Part shown: piece by piece, positions 1 to 64,000 of the stretch
Position numbering within the stretch: the stretch's first letter is position 1
Layout: each line of letters begins with the position of its first letter
Notes under the pieces: model-generated
Database searches by the model: none
What the model saw: only the letters and a program-made list of their open reading frames with translations
Told to the model about the DNA's origin: nothing
Source: Bryobacterales bacterium
GTDB lineage: Bacteria; Acidobacteriota; Terriglobia; Bryobacterales; UBA6623
Direction: 5' to 3'
Length of the DNA: 64,000 nt
Assembly (NCBI GenBank): GCA_028819235.1
Contig: JAPPMC010000310.1
Coordinates: 1-64,000 of the forward strand
Made by a program: the position numbers and the translations under genes

Positions 1-273
1 CCGCGTCTCAGCAGGAGCCCCGCTCGTGACTTATGGGGCAAGGGCAGGCCGCCCCCCTTCAGGGACAGGGAGAAGACTGCCGAAGGGCAGTTGAGTGTTC
101 GTCACCTTGAGCGGGAACCGGTGGTACCGTGGGATCCCACACTCAGGGCTTGGGTCTGTTCTGGAGTGTCGCCCAGACTGTCGGTCTAGGATGCCGAGTG
201 TCATGGCGCGCCAGCCTCCAATTCCGTCCCGTGCAGTCCATCGGGCTGTCAGAATCAGATCGGTGAGCACAAC
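1..273. other. Left-edge stretch without a recognisable gene
   Basis: No reading frame here resembles a known protein. The last 20 bases are the leader of the DapA-family gene: a GGTGAG run lies about 6 nt before its ATG at 274. The rest may be the untranslated end of a gene outside the window. Confidence 0.4.
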
Positions 274-1182
274 ATGAACACCCAGGACATCTTCGGAATC
301 ATACCGCCGATGATCACCCCCTTCGATCGGCAAGGCGACGTTGACGAAGGGCTCCACCGTGCGGAAGTGCGCTACATGATTGGGACGGGAGTGCATGGAG
401 TCACAGTTTGCGGCAGCACGGGTGAAGGCCACTCGCTGAACACGCACGAGACCCGGCAAGTCACCGCGTGGGCGGTTGAAGAGGCGCAGGGACGGATTCC
501 GGTCATCACCGGGATAATCTGCAACAGCACCCGGGCAGCGATCGAGCGCGGCAAGGCGGTGGCCGATTTGGGCGTAGCCGCGCTTCAGGTGACCCCCGTG
601 CATTACCTCTTCCGTCCGGATGGCGGCGCGATGTTGCGGTTCTTTGACGAGATATCTCAAGCCACAGCTCTGCCGGTGATCATTTACAATGTCGTGCCGT
701 GGTCGTATCTCTCGCCGAGGTTGCTCGTCCGCATCCTGGAACAGGTTGACGGCGTGATTGGCGTGAAACAGAGCGCCAGCGATCTGAAGGCATTAGCAGA
801 CCTGCTCCTGCTGGCTGACACCGAGGCACTGTGCCGGAAGGACGTGCGCATCCTGTCGGCCGTCGATTCATTCCTGTACCCGTCCTTTGCCCTTGGTGCC
901 CACGGTGCTGTTGCTGCCATCTTGACCGCAGCCCCGAAGGCTTGCGTAGAAATGTGGAATGCCGTCGAGAGCGAGGACCACCGGCGAGCCAAGCAGCTGC
1001 ACGAACACCTGTTGGGTGTCTGGAACGCAATCGACCATCCCAATCTCCCGGCCAATGTCAAGACTGCTCTCAGACTCCAAGGACGGAATGGCGGCTTTCC
1101 ACGAGCACCCATGCCGGCAAGTTCCCCAAGCCAAGAGGCCGAGATTCGGAATGCCTTGAACGGCCGGATCGGAACTGGCTAG
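274..1182 (+). CDS. Dihydrodipicolinate synthase/N-acetylneuraminate lyase family aldolase
   Basis: A 302-aa TIM-barrel class I aldolase of the DapA/NanA family, whose usual length is about 290-310 aa. The N-terminus (GIIPPMITPF) is typical. The GSTGE motif near residue 47 corresponds to the family's GTTGE pyruvate-carboxylate site. The YNVVPW motif near residue 139 holds the catalytic Tyr, and GVKQSA near residue 164 holds the Schiff-base Lys. Family members condense or cleave pyruvate with an aldehyde, and substrate cannot be read from these motifs. The gene does not sit with lysine-biosynthesis genes but is followed by a BASS-type transporter on the same strand, so a catabolic lyase is at least as likely as true DapA. 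The start is an ATG with a GGTGAG ribosome-binding site. Confidence 0.9.
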   Translation: MNTQDIFGIIPPMITPFDRQGDVDEGLHRAEVRYMIGTGVHGVTVCGSTGEGHSLNTHETRQVTAWAVEEAQGRIPVITGIICNSTRAAIERGKAVADLGVAALQVTPVHYLFRPDGGAMLRFFDEISQATALPVIIYNVVPWSYLSPRLLVRILEQVDGVIGVKQSASDLKALADLLLLADTEALCRKDVRILSAVDSFLYPSFALGAHGAVAAILTAAPKACVEMWNAVESEDHRRAKQLHEHLLGVWNAIDHPNLPANVKTALRLQGRNGGFPRAPMPASSPSQEAEIRNALNGRIGTG

Positions 1183-1419
1183 CACCCTGTGTGTGGCTAG
1201 TTGCCCACGCCCCCTATGTTCTCGCTGCTTGTGACTCGGATCGTGCCCCGCCAAGGCACTGTGTCGCCAGCGCGTGCGGATTCCAGCGAGACGGCCCCGG
1301 TAGACCACAATGCCGGGCTGGGGCCCGATCCGAGCCATAGTGAGAGTCGGTTGCTCGCGATTCTCCGGTCGTGCCACCCTGACTGGCGAGGCGGTCGACT
1401 CCGGACCCTTCGGCTGTAA

Positions 1420-2529
1420 ATGCTCCTCCTGCCACCGAGCCGGGCGGCGCACCTGTTTGCTGCTCTTGGCACCAGTTCTCTCGTGGCAGCTCTCGCCTCT
1501 GGCTTGGCCGGCATGGACCGGCTACCGGGAATCGGCGCCACAGCCGGATTCGCTTGTCTGGCAGTGGCAGCTCACAAGTCGCTGCGCTACTCGCGGCTGT
1601 CTTTCGCTCTTTGGGTCTTCGCATTCGTTGTTTGTGCTATGTACTACCCAAACTTGTTCATATCGTGGGGACAGTTTGACCTGCGGCGAGCCATCACTCC
1701 TCTGGTCCAGCTGATTATGTTCGGGATGGGGTCAACTCTGGCATTCAGTGATTTTTACCGCGTGATCCGATTGCCCAGAGCCGTGCTCGTTGGCCTAGGA
1801 TTGCAGTACTCGGTGATGCCGCTGATGGGTTGGACATATGCCATCCTGTTCGGCCTGCAGGGAGAGGTTGCCGTCGGGCTGATCCTCTTTGGGTCCTGTG
1901 CTGGCGGAGTCAGTTCAAATGTTGTTACCTACATCGCGGGTGCCAATCTGGCCCTGTCGGTGACGATGACCGCGTGTTCCACGATGGTTTCGCCGATCTT
2001 GACGCCCCTCGCGATGAAGTTGCTGGCCGGACAGTACCTACCGATCGAAGTGGCGCCGATGATGCTCTCGATTCTCAAGATGATTCTGGTCCCCGTGCTG
2101 CTCGGCCTGCTCTACAATCGCTACGCGCACCGCTACGCCGAGTGGACCTCTCGTTGGCTTCCCGGTGTGTCGATGTGGGGCATCTGCGCTGTCATCGCGA
2201 TTACGATCGCGCTGTCCCGGGATGATCTGATCGCCGTAGCCGTGCCGCTGCTCGGAGCGGCGCTCTGCCACAACGCCACTGGCTACACGCTGGGCTACTG
2301 GTGTGCCCGCGCGTTCGGCTTAGGCAGAATCGACAGCCGGACCGTCTCCATAGAAGTGGGACTCCAAAACGGAGGAATGGCGACGGGATTGGCATTCGAC
2401 GTCTTGCGGAGCGCGGCGGCTGCCTTGCCGTCGGCCGTCGAAGGTCCTTGGGCCGCTGTCGTAGGGACGGGGCTCGCATCTTTCTGGCGACGGTCCAAGA
2501 GGGGTAGCACCGCTGAACTCCTGAAATGA
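1420..2529 (+). CDS. Bile acid:sodium symporter (BASS) family transporter
   Basis: A 369-aa polytopic membrane protein of the SBF/BASS family. Hydrophobic segments run almost throughout. Diagnostic stretches are MFGMGSTLAFSDF near residue 100, GSCAGGVSSNVVTYIAGAN near residue 160 (the unwound crossover helix) and EVGLQNGGMATGLA near residue 310, equivalent to the ExGxQN sodium-site motif. Members use a Na+ gradient to import organic anions such as bile acids, pantothenate or 2-keto acids across the inner membrane. It follows the DapA-like gene by about 240 bp on the same strand, and a shared organic-acid pathway is only an inference. It is somewhat longer than the usual 300-330 aa, with extra N-terminal hydrophobic sequence, so the true start could be further downstream. 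Confidence 0.88.
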   Translation: MLLLPPSRAAHLFAALGTSSLVAALASGLAGMDRLPGIGATAGFACLAVAAHKSLRYSRLSFALWVFAFVVCAMYYPNLFISWGQFDLRRAITPLVQLIMFGMGSTLAFSDFYRVIRLPRAVLVGLGLQYSVMPLMGWTYAILFGLQGEVAVGLILFGSCAGGVSSNVVTYIAGANLALSVTMTACSTMVSPILTPLAMKLLAGQYLPIEVAPMMLSILKMILVPVLLGLLYNRYAHRYAEWTSRWLPGVSMWGICAVIAITIALSRDDLIAVAVPLLGAALCHNATGYTLGYWCARAFGLGRIDSRTVSIEVGLQNGGMATGLAFDVLRSAAAALPSAVEGPWAAVVGTGLASFWRRSKRGSTAELLK

Positions 2530-2532
2530 CGC

Positions 2533-2570
2533 TGCCCGGCGGATCCGACTAGCGCGGCTGGAGCCGGGCA
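2533..2570. terminator. Possible bidirectional stem-loop between convergent genes
   Basis: TGCCCGGC (2533-2540) and GCCGGGCA (2563-2570) form an 8-bp perfect inverted repeat with a 22-nt loop, 3 nt after the transporter stop codon. The convergent Bat-type operon ends at 2647. There is no T tract, so intrinsic termination is uncertain. Confidence 0.3.
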
Positions 2571-2646
2571 ACGTCGACTACCGTCGATAGCCACGTGTAC
2601 GACGCTTGGCATTGTCGGAAGGGCAGGGAAGCGGGGAGACGGCGCG

Positions 2647-3057
2647 CTACAAGACTTGCACTGAGACAATCCACGAAGTAGTCACCTTCGCGTGCACCGG
2701 GTGCTGAAACTCCAGCCGCATGCCAAGGCCCACGTAGTCCCGCTTCAGCATTGAACCGCCCCAGCTTGATCCGCTGACTCTCACACGCACAGGACACGGG
2801 CAGAAGCGGGGATGGCCGCAGATCAGGGTCTCTCCGTTGCGGATCTGCAGCTCGTACGTCCGATTCTGCGTCGTGACCCGCAGGCGTGAACCTTCGGGGA
2901 GGTCGCGCACACGCACGCCACCGGCCACTTCAGAGGCCACGATTCGCCCGTAAACTTCGGCTCCCAGGCAATCTGAAGCCGCGGCGAGAGTCCGGTTGGA
3001 GGTAAGCGGCCCGCGCTTGCCCTGCATCTCAGGCGGTCCCTCGCTACTTGGCTGCAC
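2647..3057 (-). CDS. Small conserved-looking protein with a Cys/His cluster, function unknown
   Basis: A 136-aa protein (126 aa from the internal ATG at 3027) ending the large minus-strand operon. Its GTG at 3057 lies inside the last codons of the DUF4175 gene, a 14-bp overlap typical of translational coupling. The N-terminal 35 residues look poorly ordered. The core is a short beta-rich domain: VRVRDLPEGSRLRV, a Cys/His-rich CGHPRFCPCP near residues 80-90, a glycine-rich SSWGGSML and LEFQHP. The pattern of three Cys and one His could bind a metal, but no known domain was recognised. No signal peptide is visible. It could equally be a small structural protein. Coding status is supported by position, phase and codon-like composition. 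Confidence 0.6.
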   Translation of the reverse strand: MQPSSEGPPEMQGKRGPLTSNRTLAAASDCLGAEVYGRIVASEVAGGVRVRDLPEGSRLRVTTQNRTYELQIRNGETLICGHPRFCPCPVRVRVSGSSWGGSMLKRDYVGLGMRLEFQHPVHAKVTTSWIVSVQVL

Positions 3058-6000
3058 CGAGCTTTCGGTAATACTCCGCTACGGCCTCACGGTAGGTCTC
3101 CGGAACAGGCTCCGAGACGATCGCGCGGACCTCTTCCTTGTCGTCGAGCTCTACCTGTCTGCGCAGCTTGACCTCGATGTGCTCTAGCATCTCAAGCAGC
3201 TTTCGGTACTCGTCCTGAAGCAGTTCGGGGTTGCCCAAGAATCGACCATCGCCCAATTCGCGGGCGAAGGCGCGCAGCTGTGCGATCTCGCGAGGGTCAA
3301 ACTCCCGGTTGAGCCGCAACTGCTGCGCCAGCCGCGGCAGTTCGGCCACGCCGGATTCAAGGGCGCGCTCCATCCGCTCCCGGACCTCGGGCACGTCGGC
3401 CGGGGTCCGGAACTGTCCGAGCCGACGGCCGTCGCCCAAGGAGCCGGCGCCGCCCCATCCGCTTCGCCACTCGCCCCGCTGGCCGCCCGCACCACTGCCC
3501 GCGCGTTCGGAGCCGCCCCGCTGGCCGCCCCCGGCTTGGCCGTCTTCGCTGGGAGTGTTCCCGGGCCGGTCCCCTTGGCCATCTTGCCGGCCTTGCTGCC
3601 CCTCGGTTGGGGCCATGGCGCGTTCCATGTCCTCGCGCAGGTCCTCGACACCCGCGAGCAGGCGCTGCAAGCCGCGCTGCGGTCCGCTGCCCTCGTCGTC
3701 GGCCAGCTCGCCGGCCCGGCGCAGCCGGTCCCGCAATTGCCTCATGGCGCGCGAGATGGCCTCTTCGTTGCTGGCGGCGTAGGGCGCGAGCCCCCGGCGG
3801 ATCAGGTCTTCGGCGTATTGCATTGCGGGCAGCGCTTCGGATTGCTGCAGCTCGATCAGGGCTTCCATCAGCGCTCGTGACGCCTCTTGGTTCCGGTCGC
3901 GCATCAGCCGCGACTGCCGCTGAAGGCCACGCTCGATCTCCGCGAGCCGCTCACGCATGTCGCTCTTGCGGTCCGCCAGATCGACCTCCTCCTCGCGCGT
4001 CATGCCCGTCGGGAGCGGGCCGGTCTGTCGGCCCCCCTGCGCCTTGAGCGCTTCCAGCGCGACCTTGAGCGACCGCTGGAGCTCGGCCGCGGTCTGCGCC
4101 TGCTCCTCGGCCAAGGCCTCCGCCTCGCGTGTCATCTCGGCCACCGCAGTCTCGCTCTCCTGCCGTCGCTGCTGGCGCATCGACTCCAGCGCCCGCTCCA
4201 GCTCCTGCTGGGCGCTGGCAGTTGTGGAGCGCGGGTCCCCGCCTTGATTGCCCCTCTCCATCTCGCGGGCGGCCCGCTCCAACTGCCGGATCGTGCGGTC
4301 GAGCTGCTGCGAGCGGCCTTGTCCACCCTGACCACCGGCCTGCCCTTGGGAGCCCTGCTGGGATTGGCTGTCGCGCGCCTGCTGCCGACGTTGCAGCTGC
4401 TCCAGCTGGCGCCGTAAGTCCTCGGCTTCCCTGCGCAGCATCTCCTGCTGCCAGCGCTGCTCGAAGCTGTTGCGGGAGCGGTCTTGGGCATTCTCGGCCA
4501 GGCGCTCCTGCCGGCGGGCAAGCTCCTCAAGCTTCTTCATGGCCTCGTCGATCTCTTGCTCCATGCTCTGGCCAGAGGCCCCGCCGCCAGTCTCGTACTG
4601 GTTCTTCTCGAGGTCCATCTCCAGCTCGAACATCTCGGCCAGATCGCGGGAGGCTCCGCCCCCGCCGCCCCCGCCCCGTCCCATCGAGACCTGAATGTCG
4701 GTGAACAGGTTCTCGGCCCTGAGCAAGTACTGCAGAGCCTGCTGCTCCGGCCGCACCGCCTCGTCCAGGCGGAAGGCCTGCAGCGCGGCAGCGGCCGGCT
4801 GCATGTGGTCCGCGGCCTGCTCCATGAACTCGGCGAACTTGGCGAACTTCGGATCCGTTCCCGTCAACTGGCGGGCCCGTGTCCGCTGCACCAACGTCTG
4901 CGCCTGCTGCATGAGTGTGGACTGCAGCTCGGAGAGCATCTCGGCGCTTTCGCGCAGTTTCTCCTCTTCGCGACCGTCGTCAGCGTCCCGTTCCTTGATG
5001 AGGTTCCAGGTGGCGACGATGATCTCCTTTTGGCGACGCGAGATCTCGTCCTGCTGTTGCTGCCCCTGCTGGCCCCCGGCAGCTTGCTGGGACTGCGAGA
5101 AGCGGCGCTCGAAGGGCTGCACGGTGATGAAATACATGTCGCTGCGCACTTCGCGCTTGGCGTCGCGGGCGACGAGGTAGTAGCTGATGATGTCGCCGGC
5201 CATCAGGCTGGCAGGCGGTAGCGGCGGCGGCAGATCGCCCGTCTGGGAGGGAGTTCCGGACGGCAACGGCAGCTCCGCGGCGCGGCCTTCCGGTCCGAAC
5301 TCCTCCAAACGGAACATGTGGCGGGCGACGGCCTCGAGGCGCCGTCGCCCCCCGGCCAGCCGCACTGCGTCCTGCTCGACACCGTTCACTGCGTATTCCA
5401 GCCGCAGTTCCCGGAGCCCGAAGTCGTCCTCGGCCTCAACCCGAAGCATGACTTCTTCTATGCTCGTCGCTCGCCAGTCCCGACCGGGCTCCAAGATCTT
5501 CACCGACGGCTTCTCGTCGGGCACGACTGTGATGAAGTAGTCGTCTGTCAGCCGGACCCGCTCGCCCTTGTGGTAGGCCGCAACGTGGTAGGTCGAGTCC
5601 TCGCTGACCTCGATTTCGGCGCGGAGATCGCGCACCCCCACCTCGTCGTCCTCAACGACAAGCACTCCGTCATCGAGCGGCTTGTCAGTCGTCAGCACCA
5701 CCGTCACTCGCGTACCCTCGACGGCCATGATGTCCCCGCCTGGGTCTTGCACGCCGGGCTCAAGGCCGCTCCAGTCCGGGTACTCTAGCTCCAGCCGGAT
5801 GTTCTCCACCGTCGGCATCGCGATGACGTCGACCTTGAACTCGCGACTGCGGAGCCTTTCCGCCTCCACGTAATAGCGAAGGGACTCCCGCACCAGCGAG
5901 AACGTGAACTCGTACCCGGCACCTTGCGGGTCAGGGCCCATGGGGGCGCGCTCCCAGTCCACGCTGCTGTCGAACTTGGCGTAGATCTCGACCAGACCTG

Positions 6001-6688
6001 GCTCAAACCCCAGCGGCAGGGCGGACACCTCCAAGCGCCCTCCCTTGCGGATCGACGTGTCTCCCGGCTCAACCTTCAGTTCGTAGAACGGCTCGTCGTG
6101 CGTCAAAAACCAGCCTGTCCAAAGCCGGGATGTGCCGTAGCTCCAGTACCCTGGACCGGCCGTTCCGAGCCACACCAAGGCCGCCACCGCGAGGATCCCG
6201 GTCGCCGCGAATGCCGCCATCAGCGGTCGGCCAATCACGCTGTCCAGTTGGACCACGGCGGACGTGTCTCGCGTCTCCCTCGCGAGCAGTGCCAGCAGGG
6301 GGCTTGGCGCTCTGCCCGTCCCCCGTGCCCGCTCGCGCTCGTCGGCCCACGTGCGGAGCCGGCCACCAAACGCCTCCGAGCGGCGCTCGGCCCTGTCTGC
6401 GGCTCGGAGGAAAGCCCGTCTGCCCGCCAGGCGGCGCAGCGGTAGCACTAGGGACAGTACGAGAACGCTGCCCAGCGCAATGGCCAAGAACATCCGCGAG
6501 CCGACCACGCTCGCACTGGAAAAGGCCGCCCGGTTGGCCAAGTAGACGCACAGGGCCGTCACGCACAGCGCGGTCAGTCCCAGCGCACCTAGGCCTCGGG
6601 TCGCCGCGGTCGCCCTCAGGCGGCCCGCAATCGCGCCGAGATATTGATCCAACCCAACCGATCGCTCGTCCTGATGCCCGAAAAGCAA
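3044..6688 (-). CDS. DUF4175-type giant membrane-anchored protein of the Bat/MoxR cluster
   Basis: A 1,214-aa protein. Three hydrophobic segments near residues 38-55, 67-85 and 155-175 anchor the N-terminus. A long extracytoplasmic part with beta-rich sections follows (about 200-530). From residue 550 to 1050 it becomes Gln/Glu/Arg-rich with strong coiled-coil character, broken by low-complexity runs of Gln (near 540) and Gly (near 670) and a disordered Gly/Gln/Arg stretch (1050-1110). This layout is that of DUF4175 proteins, which accompany MoxR, DUF58 and BatA genes. The biochemical role is unknown; a scaffold spanning the envelope is an inference. The TTG start at 6688 follows GAGG closely and is 6 nt from the BatA-type stop. 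Another in-frame TTG follows about 12 codons later. Confidence 0.85.
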   Translation of the reverse strand: MLFGHQDERSVGLDQYLGAIAGRLRATAATRGLGALGLTALCVTALCVYLANRAAFSSASVVGSRMFLAIALGSVLVLSLVLPLRRLAGRRAFLRAADRAERRSEAFGGRLRTWADERERARGTGRAPSPLLALLARETRDTSAVVQLDSVIGRPLMAAFAATGILAVAALVWLGTAGPGYWSYGTSRLWTGWFLTHDEPFYELKVEPGDTSIRKGGRLEVSALPLGFEPGLVEIYAKFDSSVDWERAPMGPDPQGAGYEFTFSLVRESLRYYVEAERLRSREFKVDVIAMPTVENIRLELEYPDWSGLEPGVQDPGGDIMAVEGTRVTVVLTTDKPLDDGVLVVEDDEVGVRDLRAEIEVSEDSTYHVAAYHKGERVRLTDDYFITVVPDEKPSVKILEPGRDWRATSIEEVMLRVEAEDDFGLRELRLEYAVNGVEQDAVRLAGGRRRLEAVARHMFRLEEFGPEGRAAELPLPSGTPSQTGDLPPPLPPASLMAGDIISYYLVARDAKREVRSDMYFITVQPFERRFSQSQQAAGGQQGQQQQDEISRRQKEIIVATWNLIKERDADDGREEEKLRESAEMLSELQSTLMQQAQTLVQRTRARQLTGTDPKFAKFAEFMEQAADHMQPAAAALQAFRLDEAVRPEQQALQYLLRAENLFTDIQVSMGRGGGGGGGASRDLAEMFELEMDLEKNQYETGGGASGQSMEQEIDEAMKKLEELARRQERLAENAQDRSRNSFEQRWQQEMLRREAEDLRRQLEQLQRRQQARDSQSQQGSQGQAGGQGGQGRSQQLDRTIRQLERAAREMERGNQGGDPRSTTASAQQELERALESMRQQRRQESETAVAEMTREAEALAEEQAQTAAELQRSLKVALEALKAQGGRQTGPLPTGMTREEEVDLADRKSDMRERLAEIERGLQRQSRLMRDRNQEASRALMEALIELQQSEALPAMQYAEDLIRRGLAPYAASNEEAISRAMRQLRDRLRRAGELADDEGSGPQRGLQRLLAGVEDLREDMERAMAPTEGQQGRQDGQGDRPGNTPSEDGQAGGGQRGGSERAGSGAGGQRGEWRSGWGGAGSLGDGRRLGQFRTPADVPEVRERMERALESGVAELPRLAQQLRLNREFDPREIAQLRAFARELGDGRFLGNPELLQDEYRKLLEMLEHIEVKLRRQVELDDKEEVRAIVSEPVPETYREAVAEYYRKLGAAK

Positions 6689-6694
6689 CTTCCT

Positions 6695-8707
6695 CTAATC
6701 CCCCCGCAAAGCGTCAAGGTGACGGTTTGCTATGAGGGATTCTAGCAGCACTGCAAGCGCTAGAAGGACCAGCAGCAGGCGCCAAACGCGCCACGGGGGC
6801 ACTTCAGGCTCGGGAAGCCCGGCGGCCAACCCTCCCGATGCCTCAGCGGCGCTGGAGCGCCACAGTTCGAGCGCGTCCCCCTCCGCCCGGCGCAGATTTG
6901 ACTCGCGCGGATCGGGGTTGACGGCCTGGAGTTCGAGCCCCCTCGCGCCGCGGATCTCGTAGAAGCCCACCGAGTCGAGGGGCAGTGCTTCACGCTCGAC
7001 GGAATCGGACAGGGTCAGCACGGGCTCGCCGGAGGGGTCGACTACTTGCACGGCCCCGCCCCTGTCCCTGCGGCTGCCCAGCTCGAGAATGTCTCCGAAA
7101 GTTGCTTCGCCTCGACGCCTCTCGGACCCCGTAAGGAGCCGGGCCGTCTCGACCACGAACGGAACGTAGGTCGGCGTCACCGGGAGGTTGTTCCAGACGT
7201 TGTCGAGGGCCGACGCGAACAGGAGCGTACGGCCTCTTCCGATCCGGTGCTCGATCAAGAGCGGATCCCCATTCGCCATGCGCATTGGGACGCTGTCGCC
7301 GTCCTGCGTCGATATCCTGCCGTACAGGTAGAAGCGCACCGGTCGAAGGCCGTCCGTCGCTTGGGCTACGGGATGGGTCACATCGGCCTGCCCGGCCAGC
7401 TGGAACGGTGCCCGCCCGCGCTCGGAGGACAGGGGCTGCTGGACGGCATGGCCGGTCATTGGGGCCCGCCGCACCAGGGCCGAATTCGGCCCGATCGCCA
7501 CCAGCAGCGCACCGCCCGCTTCCAGCCAGGCCCGCAAGCGGTCCTCGAATCGCTCGGGAAGGCGCACCACGTCGGAAAGCACGATGAAGGCGTACGCTCC
7601 CGGATCGATCCGCGCCAAGTCCGCCGGCGAGGCAACCTCCAGCACGTAGCGGCTGGACTCGCTCGACTCGAGCGCAGCACGGTAGTACAGCACGTCGCGG
7701 CCATTCGCGTTCTGGGCCACGAAGAGTAGGGGGTCGGGCTCGCTGTTGTCCACCGCGATGCGGCGCACGTCGTCGTCCGCCAGGTCATCAGTCGGCTCGA
7801 TCCTCACCTCCGCCCGGCTGAAGCCCCGGGGAGCATCACGTATGTCAAAGGAGAATTCGACTCTCTCCCACGCGGGCACCTCGACTCGCTGGCTTCCGGA
7901 AGGCTGGCCGTTGATCCACAGAGAGACAGTCTTGGATGCCTCGCGTTCTGCGTAGCTTGCGACCGTTCCCTCCAGCGTTGCCGCCTCTCTGCCGTACACC
8001 CTCGGGTCGCCCTTGATGCTGTCGACAGCCCAGTTGGCATCTGTTTCGCTGCCAACACCGTGCAGCACGAGCTCGGTGTGGGGCGGAAGCACAAGGTCTT
8101 GGAAGCGCGACGGCATTGCGGAGTGCTGCAGGTCGGAGATCACATGTAGCCGCGCGGGTCCAGTTCCCTCTTCGACCAGATTGCGGGTCGCCTCGACCAC
8201 ATCGCCGTAGCTGTTGCTGGCCTGCGTCGGGGCGAGGCCCGCGAGCGCCCTGCGCAAGATTGCCACATCGGCGGTGGGCTCGGTCAGCACACTCACTGAC
8301 GGCCCGTTCGAGAGCAGCTGGGCACGGTCGCCGGGGGCCAGCGCTTCGATGATCTCGTCGGCCGCTTCCTTGGCTGCTTCCCAGCGGTCGCCGTGTCCCA
8401 TGCTCAGGGAGGTGTCGACAGCTATCAGGTGCAGTAGGGGGATTCTCCCGCCGAGCACGGCCGGGGGCCGTTCCCAGACCGGCTTCGAAAAGGCCAGCGC
8501 CAGCAGCAGCAGTACGGCCAGCCTCAGCGCCAGCAACAGCAGGTAGCGCAGTCGGCGCTCCCGGATCGTGGTGTCGGTGCGCTTCTGGAAGAACATCAGC
8601 GAGCTGAAGGTCAGCTTGACCGGGTTGCGACGACGCATCAGGTGCAGCCAAAGGGGCAGCCCTACCGCAAGTGCGCCGAACAGGAACCAAGGTGCGAGCA
8701 GCCCCAT
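6695..8707 (-). CDS. BatA-domain, von Willebrand factor A protein
   Basis: A 670-aa inner-membrane protein. The first 80 residues are the BatA N-terminal module: a hydrophobic helix, the LPLWLHLMRRRNP motif, and a second helix LLLLALRLAVLLLLALAF. A vWA-like domain follows, with DTSLSMG near residue 95 giving the metal-site DxSxS pattern. The middle carries a glutamine-amidotransferase-like alpha/beta region (FIVLSDVVRLPERF, about 375-390), and a last hydrophobic helix near 645-665 closes the protein. Proteins of this type occur beside MoxR ATPases and DUF58 proteins and are linked to envelope stress or complex assembly. The start lies 5 nt after the DUF58 stop and the stop 6 nt before the DUF4175 start, so it is firmly in the operon. 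Confidence 0.87.
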   Translation of the reverse strand: MGLLAPWFLFGALAVGLPLWLHLMRRRNPVKLTFSSLMFFQKRTDTTIRERRLRYLLLLALRLAVLLLLALAFSKPVWERPPAVLGGRIPLLHLIAVDTSLSMGHGDRWEAAKEAADEIIEALAPGDRAQLLSNGPSVSVLTEPTADVAILRRALAGLAPTQASNSYGDVVEATRNLVEEGTGPARLHVISDLQHSAMPSRFQDLVLPPHTELVLHGVGSETDANWAVDSIKGDPRVYGREAATLEGTVASYAEREASKTVSLWINGQPSGSQRVEVPAWERVEFSFDIRDAPRGFSRAEVRIEPTDDLADDDVRRIAVDNSEPDPLLFVAQNANGRDVLYYRAALESSESSRYVLEVASPADLARIDPGAYAFIVLSDVVRLPERFEDRLRAWLEAGGALLVAIGPNSALVRRAPMTGHAVQQPLSSERGRAPFQLAGQADVTHPVAQATDGLRPVRFYLYGRISTQDGDSVPMRMANGDPLLIEHRIGRGRTLLFASALDNVWNNLPVTPTYVPFVVETARLLTGSERRRGEATFGDILELGSRRDRGGAVQVVDPSGEPVLTLSDSVEREALPLDSVGFYEIRGARGLELQAVNPDPRESNLRRAEGDALELWRSSAAEASGGLAAGLPEPEVPPWRVWRLLLVLLALAVLLESLIANRHLDALRGD

Positions 8708-8712
8708 CTCGC

Positions 8713-9603
8713 CTATCGTCTCCTTAGGCGGTACAGAAGGTACTCCCGCAGTGCCAGATCCAGGGGCTGCGAAGTGTCCAGGAGCACGTAGTCGGCCCCC
8801 TCGCTCACAATCTTCTTGCGGAGGGTCTCGATGTGGTCCTGGATGCGTCCCGGGTAGACTCGACGGGCGTAGTCGGCGGACACTTCCATCTCTTCCCCGG
8901 TCTCCATGTCCTCGACCAGGGCTGCGGTCCGGAAGCCCGGGGCCAATTCGGAAGGATCAAGCACGTGGAAGCAGATCAGATCCTTGCCCTGGTTTGCTAC
9001 GGACCGCAGAGGGTTCACGATCTCTTCAGGATCGGCGAAGAAGTCCGAGATCATCGCCACGAGGCCCCTACGGCGGAGCAGCCGGGCCAGCACCTGCAAC
9101 GGCACGTGCAAGTCCGTTCCGGTTGCGGCCTCGGCCTCCTCGAGCACGTGCAGAATGCTCTGCAGGTGCCTCGGGCGGTACTGCGCAGGGCGAACCTCGC
9201 GGACCTGCTCGTCGAATAGGACGAGGCCGACCCCATCGTGCTGGCACGTGGAAAGGTACGCCAACGAGGCCGCCAGGAACCGTGCGTAGTCCAACTTGGT
9301 GGTCTCGCCCGAACCGTAGCCCATCGAAGCGCTGCAGTCCAGCAGGATCATCAGGTGGGTGTTCGTCTCCCCGAGGAAGCGCTTGATGTAGACGCGGTCA
9401 GTCCGCGATAGGACATTCCAGTCGATGTAGCGGGGATCGTCTCCCTCGGTGTAGGAGCGGTATTCCGCGAATTCCTGGCTGAATCCAAACTGTGGGGAGC
9501 GGTGGCCCCCGTGCAGGAAGCCGTCAACTACCGTCTTAGCCACCAGCTGTATGTTGGCCAGCCGCTGCAGGATGCCTGGATCCAGGAGATGCTGGCTGCT
9601 CAT
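8713..9603 (-). CDS. DUF58 domain protein (vWA-like), MoxR partner
   Basis: A 296-aa soluble protein. The DUF58 signature YTEGDDPRYIDWNVLSRT lies at about residues 52-69. It is followed by a vWA-type domain starting LLDCSASMGYG near residue 88, a metal-site motif. No membrane segment is visible. DUF58 proteins are regularly encoded next to MoxR AAA+ ATPases, and the pair is thought to act as a chaperone for vWA-containing membrane complexes. Here moxR is 58 nt upstream and the BatA-type gene 5 nt downstream on the same strand. Confidence 0.9.
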   Translation of the reverse strand: MSSQHLLDPGILQRLANIQLVAKTVVDGFLHGGHRSPQFGFSQEFAEYRSYTEGDDPRYIDWNVLSRTDRVYIKRFLGETNTHLMILLDCSASMGYGSGETTKLDYARFLAASLAYLSTCQHDGVGLVLFDEQVREVRPAQYRPRHLQSILHVLEEAEAATGTDLHVPLQVLARLLRRRGLVAMISDFFADPEEIVNPLRSVANQGKDLICFHVLDPSELAPGFRTAALVEDMETGEEMEVSADYARRVYPGRIQDHIETLRKKIVSEGADYVLLDTSQPLDLALREYLLYRLRRR

Positions 9604-9661
9604 GTCACATCGGCTGGCTGTTGGCGTCCCGCCTTCTTATCAAGTCGGCCCGCATCCGCAC

Positions 9662-10696
9662 TCACTCGGCGGCCGGTCGGGCCTCGATCATTGCCTTGAG
9701 AACGTCGTCCACGGTCGTCTTGTCCGACTCAGCGTAGAAGTTTGTCAGGACGCGGTGCCGCAGGATCGGCAGCGCCAGTACATTTATGTCGTCGACCGTG
9801 ACGTGGTAGCGGCCGTTCAGCAGCGCGCGCGCCTTCGCCGCCAGCACGAGGAACTGGGTGGCCCGGACACTGGCGCCAAAGTTGACATACTTGCGGACGA
9901 TGTCCGGCGCCTCCGGATCCGTCGGGCGGGTCGCGCGCACGAGCGAGACCGCGTACTTCGAGACCGGATCAGAGACCGGTACTTGCCGCACCAGCCACTG
10001 GAAGCTCAGGATATCTTCGGCGGTGGTGACCGGGACAACATCGGGCAGGGGCGTGCCGGCCGTATTGCGGTGCACGACCTCGATTTCCTCCTCCGTGGTG
10101 AGGTATTCCAGCAAGACGTTAAACAGGAATCGGTCCAGCTGTGCCTCTGGCAGCGGATACGTCCCCTCGAGCTCGATTGGGTTCTGTGTCGCCAGCACGA
10201 TGAATGGAGGCTGCAGCCGGTAGCTCGTGCCGCGGACGGTTACGGAGAGCTCCTGCATCGCCTCGAGCAGCGCGGCTTGCGTCTTGGGGGGTGTGCGGTT
10301 CACTTCGTCAGCCAGCAGGACGTTCGTGAACAGCGGCCCTTGGACGAAAGTCCAACTGCGCCTGCCCGTCGAGGAGTCCTCCTCGAGGATGTCCGTGCCC
10401 GTGATGTCGGTCGGCATCAGGTCCGGAGTGAACTGAATGCGCTTGAACGTCAGGCCCAAGGCTGACGCAAGAGTGCTGACCAGCAGAGTCTTCGCAGTGC
10501 CCGGCATGCCGGTGATCAGGCAGTGCCCGCCCACCAGCAGTGTGATCAGCAGGTTGTCGACCACCTCTTCTTGGCCGACGATGATCAGCCCGACTTGGGT
10601 TCGAATGCGCTCCATTGAAGCGCTGAACTTCTCGACCAACTCCTCGGCATCTGCTGTATCCGTGGTGAGGGGCTCCGCCGTTTGGAGGGTTTGCAT
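9662..10696 (-). CDS. MoxR-family AAA+ ATPase
   Basis: A 344-aa AAA+ ATPase of the MoxR group (usual length 310-350). Walker A is GMPGTAKT near residue 64. Walker B is VLLADEVNR near residue 128, followed by the helix TPPKTQAALLEAM characteristic of MoxR. Sensor 1 is FIVLATQNP near residue 164, followed by EGTYPLPEAQLDRF with the arginine finger. These ATPases remodel or help load metal cofactors into vWA-domain partners, which here are encoded on both sides. It begins 8 nt after the upstream peptidase/TPR gene. Confidence 0.94.
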   Translation of the reverse strand: MQTLQTAEPLTTDTADAEELVEKFSASMERIRTQVGLIIVGQEEVVDNLLITLLVGGHCLITGMPGTAKTLLVSTLASALGLTFKRIQFTPDLMPTDITGTDILEEDSSTGRRSWTFVQGPLFTNVLLADEVNRTPPKTQAALLEAMQELSVTVRGTSYRLQPPFIVLATQNPIELEGTYPLPEAQLDRFLFNVLLEYLTTEEEIEVVHRNTAGTPLPDVVPVTTAEDILSFQWLVRQVPVSDPVSKYAVSLVRATRPTDPEAPDIVRKYVNFGASVRATQFLVLAAKARALLNGRYHVTVDDINVLALPILRHRVLTNFYAESDKTTVDDVLKAMIEARPAAE

Positions 10697-10704
10697 AGCT
10701 GTTC

Positions 10705-12963
10705 CTAACGCTGGACTTGCAGCAGGAGCTGGAGCGCGGGCCGGAATGTTGGAGCGCGCTCGAGAGCTTGGAGCACATGCTCCCGCGCTCGCGCAAGATT
10801 GCCTAGCTTAACGTAAGCGCGCGCAAGGTTGTACTCGGCCGTCGCCCGGTCGAGCGGGTCCATCGCCAGAACGGCATCAAACGCTTGCTTCGCGGCTTCC
10901 GTGCGGCCAGACCCGAGATACAGCTCGCCCAGGCGGGCATGCAGATCTTCGTCTTGGGGCCAGTTGTAGATCAGGCCCTCATATGTGTGGACGGCCGCGT
11001 CGGCCCGGCCGGCCTCCTCCAGCCAGCGGCCAAGCTTCTTGAGCGTCTCCGGCATCCGCCCGCCGCGCCGCTCATACTCCAGCAGCTCCTCTATCGCCGC
11101 GGCTCTGTCCCCGCCTTCATCCAGCGCCCTCGCAAGCAGCACGTAGGCGCTGCCGCTTCCTACGTGTTGCGGGTAGGCGGCTTTGGCTCTCCGCGCCGGC
11201 TCCACTGCGGCAGGCCAGTCCCTTCCGCGCGCTGCCTCCAAGGCCTCCTTCAGGCTCTCGCGCCAGCGCGGCAGGCCGTCGGCCGCCGGGCCGAGAACTT
11301 CCAGCATGTATTCCTCAAAGTGCTCGTCAATCTCGTCCGTGCTCATGCCGAGCACGGCCTTGAGGTTGGCGGGCGTGGTCTTGTCCTGCGCGAAGCCGCG
11401 CAGCAGGTCCACCAGCTTCGGCTCGCCCCAGCGGTCGGCGATGAACCGGCACACGAAGCCGGCCTGCATGTATGAGATCGCCACCTGTCCGGGATGTTTG
11501 GGCCGGATGAAGCCGCGGTCCAGCTCCGCCAAAGGCAGGAGATCTCCCTTGCGGACGGCCTCGACGTACTCTGGCCCGATGGACTCGCCCCAGCGGGGGT
11601 CCGCCATCCACTCCTCGTACATCGAGATGCCCTCGGAGTACCAGCGCGGGACCAAGTGGTCGGTCGCCTCAAGAGTGAACACGTGGGCCAGCTCGTGCCA
11701 AAGGGTCGTGCCCCAGTGAAAGCCGCCGGGCTCGCGACCCGACGGGCTGTCCATCGCAACTACATAGCCGAACGTGACCCCTAGCAGCCCGATGCCCGGC
11801 ATTGCCATCGTGCGGACTGCGAAATCGTCATGATTCGGGTAGAGTTCGATCCGCACCGGCTCCTTCAGAGCAAAGTCGTACTTGCGCGAGAACTCCGCGA
11901 CGGCCCGTCTGGTCAGCGAGCGCACGAACGGCAGCAGCAGGGCGGACTCGTCCTTGTCCAGCTTGAAGAGTGCGCTGACCTTGCCCGGGTCCGCCGGATC
12001 ACGGTCCTCGAACGTCTCGAACTGGTCCGAGCTGTCGAGCAGCCGAAGAGTGTTGACGGTCTTGGCGCTGTAGGGATCGCCTCCGTATGCGATTTCGAGA
12101 TGCTCCCGCCCTTCTCGTTCTCGGCCTTCTCGCAGCAGGTTCACTCCCAGCTCCGCGTGTGCCCTCCAGAGGTTCGGCGCCGTGCGCACTGCCTTCCGCA
12201 GTCGTTCGGTCGCCTCGCGGTATCTGCGAGTGATCACGTAGAAGTGGGCCTGTTCCGCGTACACCTGGCCGTAGCGCTGGTTGTATTCCAGCGCCTTGGT
12301 GACCCATTCGTTGTCGCGCGTGCCCTCCAGCATCTCGAGAGACGCCAGCAAGGCGTACGTCTCGAGGGGCACTGTGCCCAGTTCCCGCACCCGGCTCAGG
12401 GCTTGTTTCAGCGCCTCGCGCCCGGAGGACAGGTCGCCTTCCTCCAAGGCCATGCGGGCGGTGAGGAGGTGGCCCAAGACTTGGTCCGGGCGTTCCTCGA
12501 GGGCTTGCTCGACCAGATCGGCCGCCTTGCCCTCGAATCTGGACGCCAGCACGGTCGCCATGCCCAGCAGCGCGGGGACGTGCTCTTCGTCCAGCTCCAG
12601 TGCTTCCTGGAACAGATTCGCCGCCTCACTGTCCTGATGGGATTCCAGGTACAGGTACCCCCACCGCACACGAAGCTCAGGATCCTCGGGATCGAGACGG
12701 ACGGCTTCCCGAAAGTTGTCGTTGGCGGCCTTGAGGTCGCCAAGCATCCAGTAGGCTTCGGCCTGAGCGCCGGCGTTCCCCCTCCGGGCGATGCCCCGGT
12801 AGCACGAGGCCGCTTCTGCCACGTTGCCGCGGTCGTGCATCGCGTCGCACGCCCTCAGGTCAGTGTCCCTGACGCCACGCTCGTCGCCGCGCGCTGCAAG
12901 GGCTACGGGAGCAGCCGCCAGCGCGATCGAGGCCGCCCGCAGCCAAGCGCCTGAGAGCGTCAC
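10705..12963 (-). CDS. TPR protein with an internal gluzincin-like (HExxH) peptidase domain
   Basis: A 752-aa protein. A signal peptide-like start (residues 1-22) precedes TPR repeats over about 30-290. A metallopeptidase-like domain carries HELAH near residue 420 and WYSEGISMYEE about 20 residues later, the spacing and Glu expected of peptidase-MA-like gluzincins. A second TPR array fills about 590-745. If folded as predicted it is a secreted or periplasmic zinc hydrolase embedded in protein-binding repeats; its substrate is unknown. The GTG start at 12963 overlaps the TGA of the caspase-like gene by 4 bp (GTGA), so the two are probably translationally coupled. HExxH proteins of this kind are not among the usual Bat components, although TPR proteins are. 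Confidence 0.83.
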   Translation of the reverse strand: MTLSGAWLRAASIALAAAPVALAARGDERGVRDTDLRACDAMHDRGNVAEAASCYRGIARRGNAGAQAEAYWMLGDLKAANDNFREAVRLDPEDPELRVRWGYLYLESHQDSEAANLFQEALELDEEHVPALLGMATVLASRFEGKAADLVEQALEERPDQVLGHLLTARMALEEGDLSSGREALKQALSRVRELGTVPLETYALLASLEMLEGTRDNEWVTKALEYNQRYGQVYAEQAHFYVITRRYREATERLRKAVRTAPNLWRAHAELGVNLLREGREREGREHLEIAYGGDPYSAKTVNTLRLLDSSDQFETFEDRDPADPGKVSALFKLDKDESALLLPFVRSLTRRAVAEFSRKYDFALKEPVRIELYPNHDDFAVRTMAMPGIGLLGVTFGYVVAMDSPSGREPGGFHWGTTLWHELAHVFTLEATDHLVPRWYSEGISMYEEWMADPRWGESIGPEYVEAVRKGDLLPLAELDRGFIRPKHPGQVAISYMQAGFVCRFIADRWGEPKLVDLLRGFAQDKTTPANLKAVLGMSTDEIDEHFEEYMLEVLGPAADGLPRWRESLKEALEAARGRDWPAAVEPARRAKAAYPQHVGSGSAYVLLARALDEGGDRAAAIEELLEYERRGGRMPETLKKLGRWLEEAGRADAAVHTYEGLIYNWPQDEDLHARLGELYLGSGRTEAAKQAFDAVLAMDPLDRATAEYNLARAYVKLGNLARAREHVLQALERAPTFRPALQLLLQVQR

Positions 12964-13889
12964 GGTGTCGGGTCAGCCTCCGTCGCTTCCGAGATCTGGC
13001 GTTGAATTTCCGCCATGTCGAGCAGCAACTCCTCAAGCGCTTCCAGATACTCCGATGGTTCCATGGAGTCCTTGCGGAGAGTCAGTTCGGCGATGCGCCC
13101 TTCCAGGCCTTCACGCTGCTCCAGCAGCGCCCGCGTGTCCTCGCTCTCGGCCAGCGCTGCACCCTCCGCCAGTCTGGCGAGCAGGAATGCGTCCGCCCGG
13201 TCGCCCTGCAGTTGCGGGTGCTCGGTGGCCAGCCGCTGGCGATCCGCGTAGTGCCCCTTGACCTTGCGCTCGGCATACTGGAAGGCCTCCAGCGCAGAGA
13301 TGGCTTCGTTGCGGTTGGTGTCGGCGCCGGCCTCGCCGAAGGCTTCCGCAAAGAACTCCCCGAAGATCGTGGCATTTCTTTCACGGCCGCTCTTCGTGGC
13401 CGTGATGACCACGCGGTGCGGGGCCTTGAGGGCCTCGAGCATGCCCCCGCTCGAGCTGGTCGTGCTCACCACCAGCTGGCGCGCGGCCGGGACTCCGTCC
13501 AGCCAGTGCTTCAGCTGCGAGCCGCTGATGTCCGGCCCGGGAATATTGAACTTGTACCCGCTGCCATCATGCGTGCCATGCCCGACCAGGAGCACGGCCA
13601 GTGCGTCTCCGGGCTGCATGGAGGTCGCCAGACGCTCGAATGCCGTTCCGATCCCGGCGGAGGTCGCATTCCCGCCCGCCAGCACGGTGACAAGACGCTC
13701 GTCGCCCACCGTGCTCCGAAGTGCCTCGCTCATGCGCTCCACCTGATTGCGGAAGCGCTCTGCGTACTGCTGCGTGCCTCCCAGCCCCTCAACCAGCAGG
13801 AAGTGGGTCGCCGCGGGAAGGCGATCATTGCCGAAAGTCAGGCAGGCGACCACGGTGCATGCCGCCGCTGTCCGTTGCCGGAACGTCAC
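12960..13889 (-). CDS. Caspase-fold (clan CD-like) secreted protein lacking the catalytic Cys
   Basis: A 309-aa protein read from the GTG at 13889. That start is preferred because it overlaps the upstream TGA by 4 bp and follows a G-rich ribosome-binding site; in-frame starts at 13919 and 13970 lie deeper in the upstream gene. Residues 1-28 form a signal peptide (hydrophobic TAAACTVVACLTF). The caspase/legumain-like core has a beta strand ending in GHGTHDG (His104), the usual catalytic His. The second motif, normally D-x-C-x-S-G, reads T-T-S-S-S-G-G at 143-149, with Ser145 at the Cys position. ITATKSGRERN and TNRNEAISALEAF match the later part of such domains. The C-terminal 75 residues look coiled-coil. 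Protease activity is doubtful; a binding role or unusual Ser chemistry is possible. Confidence 0.78.
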   Translation of the reverse strand: MTFRQRTAAACTVVACLTFGNDRLPAATHFLLVEGLGGTQQYAERFRNQVERMSEALRSTVGDERLVTVLAGGNATSAGIGTAFERLATSMQPGDALAVLLVGHGTHDGSGYKFNIPGPDISGSQLKHWLDGVPAARQLVVSTTSSSGGMLEALKAPHRVVITATKSGRERNATIFGEFFAEAFGEAGADTNRNEAISALEAFQYAERKVKGHYADRQRLATEHPQLQGDRADAFLLARLAEGAALAESEDTRALLEQREGLEGRIAELTLRKDSMEPSEYLEALEELLLDMAEIQRQISEATEADPTP

Positions 13890-16138
13890 ACGATCCCCCC
13901 GCGTTTGCGTAGCAGCCATTCGGAGGCCCGCAGCGCCAGCAGGAGCAGGAAGACGGCCGGCATGTCCCACAGATCCAAGACCTCGCGGGTAGTGATACCC
14001 GCTTCCGAGAAGCCGATCTCGGCGGGGAGCGCGTCCAGCTCGTCCAACTCCCAGTATGCGCCGCCGGTTTGTTCTGCGAGGCGTTCCAGCAGTGTGGCGT
14101 TGCGCTCGGGGCGGAAGTCTTCCGCGACGCCGCCCTCGCGCCGCACGTGCAGAGTGTCGGCGCCCAGCCGCTCGTCGCCCAAGTGTGCCACCGCCTCCAC
14201 CTGATAGACACCTGTCTGCGGAGCGTCAACCTCGGCCTCATACACCCCGGGCTCGCTTGCCGATGGCCCCAGCGGAACGGTCCTAGGCGGGCCCTCCTCC
14301 GGGTGCACGGTGGCACTAACCCGCGCGTTATTGGCGTGACGGTAGCTGCGGTCCCGGACCTCCGCTCGAAGGATGACGCGAGACTCGTCGGCGTAAGTGG
14401 ATCGGTCGCTGGTCAGCCGAACGGGCCCCGCCGAGTCCACCACTAGCGCCCGCAGCAGCTGGCGCCAAAATGTGTCGTGTCGCTCGTCGTCGCTGGGCAG
14501 CCCCATGCGCCAGCGCCATGTGCCGCCCGTCGCGAAGATAATCGACCTTCCGCGGCCATAGTTGTGCCGCAACAGGAGGGGCAGGGAATCAGTGCCGTAG
14601 CGCACTGAGAGCAGTGTCGTTGCCGCAGGCTTGAGCGGACCGATACGCTGGAAGTCGGCCAGTTCCGGCAGCCCTTCCCAGAGTTCCTGGTTCTCCTGCG
14701 GGTCGGTCGACAGCCGGCTGATGAGCGAGTCGCGGCCTTGCGGCGCGATCTCGACCCTAACCTTCTCGCGCAGGAACGACGCTTCCCCGGCCTCGAGTCG
14801 GGCCGGAAGCGCATCGACGATCTCAGAGTTTTGCCAGCCGCCCGCTCCCAAGCCCCTGCGGCCGGCCAGCATCATCAGCGTGCCCCCGCGCCTGCTGACG
14901 AACTCGCGGATGGCGACCTGCTGCTTGGGCGTGAAGAATGCGGCCTCGAAGCTTCCGATGATCAGGGCGTCATAGGCGAAGAGGTCTTCCTCTCCGGAAG
15001 GGAAGCCGTCCTCCAGCTCCTCGGGGGTGTCGACCCCTTGCCGGTAGAACTTGTTCGTCGATGTGCGCAGCAGCGTGACGAGTTGGACGCTGGCGTCTTT
15101 CGCTACGGCGCGCCTCATGAACTTGTACTGCCAGCGTGGCTCGCCCTCGGCATAGAGGATTCGCCGCCTCCTGCGCGGAACGTCAAGCACGTGGCGGCGG
15201 CGGTTGTTGCCCTCAATCTCTTCCCCCACGGCGGGCTCGACAGCAAACGTCAGGTCGCGTACGCCGGGCTCCCCGGCGCCAAAGTCCAGCCACACTCGGG
15301 TCACCGGTTCGCCTGGATTCAGGGTCACCGGCTGGACGGCTACTACGCCGGACCCGTCCCGCACGGTGATGCGCGTTGATGTCTCATCCTGCAGCGAGTG
15401 GCGCACTGTCATCTGGGCGGAGACGCGGGAGCGTGGCAGCGATCTGGAAGGCACTGAGATGTCAGAGAGCTCGATGTCCCCGTCGATGCGCACTCGACCG
15501 ACGCCCACCGTGTGCACCGGCACGTTGTGCTGCCGGATCTCGGTCGCCAGCTGGCGGGTGAACCGGCCCGAGTTGTCCGATCCGTCGCTGACGACCAGCA
15601 GGGCACCCAATGGGACTGCTGTCGATTCGCGCAAGACGGAGACGACGGACTCGCCGATGGCGCTGCTGGCCCCCGGCTCGGGGAATGCCGCCGGTTCTAG
15701 GCTGGGGAGACGCTCCGGCCGGGTTGAGAATCCATACAGGCGGATGCGGAAGCGGTTCCCGAGTCCCGGCAGCACGTGTTCTCGAAGAGCCTCCGCCGCC
15801 GCCGCCAAGCGAGTCTGCCCGTTCTCCACCAAGGCCATGCTCCGCGAGGTGTCCACGAGAACGGCGACCGCGTTCTGCCGGCTCTTAAGGGACTGGACTG
15901 CCAGTGCGGGCTGCCACAGCAGCGCGAGGACCAGCGCTGCCGTCAGCGATTGCAGGCCCCAGACGGCCCACTGAGTCGCGGGGCTCAGACGGCTCGGAGA
16001 GCGCCGGGCATGCCAAAGTAGCGCGGCTGCTGCCGCGACAGCGGCACCGGCGAGAAGCCAGCCCGGCCAGCCAGTCGCGAAGACGACCTCGCCCTTGCGG
16101 TAGGCCGCCAGCGGAAACTTGAACAGGAGTTCGAACAC
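13886..16138 (-). CDS. vWA and glutamine-amidotransferase-fold membrane protein, first gene of the Bat-type operon
   Basis: A 750-aa protein. Membrane helices lie near residues 25-43 and 62-80, and a C-terminal helix near 730-745. A von Willebrand A domain begins VAVLVDTSRSMALVE near residue 92 with the DxSxS metal site. A beta-rich middle (about 220-320) leads to a GATase1-like alpha/beta domain: RRILYAEGEPRWQYKFMRR near 335, then DALIIGSFEAAFFT and GGTLMMLAGRRGLGAGGW. Class-I amidotransferase Cys chemistry is not evident. Such proteins partner the BatA-like protein encoded further down. The GTG start at 16138 has only a weak ribosome-binding site. A CATAAT at 16159-16164 (minus strand) could be a -10 box, but no good -35 accompanies it. 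Confidence 0.84.
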   Translation of the reverse strand: MFELLFKFPLAAYRKGEVVFATGWPGWLLAGAAVAAAAALLWHARRSPSRLSPATQWAVWGLQSLTAALVLALLWQPALAVQSLKSRQNAVAVLVDTSRSMALVENGQTRLAAAAEALREHVLPGLGNRFRIRLYGFSTRPERLPSLEPAAFPEPGASSAIGESVVSVLRESTAVPLGALLVVSDGSDNSGRFTRQLATEIRQHNVPVHTVGVGRVRIDGDIELSDISVPSRSLPRSRVSAQMTVRHSLQDETSTRITVRDGSGVVAVQPVTLNPGEPVTRVWLDFGAGEPGVRDLTFAVEPAVGEEIEGNNRRRHVLDVPRRRRRILYAEGEPRWQYKFMRRAVAKDASVQLVTLLRTSTNKFYRQGVDTPEELEDGFPSGEEDLFAYDALIIGSFEAAFFTPKQQVAIREFVSRRGGTLMMLAGRRGLGAGGWQNSEIVDALPARLEAGEASFLREKVRVEIAPQGRDSLISRLSTDPQENQELWEGLPELADFQRIGPLKPAATTLLSVRYGTDSLPLLLRHNYGRGRSIIFATGGTWRWRMGLPSDDERHDTFWRQLLRALVVDSAGPVRLTSDRSTYADESRVILRAEVRDRSYRHANNARVSATVHPEEGPPRTVPLGPSASEPGVYEAEVDAPQTGVYQVEAVAHLGDERLGADTLHVRREGGVAEDFRPERNATLLERLAEQTGGAYWELDELDALPAEIGFSEAGITTREVLDLWDMPAVFLLLLALRASEWLLRKRGGIV

Positions 16139-16971
16139 CGCCGCTTACTCTGCACCCGATTATGCATGACACCTGCGGACTCGTAGCATTGTTGGCTCCG
16201 CTGGGAAGCGGCCCGTTCGCTTGGGGCAGCGTGGAATGGCCACCAGATCGCGGCCCAGCTGTCGCCCTACTGCCGCGCGGGGCACTGCGCCAAGGAGCAG
16301 TACATTCGCCGCCGCCCCTGTCAGGCTTGGACTTGCCTATCCCAGCAGCTGTCTCACGCAGACTAGTCCGACACCGTCGACTCACCCGCTGTGTCGGCGG
16401 CGCGGCTGGCGTTAGTCTGGGCACTGATGCCACACCCTCATTCATGGCGGCCGCCGCAGTCGAAAGGCTGAGTGCCGCAAGCCGGACCGGTTGGTCGGAT
16501 CCCGTTAGCGCCTCTGTCGAGTCCATCTGGACTGCAGGCGCAAGAAGTGTTCTCCTGCGAGTGTGCCGCGCACGCTCTGCCAACTGCACTGCCCCCCCAC
16601 AGGTTGCTGGGCCGGGCGGTCAGCGCAGCCGGCACCCCCGGCATTCTCAGCCTGCCCGCACTGAAGGGCGTTCTGGCCTTCGTTGCCCTCAACCTCTCCG
16701 ACGTCAATCGCAAGATTGCACAGAACGTATCGCATGGACAGCGGCCCGGGCCGTTCCGCGACCTCAGCGCACTGCCTAAGATCGCATTTCAATCTGACGA
16801 GCCACGCACAATTGAAACCGATTGCACGCCCATCCCGAGCCGAGTCGGATTGGGTGGCTCTCGTGTCCTATTTAGATCCAGATCGTGGCCGAGAGGCGTA
16901 CGGTCCGGACGGAGTTCCACTTTGACTGGTCTCTTCCTCGCGTAGTCGCGGCCCCAGCGCCCCGCCACCGT
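16139..16971. other. 833-bp interval without a recognisable gene
   Basis: Several overlapping open frames exist on the plus strand (for example 16162-16779 and 16472-16945), but none resembles a known protein and their Arg/Ser/Pro-rich composition suggests frames opened by high GC. The interval contains the upstream region of the Bat-type operon and the 3' side of the ATPase operon. It may hold decayed coding sequence. Confidence 0.4.
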
Positions 16972-19884
16972 TCAAACAAATACACGGTGACTGTATCCCA
17001 GTGGTGGAAGCACCTCTTCCAGCAATTGGCGTTGTTCGAGCGGCAGCCTCAAGAGCTGACGTTCGTCACCGGTCTTGGTGAATGTGACTGCTGCATGGAG
17101 CATCCCTAGGGGAATCCGGCAACCCGGCAGGTCCGCCAACGAAGAATTCAGTCTCCCGAGTGCTGTCTCCCACTCGTCCACAGAGCCCGCGAAGCGCGAG
17201 ATATCGTGTATCAGAAGGTCCGTCAGGATCCCGCCGAGGATGCCTTCGTGGACCAGACTCGCGAACACATAGCGCAGTCTCACTAGGCCCTCGGGAAGAT
17301 ACCGCGCACCAAAGTTTCGCACGGATCTCGTCAAGATCGCCACCGTCGCCTCTCGATGGAGCTCTTCATTTCGCTTGAAATCTTCGGCATCGACGCACAC
17401 GCCGATGGTCTCCAAGGCCGTCCCCAGGGGTCTGCCCGCGGCGATTGCCTCTGCGGCAAGCAGCCGGCCCAGAAGAGAGCTGCCCGGCAGCGTTTCGACC
17501 CGCGCGGCGCTATTCATCGCCTCGTCGATTGCTCCGTGGTCGATGTAGAGTCGAGACCGCTGGATCCAGAGTTCCCGGTTATGCGGGTCAAGTACCGCGA
17601 CCCGGTCGAGGTATCTCTCGGCGGCCTCGAATTCGCCTTTCCGTCGAAAATAAGAGGCCGCCCAAAGCAAGGAGGGGTAGTCGACCGTCCGCAGCAGTTC
17701 GTCAAAGGCGGACATCGCCTCTTGAGAACGTCCCAGCTTGTCCAGAGCACGTCCGCGAACTAGATGTGCGTGATCGTGCTTCGGATCGATCTCGAGGAGG
17801 TGCTCTGCAACCTCGATCGCTTCCGTGAACTCCCCGGACAATAGCAAGGAAGTTGCTAGTTGGCATTGCGTTCTTACGGATCCCGCATGGCGGGAGGCGT
17901 GTTGTCGCAGTTCCACGGCAGCGCTTCGGTACTTTGCCATGTCGAACAAGAGAGAGCCGCGCAGCTGCCGCGCGTCTCCGTCGTCCGCATCGACGGCGAG
18001 CACCCTATCGACGAGTTCGAGGGCCCGACTCAGCTGGCCTTGCGAGTCGTGGAATCTCGCCGCCACGAGCAATGCCCCTGGTTCCGACGGCGCACGCTGA
18101 ACGAGATCCCGTGCACAGGCCTCGGCATCCGCAACTCGGCCAAGACCGACAAGCCCCTCCATGATCTGCGAGAACCCGTGCCAGTGATCTGGCTCCACTT
18201 CGAGCATCGTCTCGGCCTCTTCGATCGCGTCCCCGAAGCGCCTAAGGCGTAGCAGGATGTTGGCCCGGAGGCAGGACTCTGAGGGTTGGGCACCGTGGGC
18301 GATCGAATGATCGATTGCGGCTAGGGCGTTGTCAAACTGACGCTCTAGGAAGTACGCCTCCGAAAGATTGCGATACACCCCGCCGTCCTCAGGGTGTCTC
18401 GCCAAGGCTTCCCGACCGGCCGCTATCGCTGCTTGGCTGTCGCCTGCCTCAATGAGAGCGTAGACCCAAGAGCGATAATCCGTCACATCGCCGCCATCCC
18501 GCGCCAGTGCCTCCTGAATCGTGGCGAGGCCGGCATAGTCTCCAGCATCCCAGCAGCGTTGGGCTTCGTCATGAAGCGCGTCAAGGAAGGGCTCTTGCCG
18601 CTCCGCTAGTGAGCAACTGAGTGCCTCGTCAACGTGGAGGCGATCCAACACCGCAAGTGGCGCATCGCGCTGATCCGCCGCGCGCCGCCGCTCAAGCTCG
18701 CGCGATGTGAACCAGTGACGAAGGAACTCGACGAACAGGCGTAGGTGCCGAGTCTTGTTGTCCTTCACTTCGATACAGATGCGCATCAGCGGCTCTGAAA
18801 GCTCGCAGAAGGTGTTGCGCCCCAACCGGTTGCGGTTGACGAAACCCACTCTCACCAGTTCCCCGATCTGCTTGGCGGCCGTCTGCTGTGACATCAGGCA
18901 GGAAGTCGATATGTCCTTTACCGTCGCGGGGGTTCCCTTGAGGCACAGGAACTCGATGATTTTCCGCTGAGCCGGGGGGATCTGACGCATTTTGCCTTGG
19001 TAGTACGGTGTAACGTGGTCGACCATTTGCATGAACGGACCGACCAGATCCTTCAGCGATTCCTTGTCCAGAAAATCGAAGAGCACCACGTAGGCGCGGT
19101 GGTTTCCGGCGGCGAGGTGGTGGACGGCCCGTGCCCGCGCCCTACCGATCGGCGTATGGAGAAAGTCTGCTAGGTCAGGTTTGCCCTCGTGTACAGCCTT
19201 CTTGGCAAGAAGGTCGATTCCCGTTTCGAGATCGATCTGCTCAAGTGCGCGGATGGTGAAGAAGCCGTAGAAGGGGTTGTCCTGTAGCGTAAGGGCGGCA
19301 AACAACTGCGGGGTTGTCGCCACAATGGCCCAGTTCCCGTCCTCTTGGATGGCTGCCCTCCAGCGCTTCTGGCCTTCGTCGCCCAAGCCGTGAAACAAGT
19401 CCACGAGGTTCTCGCAAAGAAGCAGGAGCGTCTTGCCTTCGGTGTGCCTCCAAAGCAGTCGGGCAGCGCATGACTCGGCGGCCACGGGGTCTTTCGAGAA
19501 CGTGTCGTATACTTCGGCGATCTTCGCGTTGAGCTTTGGCGCATCTTCGGCGAGAGCTCTCAGGATCCGAACGGTCAGGTCGAGATATGACGCGACGCCC
19601 CACTCTTCTTCCTTGAGCACGGCGATGGCGACGCTGTCGCCGACGCCGTCTTCGTCGAACGATGCCATCAGGCGATGATAGGCGAGGACGAGGAGGTGGG
19701 TCTTGCCCGAACCCCTCGGGCCGACCAAGAGAATGTAGTGCTTCTCTGGCCCTCGGATCGACGCAGAAACACGCGACAGCACATCTTCCATCACGTCGTC
19801 CCGCCCCACGAAAACAGCCTCCAACGACTCGCGATCCATGTTTCCTGGGCTGTATCGCGACCTGTGCAGGACTCCCTGCCTCAT
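16972..19884 (-). CDS. AAA+/STAND-like ATPase with winged helix and TPR array
   Basis: A 970-aa protein from the ATG at 19884, which overlaps the TGA of the upstream ATPase gene by 4 bp (ATGA). The upstream in-frame ATG at 19923 is less likely. Residues 25-270 form an ORC/STAND-like P-loop module: VFVGRDD, Walker A VGPRGSGKT near 52 and sensor-like IVATTPQLF near 190. The Walker B position near 150 reads LLLLCEN, with Cys instead of the usual Asp but the Glu kept. A winged helix follows (QRKIIEFLCLKG...SQQTAAKQIGELVRVGFV, about 305-355). About 450-870 are TPR-like helical repeats. No nuclease, protease or membrane effector is visible. Architecture suggests a signal-sensing switch protein; the biological role is unknown. 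Confidence 0.8.
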   Translation of the reverse strand: MRQGVLHRSRYSPGNMDRESLEAVFVGRDDVMEDVLSRVSASIRGPEKHYILLVGPRGSGKTHLLVLAYHRLMASFDEDGVGDSVAIAVLKEEEWGVASYLDLTVRILRALAEDAPKLNAKIAEVYDTFSKDPVAAESCAARLLWRHTEGKTLLLLCENLVDLFHGLGDEGQKRWRAAIQEDGNWAIVATTPQLFAALTLQDNPFYGFFTIRALEQIDLETGIDLLAKKAVHEGKPDLADFLHTPIGRARARAVHHLAAGNHRAYVVLFDFLDKESLKDLVGPFMQMVDHVTPYYQGKMRQIPPAQRKIIEFLCLKGTPATVKDISTSCLMSQQTAAKQIGELVRVGFVNRNRLGRNTFCELSEPLMRICIEVKDNKTRHLRLFVEFLRHWFTSRELERRRAADQRDAPLAVLDRLHVDEALSCSLAERQEPFLDALHDEAQRCWDAGDYAGLATIQEALARDGGDVTDYRSWVYALIEAGDSQAAIAAGREALARHPEDGGVYRNLSEAYFLERQFDNALAAIDHSIAHGAQPSESCLRANILLRLRRFGDAIEEAETMLEVEPDHWHGFSQIMEGLVGLGRVADAEACARDLVQRAPSEPGALLVAARFHDSQGQLSRALELVDRVLAVDADDGDARQLRGSLLFDMAKYRSAAVELRQHASRHAGSVRTQCQLATSLLLSGEFTEAIEVAEHLLEIDPKHDHAHLVRGRALDKLGRSQEAMSAFDELLRTVDYPSLLWAASYFRRKGEFEAAERYLDRVAVLDPHNRELWIQRSRLYIDHGAIDEAMNSAARVETLPGSSLLGRLLAAEAIAAGRPLGTALETIGVCVDAEDFKRNEELHREATVAILTRSVRNFGARYLPEGLVRLRYVFASLVHEGILGGILTDLLIHDISRFAGSVDEWETALGRLNSSLADLPGCRIPLGMLHAAVTFTKTGDERQLLRLPLEQRQLLEEVLPPLGYSHRVFV

Positions 19885-21053
19885 GGCCTTGTCTCCTTCC
19901 ACCACTTCTTGACGAGTGGCCACCGGAAGTCGTATGCGAATCCGGACCCGCAGTTCCTGCGTTCGATGTAGTGGTCCTCGGCCAGAATGGTCAGCACTTC
20001 CAGCAGCTGCTCATTCGCCAGCAGTGGGTTGCCGTGCTTGCACAGGTTGAGGAGTTGCGGAAGGCGTGTGCCGGACGGTTGACGGGCTAAGGTGTCTAGG
20101 AGAAGCAGGGCGAGCCGCCGCTGATCTTCTGCATAGTACGAAGACAGTCGGGTCAGATAGTACTTGAGGTTCGCAGGGTCGTGGGGGTCGTACACGAGGT
20201 GGTCTACAGCCGCAGAGACGTCCTCCAACGTCGGTTTCCGCCTCAGCTGGTCTAGCTGGTCGACCACATGATGGACGTAGTACGGAAACCCACCTACGTG
20301 ATCGGCGATTGCGGAGGCTAGACTGGGGATTTCCAGCGGGGCGGCGCGGGTTTCGCGAAGTAGCGCTTCGGCGAGTCCGCAGGTATGGTGGCGGGCTATC
20401 GGCGGAACGGTCAAGGACAGCATGTCGTTAACCGGATCGTTGGTACTACCGGCCTCCCGCAGGGATCGAAGCACGAGGTGAAGACCAACTGAACCGGTGA
20501 ACAGGAAGCGCAAACGGTCAGCCCGGGCAATCCGCAGGGCACGCAGGTGATCCAGCAATTGGATGGGAGTATCGGGTCCCGCGTTGCGTTGGAGGTTGTG
20601 CAGCATGAGCGGGAACTCGTCCCAGAGCATTAGAATGCGTGTGTTGTCGTCCGCGGACCTGATCAGGATGTCGAAGACATCGGCAAGGAGAGTCTGCCAA
20701 GTCCCATCGGCGGTCGGTAGGTCGATGCCACCGATCCTCTTTGGCAGCAACGTGGACCGCTTGGCGATGTAGGCCTTGACTTTCGGCATCGCCCCTGACG
20801 AATTCTCGACTGTCGCGTAAATCGAGCGAATGAGCTCCGCTACTGAGTGAACGGCTTCTAGGTCTTGGTAGAAGGGCACATAGCCGGCTTGGTACTCCTC
20901 GCGCATCTTGAAGAGGATGTGGGTCTTGCCAATGCGCCGCTCCGCAGAGAGCACAAGCCCTTGGCGCTTGAGAATGTGCCAATACCTGTCAATCTCGTTG
21001 TCTCGACCGATGATGTCTTTGGTGTCTAGCCGTCCGCCGGGGTTGATCTGCAC
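19881..21053 (-). CDS. AAA+/STAND-like ATPase with C-terminal winged helix, first gene of a two-ATPase operon
   Basis: A 390-aa protein from the GTG at 21053, chosen because TGAGG lies 8 nt upstream. The alternative TTG at 21086 lies between the promoter boxes and has no ribosome-binding site. The Walker A is the STAND-type SAERRIGKTH near residue 30. Walker B is ILMLWDEFP near 135, and sensor 1 is RFLFTGSVGL near 190. The C-terminal 90 residues (LLLDTLARQPSGTRLPQLL...FRWPLVKKWW) match the winged-helix tail of this ATPase group. No effector domain is present. The downstream partner ATPase starts within its stop codon, so both are expected to be made together. The pair could be a regulator or defence module, but nothing in the sequence settles this. 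Confidence 0.8.
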   Translation of the reverse strand: MQINPGGRLDTKDIIGRDNEIDRYWHILKRQGLVLSAERRIGKTHILFKMREEYQAGYVPFYQDLEAVHSVAELIRSIYATVENSSGAMPKVKAYIAKRSTLLPKRIGGIDLPTADGTWQTLLADVFDILIRSADDNTRILMLWDEFPLMLHNLQRNAGPDTPIQLLDHLRALRIARADRLRFLFTGSVGLHLVLRSLREAGSTNDPVNDMLSLTVPPIARHHTCGLAEALLRETRAAPLEIPSLASAIADHVGGFPYYVHHVVDQLDQLRRKPTLEDVSAAVDHLVYDPHDPANLKYYLTRLSSYYAEDQRRLALLLLDTLARQPSGTRLPQLLNLCKHGNPLLANEQLLEVLTILAEDHYIERRNCGSGFAYDFRWPLVKKWWKETRP

Positions 21054-21072
21054 AGTACGTGCCTCACGCCGA

Positions 21073-21102
21073 ATTATATACGCCAATATTGACGTACGTC
21101 AA
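21073..21102 (-). promoter_or_regulatory. Near-consensus sigma-70 promoter of the two-ATPase operon
   Basis: On the minus strand TTGACG (21102-21097), an 18-bp spacer and a perfect TATAAT (21078-21073) are followed after about 14 nt by GTGAGG, the ribosome-binding site, and then the GTG start at 21053. The predicted transcript start near 21066 gives a very short leader. This is the best match to consensus seen in the window. Confidence 0.7.
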
Positions 21103-21113
21103 TTCTGACGTAC
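21089..21113. promoter_or_regulatory. Palindromic operator candidate overlapping the -35 box
   Basis: TTGACGTACGTCAA (21089-21102) is a perfect 14-bp palindrome that contains the -35 hexamer. The half-site TGACGTAC occurs again at 21106-21113, 16 bp from the first copy at 21090, roughly one and a half helical turns upstream. A dimeric repressor binding here would occlude RNA polymerase. No typical repressor gene is adjacent, so one of the winged-helix ATPases may itself bind; this is inference. Confidence 0.55.
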
Positions 21114-21655
21114 TTCAGCGCCATTGCCGACCCGCCCGGTGGATTCGGGCAAGGCGACCAATCCAGGGCGGCGTCGGGTGTCTGGTCCTGTACACCCTCC
21201 GCACCGACTCCGGAGACCAGACCTGCCGGTAGCGGCACTACTTCGATGACGAGCCCGCCGCCCGAGTTCCGCAGGCTGTCCGACTTGTCGGTCAACTGCC
21301 GCAATACGGTGGCCATTGCCGTTCGCTGGGCCTCGGCGGGGGATATTGGAACAGGGTCCCAGACGGTGCGCCGCTCGGGAAGAGCCCATTCTCGTGCGTC
21401 TTTGGCCGACAGTACGTGAGGTCCGCGAGGCGGTTCGGCGAGTCCTCCAGCTTCGGGGTAGGCCGCTGCGAATGGCGCAACTGCCGGATTTGATCGCTGA
21501 GCATGCGGGAGCGAAACACTGGCAGCCAAAGGCTGCGACTGCCATTCGTCGCGGTTCGATCCGTCGTAGACTGCTGCGCCAGCCCTCACAGCAGCTTCGC
21601 ACTCGTCGCTGATCGCCCGCTGGTCTGGTCAGTCTTCCGGGGCCGACCCTCTCGG
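21114..21655. other. Interval between ATPase promoter and DUF4159 gene, no clear gene
   Basis: About 540 bp. Open frames exist on both strands (plus 21316-21612, 98 aa; minus 21074-21589, 171 aa). Neither resembles a known family, and the minus one would run across the ATPase promoter. I see no repeat or RNA gene. Confidence 0.4.
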
Positions 21656-22462
21656 TCAGTGGGTCATGGCGTAGATCACATAGTTGACGGCAAAGCGGTA
21701 TGCCAGCGCGGTCATGTTCTCGGGATACTCCGGCAGGTCGGCGTGCTCCCAAGCGTCGCCCATGTCCATGTTGAAGTTGATGGCGACCATCAAGCGGCCA
21801 TCGTCGTCGTAGACGCCTCTCCAGTGCGGGGTGTAGCCGTCCTTCTCATAGGGCGTTCCGGACCACAGGTACTGGATTCCTGGGATCTGTGTCCGCTGAT
21901 CGAGATCGAACAACGTGTGCAGCAGCGGATCGTCGTCCGGTATTTCGACGATCGGCCGTTCGGGAAAGACCCGCTGAAGGCTCGACGTGAAGCCGGCCCA
22001 CTCGCGCGGCCCGTGGAAATCGTCCACCATCAGGAAACCGCCTCGCAGGAGGTACTCCCGCAGGCGCTGGGCCTCGTTGTCGTCGAGGTACCAGCCGCCG
22101 ACCTCGACTGCGTAAATCCACGGGTAGTCGAACAGCTCGTTGTCGAGCGGGTCGAGGAACTTCCCGCCGTACGCCGTGTCAATGACCGTCAGACGGCTGA
22201 TCCCGTTGGTGAGGTGGTATTCCGCTGCCGGCCAGTCCGTTCGCCAGCCGCCACGCCGCCTCCGTCGGAACCCGTCGCCAGAGCCGTACGCATAGCGCAC
22301 GAACTGGAACTCCGCGTTCGGATCCGGGTCGAAGTCGTAAGCGCGAGGGTCCTCTCCGTAGCCCCGCCCCCAGAACTGGAGGGCTACCAATGCCGGTGCG
22401 ATGCACAGCACAGCCAGCAACGGTAGCCGGCCCCAAGGCAGCCACTCTTTGCGGAGTCTCAC
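21656..22462 (-). CDS. DUF4159 domain protein
   Basis: A 268-aa protein with an N-terminal hydrophobic anchor (residues 12-30). A DUF4159 domain then covers nearly all the rest: EFQFVRYAYGSG, DYPWIYAVEVGGWYLDDNEAQRLREYLLRGGFLMVDDFHG, and the closing AYRFAVNYVIYAMTH. The fold is related to the glutamine-amidotransferase/ThuA group. The family has no proven function and commonly accompanies MoxR/Bat gene sets. Here it lies about 5 kb from that operon, separated by the two-ATPase operon, which suggests a later insertion or rearrangement. It probably faces the periplasm. Confidence 0.85.
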   Translation of the reverse strand: MRLRKEWLPWGRLPLLAVLCIAPALVALQFWGRGYGEDPRAYDFDPDPNAEFQFVRYAYGSGDGFRRRRRGGWRTDWPAAEYHLTNGISRLTVIDTAYGGKFLDPLDNELFDYPWIYAVEVGGWYLDDNEAQRLREYLLRGGFLMVDDFHGPREWAGFTSSLQRVFPERPIVEIPDDDPLLHTLFDLDQRTQIPGIQYLWSGTPYEKDGYTPHWRGVYDDDGRLMVAINFNMDMGDAWEHADLPEYPENMTALAYRFAVNYVIYAMTH

Positions 22463-22523
22463 CTCCCGCCCCCTCGCCGGCCCGATCCGGCGCCACTGAG
22501 CGTACCACAGTGGCCCCGTCTGC

Positions 22524-23972
22524 TTATTGGGGCAGCAGGGATCGCAGGCCAGCAGCCCGTTTGGCGCTTCTCAACGCAGCAAGGGCCTTCAGCTCGAGTT
22601 GCCGGATGCGCTCTCGGGTCAGCCCGTACATCTTGCCGATCTCCTGCAGGGTGTGCTCCCGGGGATGCCCGATTCCGAAGCGTAGCTGTAGTACTTCGCG
22701 CTCGATCTCCGGCAGGTCACTCAAGGCGTCCATCGTCTCCGTGATGCGGTCGGCCTCGGCCAGCCGTTCCTCAGGCGAGGCCGAGTTGGGATCCTCGAGG
22801 AGCTCTCCCAGACTGGAATCGCTCTCCGGCCCCACCCTCGTTTCCAGCGACACGGGCGAGAGCGCGATCACCCGCATGCTCTCGACCTTTTGCAGCGGGA
22901 ATCCAGAGTGCTCGGCGACCTCGTCGTTGGTCGGCTGGCGGCCCAAGTGGCGCTCCAGCTCGCGCTCGGTACGGTGCACCCTGTTGAGCTGCTCGTTCAT
23001 GTGCACCGGGATGCGAACGGTCCTGGACTGGTCCGACAGCGCACGCATGACGGCTTGCCGGATCCACCATGTGGCATACGTCGAGAACTTGAATCCCCTG
23101 CGGTAGTCGAACTTCTCGACAGCCCTCGCGAGGCCGATGTTGCCCTCCTGGATCAGGTCAAGAAGGTGCAGACCCCGGTTGACGAACCTCTTCGCTACGG
23201 ACACCACCAACCGAAGGTTGGCCTCGATCAGGGCGTTCTTAGCCGCCTGCGCCATCTCCCGCCCGCGATCGAGGCGCGCCATCTGGCGGCGCCCTTCCTT
23301 CACGTCGATCGGCGCCCAGTCCAGGCCCGCCGTGTCGTTCCCGCTCAGGCGTTCCATGTCCCGAGCGAAGCGCGCGGCGTAAGAGCGCCACACGTCGGCC
23401 TTTAGGGGCAGCCTTCGGATCATGCGCGACAGGGCCACCACTTCGCGCTGGTATTGCCGGCGGCGCTGGCGCTCCAAGCGAGGGTTGAGCACACCCACGG
23501 CTTCCCACGTCTTTCGGGCATCGGCCACCGCCTCTAGGCGGGTCTTGATCCTCCCAAGCCTCTGCCGCAGGCCGCGAAGCTTCCGTTGTACCTTCCGTGC
23601 GTCCGCCCCAGCGAGGCCCTTGATAACCTGCCGGGCGAGCCGAGGTTGGTCCTTAAGCCTGAGGCGCAGGTCCAAAAGCTCCTTCCAGAGCCATGAGCTC
23701 TGCGACAGCACGCGGCGCATGATCGTCTCACCGCGTTCCAACTCGACTGCCAGCTCGACTTCGCCGCGTGCCGTCAGCAACGGCACTGTCCCGATCTCCG
23801 ACAGATACAACCGAACGCTGTCCTCTGGCGGTGAGGCTCGCTCCTTCTTGCTGTTCTTGCGCGCGGTCTTAGCCGCACGCTTCTTGACTGTGGCCGTGCG
23901 CCCGGCGGCCTTCCACCCGGCACTGCCGGCCGGGCGGTTCGACCGCCTGCCCGTAGTCGCCCGATGCAACAT
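22524..23972 (-). CDS. rpoD: RNA polymerase sigma factor, RpoD/SigA type
   Basis: A 482-aa sigma-70 factor. After a basic, low-complexity N-terminus (about 1-48) comes region 1.2 (DSVRLYLSEIGTVPLLTARGEVELA) and a 150-residue Arg-rich non-conserved insert. Region 2 contains DLIQEGNIGLARAVEKFDYRRGFKFSTYATWWIRQAVMRAL, with the classic 2.3-2.4 core and -10 recognition helix. Region 3 (IPVHMNEQLNRV) and region 4, ending TLQEIGKMYGLTRERIRQLELKAL for -35 recognition, complete it. Region 1.1 is not recognisable. It is probably the primary sigma factor, though an RpoD-like alternative cannot be excluded. Adjacent GTG (23975) and ATG (23972) starts both follow AGGGAGA. Confidence 0.9.
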   Translation of the reverse strand: MLHRATTGRRSNRPAGSAGWKAAGRTATVKKRAAKTARKNSKKERASPPEDSVRLYLSEIGTVPLLTARGEVELAVELERGETIMRRVLSQSSWLWKELLDLRLRLKDQPRLARQVIKGLAGADARKVQRKLRGLRQRLGRIKTRLEAVADARKTWEAVGVLNPRLERQRRRQYQREVVALSRMIRRLPLKADVWRSYAARFARDMERLSGNDTAGLDWAPIDVKEGRRQMARLDRGREMAQAAKNALIEANLRLVVSVAKRFVNRGLHLLDLIQEGNIGLARAVEKFDYRRGFKFSTYATWWIRQAVMRALSDQSRTVRIPVHMNEQLNRVHRTERELERHLGRQPTNDEVAEHSGFPLQKVESMRVIALSPVSLETRVGPESDSSLGELLEDPNSASPEERLAEADRITETMDALSDLPEIEREVLQLRFGIGHPREHTLQEIGKMYGLTRERIRQLELKALAALRSAKRAAGLRSLLPQ

Positions 23973-24098
23973 CACACACGTCTCCCTTACTCCTTATGAC
24001 GCACCAGTCGGCCGTTCCGTTCCGATGTGCTTTACATGCGTTCGCCGGCATCAACCCGCTTGGAAGGCCGATCGGGCGCTGGGTGTAGATTGTTCTGT

Positions 24099-24995
24099 GT
24101 GAGTCCGCGCATCGGGAACGCACCGTGCTCTTGGGGCGTGGAATTCCCGGACGCTCCCGAGAATCCCCCTTGGGAATCTGTCTTGGAAGAGACGGCCGCC
24201 GCCGGGTACACCGGAACGGAGCTCGGGCCAGTGGGCTACGTCCCCGAAGATCCGGAGGCGCTTGCGGAGCGCTTGGACCGGCTGGGCCTGAGTCTGATCG
24301 GCGGTGTGGTGTTCCAGCCATTCCACGACCCGTCAGCCTGGGACGCGGTGCGCGCCTCCGTCGAGCGCACCAGTCGCATGCTGGCCCCACTCGGAGCGCG
24401 ACACTTGGTGCTGATCGACAGCATCGCCGCGGAGCGCGCCAAGCATGCAGGGGATTCTCGGTCTGCCCCGCGCCTTCGGGCGCGAGACGCTGACGGTCTC
24501 CATGGTCGGCTCACGGCGGCAGCAAGGATCGCCGCGGAGGAGTATGGTCTACTGGCCTCGCTCCATCACCACGCTGGCGGCTTCGTGGAGTTCCGCGACG
24601 AGATCGAGCGGGCAATGGACGCGCTAGACCCCCAGCTGCTAGGCCTTTGCTTGGATACGGGTCACAGCCTCTACGGGGGCCTAGACCCGGCCCACCTGCT
24701 GCGGAGCCATTCCGCGCGCCTGCGCTACGTCCACCTGAAGGATCTTGACAAGCGGCTGTTGCGCGAATCCGTCCGGGAGGGCGTGGGCTTCTATGAGGCA
24801 TGTAACCGGGGTGTCTTCTGCCGATTAGGGCGGGGCGATGTGGACTTTGCCGCCTTCTTCAGAGCTCTGGGGGAGGTCGGCTATCGGGGCTGGTGCACCG
24901 TCGAGCAGGACCGCGGGCCCGACACGCTGGGCTCGCCCCTAGATGATGCTCGCGCGAACCGGCGATTCCTGGTGTCTCAGGGCTTTCTCGGGTGA
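24099..24995 (+). CDS. Sugar phosphate isomerase/epimerase, inosose dehydratase (IolE)-like
   Basis: A 298-aa TIM-barrel protein from the GTG at 24099, where homology-like sequence begins (IGNAPCSWGVEF); upstream codons in the same frame do not look coding. The AP-endonuclease-2-type barrel shows ETAAAGYTGTELGP, ASLHHHAGGFVEF near residue 150 (metal ligand His/Glu), LCLDTGHSLYGG near 185 and RYVHLKDLD. This pattern and length fit IolE, which dehydrates 2-keto-myo-inositol in inositol degradation. IolD is encoded 1.7 kb away on the other strand, which supports an inositol-related role. Other epimerases share the fold, so the exact substrate is inferred. Confidence 0.8.
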   Translation: MSPRIGNAPCSWGVEFPDAPENPPWESVLEETAAAGYTGTELGPVGYVPEDPEALAERLDRLGLSLIGGVVFQPFHDPSAWDAVRASVERTSRMLAPLGARHLVLIDSIAAERAKHAGDSRSAPRLRARDADGLHGRLTAAARIAAEEYGLLASLHHHAGGFVEFRDEIERAMDALDPQLLGLCLDTGHSLYGGLDPAHLLRSHSARLRYVHLKDLDKRLLRESVREGVGFYEACNRGVFCRLGRGDVDFAAFFRALGEVGYRGWCTVEQDRGPDTLGSPLDDARANRRFLVSQGFLG

Positions 24996-24999
24996 GGGC

Positions 25000-26625
25000 T
25001 CACTGGGCGAGCAGCACGTAGCATCCGATCGTGCACACGCACACAAAGGCACCGAGGCCTTTCGCGTGCCTCCATGGCGTCATGTCGACCGGCGGGCCAG
25101 ACGACTGCGACTGCGGACGTCGCGCCGTCGGCCATCGGCGCCCGGCCAGCAGCAGCCAGGCGACCACCACCACGAATACTGCGCCCAAGAAGTGCAGGAA
25201 GTGGACTGGATCCGCGGTGCCGAGCAGCGCTTGGAGGAAGGACTGCACGGGGCGGTCGAACACCACTACCAGCAGGATGAACAGCACAGGTCCGGCCAGC
25301 AGGCCGGCCTTGGCGGCGAAGGCTGGAACGCGCGGCCTTACCATGCCGACCAGGATCACGGCGAGCATCGGGCCGAAGACTGTTGCGTTGATGCGCTGCA
25401 GGTAGTTGTACAGGCTGCCCGAAGTGTCGATCATGGGCGCAATGGTCATCGCTCCGACCGCCAGCGCGATGCTGCAGCTGCGGCCGGCCGCCACCAGTTG
25501 GGACTGTGTCGCCGCGGGTCGAAGCGCGGCCCGGTAGATGTCCCGGCAGAATAGGGTGGCCGAGGAGTTCAGGACGCTGTTGAACGTGCTGAGCACCGCG
25601 CCGACCATGGCCGCTGCGAAGAAGCCGCCGAGCCAGTCCGGCAGCACCGCCTTGACCAGTTCCGGATAGGCTTGCATGTAGTCCTCAGGGCCCAGCGTGT
25701 CCTTGAACATGTGATAGGCAATCACGCCCGGCAGCACGATCACGAGGGGTCCCACCAGCTTGAGGCACGCGGCAATCAGTACGCCCTTCTGCCCCTCCTT
25801 CAGGCTCCGGGCGCCAAGGCCCCGCTGGATGATCTGTTGACCGGCGCACCAGAAGAACACCTGGTTGACGATCATCCCTGTGAACAGCACGCCGAACGGC
25901 AGGAACGAGCCGGGCTCGTTCCCGGTGATGTCGAACTTCGGGCGCTCCTCGGCATAGACCGTTGAGAGCCCCGCCACAGGATTGCCGTCGCCGATCTGTG
26001 CCAGCGCGAGCAGCGGCACGATCAGCGAGGCGATCAGGAAGCCCACACCGTTGACGGTGTCAGAGATGGCGACGGCCTTGAGCCCGCCGAAAATGGCGTA
26101 CAGGGAGCCAAGAGTGCCCACCCCCCACACGAGCAGCCAGACGACCTGCGACTGGCTCAGCCCCAGGGCCTCCTGCAGGCCGAATATGCTGTCGATGCCG
26201 GTCGCTCCGAACAGCAGCACAACTGGCAGGATGGCCAGCACATAAGAGAACAGGAACAGCGCCGCGCCGACCATCCCTGTGGCCGTGTCGTAGCGGGACG
26301 CGAGGTACTCGGGCACGGTGGAGAGGCCCATCCGCAAGTACTTCGGCAGAAAGTACAGGGCGGTCGCCACCATCGCGACGGCAGCCGTCGTCTCCCAGGC
26401 CGTCACCGCGATGGTGTGGTTGAAGGCATCCCCGTTTAGCCCGATCAGGTGCTCGGTCGAGAGGTTCGTCAGCATCAGCGACCCGGCGATGACCCAGGCC
26501 GTCAGGCTGCGGCCGCCAAGGAAGTACGCGTCCCAGGTGTTCATCGAGTCGGACCGCGTGCGTACGTAGGCCACGATCGCGACCAGCAGCGTGAACGCAA
26601 GGAACGACGCGATCGTTACTGGCAC
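25000..26625 (-). CDS. Sodium:solute symporter (SSS family)
   Basis: A 541-aa transporter with about 13-14 hydrophobic segments, from the GTG at 26625 preceded by GGAGA. Family features are FLGGRSLTAWVIAGSLMLTNLSTEHLIG in helices 1-2, IFGGLKAVAISDTVNG in the middle and FFAAAMVGAVLSTFNSVLNSSATLFCRDIYR near residue 350, where the Na2-site Ser residues lie. SSS proteins import sugars, inositols or carboxylates with Na+. The start is 35 nt downstream of iolD, so inositol or a related polyol is the likely cargo. It is convergent with the IolE-like gene, with only 4 nt between stops. Confidence 0.88.
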   Translation of the reverse strand: MPVTIASFLAFTLLVAIVAYVRTRSDSMNTWDAYFLGGRSLTAWVIAGSLMLTNLSTEHLIGLNGDAFNHTIAVTAWETTAAVAMVATALYFLPKYLRMGLSTVPEYLASRYDTATGMVGAALFLFSYVLAILPVVLLFGATGIDSIFGLQEALGLSQSQVVWLLVWGVGTLGSLYAIFGGLKAVAISDTVNGVGFLIASLIVPLLALAQIGDGNPVAGLSTVYAEERPKFDITGNEPGSFLPFGVLFTGMIVNQVFFWCAGQQIIQRGLGARSLKEGQKGVLIAACLKLVGPLVIVLPGVIAYHMFKDTLGPEDYMQAYPELVKAVLPDWLGGFFAAAMVGAVLSTFNSVLNSSATLFCRDIYRAALRPAATQSQLVAAGRSCSIALAVGAMTIAPMIDTSGSLYNYLQRINATVFGPMLAVILVGMVRPRVPAFAAKAGLLAGPVLFILLVVVFDRPVQSFLQALLGTADPVHFLHFLGAVFVVVVAWLLLAGRRWPTARRPQSQSSGPPVDMTPWRHAKGLGAFVCVCTIGCYVLLAQ

Positions 26626-26660
26626 GCTCTTGGTCTCCAGTAGCTGGCTGCCCAGCCGCC

Positions 26661-28514
26661 CTACAGGTAGTCGCGCTCCTTCTGACGCCCGCGCTGCCAA
26701 TCCGCGCGCGCGCGCTGCACGGCCGGCACTCCGGAGACTTCGGCGATCGGCACATCCCACCAGGACTCGTACCCTGGGACTGGCTCGTCACGGTCCGTCT
26801 CGACGACCACCACGGTGGTCCGGTCCTGGCCCCGCATTTCCTGCAGCGCCTCCGCCAGCTCGGCCCGCCCGCCGGCGCGGCGGGCGACGGCCCCAAGGCT
26901 ACGGGCGTTCTCGACAAAATCGACCCCCACCTGTTCACCGGAGAGGTCGCCGCCCGTGCGCACGCGATAGTGCGTTCCGAACCCTTCGTTGCCGCAGGCC
27001 TTGCTGAGGCCGCCGATGCTGGCAAAGCCGTGGTTGTCGACCACGACGATGCGCAGCGGCGCCCCCTCTTGGACGGTTGTGGCGATTTCTTGCGCCATCA
27101 TCAGGTACGAGCCGTCCCCGACCAGGACGTACACTTCGCGGTCCGGCTCGGCCATCTTCACGCCCAGCCCTGCCGCGATCTCATAGCCCATCGTCGAGTA
27201 CCCGTACTCCATGTGATAGGTGTTCGGACTCTTGGTTCTCCAGAGCTTGTGCATGTCGCCGGGCATGCTGCCCGCGGCGCAGATCACCACGTCGCGGTCG
27301 TCGGCGGCCTCGTTGACGGCTCCTATGACCTCTCCTTGGCTGATGGGCGGCCCGTGGCCGAGGCTGTAGATGCGGTCCACCTCGGCTTCCCACCAGGCGC
27401 GGTGCTCACGCACGTCCGCGGAGTGGTCCGCCGGGACTTGGTACCCCGCAACAAGTCCGGCAAGCTCTTCGAGCGCCGCCCGCGCGTCGGCGACCACGGG
27501 GAGCGCAGCATGCTTGTAGGCGTCGAACTCGGCGACGTTGATGTTCAGGAAGCGGACGCTTGGATTCTGGAAGGCGGTCTTTGAGGCGCTCGTGAAGTCA
27601 GTGTAGCGCGTGCCAATGCCGATAACGAGGTCTGCGGCGCGCGCCAGGATGTTTGCCCCGGGCGTCCCCGTGACGCCCATGGCCCCAAGCGCCTGCGGAT
27701 GGTCGAACCGGAGGGCTCCCTTGCCGGCCTGCGTCTCGGCGACCGGAATTCCCGTCTGGGCGGCAAAGTTCGAAAGTGTACCGCACGCGCCGCTGTAGAG
27801 CACGCCGCCTCCGGCAATGATCAGCGGGGCCTTCGCCCCCCGGATCCAACGGGCCGCCGTCTCGAGTGCCGTCCCGTCGCCCCGCTGCCGCCGGATGGCC
27901 CATACGCGCTCGCGGAAGAGCGCTTCCGGATAGTCGAATGCCTCCGCCTGCACGTCCTGGGGCATCCCTAGGGTGACCGCCCCAGTCTCGGCCGGCGAGG
28001 TCAGCACGCGCATGGCTTCTGGGAGGGCCGTGACGATCTGTTCCGGGCGCTGGATGCGATCCCAGTACTTCGACACCGGTCGGAAGCAGTCGTTGACCGA
28101 CGTGTCCTGTGTCTGACCGGACTCGAGCTGCTGCAGGACAGGTGCGACGTTCCGACGCGCGAAGATGTCGCCCGGAAGCAGGAGGACCGGCAGCCGGTTG
28201 ATCGTGGCCATGGCCGCTCCAGTGACCATGTTGGTCGCACCTGGGCCGATGGAGGTCGTGCACGCGAGCGTGCGGAGCCGGTTCGAGACCTTGGCGTAGG
28301 CCGCGGCGGTGTGGACCATCGCCTGCTCATTGCGGCACAGGAAGTACGGGAACGACGGGTCTTGGTGCAGCGCTTGGCCTAGGCCGGCCACGTTGCCATG
28401 GCCGAAGATCCCGAAGCAGCCTCCGAAGAAGCGCTGGCGCTGGCCGTCGCGCTCGACGAACTGGTTCTTCAGGAATTCGATGGTGGCTTGGGCCATTGTC
28501 AGGCGCCGAGTCAT
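26661..28514 (-). CDS. iolD: 3D-(3,5/4)-trihydroxycyclohexane-1,2-dione hydrolase
   Basis: A 617-aa thiamine-diphosphate enzyme that opens the ring of the dione made by IolE. The start is the ATG at 28514, 7 nt after GGGAGGT. The N-terminal Pyr domain contains FGIFGHGNVAGLGQAL (about 37-52); the near-N-terminal motif LTMAQATIEFLKNQFVERDG is typical of IolD. The central domain and the PP domain follow, with GDGSYLMMAQEIATT...VVVDNHGFASIGGL (about 455-495) giving the GDGS...N metal/ThDP-binding motif. The length matches the family (about 615-640). Acetolactate synthase-like enzymes are the alternative, but the N-terminal motif and neighbours favour IolD. Confidence 0.93.
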   Translation of the reverse strand: MTRRLTMAQATIEFLKNQFVERDGQRQRFFGGCFGIFGHGNVAGLGQALHQDPSFPYFLCRNEQAMVHTAAAYAKVSNRLRTLACTTSIGPGATNMVTGAAMATINRLPVLLLPGDIFARRNVAPVLQQLESGQTQDTSVNDCFRPVSKYWDRIQRPEQIVTALPEAMRVLTSPAETGAVTLGMPQDVQAEAFDYPEALFRERVWAIRRQRGDGTALETAARWIRGAKAPLIIAGGGVLYSGACGTLSNFAAQTGIPVAETQAGKGALRFDHPQALGAMGVTGTPGANILARAADLVIGIGTRYTDFTSASKTAFQNPSVRFLNINVAEFDAYKHAALPVVADARAALEELAGLVAGYQVPADHSADVREHRAWWEAEVDRIYSLGHGPPISQGEVIGAVNEAADDRDVVICAAGSMPGDMHKLWRTKSPNTYHMEYGYSTMGYEIAAGLGVKMAEPDREVYVLVGDGSYLMMAQEIATTVQEGAPLRIVVVDNHGFASIGGLSKACGNEGFGTHYRVRTGGDLSGEQVGVDFVENARSLGAVARRAGGRAELAEALQEMRGQDRTTVVVVETDRDEPVPGYESWWDVPIAEVSGVPAVQRARADWQRGRQKERDYL

Positions 28515-28608
28515 CGGTGTACCTCCCATTCGGCGGCTGGACGGACCAGCCGCATCCGCAGCAGTTTGGTCGGGAAACTGGCCATGCTATTCCGTTCCGG
28601 GGATCGGT

Positions 28609-30444
28609 TCATGGCACCCGCCTCAGCAGAGCCACCCAGTCCTTCCCCGGATCCTTGGGCGGCGAGAGTTCAAGTCCGCCGGCCCGTCGCATCTGCCCCT
28701 GATCTGCCTCGACCGTCCCGCCGGATGCGGCCAGCAGATCGCCGCCGTTCCGGGGATCGTACCAGTGCAGAGTGTACGATCCCGGCGCCACCGCCAGTCT
28801 CGTGCGCCACGCCTCCGGCATGTACGCGGCATAAACCTCGCCCTCTTTGGCGAACACGAAAGCGTTCCTGTCCGTGGCTAGGCCGTTCGCTGGCCACATC
28901 TCCCAGAACGGGAGATGCTCTTGGAAGAACTCCAGCGCGTGCCGCGTCTGGTCCCACATCCGATCCCTAGAGCGCCAGTCCTCGCAGTTCAGGTCCATGT
29001 GGTCGTACTGGTAGCCGAAATACCACTCGACGCCCGAGCCCCCGCCCATCAGGTTGCCCCACAGCTGGTGCTTGCGGGGCTTGTCGTGCAGCGGGTCCTC
29101 CGCGTCGGGCAAAACGCCGACCGCGGCCGGCATCTGCTCGTCGTGGAATATGGCCCACGGCGCACCCGCGGCGGCGGTGCGCATGCGCAGCATTACGGTC
29201 TCCCTGTTGGTGTCCTCCATTCGGCCCTGGATCGACGTGGCGGAGAACAGGCTCGACCCGATCAGGGCAGTGTACGACCGTAGGCTGCGCGTGTTGTGGG
29301 TGTGCACCGTAACCGGGTGCCGATTGGGGTCCGCCGTCCGCAGGAAGCCCGCGATGGCCAGACGGTCCGCGTGCGGCGTGTCGTTCTCTTCTCCGAGGTT
29401 CCAGATGATCGCCAAGTGATGGCCGAAGCGCGCCGCGAGTTCCCTCAGGTACAGCTTGCGGTCGTCGTTCAGGCCCGGGCCGCCGCCCAGCTTGTGGTCA
29501 TTCTCAGTTTCCTGGATGACCAGGTGCATTGCTATCCCCAGCCTCTCCATGTGGGCGAAGACGATCTCCCACTGCGCAAGCTTGGAGACGTCGAAGCGGT
29601 CCCGCACTTCCGGCTCTGTCCAGACCCAGGTGTCCTTGCCGTCCCCGCCGTCGATGTTGTAGGTCATGAAATACACGCTGTTCATGGCCTTGGAGGCGAG
29701 GTAGTTCAGGGCTCCAATGATGTTCTTTCCCTTGCTGCCCTTCCAGGTGGGATCCCCTGCGCGCCAGTCCGTCGCGTGCGGCTCGTAGCGGTGCAGGAAT
29801 CCGCTGCGGTCCGTCGATACCTCGGCGTGGCTGGCGGTGTCGAATGTTTCGTCGAACTCGAAGTAGCCGAGGAAATTCTCCGGGGAGTCCGCGCCACCCT
29901 TCAGGAATCGGTCGCCATTTGAGAACTGGAGATAGTGCCCATTGCCCGGCGTCAGGAAGCCCTTCGAAGCGAAGCCGGGCGCGGCCGGGTCGGCGGGCCC
30001 CACGTCCAGCGTGCCGGAGTCGCCGTCAAATGCGACGCTCTCGCCGACGGCCTGGTTCAGCGCGACGCCCGGCCCCGAGCGGAACTCGGCCCTCCAGACC
30101 CACGTGCCCGCCAGCGGGGGAGTGAACCGCACCCGCCACTTGTCACCCGCGACGGCGGATGTCTCGGCGGCGTCGCCGTCAGCAGCGAAGAACCCCAGGG
30201 CGGTTCGCGCTTCGCCGGACTGCTGGTGAGAGAACGTGACGCGCAGGCGGAAGTGGGTGAACGGGTTGGGCGTGGCCGACTCAGAACTCGCCGGGCCGTC
30301 AAACGTAAGGGATACCGGTTGCCAGCGGACAGGCCTCTGGGGTGCGATGGAGACTTCGGCCGCCAAGCTAGCTGCTGTGGCGAATATGGCGGATATGGCG
30401 GCCAGGGCACGGGGAGCCGAGGGTGCGCGGGATCGACAGTGCAT
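28609..30444 (-). CDS. Secreted DUF5060-type glycoside hydrolase-like protein
   Basis: A 611-aa protein from the ATG at 30444, where a signal peptide begins (Arg-rich n-region, hydrophobic ALAAISAIFATAASLA, cleavage near AEV). A beta-sandwich DUF5060 domain spans about 28-135. A TIM-barrel-like region then follows (KGGADSPENFLGYFEF; NSVYFMTYNIDGGDGKDTWVW; AIIWNLGEEND near 345, a possible acid/base Glu). The C-terminal part (VYAAYMPEAWRTRLAV) resembles the collagen-binding-like beta domain that ends such proteins. The likely role is carbohydrate processing outside the inner membrane; no substrate can be named. It lies between iolD and an ABC exporter on the same strand. Confidence 0.8.
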   Translation of the reverse strand: MHCRSRAPSAPRALAAISAIFATAASLAAEVSIAPQRPVRWQPVSLTFDGPASSESATPNPFTHFRLRVTFSHQQSGEARTALGFFAADGDAAETSAVAGDKWRVRFTPPLAGTWVWRAEFRSGPGVALNQAVGESVAFDGDSGTLDVGPADPAAPGFASKGFLTPGNGHYLQFSNGDRFLKGGADSPENFLGYFEFDETFDTASHAEVSTDRSGFLHRYEPHATDWRAGDPTWKGSKGKNIIGALNYLASKAMNSVYFMTYNIDGGDGKDTWVWTEPEVRDRFDVSKLAQWEIVFAHMERLGIAMHLVIQETENDHKLGGGPGLNDDRKLYLRELAARFGHHLAIIWNLGEENDTPHADRLAIAGFLRTADPNRHPVTVHTHNTRSLRSYTALIGSSLFSATSIQGRMEDTNRETVMLRMRTAAAGAPWAIFHDEQMPAAVGVLPDAEDPLHDKPRKHQLWGNLMGGGSGVEWYFGYQYDHMDLNCEDWRSRDRMWDQTRHALEFFQEHLPFWEMWPANGLATDRNAFVFAKEGEVYAAYMPEAWRTRLAVAPGSYTLHWYDPRNGGDLLAASGGTVEADQGQMRRAGGLELSPPKDPGKDWVALLRRVP

Positions 30445-30531
30445 CGTCACATCTGCGGCCGAGTTGGCGCTGCCTTCGCGCGGCCGATGGCCCGGGCCAG
30501 CCATAAACTTTAGCAGCGAGGGGGCCGGCCC

Positions 30532-32373
30532 TCACGCATATGCCGCCAAGGACTGCAGCCGGTGCAGCCGGGCGTAGGTGCCGTTGCCGGCCAGCAGCTC
30601 GGCGTGGGTCCCGTGCTCCACAACGCTCCCCTTGTGCAGCACCAGGATGCTGCTGGCCTGCCGGATCGTTGACAGGCGGTGGGCGATCACGATCGAGGTC
30701 CTGTCCCGCAGCACGATTGAGACCGTCTCCTGAATCCGTCTCTCCGTGTCCGGATCGACGCTGGAGGTGGCCTCGTCCAGCATCAGGAACGGTCGGTCCC
30801 GGGCCAGCGCGCGGGCGAATCCCAAGAGCTGCTTCTGGCCGGTCGACAGGCCGCCGCCCCGCTCGGACAGCGGCTCATCGTAGGCCAGCGGCAGGGACTC
30901 GATGTGGCCGGCCAAGCGGGCGTCTGCAGCGGCACGCCGGACTCGATCGGCGGGCACGGCCGGATCTTCCAGGCTGATGTTCGCGCCGATGGTGCCGCGC
31001 ACGAGCGCCGGATCTTGGAGGACGACGCTGAACTGCTCCCGCAGCGCATCTCTCGACCACTCCCGAATGTCCCGACCGTCGACCAGTATGGCGCCACGCT
31101 GGATCTCGTAGAAGCGGAGCAGCAGATTGATCAGCGTCGTCTTGCCGGCCCCGGTGTGTCCCACCACTGCGAGCGTCTTCCCGGGCGGCAGCTCGAAGCT
31201 GACGTCGCGGAGCACCCAGTCCTCTCCGCGGTATGCGAACCAGACATTGCGGAACTCGATTCCCGGCCCCTTCGGCCCGTCGCGGCCGTACGAGCCTTCC
31301 TGGATGTCGGGCGGCTTCGTGTCGAGCAGCTCGAAGATTCTCTCGGCCCCGGCCATGGCCCCCTGAAGCACGTTGTATTTCTCCGCCAAGTCTTGGATGG
31401 GTCGGAAGACGCGCGTGCCGTACTGCAAAAAGGCCAACAGCACGCCGGTCGACAGCGTGCCGTCGACGACCCACTGTCCGCCGAAGACGACCAAGGCGGC
31501 GAGGCCCGCCACATTGATCCACTCGATCACGGGGAAAAACAGGGCGTGCGCTCGCACTGCGCGGTAGTTCGCCTGCCTGTGGCGCTCGTTGATCTCCTCG
31601 AATTCGGCTTGGGAGTGCGCCTCATGGTTGAACAGCTGAATCTCGGAGATTCCGGTGAAGCACTCTTGCAGGAACGACGCCAGCCTCGCTACCGCAGCCC
31701 GCACTGCCCTAAAGCTGTCGCGGGCGTGCTTGCGGAAGATAACACTGACGACTAGGACGAGGGGTGCCACCCCCAAGTAGACGAGGGTGAGCTGGGGGCT
31801 GAGGTAGAGCATGGCGCCAAAGGCGAACACCAGTGTCAGCACGTCCCCGGCCACCGCGACCAGCCCCGACGTGAAGAGCTCGTTCAGCACGTCGACGTCG
31901 GTGGTCGCCCGCGTGACCAGCCTTCCGCTGGGGGTCCTGTCGAAGTACGAAACCGGAAGCCGCTGCAGGTGACGGAAGATGCGTTCCCGGATATCGCGCA
32001 TGACCCGTTGGCCGGTCCAGTTCATCGCGTGGATCTGCCCCGATCTGGTGCCCACGGACAGGAGCAACGTGGCGAGGTAGACCAGTGCCAGGACTCCGAG
32101 GCCGGCCATCTCCCCGTCGGGCAGCCACGGATGGAGAGGCGTGACCACGTCCGCGTCTGGCAATAGGTAGCGGTCGACGGCGATCTGCGTCAGCACCGGA
32201 GGCACGACGCCCACCGCGGAGTTGCCCATCAGGAGCACCAGCGACAGCAGTGCAACGCCCCTGTAGGGCCTCAGGTACGTCCATAGCCTGCGTAGCAGCT
32301 GCCAGTCGTACTTCGCGGCCTCCGAGACCGCCTCTCGCGCCGCTTGGCTCCCGATCGAGCGCCCGTTGCTCAT
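30532..32373 (-). CDS. ABC exporter half-transporter, catalytically canonical subunit
   Basis: A 613-aa fusion of six transmembrane helices (about 35-330) and an ATPase domain. Walker A is GHTGAGKTT near 404, the signature is LSTGQKQLL near 508, and Walker B is FLMLDEATSSVD near 529 with the catalytic Glu. The start ATG overlaps the stop of the partner exporter by 4 bp. Together with its partner it fits a heterodimeric exporter of the BmrCD/TM287-288 type, exporting drugs, lipids or other hydrophobic compounds. This subunit supplies the intact Walker B and a slightly altered signature (LSTGQ instead of LSGGQ). Confidence 0.9.
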   Translation of the reverse strand: MSNGRSIGSQAAREAVSEAAKYDWQLLRRLWTYLRPYRGVALLSLVLLMGNSAVGVVPPVLTQIAVDRYLLPDADVVTPLHPWLPDGEMAGLGVLALVYLATLLLSVGTRSGQIHAMNWTGQRVMRDIRERIFRHLQRLPVSYFDRTPSGRLVTRATTDVDVLNELFTSGLVAVAGDVLTLVFAFGAMLYLSPQLTLVYLGVAPLVLVVSVIFRKHARDSFRAVRAAVARLASFLQECFTGISEIQLFNHEAHSQAEFEEINERHRQANYRAVRAHALFFPVIEWINVAGLAALVVFGGQWVVDGTLSTGVLLAFLQYGTRVFRPIQDLAEKYNVLQGAMAGAERIFELLDTKPPDIQEGSYGRDGPKGPGIEFRNVWFAYRGEDWVLRDVSFELPPGKTLAVVGHTGAGKTTLINLLLRFYEIQRGAILVDGRDIREWSRDALREQFSVVLQDPALVRGTIGANISLEDPAVPADRVRRAAADARLAGHIESLPLAYDEPLSERGGGLSTGQKQLLGFARALARDRPFLMLDEATSSVDPDTERRIQETVSIVLRDRTSIVIAHRLSTIRQASSILVLHKGSVVEHGTHAELLAGNGTYARLHRLQSLAAYA

Positions 32374-34115
32374 GGCGCTGCCAGTTCCTCCTCAATCCTC
32401 TGGCGTTCGAACATGCGGGCGTACGTCCCGTCCCGGGCGAGCAGTTCCGAGTGCGTGCCCACCGCCACCACCTCCCCCGCCTCCATGACCGCGATGCGGT
32501 CCGCGAGCATCGCCAGCGAGACCCGGTGCGTGACGATCAACAGCGTCCGCTTCAGGGTCGCCTCTTGCAGGTTGCGCACCAATCCGCGCTCCGTCTCCGC
32601 GTCGACGCTTGAGGTCGCGTCGTCCAGAACTAGGATCTCGGGATTCTTCAGGAGCGCGCGCGCGAGCGCGACACGCTGCTTCTGTCCACCCGAGAGGGTG
32701 ATCCCGCGCTCCCCGACGAGCGTGTCGAGTCCGTCGGGGAAGCTGTCGTTCTCGGTGTTGAGCATTGCGGTCCGGGCCGCCAGCTGGACGTCCGCGACGG
32801 AAGCGCCGGGGCGTCCCAGCCGAATGTTGTCGGCGATCGAGCGGCTGAAGAGGATGGTCTCCTGCGGCACGCAGCCAACGCATCGGCGCAGGGTCGCCAG
32901 CGGCACGGCGCGAATGTCGAGCCCCCGCGCCAGCACGCGGCCCGAGGTCGGGTCGAAGAGCCTCGGCAGCAGGTTCGCCAAGGTCGATTTTCCGCAGCCG
33001 ACAGGTCCGATCACGGCCAACGCTTCCCCTTCAGGAACGTGCAGCGTCACATCGCGGAGCGCCCGCCGGGTGGCGGTCGGGTACCGCACGCTCACCCCTG
33101 CCCAGTCGACCGGGGCCCAGATCCGCGCTCCGCGGGACTGCAGGCGTTTCGCGTCGCACACGCGGGGCCGGAAGGTCAGAAGCTCGTTAAGCCGGCCGAG
33201 TGACGCCAGTCCGCGCTGCGTGATGTTGACTACGACGCCCATCCCGACCATGGGCCACGCCAGCATCGTCAGCAGGTAGAGGAACGTCGTCAGGGTCCCG
33301 ACCGTCATGGCACCCTCGACCACGCGCCATCCGCCGCAGACCAGCGCGGTGATGCCGCTAAGCCCGACCAGCAGGTCGAGGAGCGGATAAAACCTCCTCC
33401 AGATGCGCACGAGCCCGAGGCTGCTCTCGAAGTACTCGGCGTTTGCCTGGTTGAACCGGTCGACCTCCGCCAGCTGCTGGCCGTAGGCGCGCAGCATGCG
33501 CAGGCTCGCGATGTGCTCCTGGACGTGGGCGCTGATGTCGGAGAATCGCTGCTGCACACGCTGAAACTGAGCGTGCGTCTTGCCCCCGAAGTGGGCGACG
33601 ACCAGCGACACAGGGAGAAGGGGCGCGAGGATGGCGGCCGTCATCACGAGGTCGACCCAAGCCATGAACGAGACCACAGTGACGAGGATTACCCCGATCT
33701 CCGCGCTGTACATCAGCCCCGGCCCGAGCAGGGACCGCACTTGCGCTAGGTCATTGGTGGCCCGGCTCATCAAATCGCCCGTCTTGTAGCGCTCGTAGAA
33801 GTGGCGGTCGAGCGTGAGCAGGTGCCGCGTCAGGTCGTTGCGCAGGTCGAACTCGACGTCTCTGGAGAGAGTGATCAGAATCCAGCGCATGGCGTACTGA
33901 AAGACTCCCTTGGCGCCGGCGACCAGCACCAGCAGCACGGTCGTGTCGAAGGCCTCGTCGTATTGGTCCGCAGCCAGGTGGTCGATCGCGCGCCCGATGA
34001 GGAATGGGATGACGGCCGCTAGCGTGCCCCGCAGCAGCAGCGCCCCAAGTCCCAGTGCATAGCGGGACCGGTAGCGCCCCACGTACGGAGCGAGCCTGCG
34101 CAGGGTTGCCAGCAC
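32370..34115 (-). CDS. ABC exporter half-transporter, subunit with degenerate Walker B
   Basis: A 581-aa protein with six membrane helices (about 15-310) and an ATPase domain. Walker A is GPVGCGKST near 369 and the signature is a canonical LSGGQKQR near 473. Walker B reads ILVLDDATSSVD near 494: the catalytic Glu is replaced by Asp. Paired with the downstream subunit's LSTGQ signature, this gives one degenerate and one canonical ATP site, as in heterodimeric type IV exporters. The GTG start at 34115 lies 7 nt after the DUF420 stop. Confidence 0.9.
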   Translation of the reverse strand: MLATLRRLAPYVGRYRSRYALGLGALLLRGTLAAVIPFLIGRAIDHLAADQYDEAFDTTVLLVLVAGAKGVFQYAMRWILITLSRDVEFDLRNDLTRHLLTLDRHFYERYKTGDLMSRATNDLAQVRSLLGPGLMYSAEIGVILVTVVSFMAWVDLVMTAAILAPLLPVSLVVAHFGGKTHAQFQRVQQRFSDISAHVQEHIASLRMLRAYGQQLAEVDRFNQANAEYFESSLGLVRIWRRFYPLLDLLVGLSGITALVCGGWRVVEGAMTVGTLTTFLYLLTMLAWPMVGMGVVVNITQRGLASLGRLNELLTFRPRVCDAKRLQSRGARIWAPVDWAGVSVRYPTATRRALRDVTLHVPEGEALAVIGPVGCGKSTLANLLPRLFDPTSGRVLARGLDIRAVPLATLRRCVGCVPQETILFSRSIADNIRLGRPGASVADVQLAARTAMLNTENDSFPDGLDTLVGERGITLSGGQKQRVALARALLKNPEILVLDDATSSVDAETERGLVRNLQEATLKRTLLIVTHRVSLAMLADRIAVMEAGEVVAVGTHSELLARDGTYARMFERQRIEEELAAP

Positions 34116-34122
34116 TGCGGTA

Positions 34123-34536
34123 CTACCCGTGGTAGAGCATCCAGTAGACGATCACGCCGGTCACGGATACGTACATCCACGACGGAAACGTCCAGCGGGC
34201 AATGCGCCGATGGGCCCTGAAGGCCCCCCGCCAGGCCCGCCACAGCGTGGACGCGACCAGCGGAACGCTCGCCATCGCGAGCAGGATGTGGCTTATCAGG
34301 ATCGCGAAGTACACCGGTCGGATCCACCCTTGGCCGGTGTAAGCTACGGAGCCGACCTGCCAGTGGTAGACCGAGTAGCTCGCGAGGAACGCCACCGACA
34401 CGGCGCACGCCGCCAGCATGCAGGCCCGGTGGCGCCTCACGTCGCCACGCCTGATGGATGCGTATCCGAGTGCCAGCAGGACGGCCGCCAGCAGGTTGAG
34501 GCTGGCATTTAGGGTTGGCAGGTCGGTGACGGCCAC
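34123..34536 (-). CDS. DUF420 family membrane protein
   Basis: A 137-aa integral membrane protein with four hydrophobic segments, from the GTG at 34536. The in-frame sequence upstream overlaps the ABC-2 permease and does not look coding. Conserved His residues typical of DUF420 are visible: GDVRRHRACM, YSVYHWQVG, ILISHILLAM and HRRIARWTFPSWMYVSVTGVIVYWMLY. DUF420 includes proteins needed for cytochrome oxidase maturation in some bacteria; whether that applies here is unknown. It sits between an ABC-2 permease and an ABC exporter. Confidence 0.82.
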   Translation of the reverse strand: MAVTDLPTLNASLNLLAAVLLALGYASIRRGDVRRHRACMLAACAVSVAFLASYSVYHWQVGSVAYTGQGWIRPVYFAILISHILLAMASVPLVASTLWRAWRGAFRAHRRIARWTFPSWMYVSVTGVIVYWMLYHG

Positions 34537-34564
34537 GTTAGGGAAACCGCCCGTGGGTCTTGCC

Positions 34565-35401
34565 TCAGGCGAGGTGCTCGGGATTGGTTGTCGTCGAGCG
34601 ATGCCAGGCCGCGAGCAGTGCCGCCGCAGCGAAGCCGCCCAAAACCAGCCAAGACACTGCCGGCTCCGCCGGAGCGCCCGGCGGCGTCTCACCCAGTTGC
34701 CTGCGAAGCTCGATTACGCCGTAGGACAGCGGGTTGACAGCAGTCACCAGGCGTACCCAAGCCGACGAGCCGTCCACCGGGAATACAGCTCCCGAGAGCA
34801 GCCACATGGGCATCAGCACCAGATTCATGAGCGCGTGGAAGCCCTGCACGGAGTTAAGCCACCACGCGCACAGGAAGCCCAGAGCGGTGATTCCGAGGGC
34901 CGCCAGCAGGAGCAAGGCCAGCAGTTCCGGCACTGCGGCGGGATCGATCCGCAGTCCGGCAAGTGGTGCCAGCGGAAGCATCAGCGCCCCTTGGATCGCG
35001 CCGATCGTGGCGGCTCCGCCCACTTTGCCGATCACCAGCGACAGTCGCGGCACGGGTGCCACGAGGACCCCGAGCAGGAAGCCCTCCCTACGGTCTTCGA
35101 TCAGCGAGATATTGCAGTAGATTGACGTGAAGAGCACGCTGAGCAGAAGCACTCCTGGGTAGAAGAAGTGAGCGTATCCCCCAGCCGAGCCTGCTAGGGA
35201 CGAGCCGAATCCAGAGCCGAGGACGATCCAGAAGAGCAGCGGCGTCGAGAATGTGCCGAACACCCGGCTGCGCTGGCGGTAGAAGCCCCGCAGCTCTCGG
35301 TGCCACAGTGTCGCGGCGGTCAGCCACAATCCGGGGTTGGCGGCGGTCTCCACGCCTGCAACAGGCAGCGCGGCTACAGCCCCGCGGGGCGTGTCGGACA
35401 T
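34565..35401 (-). CDS. ABC-2 type transporter permease
   Basis: A 278-aa permease from the ATG at 35401. Six hydrophobic segments and the ABC-2 pattern are present: RELRGFYRQRSRVFGTFSTPLLFWIVLGSGFG at the start, SIYCNISLIEDRREGFLLGVLVAPVPR in the first loop, and GAVFPVDGSSAWVRLVTAVNPLSYGVIELRR near the end. Family members form export channels for polysaccharides, lipids or drugs, driven by a separate ATPase. No ATPase gene of the matching type is adjacent, so its partner must be encoded elsewhere. The following DUF420 gene starts 28 nt downstream. Confidence 0.85.
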   Translation of the reverse strand: MSDTPRGAVAALPVAGVETAANPGLWLTAATLWHRELRGFYRQRSRVFGTFSTPLLFWIVLGSGFGSSLAGSAGGYAHFFYPGVLLLSVLFTSIYCNISLIEDRREGFLLGVLVAPVPRLSLVIGKVGGAATIGAIQGALMLPLAPLAGLRIDPAAVPELLALLLLAALGITALGFLCAWWLNSVQGFHALMNLVLMPMWLLSGAVFPVDGSSAWVRLVTAVNPLSYGVIELRRQLGETPPGAPAEPAVSWLVLGGFAAAALLAAWHRSTTTNPEHLA

Positions 35402-35471
35402 GTGCTTCGGGCACCGCGCGCCGGTCCCGGGGCGGGCCAAGGATCCATTCTAATATCGCCTCTCGCAGGCT

Positions 35472-36065
35472 TCAGAGATCGAGCAGGTAGCCCTGCTTGC
35501 CGACATTGACCGCAAGTGTCCGGCCCATCCGCACTGAGCGGCCGGCTCCCTCGTGTATGTGCCCGCAGAAGCAGTAGGCCGGCTGGCATGTCTCGATGTA
35601 GTCGCGGACAGCCCTGGAGCCGAAGTGCAGCCCGGGGCTGGCCTCGTCAAGGGGCGTGTCGGACGGCGGCGCATGGCAAACGAGCACTTGCGGCGAGAGG
35701 CCTGCAAACCTCGACAGGCGCTCGGCAATTTCCTCTTCCGTGTATTCGCCGGGCGTGTCGAACGGGGTCGGATTGGAGTATCCCAGCCCCGCGATGTGCG
35801 TTCCTGCGACCTCGACGGCCGACTCGTGGAAGTAGCGGAACCCGTGCGCATCACAGAAGTCGCGGACCTGTTCGGCTGTTTCGTTGTTGCCCGGCATGAT
35901 CCAAACGCGATCGCCGAGCGGCGCAAGCGGCGCCACGCACGGGTCCAGGGGAGCTGGCCACGTCACTAGGTCGCCGGCCGCGATGTAGATGTCCGCGCTG
36001 ACGGAGAGCGCACGGCGCAGGCTGGCGATGTCGCCGTGGATGTCGGCGAAGATCTGCGCCGTCAT
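35472..36065 (-). CDS. Metallophosphoesterase (YfcE/calcineurin-like)
   Basis: A 197-aa protein from the ATG at 36065, which overlaps the stop of the small upstream gene by 4 bp. All two-metal phosphoesterase motifs are visible: FADIHGD (D-x-H) at 5-11, AAGDLV near 32, GNNE near 62, VCHAPP near 125 and CGHIHEGAG near 167. It is compact, without extra domains, like small cytoplasmic phosphodiesterases. The substrate is not determinable. Confidence 0.88.
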   Translation of the reverse strand: MTAQIFADIHGDIASLRRALSVSADIYIAAGDLVTWPAPLDPCVAPLAPLGDRVWIMPGNNETAEQVRDFCDAHGFRYFHESAVEVAGTHIAGLGYSNPTPFDTPGEYTEEEIAERLSRFAGLSPQVLVCHAPPSDTPLDEASPGLHFGSRAVRDYIETCQPAYCFCGHIHEGAGRSVRMGRTLAVNVGKQGYLLDL

Positions 36066-36301
36066 TTGCGGCCTTCCGCCGAGACCGGAAACCGGCGCGT
36101 GGCCGCGAGCCTTGCGCGCGCCTTCCCCATCACGGCCTCGAGGGCCGCCTGCTCGTTCGCGGCCCGGCTCGTGGCGATCGTCGCGCCCGGCGAGACATTG
36201 TCCGCCTTTGCGTGCCAAGTCCCCCCGATTCGGTAGGAGGTGATGCGTACGGGCCAGCCGGCCATCTCCCGCTCAACGACCTTGTAGTCCTTGGCCCTCA
36301 T
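36062..36301 (-). CDS. Small protein of unknown function between rhodanese and phosphoesterase genes
   Basis: A 79-aa basic protein from the ATG at 36301. It is locked into the operon by 4-bp ATGA overlaps at both ends, with the sulfurtransferase stop upstream and the phosphoesterase start downstream, which strongly supports it as a real gene. Sequence features are WPVRITSYRIGGTWHAKADNV, resembling a short beta-rich module, then an Ala/Arg-rich helix. No signal peptide, membrane helix or Cys is visible. Not recognised. Confidence 0.7.
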   Translation of the reverse strand: MRAKDYKVVEREMAGWPVRITSYRIGGTWHAKADNVSPGATIATSRAANEQAALEAVMGKARARLAATRRFPVSAEGRK

Positions 36302-37143
36302 GCCCCGCGCTCGACGGGGGCTCCGACCAAGTTGCCCCACTCCGTCCACGAGCCGTCGTAGTTCGTCACGCCGTCGAAGCCGATCAGGTACTTCAGGACA
36401 AACCAGGAGTGGCTGGACCGCTCACCGATCCTGCAGTAGGCCACGATCGGCTTGGAGCCGCTGATCCCGGCGTTGGCGTAGATTTCTCGGAGTTCGTCGG
36501 CGCTCTTGAACGTGCCGTCTGCGGCACAGGTCTCAACCCACGGGATGTTGCGTGCGCCTGGGATGTGGCCGCCGCGCTGGCACGTCTCTGGCAGTCCGGG
36601 GGGAGCCAGGATCTCGCCAGTGAACTCGGCGGGACTGCGGACGTCGACCAAATCGATCGCGTCCGACTCTACGCCATCGCGCACTTCGGTGAGGAATGCC
36701 CGCAGCGACAGGTCCGGCCCGCTCGCCGTGTAAGACGTCGGTGCCGGTTCCGGCCCGTCGGCGGAAAGCTCGCGCCCCTCTGCCAGCCACTTGGAACGGC
36801 CGCCGTTCATGATGCGCACGTCCGCGTGCCCGTAGATCTTCAACTGCCAGAAGGCCCAGGCGGCGAACCAATTGTTGTTGTCTCCATAGAGCACGACCGT
36901 CGTGTCGTTGGCGATCCCGCTGGCCGCCATGAGCCTCTCGAACGCATCCTTCGGGATGATGTCCCGCCGCACCGTGTCGCACAGCTGGGTGTCCCATGAC
37001 CACCCGATGGCCCCCGGCACGTGCCCCTCGTCATAGGAGCGCGTGTCAACATCGACCTCAACGACGCGGACGCCGGGCTTTGCGGCGTGGCCGCTTACCC
37101 AACTTGTTTCGACCAGGACTTCCGGCGAGCGATATTCTGCCAT
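36298..37143 (-). CDS. Tandem-rhodanese sulfurtransferase (thiosulfate/mercaptopyruvate type)
   Basis: A 281-aa protein from the ATG at 37143, preceded by AAGGAGGG. Two rhodanese domains occupy about 1-135 and 150-275. The N-terminal one is inactive-type (SYDEGHVPGAIGW, LYGDNNNWFAAWAFW). The C-terminal one carries the catalytic Cys in IVAYCRIGERSSHSWFVLKYL (near 235), with the CRxGxR loop of thiosulfate sulfurtransferases; mercaptopyruvate enzymes usually have CGSGVT. It therefore probably transfers sulfane sulfur from thiosulfate to cyanide or thiol acceptors. It is the first gene of the chain running down to the ABC exporter. Confidence 0.92.
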   Translation of the reverse strand: MAEYRSPEVLVETSWVSGHAAKPGVRVVEVDVDTRSYDEGHVPGAIGWSWDTQLCDTVRRDIIPKDAFERLMAASGIANDTTVVLYGDNNNWFAAWAFWQLKIYGHADVRIMNGGRSKWLAEGRELSADGPEPAPTSYTASGPDLSLRAFLTEVRDGVESDAIDLVDVRSPAEFTGEILAPPGLPETCQRGGHIPGARNIPWVETCAADGTFKSADELREIYANAGISGSKPIVAYCRIGERSSHSWFVLKYLIGFDGVTNYDGSWTEWGNLVGAPVERGA

Positions 37144-37320
37144 AGCATTCCCTCCTTGCTCTGCTGCGGACCGCTTTGGCTCCCAATTATATGTGCCAGT
37201 CCAGCCTTTCTCGGGACCGGCCGCGCGGCCCCGGGCTTCGCGTTCGTCCGGCCGTGCCGGCAGCGTCGCCACAGCCGCCCGTATACTGGACCGGGCGGCA
37301 CTGGTCCGCTGCGAGGGCCC

Positions 37321-39183
37321 ATGTCCCATCTCGCGCACTGGGACGAGCTCAAGTCCGCCGCATCCAATCTTCCCGCCTCTCCCGGCATCTACGAGTTCGT
37401 CGGGGAGGGCGGCAAAGTCCTTTACATCGGCAAGGCGAAGAGCCTGAGGGGACGCGTCCGGAGTTATTTTTCCAAGGACGCTACGACCGACGCCAAGCGC
37501 GGCGGCCTGCTCCTCGAAGCCCGATCGATCTCCATCGTCGTTGTCGGAAACGAGAAAGAAGCTCTAGCACTAGAGAATAACCTTATCAAAGAGCACAAGC
37601 CAAAGTATAACATACTGCTCAGAGACGATAAGACGTATCCGTACATCAAGCTGACCAAAGAGCGCTACCCGCGCGTCTACGTCACCCGCCGCATCAGAAA
37701 GGACGGGGCGACCTATTTCGGTCCCTACTTTCCAGGCAACCTGGCCCACCGCGTGGTCCGGTTCATCCACCGGCACTTCAAGCTGCCATCCTGCAGCATC
37801 GACCTTTCCAGGAACCACGCCCGCCCGTGCCTCGAGTACCACATCGACCGCTGCTGGGGGCCGTGCGTGAAGGGGCTGGTCACGGACCAGACCTACGCCC
37901 GGGCTGCCGGGGACGTGCGAGCTTTCCTGTCCGGCCGGCGCGGCCAGCTGGTCCGCGACCTGCGCAAGCGCATGTTTGAGGCCTCCGACAAGCTCGAGTT
38001 CGAGAAGGCGGCCAGCCTCCGCGACCTTGTCACCACCGTCGAGGAGATCACCGAGCGGCAGCGAATCGCAGCCGCCGAGGGCCGCGACATCGATCTCTTC
38101 GGAGTGCACGCCGAGCCGCCCTTGGTTGCGGTGAACATCTTCCATGTCCGCAACGGACGCGTCGTGGACCGCCGGGCATTCTACTGGGAGGACGTCGAGG
38201 GATTCCAGCGACCGGAGTTCTTGGCCAGCCTTCTCCCCCAGGTCTATCTCGACCGGGGGCATGTGCCGTCGGTAGTGCGCGTTCCGGAGGCATTCGAGGG
38301 CATGCGGTCGCTCGCCGAGCTTCTCTCCGAGCAGCGTGGCACGAAGGTCGAGTTGAGCGTGCCCAAGATTGGCGCCGGAAAGGCGCTTCTCGACTTGGTC
38401 GAGACAAATGCCCGCAATTGCTTCGAGCAGCGCTTCCGCGTGCTGAAGCCCACTGCAGAGCAGATCTCGGAGGCGTGGCAGGAAGCGCTGAACCTGTCGG
38501 CGGAGGACGGCTTCGGCCGGCGGTCGCGCACGAGGATCGAGTGCTTTGACATCTCGCACATCCAAGGCAGCGACGTGGTCGCTTCAATGGTGGTCTGGGA
38601 GGACGGTCGGATGCGCAAGGGCGACTACCGCAAGTACGTCGTCAGTCGGCAGGCGAACGACGATTTCGCCGCGATGCGCGAAGTAGTGGGGCGGCGCTAC
38701 AGGAGGGTAAAGAAGGCGAGGAAGACCCTGCCGATGCTGGTGCTCGTGGACGGCGGCGTCGGCCAGCTGCATGCGGCTGCCGAGGCGCTTGAGGCCGCTG
38801 GCATGGCCGCGCAACCGCTGGCGGCGATCGCCAAGCGCGAGGAGCTGCTTTACGTGTTCGGGCACGAGGACGAGCCCATCGCGCTGGACCGGTTCAGCCC
38901 CATCCTGCACGCGGTCCAGCAGATCCGGGACGAGGCGCACCGGTTCGCCGTGGCCTTCCACCGTCGTCGGCGGGCCAAGCGCACGCTCCGGTCGGAGCTG
39001 CTGGACATACCTGGGGTGGGTCCGGCGTCCGTCCGAAAGCTGCTACGCAGGTTCGGCAGCCTCAGCCGAGTGCGGGCGGGCAGGCTCGAGGATCTGGCTG
39101 CGGAGGTGGGAATGGCCCGGGCGGCCGCGATCCGGGAACACTTCGACGCCCGGCCCGCTGGTCAGGCCCAGCAGTTGAAGTAG
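37321..39183 (+). CDS. uvrC: UvrABC nucleotide-excision repair nuclease subunit C
   Basis: A 620-aa protein from the ATG at 37321. The GIY-YIG nuclease domain is at the start (GIYEFVGEGGKVLYIGKAKSLRGRVRSYF, about 21-50), followed by the Cys-containing middle part, a UVR motif (KLEFEKAASLRDLV near 225) that binds UvrB, an RNase-H-like endonuclease domain (IECFDISHIQGSDVVASMVVWEDG near 405, LVDGGVGQLHAA near 475), and C-terminal helix-hairpin-helix motifs (LLDIPGVGPASVRKLLRRFGS). It makes both incisions around DNA lesions. Its last 22 bp overlap the end of the convergent ABC ATPase gene. Confidence 0.95.
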   Translation: MSHLAHWDELKSAASNLPASPGIYEFVGEGGKVLYIGKAKSLRGRVRSYFSKDATTDAKRGGLLLEARSISIVVVGNEKEALALENNLIKEHKPKYNILLRDDKTYPYIKLTKERYPRVYVTRRIRKDGATYFGPYFPGNLAHRVVRFIHRHFKLPSCSIDLSRNHARPCLEYHIDRCWGPCVKGLVTDQTYARAAGDVRAFLSGRRGQLVRDLRKRMFEASDKLEFEKAASLRDLVTTVEEITERQRIAAAEGRDIDLFGVHAEPPLVAVNIFHVRNGRVVDRRAFYWEDVEGFQRPEFLASLLPQVYLDRGHVPSVVRVPEAFEGMRSLAELLSEQRGTKVELSVPKIGAGKALLDLVETNARNCFEQRFRVLKPTAEQISEAWQEALNLSAEDGFGRRSRTRIECFDISHIQGSDVVASMVVWEDGRMRKGDYRKYVVSRQANDDFAAMREVVGRRYRRVKKARKTLPMLVLVDGGVGQLHAAAEALEAAGMAAQPLAAIAKREELLYVFGHEDEPIALDRFSPILHAVQQIRDEAHRFAVAFHRRRRAKRTLRSELLDIPGVGPASVRKLLRRFGSLSRVRAGRLEDLAAEVGMARAAAIREHFDARPAGQAQQLK

Positions 39184-39962
39184 CCGTCTTTGCACTCCAC
39201 CTCGACGCGCGTCCCGTAGAGCTTGGAGAGCGTCTCGTCCGTCAGCAGCTCTTCCTTGGGGCCGTCGGCGTAAATGCGGCCCTCGCTGAGCAGGATGACC
39301 CGCGACACCTCGGGGACGATGTCGGGGAGGTGGTGCGTCACGTAGATCAGGCTTGTACCGAGGGCCGCGATCCGGCGGAGCGTCTCGCGTAGCCCGAGAG
39401 CCGCCCGGATGTCCAGGCCGTTGGAGGGCTCGTCGAGAAGGAGAGCCTTTGGCTCGTTGACCAGCGCGCGCCCGATCACGACGCGCTTTGCCTCCCCGGT
39501 GGACATGGCGTTGATGGGCTTGTCCCGGAGATGACGTGCGCCCATCAGGCGCAGCACTTCCGCTCCGCGGGAGTCCATCTCTGGACTGACCGTGTGTTGG
39601 GGCCATAGTTCGAAGCTGGAGTAGTACCCGGACAGGACGACGCTGCGCCCCGAGGCTGCGCTCTTGCAGCAGGAGTGGACCATCTCGTTGGAGACGATCG
39701 CGACGAGCCGGCGCATGTCCTGCACGTGCCAGTCCGAGCGCCCGAAGAGCTTCATCACGGGACGGTACCGGCGCACAGGATGGTCGTAGCGCATCATCGT
39801 TCGGATCAGCGTTGATTTGCCGGAGCCGTTCGGTCCGATGATGGCCACGTGCTGGCCGCACGGGATCGAAAGGGAGAGCCCGTTGAGGGCGAGCGTGTCA
39901 CCGCGGTAGACCGTTATGTTTCGGAAGTCGAGGAGGGGAGGATGGCTTTTCTCGTAAGTCAT
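39162..39962 (-). CDS. ABC transporter ATP-binding protein
   Basis: A 266-aa stand-alone nucleotide-binding domain. Walker A is IIGPNGSGKST near 42, the signature is the variant MSTGEAKRVVIGRAL near 155, and Walker B is ALLLDEPSNGLD near 176, with switch His in IYVTHHLPDIV. The EAKR ending of the signature recalls the ModF/YlmA-type ATPases often found without a permease. No permease gene is adjacent, so it may act as a non-transport ATPase or with a remote permease. It converges on uvrC with a 22-bp overlap of coding ends. Confidence 0.85.
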   Translation of the reverse strand: MTYEKSHPPLLDFRNITVYRGDTLALNGLSLSIPCGQHVAIIGPNGSGKSTLIRTMMRYDHPVRRYRPVMKLFGRSDWHVQDMRRLVAIVSNEMVHSCCKSAASGRSVVLSGYYSSFELWPQHTVSPEMDSRGAEVLRLMGARHLRDKPINAMSTGEAKRVVIGRALVNEPKALLLDEPSNGLDIRAALGLRETLRRIAALGTSLIYVTHHLPDIVPEVSRVILLSEGRIYADGPKEELLTDETLSKLYGTRVEVECKDGYFNCWA

Positions 39963-40393
39963 GGGCTGCCGGGCGCCCGTTGTTGCGGCCGCCCCCGACG
40001 GGTGTTGGTGCTCGCGCGGGACAGATTCGCTTCACAGCGGCTGCTGTCTGGACAGTTCTACTACGCGTTGGCTGCCAGTGAAGATGCCGCCGGGCGTGCG
40101 GGGAGCTTCGCTCGGTGAATCTGGGTAGACTTCGGATCGGGCCGCGCCAGCGGCAGGGCGAGCCGAAGGGCCCACCAGTGCGGAGCGTCACTTGCCGAAA
40201 GCTCCGAGTGCTAGCCTGCTCTCGGAGCCAGGTTAGTGTGCGGTGGACCATTCTCACATGAGTCTTGGGACACCGGCGCGAACTATGCTTCGTCAAGCCT
40301 CGGTCGCGTGATGCCCAGGCACCATGATGCCAAGGCTTCACTTTGCGCTACGATGAAGCTTGCGGAGGGCTGTGCCCCGCTGCGTGTACCGGA
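39963..40393. other. Leader region upstream of the ribosomal-protein block
   Basis: A 431-bp interval without a convincing gene, lying between the divergent ABC ATPase start and rplM. It must contain the promoter of the ribosomal block. A TACGAT at about 40349 could be a -10 element, but no matching -35 is obvious. No T-box, riboswitch or tRNA was recognised. Confidence 0.4.
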
Positions 40394-40828
40394 ATGCCCG
40401 TCAACACTTACGTGCCCAAAGCATCCGAGATCCGCAATGACTGGTACGTCATGGATGCCGACGGTAAGCCGCTGGGCCGGCTTGCGACCCAGATCGCAAC
40501 TCTGCTGCGAGGCAAGCACAAGCCGAATTTCACACCGTTCATGAAGACCGGCGACTTTGTTGTCGTGGTCAACGCTGAGAAAGTCTGCCTGACAGGGCGG
40601 AAGGAGACCGACAAGGTCTACTACCGGCACACGGGCTACCCTGGCGGAATCCGCAAAGAGACCGCCAGGCAGGTGCGCGCACGGCGGCCCGAGCTTCTCG
40701 TCCGTCGCGCAGTCAAGGGCATGCTGCCGAAGAACAAGCTGGGTCGGCAGCTGCGCTCGAGACTGAAGGTCTACGCAGGGCCCCACCACCCCCACGAGGC
40801 TCAGCAGCCAAAGCCTTGGACCTTTTAG
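40394..40828 (+). CDS. rplM: 50S ribosomal protein L13
   Basis: A 144-aa protein from the ATG at 40394; upstream codons in frame are not conserved. Family sequence is clear: [29 protein letters not shown] near the N-terminus, [13 protein letters not shown] near 80 and [17 protein letters not shown] near 105. It is an early-assembling large-subunit protein, followed directly by rpsI as in most bacteria. Confidence 0.97.
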
Positions 40829-40866
40829 TATCCAGCCGCATCGTGCTCACAGGAGAAAGGTAAGCT

Positions 40867-41262
40867 TTGCCGATCCAAGTCCAGTATCTCGGGACCGGCC
40901 GTCGCAAGAGCGCGGTGGCGAGGGTCTTCCTGCGCCCCGGCTCCGGCCGCATCAGCGTCAATGGCCAAACCCCTGAACAGTACTTCCCCACCGAGTCGCT
41001 CAAGGTCCGGATCCGGCAGCCCTTGCTGGCGAGCGAGACGGACGGGAAGTTTGACGCCTTGGTGACGGTCAAGGGCGGCGGCAAGGCCGGCCAGGCGGAC
41101 GCCGTGCGTTTGGGGATCGCCAGGGCCCTGCAGTCGTTCAACGCCGAGCTGAGGCCGCTGCTGAAGAAGGGCGGCTACCTGACGCGCGACCCGCGCAAGC
41201 ACGAGCGCAAGAAATATGGGAAGCCCGGTGCGCGCAAGCGGTTCCAGTACTCGAAGCGCTAG
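40867..41262 (+). CDS. rpsI: 30S ribosomal protein S9
   Basis: A 131-aa protein starting at TTG (40867), preceded by AGGAGAAAGG; no ATG is available before the conserved sequence begins. It shows [20 protein letters not shown] at the start, the [19 protein letters not shown] core and the C-terminal KRFQYSKR tail that reaches the P-site tRNA. It is 38 nt downstream of rplM. Confidence 0.97.
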
Positions 41263-41388
41263 CCCGCGACTGCCGGGAATCGGAAGGACAGTGCCCGTCG
41301 CCAAATCCTGCTTGGACGGCCATGGGTGCGAGGGGCGGTCGTGCCATCGGTCGCAGTCGGCCGGCACGCACTCGCCATCGGAGGTATC

Positions 41389-42153
41389 GTGCTGCAAATC
41401 ACTATGAAGGACCTGCTCGAAGCCGGCGTTCACTTCGGGCACCAGACCAAGCACTGGAATCCGAAAATGAAGGAGTTCATCTTCGGCGAGCGCAACCGGA
41501 TTCACATCATCGACCTGCAGAAGACCCTCCGGAACCTGCGAGACGCCCTGCAGTACATAACGGAGCAGACTGCCCTCGGCAAGACCATCTTGTTCGTCGG
41601 CACCAAGCGCCAGGCCCAGGAAGCCATCGCGAAGGAGGCCCAGCGCTGCGACATGTTCTACGTGAACCACCGCTGGCTGGGCGGCCTGCTGACGAACTGG
41701 GTCACCGTCCAAAAGACCCTCGCCCGATACAAGGAGCTCCAGCGACTGGCGGACGAGGAAGGCTACGAGGGCCGCAGCAAGAAGGAGATTTCGCGCCTTG
41801 AGCGCGAGCGAAAGGGGCTGCACGCGAACATCGCCGGCATTACGGAAATGCCTGGCATTCCGGACATGATGTTCGTCATCGACACTCGCAAGGAGGAGAT
41901 TGCCGTCAACGAGGCGCGCAAGCTAAACATCCCCGTGATCGCCGTCGTAGACACCAATTCAGACCCCGACAAGGTCGACTACGTGATCCCGGGTAACGAC
42001 GATGCCCTGCGGTCGATCACCCTGTTCGCCAACCGTGTTTCCGATGCCGTCTTGGAGGGCCGCGCCCTGATCCCGCCTCCGGAGGCCGAAGAGGAAGAGG
42101 GCGAGCAGGTGGACCAGGACGCTGAGTACGCGGGCGCGCAGCTCGCGGTCTGA
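41389..42153 (+). CDS. rpsB: 30S ribosomal protein S2
   Basis: A 254-aa protein. The GTG at 41389 ([19 protein letters not shown]) fits the conserved family start better than the ATG five codons later, but GGAGGT is only 3 nt away from it. An upstream ATG at 41326 would add non-conserved sequence. Core motifs are [37 protein letters not shown] and [14 protein letters not shown]. The acidic Glu/Asp tail is typical of several phyla. It heads the rpsB-tsf-pyrH-frr set. Confidence 0.95.
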
Positions 42154-42201
42154 CGTCCTTCTCGGATTGGCTGGGGACTGCACGGAGAGGGAGGCACTGG
42201 T

Positions 42202-42804
42202 ATGGCGAAGGTAAGCGCGAAACTGGTGAAAGAGTTGCGCGACAAGAGCGGCGCGGGCATCTTGGACTGCAAGAAGGCGTTGGTGGAGGCCGGTGGCGAC
42301 TTGGCGGCTGCCGAGCTTGCGCTGCGCAAGCGCGGAGTAGCGATCGCCAAGAAGAAGAGCGGCAGGGCGGTCAAGGAAGGCGTGATCGGCAGCTACATCC
42401 ATGCTGGCGGCAAGCTCGGGGTCCTGATCGAGGTGAATTGCGAGTCCGACTTCGTGGCGCGAACGGCGGACTTCCAGCAGCTGGTCAAGGACATCGCGAT
42501 GCAGGTGGCGGCGGCGGACCCGCAATACGTCGTGCGCGACCAGGTTCCGGATGACCTTGTCGAGCGCGAGCGGCAGATTCAGCGTGAGCGGGCACTGCAG
42601 GAAGGGAAGCCCGAGTTCATCGTCGAACGGATCGTCGACGGGCGGATGGGGAAGTTCTACGAGGAGGTCGTGCTGGTCGACCAGCCGTTTGTCAAAGACC
42701 CCTCGATCAGCGTCGGTGACCTGGTGCAGCGCGCGATCGCCAAGCTTGGGGAGAATATCGCCGTTCGGAGGTTCCAGCGCTACAAGGTTGGGGAGGACTT
42801 ATAG
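42202..42804 (+). CDS. tsf: Elongation factor Ts, short form
   Basis: A 200-aa EF-Ts, the GDP/GTP exchange factor of EF-Tu, with GGGAGG before the ATG. It has the N-terminal UBA-like domain (KLVKELRDKSGAGILDCKKAL), the GYIHAGGKLGVLIEVNCESDFVAR-like core (here starting SYIHAGGK) and a single dimerisation part. At about 200 aa it is the short form, as in Thermus and cyanobacteria, rather than the 280-aa enterobacterial form. Confidence 0.96.
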   Translation: MAKVSAKLVKELRDKSGAGILDCKKALVEAGGDLAAAELALRKRGVAIAKKKSGRAVKEGVIGSYIHAGGKLGVLIEVNCESDFVARTADFQQLVKDIAMQVAAADPQYVVRDQVPDDLVERERQIQRERALQEGKPEFIVERIVDGRMGKFYEEVVLVDQPFVKDPSISVGDLVQRAIAKLGENIAVRRFQRYKVGEDL

Positions 42805-42858
42805 CGCGCGGCCAGCAAGCCGCGAATCGCGGCCCCCGGCCGTCGAGCCTAGCCAAGA

Positions 42859-43569
42859 ATGCCCCGGCCCCGACGCATCCTGTTCAAGCTCTCAGGCGAG
42901 ATGCTGGCCGCCCCGGATTCCAGCGGGTTGGATCCGTCTAGGCTTGAGTGGCTGGCTCGCCAGATCTCCGAAGCCCGCCCGGCAAACGTCGAGATCGCCT
43001 TAGTTCTGGGGGCGGGCAACTTCGTGCGTGGCGAGGGCCTGTCCGCATCGGGAATCGAGAGGACGACCGCTGACCACATGGGAATGGCCGCAACGGTGGT
43101 CAACTCAGCGGCACTAGCCGGAATGCTGTTGGCGTTCGGCGTGCCGGCGGTCGTTCTCTCGGCCGTGCCTGCCTCTCCGGGCTTAGCGCAACCCTATGAG
43201 CGGAACGCGGCGCGCGCCGCGATGGCCGATGGCGCGGTCGCTGTCTTGGCGGGCGGCACAGGGAATCCCTACTTCACGACTGACACGGCCGCAGCCCTGC
43301 GCGCCCTCGAGATCGGCGCCGACCTGCTCGCAAAAGGAACTAAGGTGGACGGTGTCTACGACAGGGATCCGGTGGAGCATGCCGATGCGAGGGTCTTCGG
43401 TCGGGTGACGTATGATCAGGTTCTCGTCCAGCGCTTGGCCGTCATGGACGCCACGGCGGTGGCCCTGTGTCGCGAAAACGCCTTGCCTGTCCGCGTTTTT
43501 GGTCTGAGCGCTCCCGGGAGCATTGCGCGCATCGCCCGCGGGGAGAATGCTGGCACGCTAATGGCGTAG
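42859..43569 (+). CDS. pyrH: UMP kinase
   Basis: A 236-aa amino-acid-kinase-fold enzyme that phosphorylates UMP to UDP. Motifs are FKLSGEML near residue 8, GAGNFVRG near 51 (usually GGGNxxRG, here with Ala), DHMGMAATVVNSAAL near 74, GGTGNPYFTTDTAAALRALEI near 130, and the TKVDGVYDRDP loop. It lies in the conserved order tsf-pyrH-frr. Confidence 0.95.
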   Translation: MPRPRRILFKLSGEMLAAPDSSGLDPSRLEWLARQISEARPANVEIALVLGAGNFVRGEGLSASGIERTTADHMGMAATVVNSAALAGMLLAFGVPAVVLSAVPASPGLAQPYERNAARAAMADGAVAVLAGGTGNPYFTTDTAAALRALEIGADLLAKGTKVDGVYDRDPVEHADARVFGRVTYDQVLVQRLAVMDATAVALCRENALPVRVFGLSAPGSIARIARGENAGTLMA

Positions 43570-43594
43570 GCTGATTGGGATCAAGGGAGGGCGC

Positions 43595-44176
43595 ATGACC
43601 CACATCCACGCCGAAACGGTCGAGGAGGTCAAGGAAGAGGCATCAGCCCGGATGGAGAAGTCCGTGCAGGACTTGTCCCGGGCCATGGCTTCGATCCGCA
43701 CGGGCCGGGCATCGATCGCGCTGCTCGACTCCATCCGGGCCGACTACTACGGAACTCCGACGCCGGTGAGCCAGATGGCCACGCTCGCCACGCCAACCCC
43801 CACGACCATCACGATTCAACCTTGGGACGCTTCCCAGATCGCTGCGATTGAGAGGGCAATACGCATGTCGGATCTCGGGATCAACCCGGCCAACGACGGC
43901 AAGCTCATCCGCTTGGTGATTCCCCCGCTGACGCAGCAGCGCCGCAAGAAGCTCGTGCGCAGCCTCCACAGCGTCGTGGAGCAGCACAGGGTGGCCGTTC
44001 GCAATATTCGCAGGGAAGCCAACTTGGCGGTTCGGCAGCTCGAGAAGGCCAAGGAAATCTCCAAGGACGACAGCAAGCGCGGCTTGGCGGCGATCCAGAA
44101 GATCACCGACTCGTTCATCAAGCGCCTCAATGTTGCCGGGCAGGCAAAGGAGAGGGAGATCCTCGAGATCCGCTGA
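43595..44176 (+). CDS. frr: Ribosome recycling factor
   Basis: A 193-aa protein that splits post-termination ribosomes with EF-G. GGGAGGG precedes the ATG by 3 nt. Conserved parts are RAMASIRTGRASIALLDSIRADYYGTPTPVSQMAT, TITIQPWD, and NPANDGKLIRLVIPPLTQQRRKKLV. It is 25 nt downstream of pyrH. Confidence 0.96.
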   Translation: MTHIHAETVEEVKEEASARMEKSVQDLSRAMASIRTGRASIALLDSIRADYYGTPTPVSQMATLATPTPTTITIQPWDASQIAAIERAIRMSDLGINPANDGKLIRLVIPPLTQQRRKKLVRSLHSVVEQHRVAVRNIRREANLAVRQLEKAKEISKDDSKRGLAAIQKITDSFIKRLNVAGQAKEREILEIR

Positions 44177-44223
44177 GGCCGCATCGCTCGAAGGCGGGCC
44201 GGCCCGGAAGTGTACTGTCGGCC

Positions 44224-44862
44224 ATGGACGCGATCGCCAAAACGGACCTGTTGGCGGGATTGCCGGCGGCCTATCCGATCATCGACACGGGCTCTCTAAG
44301 AAAGGCCGGGCTGGAGCCCATCGCCATGGCTCGGCTTGTGGCAGCTTCGGGAATGCGGATCGCGCAGTACCGCCACAAGGGCGAATTCGACCGGGCCGCC
44401 TTCGAAGAGGCGCGCGACGTGGTGGCCGAACTGCGGCGAGCCGGGGTATGCTGCGTAGTCAACGACAGGGCCGATATCGCAATGGTGACCGGCGCCGACG
44501 GCGTCCACGTTGGCCAGGAGGACATTCCGCCGGCGGAAGTGCGGAGGCTGGTCGGCCCGAAGATGATTGTGGGGTATTCGACGCACTCTTCCGAGCAGGC
44601 AGCGGACGAGCAGTGCGGCTGGGCGGACTACGTGGCAATCGGACCAGTCTTCTCCACCTCCAGCAAGCAGGATCCGGACCCGGTTGTGGGCTTGGAAGGA
44701 GTGGCCGCGGCGCGCCGGGCGACGAGCAAGCCGCTGGTCGCCATCGGCGGGATCAAGCTCGGGAATTGCCGCGATGTGCTTGAGGCTGGGGCCGACAGCG
44801 TTGCCGCGATTTCCGCCGTCACACCCGGGACTCTTGCCGCATGGGCGGCCCTTCAGCGCTGA
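44224..44862 (+). CDS. thiE: Thiamine-phosphate synthase
   Basis: A 212-aa TIM-barrel enzyme joining the thiazole and pyrimidine halves of thiamine. Motifs: IAQYRHK near 40, VNDRADIAMVTGADGVHVGQEDIPP near 80, IVGYSTHSSEQA near 118, DYVAIGPVFSTSSK near 137 and LVAIGGIKLGN near 175. No THI-box is visible upstream, and it sits between frr and alaS rather than with other thi genes. Confidence 0.92.
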   Translation: MDAIAKTDLLAGLPAAYPIIDTGSLRKAGLEPIAMARLVAASGMRIAQYRHKGEFDRAAFEEARDVVAELRRAGVCCVVNDRADIAMVTGADGVHVGQEDIPPAEVRRLVGPKMIVGYSTHSSEQAADEQCGWADYVAIGPVFSTSSKQDPDPVVGLEGVAAARRATSKPLVAIGGIKLGNCRDVLEAGADSVAAISAVTPGTLAAWAALQR

Positions 44863-44905
44863 GGGCGGCAAGTAGAATGGTGGCTCCGGGGACTGCCCGC
44901 CGTTG

Positions 44906-47566
44906 ATGACTGGCGACGAAGTACGCGAGCAATTCCTGAGCTTCTTCGAGTCGAAGGGGCATCGGCGCGTTGCCAGTTCCTCGCTCGTGCCGGCACGGGA
45001 TCCGACGCTGCTGTTCGCGAACGCGGGAATGAACCAGTTCAAGGACGTCTTCCTCGGGAGCGAACACCGGCCCTACCGGCGCGCGACGACTTCGCAGAAG
45101 TGCGTCCGCGCGGGGGGCAAACACAACGATCTCGAGAACGTGGGCCGCACCCGGCGCCACCACACGTTCTTCGAGATGCTGGGCAATTTCTCGTTTGGGG
45201 ACTACTTCAAGGCCCAAGCCATCGCGTTTGCCTGGGAGCTCGTCACGGAAGTGTACGGCCTGCCCAAGGATCGCCTGTACGTGACCGTCTTCCGCGAGGA
45301 CGACGAGGCCGAACGGCTATGGCAGACCGTGGCCGGGGTCCCTGCGGGCCGCATTGAGCGCTGCGGGGAGAAGGACAATTTCTGGCAGATGGGCGATACC
45401 GGTCCATGCGGTCCGTGCTCGGAGATCTTCTACGACTACGGTCCCGAGGGTCTCGAGCCTGGCGAGTCCGACGAGCCGTTTCCTGCCGACATCTCGCGCT
45501 ATGTCGAGATTTGGAATCTGGTGTTCATGCAGTTCGACCGGGACGAGGAGGGCAACCTCCATCCGCTCCCAAAGCCCTCCATCGACACTGGGATGGGCCT
45601 GGAGCGTACGGCAGCGGTGCTGCAGGGTAAGCTCTCGAACTTCGACACCGATCTCTTCCAGCCGATCATTCGCCGGGCCGCCGAACTGCTGGGACTCACG
45701 TACGGCAGGGACCCGTCCCAGGACACGGCATTGCGGATCGTTGCCGACCACAGCCGCGCGGCGGCGTTCTTGATACACGACGACGTCATGCCTGCCAACG
45801 AGGGTCGCGGGTATGTGTTGAGGAAGATCATCCGGCGGGCGCTGCGCCACGCCCGGCTCACGGGTTTCGAGGACGCTTTCCTGCACCGGATGACGCGGTT
45901 CGTGGCCGAGAGGATGCGGTCGGCGTATCCAGACCTGCAGGGCAGTGTCGACCGTGTGGCGAGGGTCGTGCGCGACGAGGAGCTGCGCTACCAGAGGAAC
46001 TTCGCAGTCGCCGAGCGTGAGTTTGAGAGCGCCGTCGCGACTGTTGACGGGACGACCATACCTGGCAAGGCGACCTTCCGGCTCTACGACACGTTCGGGC
46101 TGTCCCTGGACGAGCAGCAGGAGCTGGCCCGCGAGCGCGGACTGGGGATTGACCTGCAAGGCTTTGAGACCGAGATGGCGGGCCAGCGGGCCAGGGCCCG
46201 CGCCAGCTGGAAGGGGAGGGCGAGATCGCAGGCACAGGCTGTGCCGGATTTGGTCGACATTTCCAGGCGCTGCCCGACCGAGTTCTTGGGCTACACGCGC
46301 ACGACTGCGGAAGGGCTAAGGGTGCTGGGCCTGCTGCACGAGGGCAAGGCTGTGGACTCGGTGTCTCCAGGCCAAGAGGTGGACGTGGTCCTGGACCGCT
46401 CGCCCTTCTATGCGGAGGCGGGTGGCCAAGTGGGGGATCAGGGAGTCTTGACCCGGGGCTCGGAGGATGTCGGCGTCGTGATGGACGTGCAGGCACCGGT
46501 TCGCGGGACATCTGTTCACCGAGTGCGGGCACTGTTGGAGATCGCGGTCGGGGATACGCTCTGCGGCCAGGTGGATCGCGTTCGGCGCGACGCTGCGCGC
46601 CGGAACCACACGGCCACCCACCTCATGCACGCTGCCCTTCGGCGCGTCCTCGGGACGCACGTGAAGCAGGCTGGCAGCGTGGTCGACCCGAACCGCCTGC
46701 GCTTCGACGTCGCGCACTACGCTCCTATCGAGACCCGCGAAATCGACGATGTGGAGGGTCTGGTCAACGAGCACATCCTGCGCGACACCGAGGTAGTGAC
46801 CGAACTGATGGATCTGGACGATGCCGTTCGGTCCGGAGCCATGGCGCTCTTCGGTGAGAAATATCTCGAACGCGTGAGAGTCGTCAGCATCGGCGACTTC
46901 AGCAAGGAGCTTTGCGGTGGAACGCACGTGGCGAGAACCGGCGAGATCGGAGTGTTCAAGGTCCTTGCCGAGACCAGCAGCGCCGCAGGCGTTCGGAGGA
47001 TCGAGGCCGTTTCCGGAACTGGGGCCATCCAGGACTACAGGGAAGTGTCCGGGAGCCTACGGGAACTCGCGTCCCTGCTAAGAGCGCGGGATGGCGGGCT
47101 GGTCGGTTCCGTGCAGCGCTTGCTGTCGGAGCGCCGCCGCCAAGAGCGGGAAATCGAGGAGCTGAAGGCGCGTCTGGCGAGGACCGCGCTCGACGAGTTG
47201 GTCTCCTCGGCCCGCGAGGTCGGGGGATTGCAGGTCGTCTCGGCGAGAGTCGAGGATATGGATCGCGGGCAAATGCGCTCCCTGGCCGACGCGGTGCGCC
47301 AGCGTATCGGGACCGGCTTAGTGGTCTTGGCGACCGTGCAGGGCAGGCGAGTGGCCCTGATAGCGCAGGCGACGAAGGATGTTGCCGGAAGTCGGGTCCA
47401 CGCGGGGAAGGTTATCTCCGCAGTCGCGCGCATCGTAGGCGGCGGCGGTGGCGGGCGTCCCCACATGGCAGAGGCCGGCGGCCGAAATCCGCGAGAGCTG
47501 TCGCGGGCGCTGGACAGCGTCTACGGGATCGTGGACGCGTCGCTCTCAGCGACCGCCCTCAGGTAA
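44906..47566 (+). CDS. alaS: Alanine--tRNA ligase
   Basis: An 886-aa enzyme from the ATG at 44906; a TTG immediately before is possible. The class II catalytic domain begins EVREQFLSFFESKGHRRVASSSLVP and includes FANAGMNQFKDVFLG and RRHHTFFEMLGNFSFGDYFK. The editing domain carries the zinc motif HTATH near residue 570 and CGGTH near residue 670. The C-terminal Gly-rich DHH-type C-Ala domain ends GGGGGGRPHMAEAGG. The length is normal (about 875-890). Last gene of the housekeeping block. Confidence 0.96.
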   Translation: MTGDEVREQFLSFFESKGHRRVASSSLVPARDPTLLFANAGMNQFKDVFLGSEHRPYRRATTSQKCVRAGGKHNDLENVGRTRRHHTFFEMLGNFSFGDYFKAQAIAFAWELVTEVYGLPKDRLYVTVFREDDEAERLWQTVAGVPAGRIERCGEKDNFWQMGDTGPCGPCSEIFYDYGPEGLEPGESDEPFPADISRYVEIWNLVFMQFDRDEEGNLHPLPKPSIDTGMGLERTAAVLQGKLSNFDTDLFQPIIRRAAELLGLTYGRDPSQDTALRIVADHSRAAAFLIHDDVMPANEGRGYVLRKIIRRALRHARLTGFEDAFLHRMTRFVAERMRSAYPDLQGSVDRVARVVRDEELRYQRNFAVAEREFESAVATVDGTTIPGKATFRLYDTFGLSLDEQQELARERGLGIDLQGFETEMAGQRARARASWKGRARSQAQAVPDLVDISRRCPTEFLGYTRTTAEGLRVLGLLHEGKAVDSVSPGQEVDVVLDRSPFYAEAGGQVGDQGVLTRGSEDVGVVMDVQAPVRGTSVHRVRALLEIAVGDTLCGQVDRVRRDAARRNHTATHLMHAALRRVLGTHVKQAGSVVDPNRLRFDVAHYAPIETREIDDVEGLVNEHILRDTEVVTELMDLDDAVRSGAMALFGEKYLERVRVVSIGDFSKELCGGTHVARTGEIGVFKVLAETSSAAGVRRIEAVSGTGAIQDYREVSGSLRELASLLRARDGGLVGSVQRLLSERRRQEREIEELKARLARTALDELVSSAREVGGLQVVSARVEDMDRGQMRSLADAVRQRIGTGLVVLATVQGRRVALIAQATKDVAGSRVHAGKVISAVARIVGGGGGGRPHMAEAGGRNPRELSRALDSVYGIVDASLSATALR

Positions 47567-48005
47567 CCTTCGCGCGCCGCTCGAGACGACCGATACACCG
47601 GCGTGGATCTCGTCAATGGCCGGAGTTTGCCCGTCTTCGGCGAGCGGCGATGTGACCCGCGCTCTGGCCTTCCTCCGTGGCGGACCGCCTCGGTATCTCC
47701 GGATCGGCGCCGCTTGAATGGCCGAGGCCACAGCTTGCCGTCAGGCTTCTTGGTCAGCCAAATGGCATGACGCACAGGCACTTGCGGCACCCAAGCGCGA
47801 GACTTGGCTCGAATCGCCGAAAAGTTCTTCGGCTTCAGGCCGCGATCCCGCCATGCCCCTTGCCGAACTGGCCCTTGGCGCCGGGAAAGTGTTATTGACA
47901 GTCCATTTGTTGCCTATCAGTGCCCGAATGATTGGAGTACCTGAAGCGGAACAGCTACTCAGTTGACGACATGGCCCGCGTTGTCGTACCGTCGGATCAG
48001 CGACA
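47567..48005. other. Interval between alaS and the lone ATPase gene
   Basis: 439 bp without a recognisable gene. TTGACA (47895-47900) and TTGACG (47963-47968) resemble -35 hexamers in front of the ATPase gene, but neither has a good -10 at the right distance. Short open frames on both strands have no family resemblance. Confidence 0.35.
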
Positions 48006-49250
48006 GTGCCGATTGACCAGAGCCTAGCAATCCGTGCCGGAAGGTGTTTCACTCCGCACGCTCCGGTGGATGAACGCACGCTCTTCGCTGGGCGGATGGA
48101 TCAGGTCATGGCCGTCTGTGATGCAGTACTTCAGAGGGGCCAGCACGCCATTCTCTATGGCGAGCGGGGCGTTGGGAAGACGTCGCTCGCGTGCGTCCTC
48201 TCCGAATTCCTTGACTTCCTGCCCGTCGATCGACTCCTGTGTCCCAGAGTGAACTGCGACCGCAGAGACACGTTCGGGTCCGTATGGAGAAAGCTGCTTG
48301 AGGAGATTGTCTTGGTCGCGGACCGCCGCAGGGTGGGATTCGCAGAAGCGTTCGACCAGGAAGTTACCCGCGGAAGCGACTTGCTGGGGGACAATCCCGG
48401 GCCGGATTCGGTGCGCAAGGTCCTGACACGACTCGCCGCCCAGGCGCCGCCAATCCTGATCGTCGACGAGTTCGACCGAGTGCCGACGGCCGAGAAGAAT
48501 GCGTTCGCAGATCTGATCAAGATGCTTTCGGACCACGCTGTCGGGGCAACGGTGATCCTCGTGGGCGTGGCTGACAGCGTCGACGAATTGATAGCGGAGC
48601 ATGAGTCGGTCGAGCGCGCCCTCGTTCAGGTCCGGATGCGCCGCATGTCAGCGGACGAGATAGGCAAAATCATCGACACCGGCGTTCGGGAACTGGAGGT
48701 CGAGATCGAACCGGCGGCCACCGAACAGATTGTTCGGTTGTCACAAGGCATCCCGCACTACGCTCATCTGCTGGGGCTGCACTCGGTAAGGGCTGCAGCG
48801 CAGCGACGTGCAAGGGGCTGTATCCGGATCGGTGATGTGACCGATGCTCTGAGGCGGGCGCTAGACCATGCGCAGCAGAGCATCAGATCGGCATTCTTCA
48901 AGGCAACCGAGAGCCCGAGAGCCGACAGCCTGCACCGTCAGGTGCTGTGCGCCTGTGCAATCGCCAGAGTTGACGAACTCGGTTACTTCTCAGCGGCGGA
49001 CATCCGACAGCCGATGCGCCGCATTACGGGCCGCGACTACGGAGTCTCGGCGTTCGCTCGACACCTCAAGGAGTTCTGCGGTGAGAGGCGTGGACCCGTT
49101 CTGCGAAGAGTCGGGAGCCCTCGTCGGTACCGCTACCGTTTTAGGAACCCTCTGTTGCAGCCCTTCACGATCATGACCGGGCTGGCCTCCGGATTGCTGT
49201 CCTCCGACATGGTGCCAACCAACGGGCCGGCGGTCGACGAGAGTCGGTAG
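48006..49250 (+). CDS. ORC/Cdc6-like AAA+ ATPase, lone
   Basis: A 414-aa protein from a GTG start. The P-loop module has LFAGRMDQVMAVCDAV at 25-40, Walker A LYGERGVGKTSL near 50, Walker B PILIVDEFDRV near 155 (canonical Asp-Glu) and sensor 1 TVILVGVADSV near 182. The lid contains RLSQGIPHYAHLLGLHSVRAA near 250. A C-terminal winged helix is likely (about 300-390, CAIARVDELGYFSAADIRQPM). It resembles the nucleotide-binding regulators of the MNS/STAND group, without an attached effector. It is not a close relative of either ATPase at 17-21 kb by visible motifs. It is isolated at the edge of a repeat-rich, gene-poor region. Function unknown. Confidence 0.75.
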   Translation: MPIDQSLAIRAGRCFTPHAPVDERTLFAGRMDQVMAVCDAVLQRGQHAILYGERGVGKTSLACVLSEFLDFLPVDRLLCPRVNCDRRDTFGSVWRKLLEEIVLVADRRRVGFAEAFDQEVTRGSDLLGDNPGPDSVRKVLTRLAAQAPPILIVDEFDRVPTAEKNAFADLIKMLSDHAVGATVILVGVADSVDELIAEHESVERALVQVRMRRMSADEIGKIIDTGVRELEVEIEPAATEQIVRLSQGIPHYAHLLGLHSVRAAAQRRARGCIRIGDVTDALRRALDHAQQSIRSAFFKATESPRADSLHRQVLCACAIARVDELGYFSAADIRQPMRRITGRDYGVSAFARHLKEFCGERRGPVLRRVGSPRRYRYRFRNPLLQPFTIMTGLASGLLSSDMVPTNGPAVDESR

Positions 49251-49365
49251 TTGTCTCTGCAACCCGACTGGCCTTTCGATCTCAGGACTCGTGCTCCCCA
49301 TTTCTGGCGAGGGAAGGCTCAGTGTTGGCGTGTCGGGTCCGGCGGCGTGATGGTGTGTTCGGGAC

Positions 49366-49930
49366 GCAAGCAGCCTCTAATTCAGCCGCAACGTCATCTG
49401 TTACAGCGATCGCGCTAATAGTGTGAGTCAGTAGGCAACTACTCGCAACTAGTGGCTGAAGTCAGGCGCGTTTGTACAGCGGATCTCTGGCTTTGGGAAG
49501 GCCCGGCCATCCAATCCCAGATTGTGAGCGACCATGGACCGAAACAACGGTCTGGTCACACACGGGTGTTGCGATTCGTACTTGGCCATGGTGAAACAAT
49601 CGAGGTCTACCTCCTCGCCTGCACCGTCGGACACGTCGTTCGGCAGGCAAGCACACGCGATCGGTGAAGGTGACCGTCGCAATGGCGGCCCTTGGGACAT
49701 CGGAGGGCTCGCAATGCAGGGCACCGTCGATACACCGACCGTTTGCGCCTACAGTGTGAGTCACTTGACAACCTGTACGGATTAGTGGACCACGATGGGG
49801 GCGTTCGCGCAGCCAACGGTTCGGTTCGATCGCCGTGGAGTGCTCCCAATCGCGCCTCCCTGACCAACTCTGCCGGTTCGAGGACTTGCAGACGCGAGGG
49901 TGACCGTGCGGATGGATGCCTCGGTCGGGG
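49366..49930. repeat. Tandem repeat unit A, about 565 bp
   Basis: This unit matches 50041-50595 over its length with many substitutions and small indels. Shared blocks include GCAAGCAGCCT at the start, GTCAGTAGGCAA, GTGGCTGAAGTCAGG, ACACACGGG, CGAGGTCTACCTCCTCGCC, ACACGTCGTTCG, GTGTGAGTCACTTGACAA and CAGCCAACGGTTCG. Each unit holds two copies of a shorter core (GTGTGAGTCA near 49420 and 49754 here). On the minus strand one frame (49449-49724) ends EIRCTNAPDFSH, and unit B ends the same way after a stop, so a decayed gene is possible. Confidence 0.7.
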
Positions 49931-50040
49931 ATCTCGCCAGTCCGGATTCTCATCAAGGTGAACGCCGGATCCTACCGGACGGAGAATTCACTCTCGTCCA
50001 GGTTCCGCGATCCGGCGCCACGGTAGTGTGCCCTCGGGGC

Positions 50041-50595
50041 GCAAGCAGCCTTATATGCAGTCGCAACGTAGTCTGTTACAGAGATCGTGGCAATAGTGTT
50101 AGTCAGTAGGCAAATTCTCGCAGTCAGTGGCTGAAGTCAGGGGCGTTTGTGCGGCGAATCTCTGGCTCTGGGGATGTCTGACGCTCCGAAGCACGCTTGC
50201 GAGCCAGCGTCAATCGTAGCGGTCTGGCCACACACGGGAGAATATTCGTTCTCGGCCATGGTCAAACATCGAGGTCTACCTCCTCGCCTCCACCGCCGGA
50301 CACGTCGTTCGACAGGCAAGCGACACGCGATCGGTTAAGGTGATCGTCGCCTGCAAGCCTTTGGGATACCAGAAGACTCGCAAACCACGGCACCGTCGCT
50401 ACACCGTTCGCACCCATAGTGTGAGTCACTTGACAAACAATACCGATTAGTGAACGACGATGGGGGCGTTCACACAGCCAACGGTTCGATTCGATGAGCG
50501 TGTTGTGCAACGTAGATTTGCTTGGCCGACAGACCTTGCAAGTTCGAGGGCTTGAAGAAGTCGGGCTGACCGTGCGGATCGATGCCTCGCTCGGC
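50041..50595. repeat. Tandem repeat unit B, diverged copy of unit A
   Basis: The second unit lies about 666-675 bp after the first, in direct orientation. Core copies lie near 50094-50105 and 50419-50436 (GTGTGAGTCACTTGACAA). Relative to unit A the central part is rearranged by small indels, and the minus-strand frame is interrupted by a stop. The age of divergence suggests an old duplication, not an active element. No terminal inverted repeats or target duplication were found. Confidence 0.7.
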
Positions 50596-51250
50596 GGTTC
50601 CCCTTGTCCACCCGTGAGGAGGACTGCAACACCCGTCCCGAAGCTCCCAAGCGGTATGGTGCGGCATCCGTTCCACCGGCTCCTTGGCGGGTGCCATCGC
50701 AAGCACGAGGCCTGTCGCACAGGGTCGACGTGCGGCGAATCCGCTTCCCCTGCTTCGCCCTGACCCCTAGCCAGTCGCCAAGTTGCTCCGAGCAACACTA
50801 CCGGTGATTCGCTGGCCGGCTCCACCGAGAAGCTACCCGTGCCACGCTCGCGGACGGCTTCGACTAGGCCACTCCCGGGGCTACCGCTACGGGGTTTGGA
50901 AGCACCGCCGACAGACGATTCTGGGTGGGATTCGACATTTTCGGCGAGACCCAGTCCGTTGCCGACCCGCTCATGCCCGACGGAGGGGCCGAGGTCGTCC
51001 CCAGATTCGGGGCGGGGCTGAGCAGCACCAAGACGAATCCTGAGCGACAGCCTCGCGCACGGGGAGGTAGGCGGCTGACGCCGCTACGCCGGATCCGGCG
51101 ATCGGGAATCGGCGGAAAGCGGACGCGCACTGGTCGTGACTGACCCGGCGCGTCGAAGCTCTCAGCGACGGCAATCCAAGGATGTTGGGCTCTGGACCTC
51201 GTCAGACGGTCGGCCAATTCTCGGACAACGGGATCTGGGCCACCAGAAGA
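50596..51250. other. Gene-poor interval after the tandem repeats
   Basis: 655 bp with only short, overlapping, unrecognised frames on both strands. A plus-strand frame at 50925-51143 (MGFDIFGETQSVADPLMPDG) has normal-looking amino-acid use but no recognisable family. Probably decayed sequence. Confidence 0.35.
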
Positions 51251-51637
51251 TCAGAACATCCCGTTGTCGTTTGCGGCAGTGTCGGGAATGACCTGTAGCA
51301 CGTCCCAATGCTCCACAATCCTGCCTGCGCCGTCGAACCGGAAAATGTCGATGCCGGCATAGTCTCGATCGCCGGGCCAATGCTGGTAGCAGTGCAAGAC
51401 AACAAGGTCGCCTTCGGCAATGGCACGCTTGAACTCGACCCGCTTGCCAGGGTACTCCCTTGCCATCCGCTCGAAGTAGTCGATGAAGGCTTGCTTGCCG
51501 TCACCAACGCCCGGATTATGCTGCGTGTATGTTCCTCCGACGTATTGCGTGATGGCGTCGCGGGGCCGGCACTTGTTGAACATTAGGTCGTAGAAGGCCA
51601 TGGCGTCCTGCTTCATGTGGTCTGTGCGGCTATCCAT
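51251..51637 (-). CDS. SnoaL-like/NTF2-fold protein
   Basis: A 128-aa protein from the ATG at 51637, chosen because AGGAG and GGAGGG precede it. The fold is recognisable from [48 protein letters not shown], followed by [37 protein letters not shown]. This is the SnoaL-like group of NTF2-fold proteins, small single-domain enzymes or binding proteins of uncertain substrate, common in bacteria. It stands alone between repeat units, with no operon partner. Confidence 0.85.
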
Positions 51638-51989
51638 TGCTCCTGTATTCCCTCCCGTAGGCCAGCTCATCGGTTGCCGCGCTGGCGACGCGGCTGTTCC
51701 ATCCAGTTCATGAACTGACCGAATCGCTTACCAGCCAAGAGTACACGCATCGCTCAGTCCGGCTGCCTCCTCAGGCCGGCCTTCGCTTAAGCGACGTTCT
51801 GGCGGTTGCCACCAGACTGGCGGAACGCTTGCTATCGATGACGGGAGCATAATCCTGCTGCTGTGCCGCGGCCAGTCCTATCGGGCCAATGGAACTCTGC
51901 CGCCGCTCCGCGTCCCGTTGGCTCCCGGACCCTTGCGCCCTCGCTTCGGTACGGCCCGCGGGCCTCTCCCGGTACCAGTTTCGATTCGC
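51638..51989. other. Interval with no recognisable feature
   Basis: 352 bp upstream of the SnoaL-like gene. I see no family-like reading frame, repeat or RNA. It presumably contains the promoter of that gene. Confidence 0.35.
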
Positions 51990-52480
51990 GTCCTTTTGAC
52001 GCCAGAGGACTTGCCGTCCGGTTCACGGTCGCCACACCGTCTGCGTCTGAACTTTGAGTCGGTTGACAGACTAGGTTCTCTAGTTGCCGAACCTAACGGT
52101 GTTGGTGCAGCCAACTCTTCGGACTCAGGGCCGCCTCGCACTCCGTTCCTGATGGAGGGCGTGGGCATCGGTAGATGTGACAGGGAAGGAATGTGGAGCG
52201 TCTCGAATCGCATAGAAGGTTGCTTGACAGGATTCTTCATGGTTAGGTGCCACGTCGTTCGCGGTGAGGCACGACGCACCAAGTCACTCAGCCTCGCCAA
52301 GGCTCCTGCTAGCGCCTGCGGGTCTGCTTGGGTGAATCTCGACCCGGCTGGACAGATTGCGCACCGGCGTCTTGATCAGATGGATTGCCATGCCGGCCAT
52401 GGAGGCCGGAACCAGCTTCCAATCCGCACGCTCCAGCCGATGAGGAACTGAACATCGGTCTGACCGCTACCCGCCATGTG
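51990..52480. repeat. Long direct repeat, left copy (C)
   Basis: About 490 bp matching 58182-58672 at a nearly constant offset (6,192 near 52005, 6,192 at 52309, 6,193 at 52414, 6,188 at 52457). Shared blocks include CCAGAGGACTTGC, CTCTAGTTG, GTTGGTGCAGCCAAC (52101-52115, itself a 5-bp inverted repeat) and CTCAGGGCCG. The right half is a broken copy of the 3' end of the dehydrogenase gene at 58501. The left half contains a further copy of the core seen in the 49-50 kb tandem units (ACACCG...GAGTC...TTGACA). Confidence 0.75.
52309..52480 (-). pseudogene. 3' remnant of a short-chain dehydrogenase gene
   Basis: The minus strand encodes MAIHLIKTPVRNLSSRVEI and ends PSRPAGA before a TAG at 52309. 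The intact dehydrogenase at 58501-59211 ends with the closely similar MAVHLIKTPARNLASRVEM and PSRPRKR, also at TAG. Upstream, DWKLVPASMAGMAI parallels DWKLDPASIASMAV. Before that, a net 5-bp insertion breaks the frame (near 52425-52455) but GGTCTGA-containing DNA still aligns. Catalytic parts (TGxxxGIG, YxxxK) are absent. It is a dead fragment of about the last 55 codons. Confidence 0.8.
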
Positions 52481-52958
52481 CAGATTCTCTCTAGTGTGAA
52501 TGACGATTCCGACCAAGACGAATGAAGGCATCCGCATCGAGGACATTGAGCTCCAATGGCGTCGCTGCACCACCCGCTGTGCCGCTGTGCACGGTTCGCG
52601 ATGCGGGTTGCCGCGCACTACGCAGCACACGCATCCGGACGGCGGGATTCTCCGTTGCCGGGAAGGTGTCGAACCCGCTGGCTCGCGGTGGATCGTCTCA
52701 GTTCGTTGCCGCCACCTTCGCGGGACTCAAGCTGGTGCAGCAAAAACTTCGTAAAGGTTGCGCAAACATCGTTTACTGAACGCTCATCTGGCATTAAACT
52801 CGTAGGCGACAGCTCCGACTGGCGAACTAGCGGAATCATGCCCTGGCAGGAATCATGCTCTGTCAACTGGGTTGCCACGCTAGGCCCCTGATGGTCGCAT
52901 CGGGTCAGGGCTCGTCTCCGTCGCGAATGGGTGGCGGGGTTGTCAAGGAGGGAACGAG
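52481..52958. other. Upstream region of the Oar-like receptor gene
   Basis: 478 bp without a convincing gene; the frame at 52500-52754 is unrecognised. A weak promoter candidate is TTTACT (52772-52777), a 17-bp spacer and TAAACT (52795-52800), about 160 bp before the receptor start. AAGGAGGG lies just before its ATG. Confidence 0.35.
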
Positions 52959-55900
52959 ATGCACCGAGACACGAGGTTGTACCAGATCGTCATCATCCTG
53001 GTCGCTTGCAGCGCCACGCTGATTGCGCAAGTCGATACAGGAGTCCTGAGCGGCACCGTCTCGGACGGCACAGGGGCGGTGATCCCAGGCGCGAACGCGG
53101 AGGTCCTCAATACTGGGACGAACTATCAGCTCACCTTGGAGACAAATGCGTCGGGACTGTACGTCTCTCCACCGTTGCCACCCGGGACCTACCGAATCAC
53201 GGTTGCCAGTGAGGGCTTTCGGACCGCGGCCAAAGAGGTCGCGCTCAACCTGTCCGAGCGAATCGCGGTTGACTTTGAGCTCGAGGTCGGCGCCGTTGTC
53301 GAGTCAGTCGATGTGGAAGCCATCGGAGCGGTCCTGCAGACTGAGACCGCAACACTGAGCACGCTGCGCTCCGAACAGGAGGTCAAGGAACTCCCGAACA
53401 TTTCCCGCAACTTCGTGGACCTGATGCGTTACAGCGCGGGAGTCGTCCTGGCCCAACCCCACAATTCAGGCTTGCCGCTGTCCCAGATTCGTGGCAGCAC
53501 GGTGTCAAGCGTGAATGGCGGGCACCTGACGGACAACAATTTCGTGGTCGACGGCCTTCAGAACAACAGCAACCATCAGGGCCAGGGCGTGATGGTGTTC
53601 CCGGAGATTGAGGCGCTTGAGCAATACCGCGTGGAGACCTCCGCGCCTGATGCACGGTACGGGAGAACCGGTGGGACGCTGAACATGGGCTACAAGTCCG
53701 GCACGAACGAATTCCACGGGTCGGCCTTCTGGTTTCTGCGAAACGACGCCCTCGACGCGAGAAACTTCTTCAACACCGGCGATAAGACCCCACTGCGGAG
53801 AAACATGCTCGGCGCCACGCTCGGCGGACCACTGGGCCGGAAGGAAGGCTCGACGTTCTTCTTCCTCTCCTACGAGGCGACGCGAACCCGCCAGAGCACG
53901 ACGAACATTGCTAGCGTCCCGTCGAGCCTGATGAGGAGCGGGGACTTCAGCGAGGTGACGGGTAGGAACCGAATCTTCGATCCGCTCACATCGTTGCCGA
54001 ACGAGTCTGGAAGGCTCGCCAGGGAACCGTTCGCGAACAACGCGATACCCGACTCTCGGTTCAGCCCGCAAGGGCTGGCGGTCCTGCGGTTCTTCCCGGA
54101 ACCGACCGGACCCGGGCTCGCCGCGAACTTCACTACGGAAGCCAACAACACCCAAGACACCGACCAAGGCACGGTCAAGATCGATCAAGACTTCCGAGGC
54201 GGATCCCGCGGATTCTTCCGCCTGACGAAGGGCCGGGCCGACTTTGTCAACGGCTTCGCGAACATCTTGGGGCCGGTCGCTACGCCCTTTGTCCAAGTTC
54301 AGGCACCCGCGACACAGGTCGTGATCAGCCACACGCAAGTCATTAACCCCCGGACCATCAACCAAGTCCGCGTGGGATTCACACGCGAGGACCTGAGGGC
54401 CGTATCGCTGAACGGCGGTCGCAACACCGCCGAGGATCTTGGCATACCGAACGTAAACGTGGATGAGTACACCACCGGGCTGTCTGTCATCAGCGCCGCC
54501 GGGTACCCGAATCTGGGAGACAACCTGTGGAACCCGGCTATCCTGCCAATGAACAACATCCAGTTCAGCGACAACCTTGAGATGACCCGGGGAAACCACA
54601 GCTTCCGATTCGGCTTCGACGCCGTACGCCGGCATACGAATGGCTTCCAGACGTCGAGACCCCGCGGACAGTTCGGATTCGTTCTCAGATTCACTAACAA
54701 TCCGGCCAACGCCAAGAACACCGGTTTCGGCCCTGCCGAGCTACTGCTTGGAAAACCCGGGAACGTCCAGCTGGTGTACATGCAGGGAACGCGCGGAATG
54801 CGCAGGACCGACTACGCCGGGTACTTCCAGGATGACTGGAAGGTGACCCAGAGACTCACCATGAACCTCGGAATCCGCTACGATCTTCTGGCAGACTACC
54901 CGCAGACCGAAGTCGGCGACCGCTTGATCCAGTTCGACATCGAGTCGGGGAATCCAGCTTCGGTGAACGAAGGTCGTTTCCCGTGGCGAAGCGGCATCGC
55001 GAATGACCTGAACAACTGGGCACCGCGCCTCGGCCTAGCTTACCGGATCGGGGACGGAACTGTCATTCGATCCGCGTACGGCATCTATTACAACGGCCAG
55101 CCGATTCACCTCAATGCAGGACTCCTCTCGCAGGCGCCCTTCTTTGTCAACACACGAGTCGACAATGCCCAAGGAGACTTCGAAGGCGCCCGAGGCTTGG
55201 CCGACGGCCCGCTCCGGGTGAGAGAACTCCTCTCTCCCGGACAGAGCCGGCGGGGCTACGATCCTGACAGCTACGCCATTCCTTACATGCAGCAATGGAA
55301 CTTTGCGATCCAGCAGCAGCTTCCGGCCCAGCAGCAGCTGACAGTGGCATACGTGGGATCGAAGGCAACTGCGTTGCGCCAGCAGATCAACTTCAATCAG
55401 GCCGTTCCCGGGGACGGACCCATCACCCTCCGCCGACGCTGGCCGACTCATGCAGCGGTCAACATTGTGCAGACACGGGGCAATTCGAACTACCACAGCC
55501 TGCAAACCACGCTCCGCAAGCATTTTTCTGGGGGCTTGCAATACCAGCTCAACTACACATGGGCCCACCACATCGACGAGGCAACCGGCGCAGTGCCGAT
55601 CACGGACCTCTCCGGGAATCGGGGCAACAGCGGTCTGGACCTTCGCAATTCCGTCAACGCGACCGTTGGATACGACTTGCCGATCGGCCGTGGCAAGGCG
55701 TTGCTCGGCGACACCTCCGCCGCTGTCGACCAGATCCTCGGCGGATGGAAGGTCAACGCATTGCTAACGTTCACGGACGGCTATCCGTTCAGTCCCGCCG
55801 GTCCGAACACGCTTAACATCGGTGAACGAACGCGACCGGACCGGATTGCTGACGGAAACCTCCCCGACAGCCAACAGACGATTCGGCGGTGGTTTGATAC

Positions 55901-56195
55901 CGAGGCCTTCATCGCCCCCGGGTTCCGGCAGTTCGGCAATTCCGGACGCAATGTGCTGTTCGGCCCTGGCACGAAGCTGGCGAACGTTTCGCTCCACAAG
56001 AACTTCACGGTCAGCGAGGGAAAACGACTGCAGTTCCGGGCAGAGTTCTTCAATGTGACGAACACACCTCACTTCAACAACCCGAACTCCAACATCGCGT
56101 CACCGGCGGTGGGACGGATCACAAGGGCCGGCAGCGAGAACCGGTTCCAACGTACGCAACGTCTCGTTCAGTTCGGGCTGAGATTCGTGTTCTGA
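52959..56195 (+). CDS. Oar-like TonB-dependent receptor with carboxypeptidase-regulatory-like domain
   Basis: A 1,078-aa outer-membrane protein. A signal peptide (residues 1-24, YQIVIILVACSATLIA) precedes a carboxypeptidase-regulatory-like beta-sandwich (about 27-110: GVLSGTVSDGTGAVIPGANAEV, GLYVSPPLPPGTYRITVASEGF). A plug domain follows (about 120-230: EVKELPNISRNFVDLMRYSAGV, NNFVVDGLQNN, IEALEQYRVETSAPDARYGRTGG), then a large beta barrel to the C-terminal aromatic VQFGLRFVF, the usual outer-membrane insertion signal. Such receptors, often numerous in acidobacteria, are thought to import oligosaccharides or other large molecules with TonB energy. No cognate lipoprotein or hydrolase is adjacent. 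The start is fixed by AAGGAGGG. Confidence 0.93.
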   Translation: MHRDTRLYQIVIILVACSATLIAQVDTGVLSGTVSDGTGAVIPGANAEVLNTGTNYQLTLETNASGLYVSPPLPPGTYRITVASEGFRTAAKEVALNLSERIAVDFELEVGAVVESVDVEAIGAVLQTETATLSTLRSEQEVKELPNISRNFVDLMRYSAGVVLAQPHNSGLPLSQIRGSTVSSVNGGHLTDNNFVVDGLQNNSNHQGQGVMVFPEIEALEQYRVETSAPDARYGRTGGTLNMGYKSGTNEFHGSAFWFLRNDALDARNFFNTGDKTPLRRNMLGATLGGPLGRKEGSTFFFLSYEATRTRQSTTNIASVPSSLMRSGDFSEVTGRNRIFDPLTSLPNESGRLAREPFANNAIPDSRFSPQGLAVLRFFPEPTGPGLAANFTTEANNTQDTDQGTVKIDQDFRGGSRGFFRLTKGRADFVNGFANILGPVATPFVQVQAPATQVVISHTQVINPRTINQVRVGFTREDLRAVSLNGGRNTAEDLGIPNVNVDEYTTGLSVISAAGYPNLGDNLWNPAILPMNNIQFSDNLEMTRGNHSFRFGFDAVRRHTNGFQTSRPRGQFGFVLRFTNNPANAKNTGFGPAELLLGKPGNVQLVYMQGTRGMRRTDYAGYFQDDWKVTQRLTMNLGIRYDLLADYPQTEVGDRLIQFDIESGNPASVNEGRFPWRSGIANDLNNWAPRLGLAYRIGDGTVIRSAYGIYYNGQPIHLNAGLLSQAPFFVNTRVDNAQGDFEGARGLADGPLRVRELLSPGQSRRGYDPDSYAIPYMQQWNFAIQQQLPAQQQLTVAYVGSKATALRQQINFNQAVPGDGPITLRRRWPTHAAVNIVQTRGNSNYHSLQTTLRKHFSGGLQYQLNYTWAHHIDEATGAVPITDLSGNRGNSGLDLRNSVNATVGYDLPIGRGKALLGDTSAAVDQILGGWKVNALLTFTDGYPFSPAGPNTLNIGERTRPDRIADGNLPDSQQTIRRWFDTEAFIAPGFRQFGNSGRNVLFGPGTKLANVSLHKNFTVSEGKRLQFRAEFFNVTNTPHFNNPNSNIASPAVGRITRAGSENRFQRTQRLVQFGLRFVF

Positions 56196-56822
56196 CGAAG
56201 TCACTCCAACTGGTCGTTCGCGCACCAAGTGCGCTTGTTTGAGTCGGCACTGTCTCCGGCCGGCCACCCAGCCCTTCTCGTCGGCGAGCCGTGGGGGTCA
56301 TGACCGCGGGAGTGATGTTCCCATCTGGATCGTCGTGCCCCCCAGGAATCAGTAGCTGCAAGGGCAGCCTGGTGACTGGCACGCGTGGCGCAGTGTATCC
56401 ATTTTCAGAGGGTGGCTGATGGCCGACCTCGACCATTCATTGAGCGCCTATCAATTCCTGGATGCGATCCTTGGATTCCGGGTGTGCCCGAATGCAGAGC
56501 AATGTCGATGTCTGGGTTGGCATCTTGGTTGGAGAAGGCCGCCAGTTACCTGTCGGCCTACTCATATGATCTGGAGTAGAGCGTAATCAGGCATTTGGTC
56601 CTGTAGTCCACGTTGATCTTGAGCCAGGGCTGAGGTGACGCCAAATTGCCGAATGGAGGTGCGCGAATTGAGGCAGCTCAAGTATTCGGGGCGGTGTGTG
56701 CACGGACGATCCAGAATGCACTGTGCCCTTGGTCTGGGATGGATGCAATATTAGACCGTGCCGCCAACCTAATGCGGACGAAGTGTCGACTGCCGGCGGC
56801 GAAAGGTGAAGATGGCACGCGC
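56196..56822. other. Interval after the receptor gene, no clear gene
   Basis: 627 bp. Short frames such as 56385-56579 have no family resemblance. Base composition falls towards the GC-poor gene that follows on the minus strand. No terminator with a T tract was found. Confidence 0.35.
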
Positions 56823-57815
56823 TCAATCGGGCTTGGACCACACTATCTTCCGCTCGCCAGTTGAAGAGCGGGTCAGGAAGAGCAGTTCTTCGCCCTCAGA
56901 ACCGAGCAGAAGACCGTATGAATCATCAAGATAGACCGAATTCGTACGGCGGAACTTCATCAAACCGAGTTCTTGGTCGATTTCGAAGACAGGTAATCGT
57001 GGGTATGAGTCGCGATGTGGCGAATCAGAAGCCCAGTACCCCTGAATGAATATGCGACCACTGTCGCTAACGGAACCCGAGAATACGTTCAATCCTCTAG
57101 GAAGGTCAACTGGGCCACTGCTCACAAGAATTCCCTCAGTGGAGATCAGATTCCACCGCTCTGAGACAAGTGAAATCAATGCCACATATTGCGACGATGT
57201 GACAAGGATCGCTCCTTCTGTCGGATGTTCTCTGCTACTTGAAATACTCATCCTTGGCAACATCGTACGCACAAGTCTCCCGTCTCGATCATACTGCCGC
57301 AGCACATCATGATTGACCTTTTCCAATCCCGAATCAGATTCTATTCCAACGGACCACAGATTTCCGTCTGCGGAGAATCTTATTTTTCGGACATGGAAGG
57401 AACTTGTTCGTATCGTTCTAACTAAGGTGCCATCCATTCGCAGAAACCAAATGAATGAAGAGAGTTTTCCCAGTCGATCTGTGGATGTCCCGCAGACAGC
57501 GAATCTATTGTCAGGCGATACAGCTGCTGCTCTTATGAGAACACGAAACGTCTCAGGAATCGACAACTGATCCTCCAGTACGTTCCCCTCTGTAATGTGA
57601 TCTATCCACAATCCATTATTTGTGCGGTTAACACCGAATAAATAGCCAAACTGATAGCTTGCCAACGGGGCATTTGAAGTGTCCCTATTTGTGAGTTTCT
57701 GAATTTGCCCGGTCGGAAGAAGTTCATCAGCTGACACGCAGTCTAGGAAAACACTTGATGAAACAATTGAAGACAATATCGTGATTCTTGCGAGAATCAG
57801 CTGGTTTCGTTTCAC
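56823..57815 (-). CDS. Secreted beta-propeller-like protein, GC-poor
   Basis: A 330-aa protein from the GTG at 57815 (GAGAG lies 4 nt upstream); a GTG at 57863 would add 16 residues. A signal peptide is clear: KR start, hydrophobic ILARITILSSIVSSSVFL, cleavage near VSA-DEL. The body is repetitive in a propeller-like way: AVSPDNRFAVCGTS, KIRFSADGNLWSVG, LRQYDRDGRLVRTML, VSDSGRIFIQGYW, with 40-60-residue spacing. No enzyme motif is visible. By eye it is much richer in A and T than its neighbours, with AGA and ATT codons rare elsewhere in the window, which suggests acquisition. Function unknown; a periplasmic binding or 6-bladed propeller protein is likely. Confidence 0.72.
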   Translation of the reverse strand: MKRNQLILARITILSSIVSSSVFLDCVSADELLPTGQIQKLTNRDTSNAPLASYQFGYLFGVNRTNNGLWIDHITEGNVLEDQLSIPETFRVLIRAAAVSPDNRFAVCGTSTDRLGKLSSFIWFLRMDGTLVRTIRTSSFHVRKIRFSADGNLWSVGIESDSGLEKVNHDVLRQYDRDGRLVRTMLPRMSISSSREHPTEGAILVTSSQYVALISLVSERWNLISTEGILVSSGPVDLPRGLNVFSGSVSDSGRIFIQGYWASDSPHRDSYPRLPVFEIDQELGLMKFRRTNSVYLDDSYGLLLGSEGEELLFLTRSSTGERKIVWSKPD

Positions 57816-58181
57816 AATACTCTCAATTGCGAGGGTCGTTCGTGCCACCAAACCTCGGCTCACACATTATCACAGCACTTGCCCCTCGGTGAAGTGATAA
57901 GAGGAGGGCACAATTCGTGCTGGCCTGGAAGACTTTCCTATCGTAAAGGTTGTAGACCTCCAATAGCTTCGCTAACCGTGAGGGGTCGTGCCAGAACAGT
58001 ACCGCCGAGCGTCGGAACTATGGTCCGGTGGCCATATCCAAGTATGTCTGCACCACAGATGAGGAATCTGCAGTTCCAATCCGTGCTCCCTGTCGCGACA
58101 ATTGTGCCTTCTGGTGCTGATTCCGAATTCGCACGGCACCTATCCACTCGATCCGCCCTCACCGTCGGCAGCCCTGACGGC
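57816..58181. other. Interval between the propeller gene and the right long repeat
   Basis: 366 bp with no recognisable gene. It contains the upstream region of the GC-poor minus-strand gene. Frames on both strands (57879-58274 and 57938-58213) have no family resemblance and run into the repeat. Confidence 0.35.
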
Positions 58182-58672
58182 TGTCCTTGGACACCAGAGG
58201 ACTTGCAGTCCACTTCAGGCTGTTACACCGATCGCGTCTATGTTCTGACTCACTTGGGAAACTATGGTCTCTAGTTGACGAACTAAGCGGCGTTGGTGCA
58301 GCCAACCGATCAAACTCAGGGCCGTGTCGAATCCGTCCCTGTCGAGAGGCAGGGGCATTGGAGAATCGAAGAGGGGCGGCGCATCTAGGTCGTTCGCGAC
58401 CAAACCGACGATTGTCCTGCGGGACCGCTCTTGCCTGGTTGCCAAGACGTCCGCAGCGGTGCAAGGCGCAAGAGGCCAGTCAGCCTTGCCAAGTCTCCGA
58501 CTAGCGCTTGCGGGGTCTGCTCGGGCGCATCTCGACTCGGCTGGCTAGGTTGCGAGCCGGTGTCTTGATCAGGTGGACTGCCATGGAGGCGATAGAGGCC
58601 GGGTCCAGCTTCCAATCAGCTCCGGTCGTCGAAGAACTGAACTCGGTCTGAACGCTGCCCGGCATGATCGTA
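58182..58672. repeat. Long direct repeat, right copy (D)
   Basis: This is the counterpart of 51990-52480 in the same orientation. It consists of a non-coding half (58182-58500) with the core ACACCGATCGCG, CTGACTCACTT and the GTTGGTGCAGCCAAC hairpin (58292-58306), and a coding half that is the last 57 codons of the intact dehydrogenase. Since the intact gene is here, D is the likely source and C the derived copy. Confidence 0.75.
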
Positions 58673-59211
58673 CTGACCCGAATGTTGTCGTAGCGCAGGT
58701 CGAGCATGCACGCCTCCGTAAAGCCGGCAAGCCCAAACTTTGACGCGTTGTAGGCGGCCCCAGACGCGAACGGGTGCTTGCCGGCCAAGCTGCCGATGTT
58801 GAGGATGAAGCCTCCACCTCGGCGCTTCATGCGGGGTGCTGCGAGGCGCGTGAAGTGGAAGGCCCCAGTCAGGTTCGTCCCGATTACTTCCTGCCACTGC
58901 TCGGGAGCGATCTCGTCGACCGGGGCAAAGTGGCCGACACCGGCGTTATTGACGAGGATGTCGAGGCCCGACAGCTCGCGGTCCACGAAGTCGAAGAATC
59001 CAACGGCCTGGTCCCAGCTCCCGACATCGCAACACGCCCCGACCACCCTTCCATCGGGCGCCAATGACGCGAGAGCGTCCCGCAAGGAGTCGGCACGGCG
59101 TCCGCAGATCGCCACAATCGCACCCTCAGCAAGCAGCGCGCGCGCAATCTCTAGGCCAATGCCCCGCGTGCCGCCGGTCACTATCGCTCCTTGTCCGTTC
59201 AGGCCGGCCAT
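58501..59211 (-). CDS. Short-chain dehydrogenase/reductase (SDR)
   Basis: A 236-aa classical SDR with GGGGAGGAGAG before the ATG. Motifs: cofactor loop TGGTRGIG near residue 12, CGRR near 36 (suggesting NADP preference), NNAG near 87, catalytic Ser in NIGSLAG near 135 and YNASK near 151. It is close to the FabG/sepiapterin-type subfamilies, with an unusually basic C-terminus (PSRPRKR). Substrate unknown. It is divergent from the GAF gene. A broken copy of its 3' end lies at 52309-52480. Confidence 0.92.
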   Translation of the reverse strand: MAGLNGQGAIVTGGTRGIGLEIARALLAEGAIVAICGRRADSLRDALASLAPDGRVVGACCDVGSWDQAVGFFDFVDRELSGLDILVNNAGVGHFAPVDEIAPEQWQEVIGTNLTGAFHFTRLAAPRMKRRGGGFILNIGSLAGKHPFASGAAYNASKFGLAGFTEACMLDLRYDNIRVSTIMPGSVQTEFSSSTTGADWKLDPASIASMAVHLIKTPARNLASRVEMRPSRPRKR

Positions 59212-59275
59212 CTCTCCTCCCCACGCGGTCTACCCAGCGCTGGCTTGGCTACAATAGCACCACGTGGAAGGTCCC

Positions 59276-59911
59276 GTGGCCAGCACCGAGACCGATGCGT
59301 GTGCCGGCGGGATTGTGCAGGACGAGATCACCGTCTTCGTTCGCGAACACATCGAGCAGATAGGGGCCGGCGCTGCAGGCATCGCCCAAGCCCGCGTAGA
59401 TGCCGCTAAGGCACGAGCTGCTTCCCAAACCGAATCGCTGCTCCAGACCGTCGCGGATTCGGCTCGCACTATCCGTTCCGCTGCCGGCACAGGGGCGGCC
59501 ATCAGATCCCTTTGTGACGTGGCCGCACGCTTCTGTGACGGCGCCATCCTGTTTGTGTGCGATGGTGATTCCTTGCGGGGCTTCCGCTCGGCAGGCAACG
59601 GAACGACTCCGAGCACGAACGACGTAGCCCGAATCGCGGTCGCGCTGCCGTCGGCGCCAGTATTGGCGCGCGCCCTTGAGTCGAAACGCCCGATGTCGGC
59701 CGGCGGTGGTCACCACAGTGTCTTGCCTGAGCTAGCCACAATCTGCGGTCTGGATACTGACGTGCCGATGCACGGCTTCCCGATCGTCCTGCGGGAGACT
59801 GCGCTGGGTCTGCTGCTCGCCTTCGGGCGGGTCAACCAGCCAGTGATCGAGACGCTCGTGCTGACTACGGAGGCGTGGGTGGAGGCGTTAGGATCCCGTT
59901 CCCATGCTTGA
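59276..59911 (+). CDS. GAF-domain-like protein
   Basis: A 211-aa protein from the GTG at 59276, preceded by GGAAGG; a GTG at 59264 is possible. Residues 15-70 form a helical, Ala-rich, probably coiled segment. A GAF-like domain follows (about 75-205): AIRSLCDVAARFCDGAILFVCDGDSLRGF, ALPSAPVLARALESKRPM and GFPIVLRETALGLLLAFGR. There is no kinase, cyclase or output domain, so it would act as a small sensor or adaptor. The stop overlaps the start of the lytic transglycosylase gene by 8 bp, implying coupled expression. A TACAAT lies about 24 bp upstream of the start. Confidence 0.68.
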   Translation: MASTETDACAGGIVQDEITVFVREHIEQIGAGAAGIAQARVDAAKARAASQTESLLQTVADSARTIRSAAGTGAAIRSLCDVAARFCDGAILFVCDGDSLRGFRSAGNGTTPSTNDVARIAVALPSAPVLARALESKRPMSAGGGHHSVLPELATICGLDTDVPMHGFPIVLRETALGLLLAFGRVNQPVIETLVLTTEAWVEALGSRSHA

Positions 59912-62117
59912 GACTCGAGCCTCGCTGTCCAGAGACCGCACCCCTCGCTGTGCCATTCTCCCCGGACGCTTCGTTGCCGCCTTCTGTCTGGCAGCGGGAT
60001 TCTTTCTGGGCCCGCCGCCCGCGGTGGGAGCGTCGGAGAGCTTGGGCGAGCTCAGTCGCGCGCTAGCAAAGCGGGCCTCGGCAGAGAATCTTGCCAAGCT
60101 CGAAGAGTTTGCAGAGCAGGCTTCCGGACGCGAGGCTGCCCTTGCCCGCTATTCCCTAGGCATGGCCCACCTCGCCGCCAATCGATACGAAGAGGCGGAG
60201 CGCCTGTTGGCAGGTGTGCTTGGCGAGGAGGGCTGGGTCGGGGAGTACGCTGCCTACTATCGGGCTCGCAGCATTGCGCTGGCGGAGGAATTCCAGAGAT
60301 CGCTGGTTCCCCTTCAGGCATTCGGCGCGAAGTATCCCGACAGCCGCTTTCGGCCCGCCGCCGACCGCCTCCGGGTCGAGAGTTTGCTTCGGCTTCGAGA
60401 TCTCGACGGGGCTCGCGCAGCGCTCGACCCCGTTCAGGGGAGGCTTACGGAGCCGGTCCGCTTCTACCTTGGGGGCCGCGTCGAACACGTCGCCGGAAAC
60501 TTGGAGGAGGCGATTGAGCTGTATCGGCGCGCATACTACTTCCACCCGTCTTCCGACCAGGCCGTCGCGTCCGCGGACCATCTGAATCGGCTGCGCCGAC
60601 AGATGGGGGGGCGATATCCGTTGCCTCCCGCGACTTGGCGCTTGGAGCGTGCTGAGCGCTTGCGCGAGGGCGGAAGGAATGCCGACGCCTCCGCCGAGTA
60701 CAGTCGGGCACTGGCAGGAGGGCTCAAGGGGACGGACCGGGATCGGGCAACGATCGGAAAGGGGGCAGCGGACTACGCGAGGCTCCGGTCGAGCACGGCA
60801 TACCCCTCTTTGGCCAGAGCGCGCCCGAGCGACCCCGAACTGAACGCTTGGAGGCTATACCTGCTTTGCGCCATCGAACGCCGCAAGGGACTGGCTGGAG
60901 AGATGGCTTCCAGCATCGCCAAACTGGCCCGTGACCACAGCGACTCGCGCTGGTACGAGGAAGCGCTCCTCACGATCGGCAACTATTACTACCTGCGCGA
61001 CAGCCGGGCCCAGTACACCAAGTGGTTCCGTCAGCTCGTAGAGGCCGCACCGGAGGGGCGCCACGCGCCTTACGCCCACTGGAAGCTGTGCTGGCGGTCT
61101 TGGCTCGACCACGCCCCGGCTCGGGCGAGCCTGCTGGCGGAGCACCTGCACTTCTTTCCGGCGTCCTCGACCGCTGCGGGTGCCATGTACTGGCTCGGGC
61201 GCTTGCGGGAGGAGGAAGGGCGTCGGCAGGATGCGGTCGCGCACTACCGGGTCGCCAGCGACAGATTTCCCCACTACTACTACGGCTTCCTGGCGAGGCA
61301 GAGGCTGGGAAAGCTCGGGAATCCCGAGCTCAATAGCGACCGGGGCTATATAGAGCTCGCGGGCATGCTTCCGCCTGTACGCCCCATCGCATCGCGACCT
61401 CGCGCCACCACGAAGGCGATCTTGGAGGTCGGCGACGAGATGCTCCAGCTAGGGTTCGTGGAAGATGCCGAGTATGAGCTCTCTAGAGCGGAAGCGGGCG
61501 AGCCCGACGGGCACTTTGCGGGCCTCAGCTTGGCGCGGCTGCACGCTACGGAGGGCGATCACCATTTGGCCGTGCGGGCCATGAAGCGCTACGTCGTCGG
61601 CTATCTGCGTGTGCCGTTCGAGGCCCTCGACGAAGAGTATTGGCGGGCTCTCTATCCTTTGCCATTCGAAGGCCAGCTCCGGTCGCGATCCGAGAGACAC
61701 GGTCTCGACCCATATTTGGTCGCTTCCCTGATCCGGCAGGAGTCGGAGTTCAATCCGGGGGCGCGCTCCAGTGCGGGAGCCCTCGGACTGATGCAGGTTA
61801 TGCCGGCCACCGGGCGAACCCTCTTCCGGAGGCTGGGGATACCGGGATTCTCCAACTCCAAGCTGACCGTGCCGGACATCAGTTTGCGCCTCGGGACCTT
61901 CTACCTTAAGGAGGCCATCGCCACCTTCGACGGTCGGCTGGAGGAGGCGCTCGCTGGCTACAACGCGGGTCCGCACCGCATCCCGGGCTGGCTTGCGCTA
62001 GGCAGGTTCGACGATCCGGCCGAGTTTGTCGAGACCATACCGTTCAGCGAGACTCGCGGCTACGTGCAGGCCGTGCTGCGAGGTCGGGAGGTCTACAAAC
62101 ACCTCTACGGCGAGTAG
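59904..62117 (+). CDS. Soluble lytic murein transglycosylase (Slt70-like)
   Basis: A 737-aa periplasmic protein. A signal sequence (about 20-43, FVAAFCLAAGFFLG) precedes a long alpha-superhelical TPR-like region (about 50-560), as in the U and L domains of Slt70. The C-terminal SLT domain contains LIRQESEFNPGARSSAGALGLMQVMPATG (about 610-638), whose first Glu is the catalytic residue, LGTFYLKEAIATFDGRLEEALAGYNAG, and FVETIPFSETRGYVQAVL. It cleaves the MurNAc-GlcNAc bond of peptidoglycan with anhydro-product formation. It starts inside the end of the GAF gene. Confidence 0.93.
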   Translation: MLETRASLSRDRTPRCAILPGRFVAAFCLAAGFFLGPPPAVGASESLGELSRALAKRASAENLAKLEEFAEQASGREAALARYSLGMAHLAANRYEEAERLLAGVLGEEGWVGEYAAYYRARSIALAEEFQRSLVPLQAFGAKYPDSRFRPAADRLRVESLLRLRDLDGARAALDPVQGRLTEPVRFYLGGRVEHVAGNLEEAIELYRRAYYFHPSSDQAVASADHLNRLRRQMGGRYPLPPATWRLERAERLREGGRNADASAEYSRALAGGLKGTDRDRATIGKGAADYARLRSSTAYPSLARARPSDPELNAWRLYLLCAIERRKGLAGEMASSIAKLARDHSDSRWYEEALLTIGNYYYLRDSRAQYTKWFRQLVEAAPEGRHAPYAHWKLCWRSWLDHAPARASLLAEHLHFFPASSTAAGAMYWLGRLREEEGRRQDAVAHYRVASDRFPHYYYGFLARQRLGKLGNPELNSDRGYIELAGMLPPVRPIASRPRATTKAILEVGDEMLQLGFVEDAEYELSRAEAGEPDGHFAGLSLARLHATEGDHHLAVRAMKRYVVGYLRVPFEALDEEYWRALYPLPFEGQLRSRSERHGLDPYLVASLIRQESEFNPGARSSAGALGLMQVMPATGRTLFRRLGIPGFSNSKLTVPDISLRLGTFYLKEAIATFDGRLEEALAGYNAGPHRIPGWLALGRFDDPAEFVETIPFSETRGYVQAVLRGREVYKHLYGE

Positions 62118-62123
62118 CCGGTC

Positions 62124-62141
62124 GGGGACCTTGCTGTCCCC
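62124..62141. terminator. Stem-loop after the lytic transglycosylase gene
   Basis: GGGGAC (62124-62129) and GTCCCC (62136-62141) form a 6-bp perfect stem with a 6-nt loop, 7 nt after the stop codon and between convergent genes. No T tract follows, so efficiency is uncertain. Confidence 0.4.
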
Positions 62142-62204
62142 TCGCCAGACTGTCCTCGCCCAGCGGGTGACAGGATGGCTTCGCGGGGTTGCCCACCGGG
62201 ACAT

Positions 62205-62906
<702 letters not shown>

Positions 62907-62916
62907 AGCTGGGGGT

Positions 62917-64000
62917 CTACTCGTAGGACAGGGTTTCGCAGGGGTCGGCGCTGGCGGCCTTCCAAGCGGGATATCCGGCGCCTAGCGCGGAACCGATGAC
63001 AGTCAGCACGGCCGCCCCGGCGAGCCACTCCGGGACGAAGATAACCGGGATCAAGGGATAGCGTATGGACACAAGTTCGCGTCCCACGACACTCAGGCCG
63101 TAGCCGCAGGCGATCCCCGCAACACTCAGGATGAGTGTTTCCCGCATCAGGATCGAGCCGATCATGAGCTTGGAAGCACCAATTGCCTTGAGGATCCCGA
63201 TTTCCCGCGTCCTTTCCAAGACCGCGGTGTACATCGCCAGCATGACGACGATAAACCCGATTGACACAGCGATCGAGATGATGATGTTGACGAACTGGGA
63301 CGACATCTGGCGAACGCTCGTGGCAGTGAGCGCCAGAAAGTCCTCTACTGAGTCGACTGATCTGTTCGGGATCAGCTCGCGCAGCTCGTCGATGAGCGCG
63401 CGGATGTCGCTGCCCTCAGCGACCTTTATGTACACCTGGCTGAACCTACCTTGCCAGCCCTGCAGGTCGCTCATCGTCTCCAAGGGAATGAAGACGCGCG
63501 ACATCTTCCCGGTTTCGCAGATTCCGACCACGTCGAAGTCGCGTCCCATCAGCTCCACGGCCTGCCCGACAGTGATCTCTTCCTGCCGTGCGTACACTTC
63601 ATCGACAACAGCCTCAAAGGGGGCTTCATAGGGCCGGCCCTCGAACAGCACGACGCCGCCGCTCATGGCGTCGAGCTGGTCCCAGTCCACTCCCGTAATG
63701 GTCTGCAGGTTGCCGGGCGTGAACACCGTGGCGCCCATGGCTTGGGTGATCAGCGGGTAGCGGTCCTGGAGCATGGACGGCAGTCTGGCCGAGATGTCCG
63801 CGCCACCGATCGCGGCGCTGGAGATTTGTGGGCGGATCAGGATGTCGGCCCCGACTCCCCTGGTCCGCCTGAGGGACTCGGTCAGGAGACCTTCCGAGAC
63901 GCCGACCATCAGCACGATCATGGTCACCTCAACGGCAACCGCGAGGATCGTGAGCAGCGTCCGCAGCGGGCGGTGCAGCAGGTTGCGGAGTACTAGGCGG
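62917..64000 (-). CDS. ABC transporter permease, MacB/FtsX type, cut by the window edge
   Basis: Partial gene; the reading frame is open to the right edge. The edge-most codons (LVLRNLLHRPLRTLLTIL) are the usual beginning of MacB/LolC-type permeases, so only the first few residues are missing. The ATG at 63927 is internal. It has an N-terminal helix, a large periplasmic MacB-PCD domain (about 40-220, RVFIPLETMSDLQGW...SQVYIKV), and three C-terminal helices with the FtsX signature AMYTAVLERTREIGILKAIGASKLMIGSILMRE and the final GAGYPAWKAASADPCETL. It pairs with the ATPase downstream. Confidence 0.9.
   Translation of the reverse strand, partial: RLVLRNLLHRPLRTLLTILAVAVEVTMIVLMVGVSEGLLTESLRRTRGVGADILIRPQISSAAIGGADISARLPSMLQDRYPLITQAMGATVFTPGNLQTITGVDWDQLDAMSGGVVLFEGRPYEAPFEAVVDEVYARQEEITVGQAVELMGRDFDVVGICETGKMSRVFIPLETMSDLQGWQGRFSQVYIKVAEGSDIRALIDELRELIPNRSVDSVEDFLALTATSVRQMSSQFVNIIISIAVSIGFIVVMLAMYTAVLERTREIGILKAIGASKLMIGSILMRETLILSVAGIACGYGLSVVGRELVSIRYPLIPVIFVPEWLAGAAVLTVIGSALGAGYPAWKAASADPCETLSYE

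Follow-up and report, generated by a model that had tools for sequence, protein, structure and literature searches.

A putative caspase/legumain-fold pseudopeptidase encoded within a Bat-type MoxR/vWA operon

The 64,000-nucleotide stretch of DNA analysed here (the window) carries a Bat-type operon, in which genes for a MoxR AAA_3 ATPase, a DUF58 protein and a BatA protein are found together. Operons of this type are widespread, and to our knowledge their mechanism is unsettled. The genes considered are as follows:

3044..6688, minus strand: DUF4175 gene (Pfam)
6695..8707, minus strand: BatA N-terminal/vWA gene (Pfam, NCBIfam)
8713..9603, minus strand: DUF58 gene (Pfam)
9662..10696, minus strand: MoxR-type AAA_3 ATPase gene (Pfam)
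10705..12963, minus strand: TPR and Peptidase_MA_2 (HExxH) gene, downstream of the putative pseudopeptidase gene with a 4-base overlap (Pfam, above the cut-off)
12960..13889, minus strand: putative caspase/legumain-fold pseudopeptidase gene, 309 aa plus stop, GTG start
13886..16138, minus strand: vWA/GATase1-like gene, upstream of the putative pseudopeptidase gene with a 4-base overlap
21656..22462, minus strand: DUF4159 gene, a member of the operon, with a two-gene block between it and the vWA gene

The putative pseudopeptidase gene shares the sequence GTGA (coding strand) with the neighbouring gene at each end. On the plus strand this reads TCAC at 12960-12963 and 13886-13889, in agreement with the earlier note, which had described GTGA coupling to a vWA gene upstream and an HExxH/TPR gene downstream. 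The Pfam matches of the upstream protein are weak (VWA_2, 19.3 bits; GATase1_like, 24.9 bits) and both fall below the cut-off. Conservation of the operon is strong, and its recurrent gene order is DUF4159 - vWA - pseudopeptidase - TPR/HExxH - MoxR - DUF58 - BatA - DUF4175. Among 60 loci with longer flanks, some of which end at contig edges, a vWA gene lies directly upstream in 53 and a TPR/HExxH gene directly downstream in 31, with a MoxR gene on the same strand in 39 and a DUF58 gene on the same strand in 38. The HExxH motif of the TPR neighbour is intact in all 54 homologous frames, in contrast to the lost Cys of the pseudopeptidase. A DUF4159 gene was found in 122 of 392 genomes, and 113 of the 115 that the pseudopeptidase profile matches have one; the exceptions are G135, whose match is of the Cys type, and G450, which may lie outside the 392-genome sample. 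The sole plasmid record, from Gemmatirosa, has the same gene set, with DUF4159 in the reading frame that precedes MoxR and Ser at the column equivalent to residue 145. No member of the family was found in the viral contigs searched.

Within the 309-residue protein, the following features are discussed below:

12975..13142, minus strand: predicted C-terminal helical hairpin (residues 250-305), beyond the part matched by legumain and metacaspase chains
13287..13322, minus strand: EF-hand-like 12-residue loop (residues 190-201), DTNRNEAISALE, with Asp190 and Glu201 in 168/168 homologues
13455..13457, minus strand: Ser145 codon (AGC) in the motif TTSSSGG, at the column of the catalytic Cys, pairing with Arabidopsis metacaspase-4 (AtMC4) residue 139
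13578..13580, minus strand: His104 codon in the GHG motif, His in 168/168 homologues, aligning with the catalytic His86 of AtMC4
13809..13889, minus strand: signal-peptide-like N-terminal segment (residues 1-27) ending LPAA/THF, with a hydrophobic stretch in homologues

A hydrophobic N-terminal stretch occurs in 152 of the 162 homologues with sufficient upstream sequence, many with AxA-like ends, and suggests that the protein is exported. The window protein has Cys only at residues 11 and 16, both in this segment. Attachment as a lipoprotein via Cys16 is no family trait, because a lipobox-like match is found in just 17 of the 162 upstream segments.

An AlphaFold2 model for which the window sequence was combined with 18 homologues has a mean pLDDT of 84.6; averaged over blocks of ten residues, the value is 82-97 between residues 31 and 230. 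The best Foldseek match to this model is legumain (E-value: 6.6e-8). In VIA-align, legumain gives a Z of 21.4 (rmsd 2.3, 196 residues, 12% identity) and metacaspase-4 a Z of 19.7 (22% identity), and 410 of 1000 aligned chains reach a Z of 8 or more. The window protein is thus predicted to have the clan CD caspase/legumain fold, with a catalytic-type His in GHG, and the lack of a caspase fold is ruled out by the model together with its matches to legumain and metacaspase-4. The only Pfam family matched by the window protein is Peptidase_C13 (PF01650, legumain), at 22.6 bits against a cut-off of 22.8. This family is matched at an E-value of 0.1 or below in 30 of 48 family members (best 1.4e-8). 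Peptidase_C14 (PF00656) was not found by Pfam in the window protein or its genome, and is matched at the same threshold in 4 of the 48 members. The caspase fold proposed in the earlier note is therefore borne out at the level of fold, but the nearest relatives by structure and Pfam are legumain and C13 rather than C14. An NCBIfam search of the window protein returned no family, and a search of solved structures with its single sequence gave best matches of only E 0.13 or worse. The protein was also considered as part of a defence system; this was rejected, as a PADLOC search gave no match to the protein itself.

The nucleophile column was assigned by profile alignment. A 48-row family profile aligns with Arabidopsis metacaspase-4 (E-value: 1.7e-5), so that His104 falls on His86 and Ser145 on position 139, which is Ala in the mutated crystal form used. 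Cys139 and His86 are the catalytic residues of metacaspase-4 and Asp137 is its S1 acid, according to the available text of PMC7206013. In the window protein, His104 sits within LVGHGTHDG and Ser145 within STTSSSGG, as the earlier note had read them: an intact His motif and a Ser at the position of the nucleophile.

The family was surveyed in one phylum (inferred to be Acidobacteriota) and the single Gemmatirosa plasmid. Homologues are found in 59 of 61 close genomes, and 115 of 396 genomes of the phylum have a profile match, including G135, which has the remote Cys-type L064, and G216, which has a C-terminal fragment alone. The 179 loci collected, part of the places matched by the profile in the phylum's genomes, gave 178 matches and 168 distinct rows; L064 fell below the threshold, and the Cys-type relatives L180-L183 are outside the count. 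In the 168 rows, column 145 is Ser in 138, Gly in 10, Ala in 7, Thr in 4, Asn in 4, Glu in 3, Pro in 2 and Cys in none, with a slight lean towards Ser since the gathering profile was made from Ser members. Metagenome assemblies are the source of some non-Ser rows, which may be erroneous. Column 143, which corresponds to the metacaspase S1 acid Asp137, is never Asp (T 93, A 38, M 22, G 8, S 4, C 2, L 1). His104, Asp120, Asp190 and Glu201 are invariant, and Glu223 is present in 167 of the 168. The aligned domain is entirely without Cys in 110 of the 168, which, with the location of the two Cys residues of the window protein, rejects a nucleophilic Cys elsewhere, one of the two findings that the earlier note had named as fatal to its proposal. 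Judged by the Cys nucleophile, the sampled family would not consist of active clan CD cysteine peptidases. Decay of a peptidase in the window alone is rejected because the non-Cys state is family-wide. Comparing the Cys column across homologues, as the earlier note had suggested, thus confirms a Cys-less, tightly linked protein in a Bat-type operon and also shows that the replacement of Cys by Ser is not special to this copy.

A quick IQ-TREE tree, made with the motif columns left out of the alignment and with no root formally inferred, gives at least 20 state changes for column 145 and at least 14 switches between Ser and non-Ser, 9 of which fall within the Gly148 rows. A FastTree version gives the identical 20 changes and 14 switches. 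Columns 104, 120, 190, 201 and 223 have zero changes and Ser147 has 3. Fewer changes than at column 145 are seen in 60 of 273 columns, and the median column has 40 changes, compared with 20 at column 145. Four distant Cys-type relatives from the same phylum (L180-L183) have Cys in column 145 (PCFSGG, QCYGGG, DTCHSA and DACHSG) and retain the Asp-rich loop; loss of the Cys within the pseudopeptidase family is therefore the simplest reading of the sequences.

The family divides into two branches. In the main branch, the pseudopeptidase gene lies between a vWA gene and TPR/HExxH, DUF4159 or MoxR genes. The second is a well-supported clade of 34 rows in which an SFPF-like motif replaces SG; its genes are placed after the TPR/HExxH gene or end a BatA-DUF4175-vWA string, and column 145 drifts most there. 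These 34 paralogous rows account for most of the 37 that lack Gly148, a group that includes 19 of the 30 non-Ser rows. A scan of named genomes for a GHG-KFN gap of 8 (7 in the window) found only insertion variants, at 18 loci, 17 of which are of the SFPF type. This paralogous clade may have a different role. Of the 131 rows with Gly148, column 145 is Ser in 120, Thr in 4, Asn in 4, Pro in 2 and Ala in 1, and in the class to which the window protein belongs it is Ser in 66 of 68.

Two further elements of the protein are conserved. EF-hands follow a consensus of a 12-residue loop, D-x-D/N-x-N/D-...-E, between helices, and the loop at residues 190-201 is flanked in the model by predicted helices 176-183 and 199-216. 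Pfam EF-hand matches are weak and confined to few of the 48 members. The loop may bind calcium, perhaps with a stabilizing function. Metacaspases are described as using calcium in the available portions of PMC7206013 and PMC4357240. The legumain and metacaspase matches cover approximately residues 23-244; beyond them, the model has hairpin helices at 250-271 and 278-305, with conserved residues L269, K273, Y281 and A293.

Because the Cys is gone across the whole family while the His is kept, a function in holding or recognizing rather than cutting is suggested. We think it probable that the protein is a secreted caspase/legumain-fold pseudopeptidase, a constant component of a Bat-like MoxR/vWA envelope machine in which it binds a partner or substrate. 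The proposed model is as follows. The protein would have kept the caspase/legumain fold, the catalytic-type His and the EF-hand-like loop, and the Cys nucleophile would have disappeared early, close to the family's base. Binding of a partner or substrate segment would involve no covalent step. The protein would sit beside, and perhaps guide, the intact TPR-HExxH metallopeptidase, possibly passing substrates to it, and it may hold the vWA assembly together. Lack of activity, contact with the neighbouring proteins and a recognition role are what we infer. Several observations run counter to this model: Ser is near-fixed in the window's class, as a catalytic residue would be; column 145 is more conserved than most columns; the full invariance of His104 and Asp120 goes beyond the needs of a plain scaffold; and, as regards a constant component, only some half of the 60 loci have TPR/HExxH immediately downstream.

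A caspase-fold enzyme working as a Ser/His hydrolase, a transacylase or a slow autocatalytic processor, with Ser145 as a nucleophile in most lineages that was lost again in some, would account for the invariant His104 and for the frequency of Ser145 in the family, in the Gly148 rows and in the window's class. Ser145 is encoded by AGY codons in 124 rows and by TCN codons in 14, and because both are used, the Ser has been kept or regained across the codon gap. We nonetheless consider such an enzyme unlikely: the non-nucleophilic residues N, P, A, G or E occupy the column in 26 of the 168 rows while the remaining site is intact, at least 9 switches between Ser and non-Ser occur even within the Gly148 rows, and the search of open-licence papers turned up no clan CD enzyme whose nucleophile is Ser. 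Ser catalysis throughout the family is likewise unlikely. In the lineages with fixed Ser145, the window's class among them, a true Ser/His-dyad enzyme in a caspase fold that processes envelope proteins, or itself, in the MoxR/vWA machine is conceivable but improbable; if true, the protein would be a serine counterpart of clan CD. Of the two options offered in the earlier note, a structural or regulatory role is thus the easiest reading, while the case for unusual Ser chemistry is weaker, since 30 of the 168 homologues have G, A, T, N, E or P instead of Ser, with the switches described above. It is highly improbable that in some lineages the nucleophile has shifted to Cys146 (TxCSG), making the family a mix of active and inactive members. 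Cys146 does occur in 15 of the 168 rows, 5 of which have T or N at column 145 (L030, L154, L157, L171 and L172), but position 146 corresponds to the x of CxSG, aligning in AtMC4 with the residue just after the catalytic Cys, and most rows have A, S or G in this column, which undergoes 39 changes on the tree. The window protein, with Ser at 146, is not touched by this reading.

The protein could also be a purely structural relic, a scaffold that places the C-terminal hairpin against the vWA or TPR proteins and leaves the former active site unused. The conserved hairpin beyond the matched fold and the drift of column 145 fit such a relic, but the invariance of His104 and Asp120 and the near-invariance of Glu223 suggest that the pocket is still in use, and we regard this explanation as rather unlikely. 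If the pseudopeptidase model is correct, a secreted pseudopeptidase fixed next to an intact HExxH peptidase would provide a concrete subunit for the Bat-type machine, with His104, Asp120, the loop and the hairpin as the residues and elements of interest. It would be a family-wide caspase fold without a nucleophile in which the His is invariant, and so would bear on what pseudopeptidases keep and why. In the open-licence papers searched, no description of the family was found and DUF4159 was mentioned in none.

Among known systems, the family is closest to the legumain (Peptidase C13, GPI8/PIG-K-type) fold, which it resembles in its best structural match, its GHG His motif and the C13 matches of most profiled members; it differs in having no Cys nucleophile, a score just under the cut-off and low identity. 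Metacaspases and orthocaspases (C14) are linked to it by the profile alignment and the match to metacaspase-4. The family differs from these in replacing the residue at the Cys139 position and in being non-acidic at that of the S1 acid Asp137. Metacaspase 4 of Trypanosoma brucei is reportedly a caspase-fold pseudopeptidase with a biological role; it is one eukaryotic paralogue, whereas in the window protein's case the state is shared by a whole bacterial family and tied to an operon. Pseudo-orthocaspases of cyanobacteria and rhizobia, presumed inactive in the available text of PMC6426788, share the caspase fold and have Ser for Cys, with the His usually changed to Tyr. The window family would not belong to this Tyr-Ser type: its His is invariant, its gene context is different and Pfam points to C13. 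Among substituted prokaryotic metacaspases, Ser is the commonest replacement of Cys, and a single Gemmatimonadetes sequence lacks the dyad (PMC3501461, from the portion available). In VMAP MoxR-vWA conflict systems, MoxR and vWA likewise accompany caspase-superfamily domains, and approximately 70% of those in the effector position are described as inactive (PMC7159879), a precedent for the pseudopeptidase model. The caspase domains there are fused to VMAP or vWA, and DUF58 and DUF4159 have 0 mentions in the main text of that paper. The window protein is a free 309-aa protein with a signal-like segment, encoded in a Bat/DUF58/DUF4159 operon, and so is not part of a VMAP MoxR-vWA ternary system when judged by fusion. 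Bat-type operons share the AAA_3, DUF58 and BatA/vWA genes in order, and to these the window operon adds the pseudopeptidase and the DUF4159, DUF4175 and TPR/HExxH proteins.

The DUF4159 and vWA genes of the operon are set apart in the window by a two-gene block (16139-21655), whose members are as follows.

16972-19923: AAA_16/TPR protein, 983 aa
19881-21086: 401-aa protein, without a Pfam match

DUF4159 lies directly beside the vWA gene in L078, a homologue locus of the same genus, and in most of the loci that have DUF4159 upstream. Given this adjacency, and because neither the AAA_16/TPR gene nor the 401-aa gene was found among the loci listed, the block is likely an insertion into the operon.

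The aligned homologues of the pseudopeptidase include a paralogous clade in which an SFPF-like motif replaces the SG that follows the former active site (loci L026, L028, L033, L045, L047, L052, L054, L056, L061, L062, L070, L071, L081-L084 and L086-L098). The nucleophile column of these proteins is occupied by S, G, A or E, and where the context is known the genes are mostly terminal in BatA-DUF4175-vWA strings. One member, the Acidobacteriota-type homologue L096, sits on a record titled as a Bifidobacterium breve MAG (CALQBJ020000040.1); this assembly is probably mislabelled or contaminated.

Five other rows (L030, L154, L157, L171 and L172) have T or N at column 145 and Cys at 146 (TTCSG/TNCSG). 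This Cys146 may be a displaced thiol in one lineage.

Beyond the caspase-fold match, residues 250-305 of the pseudopeptidase (window 12975-13142) form a conserved C-terminal predicted helical hairpin, which is a candidate docking element.
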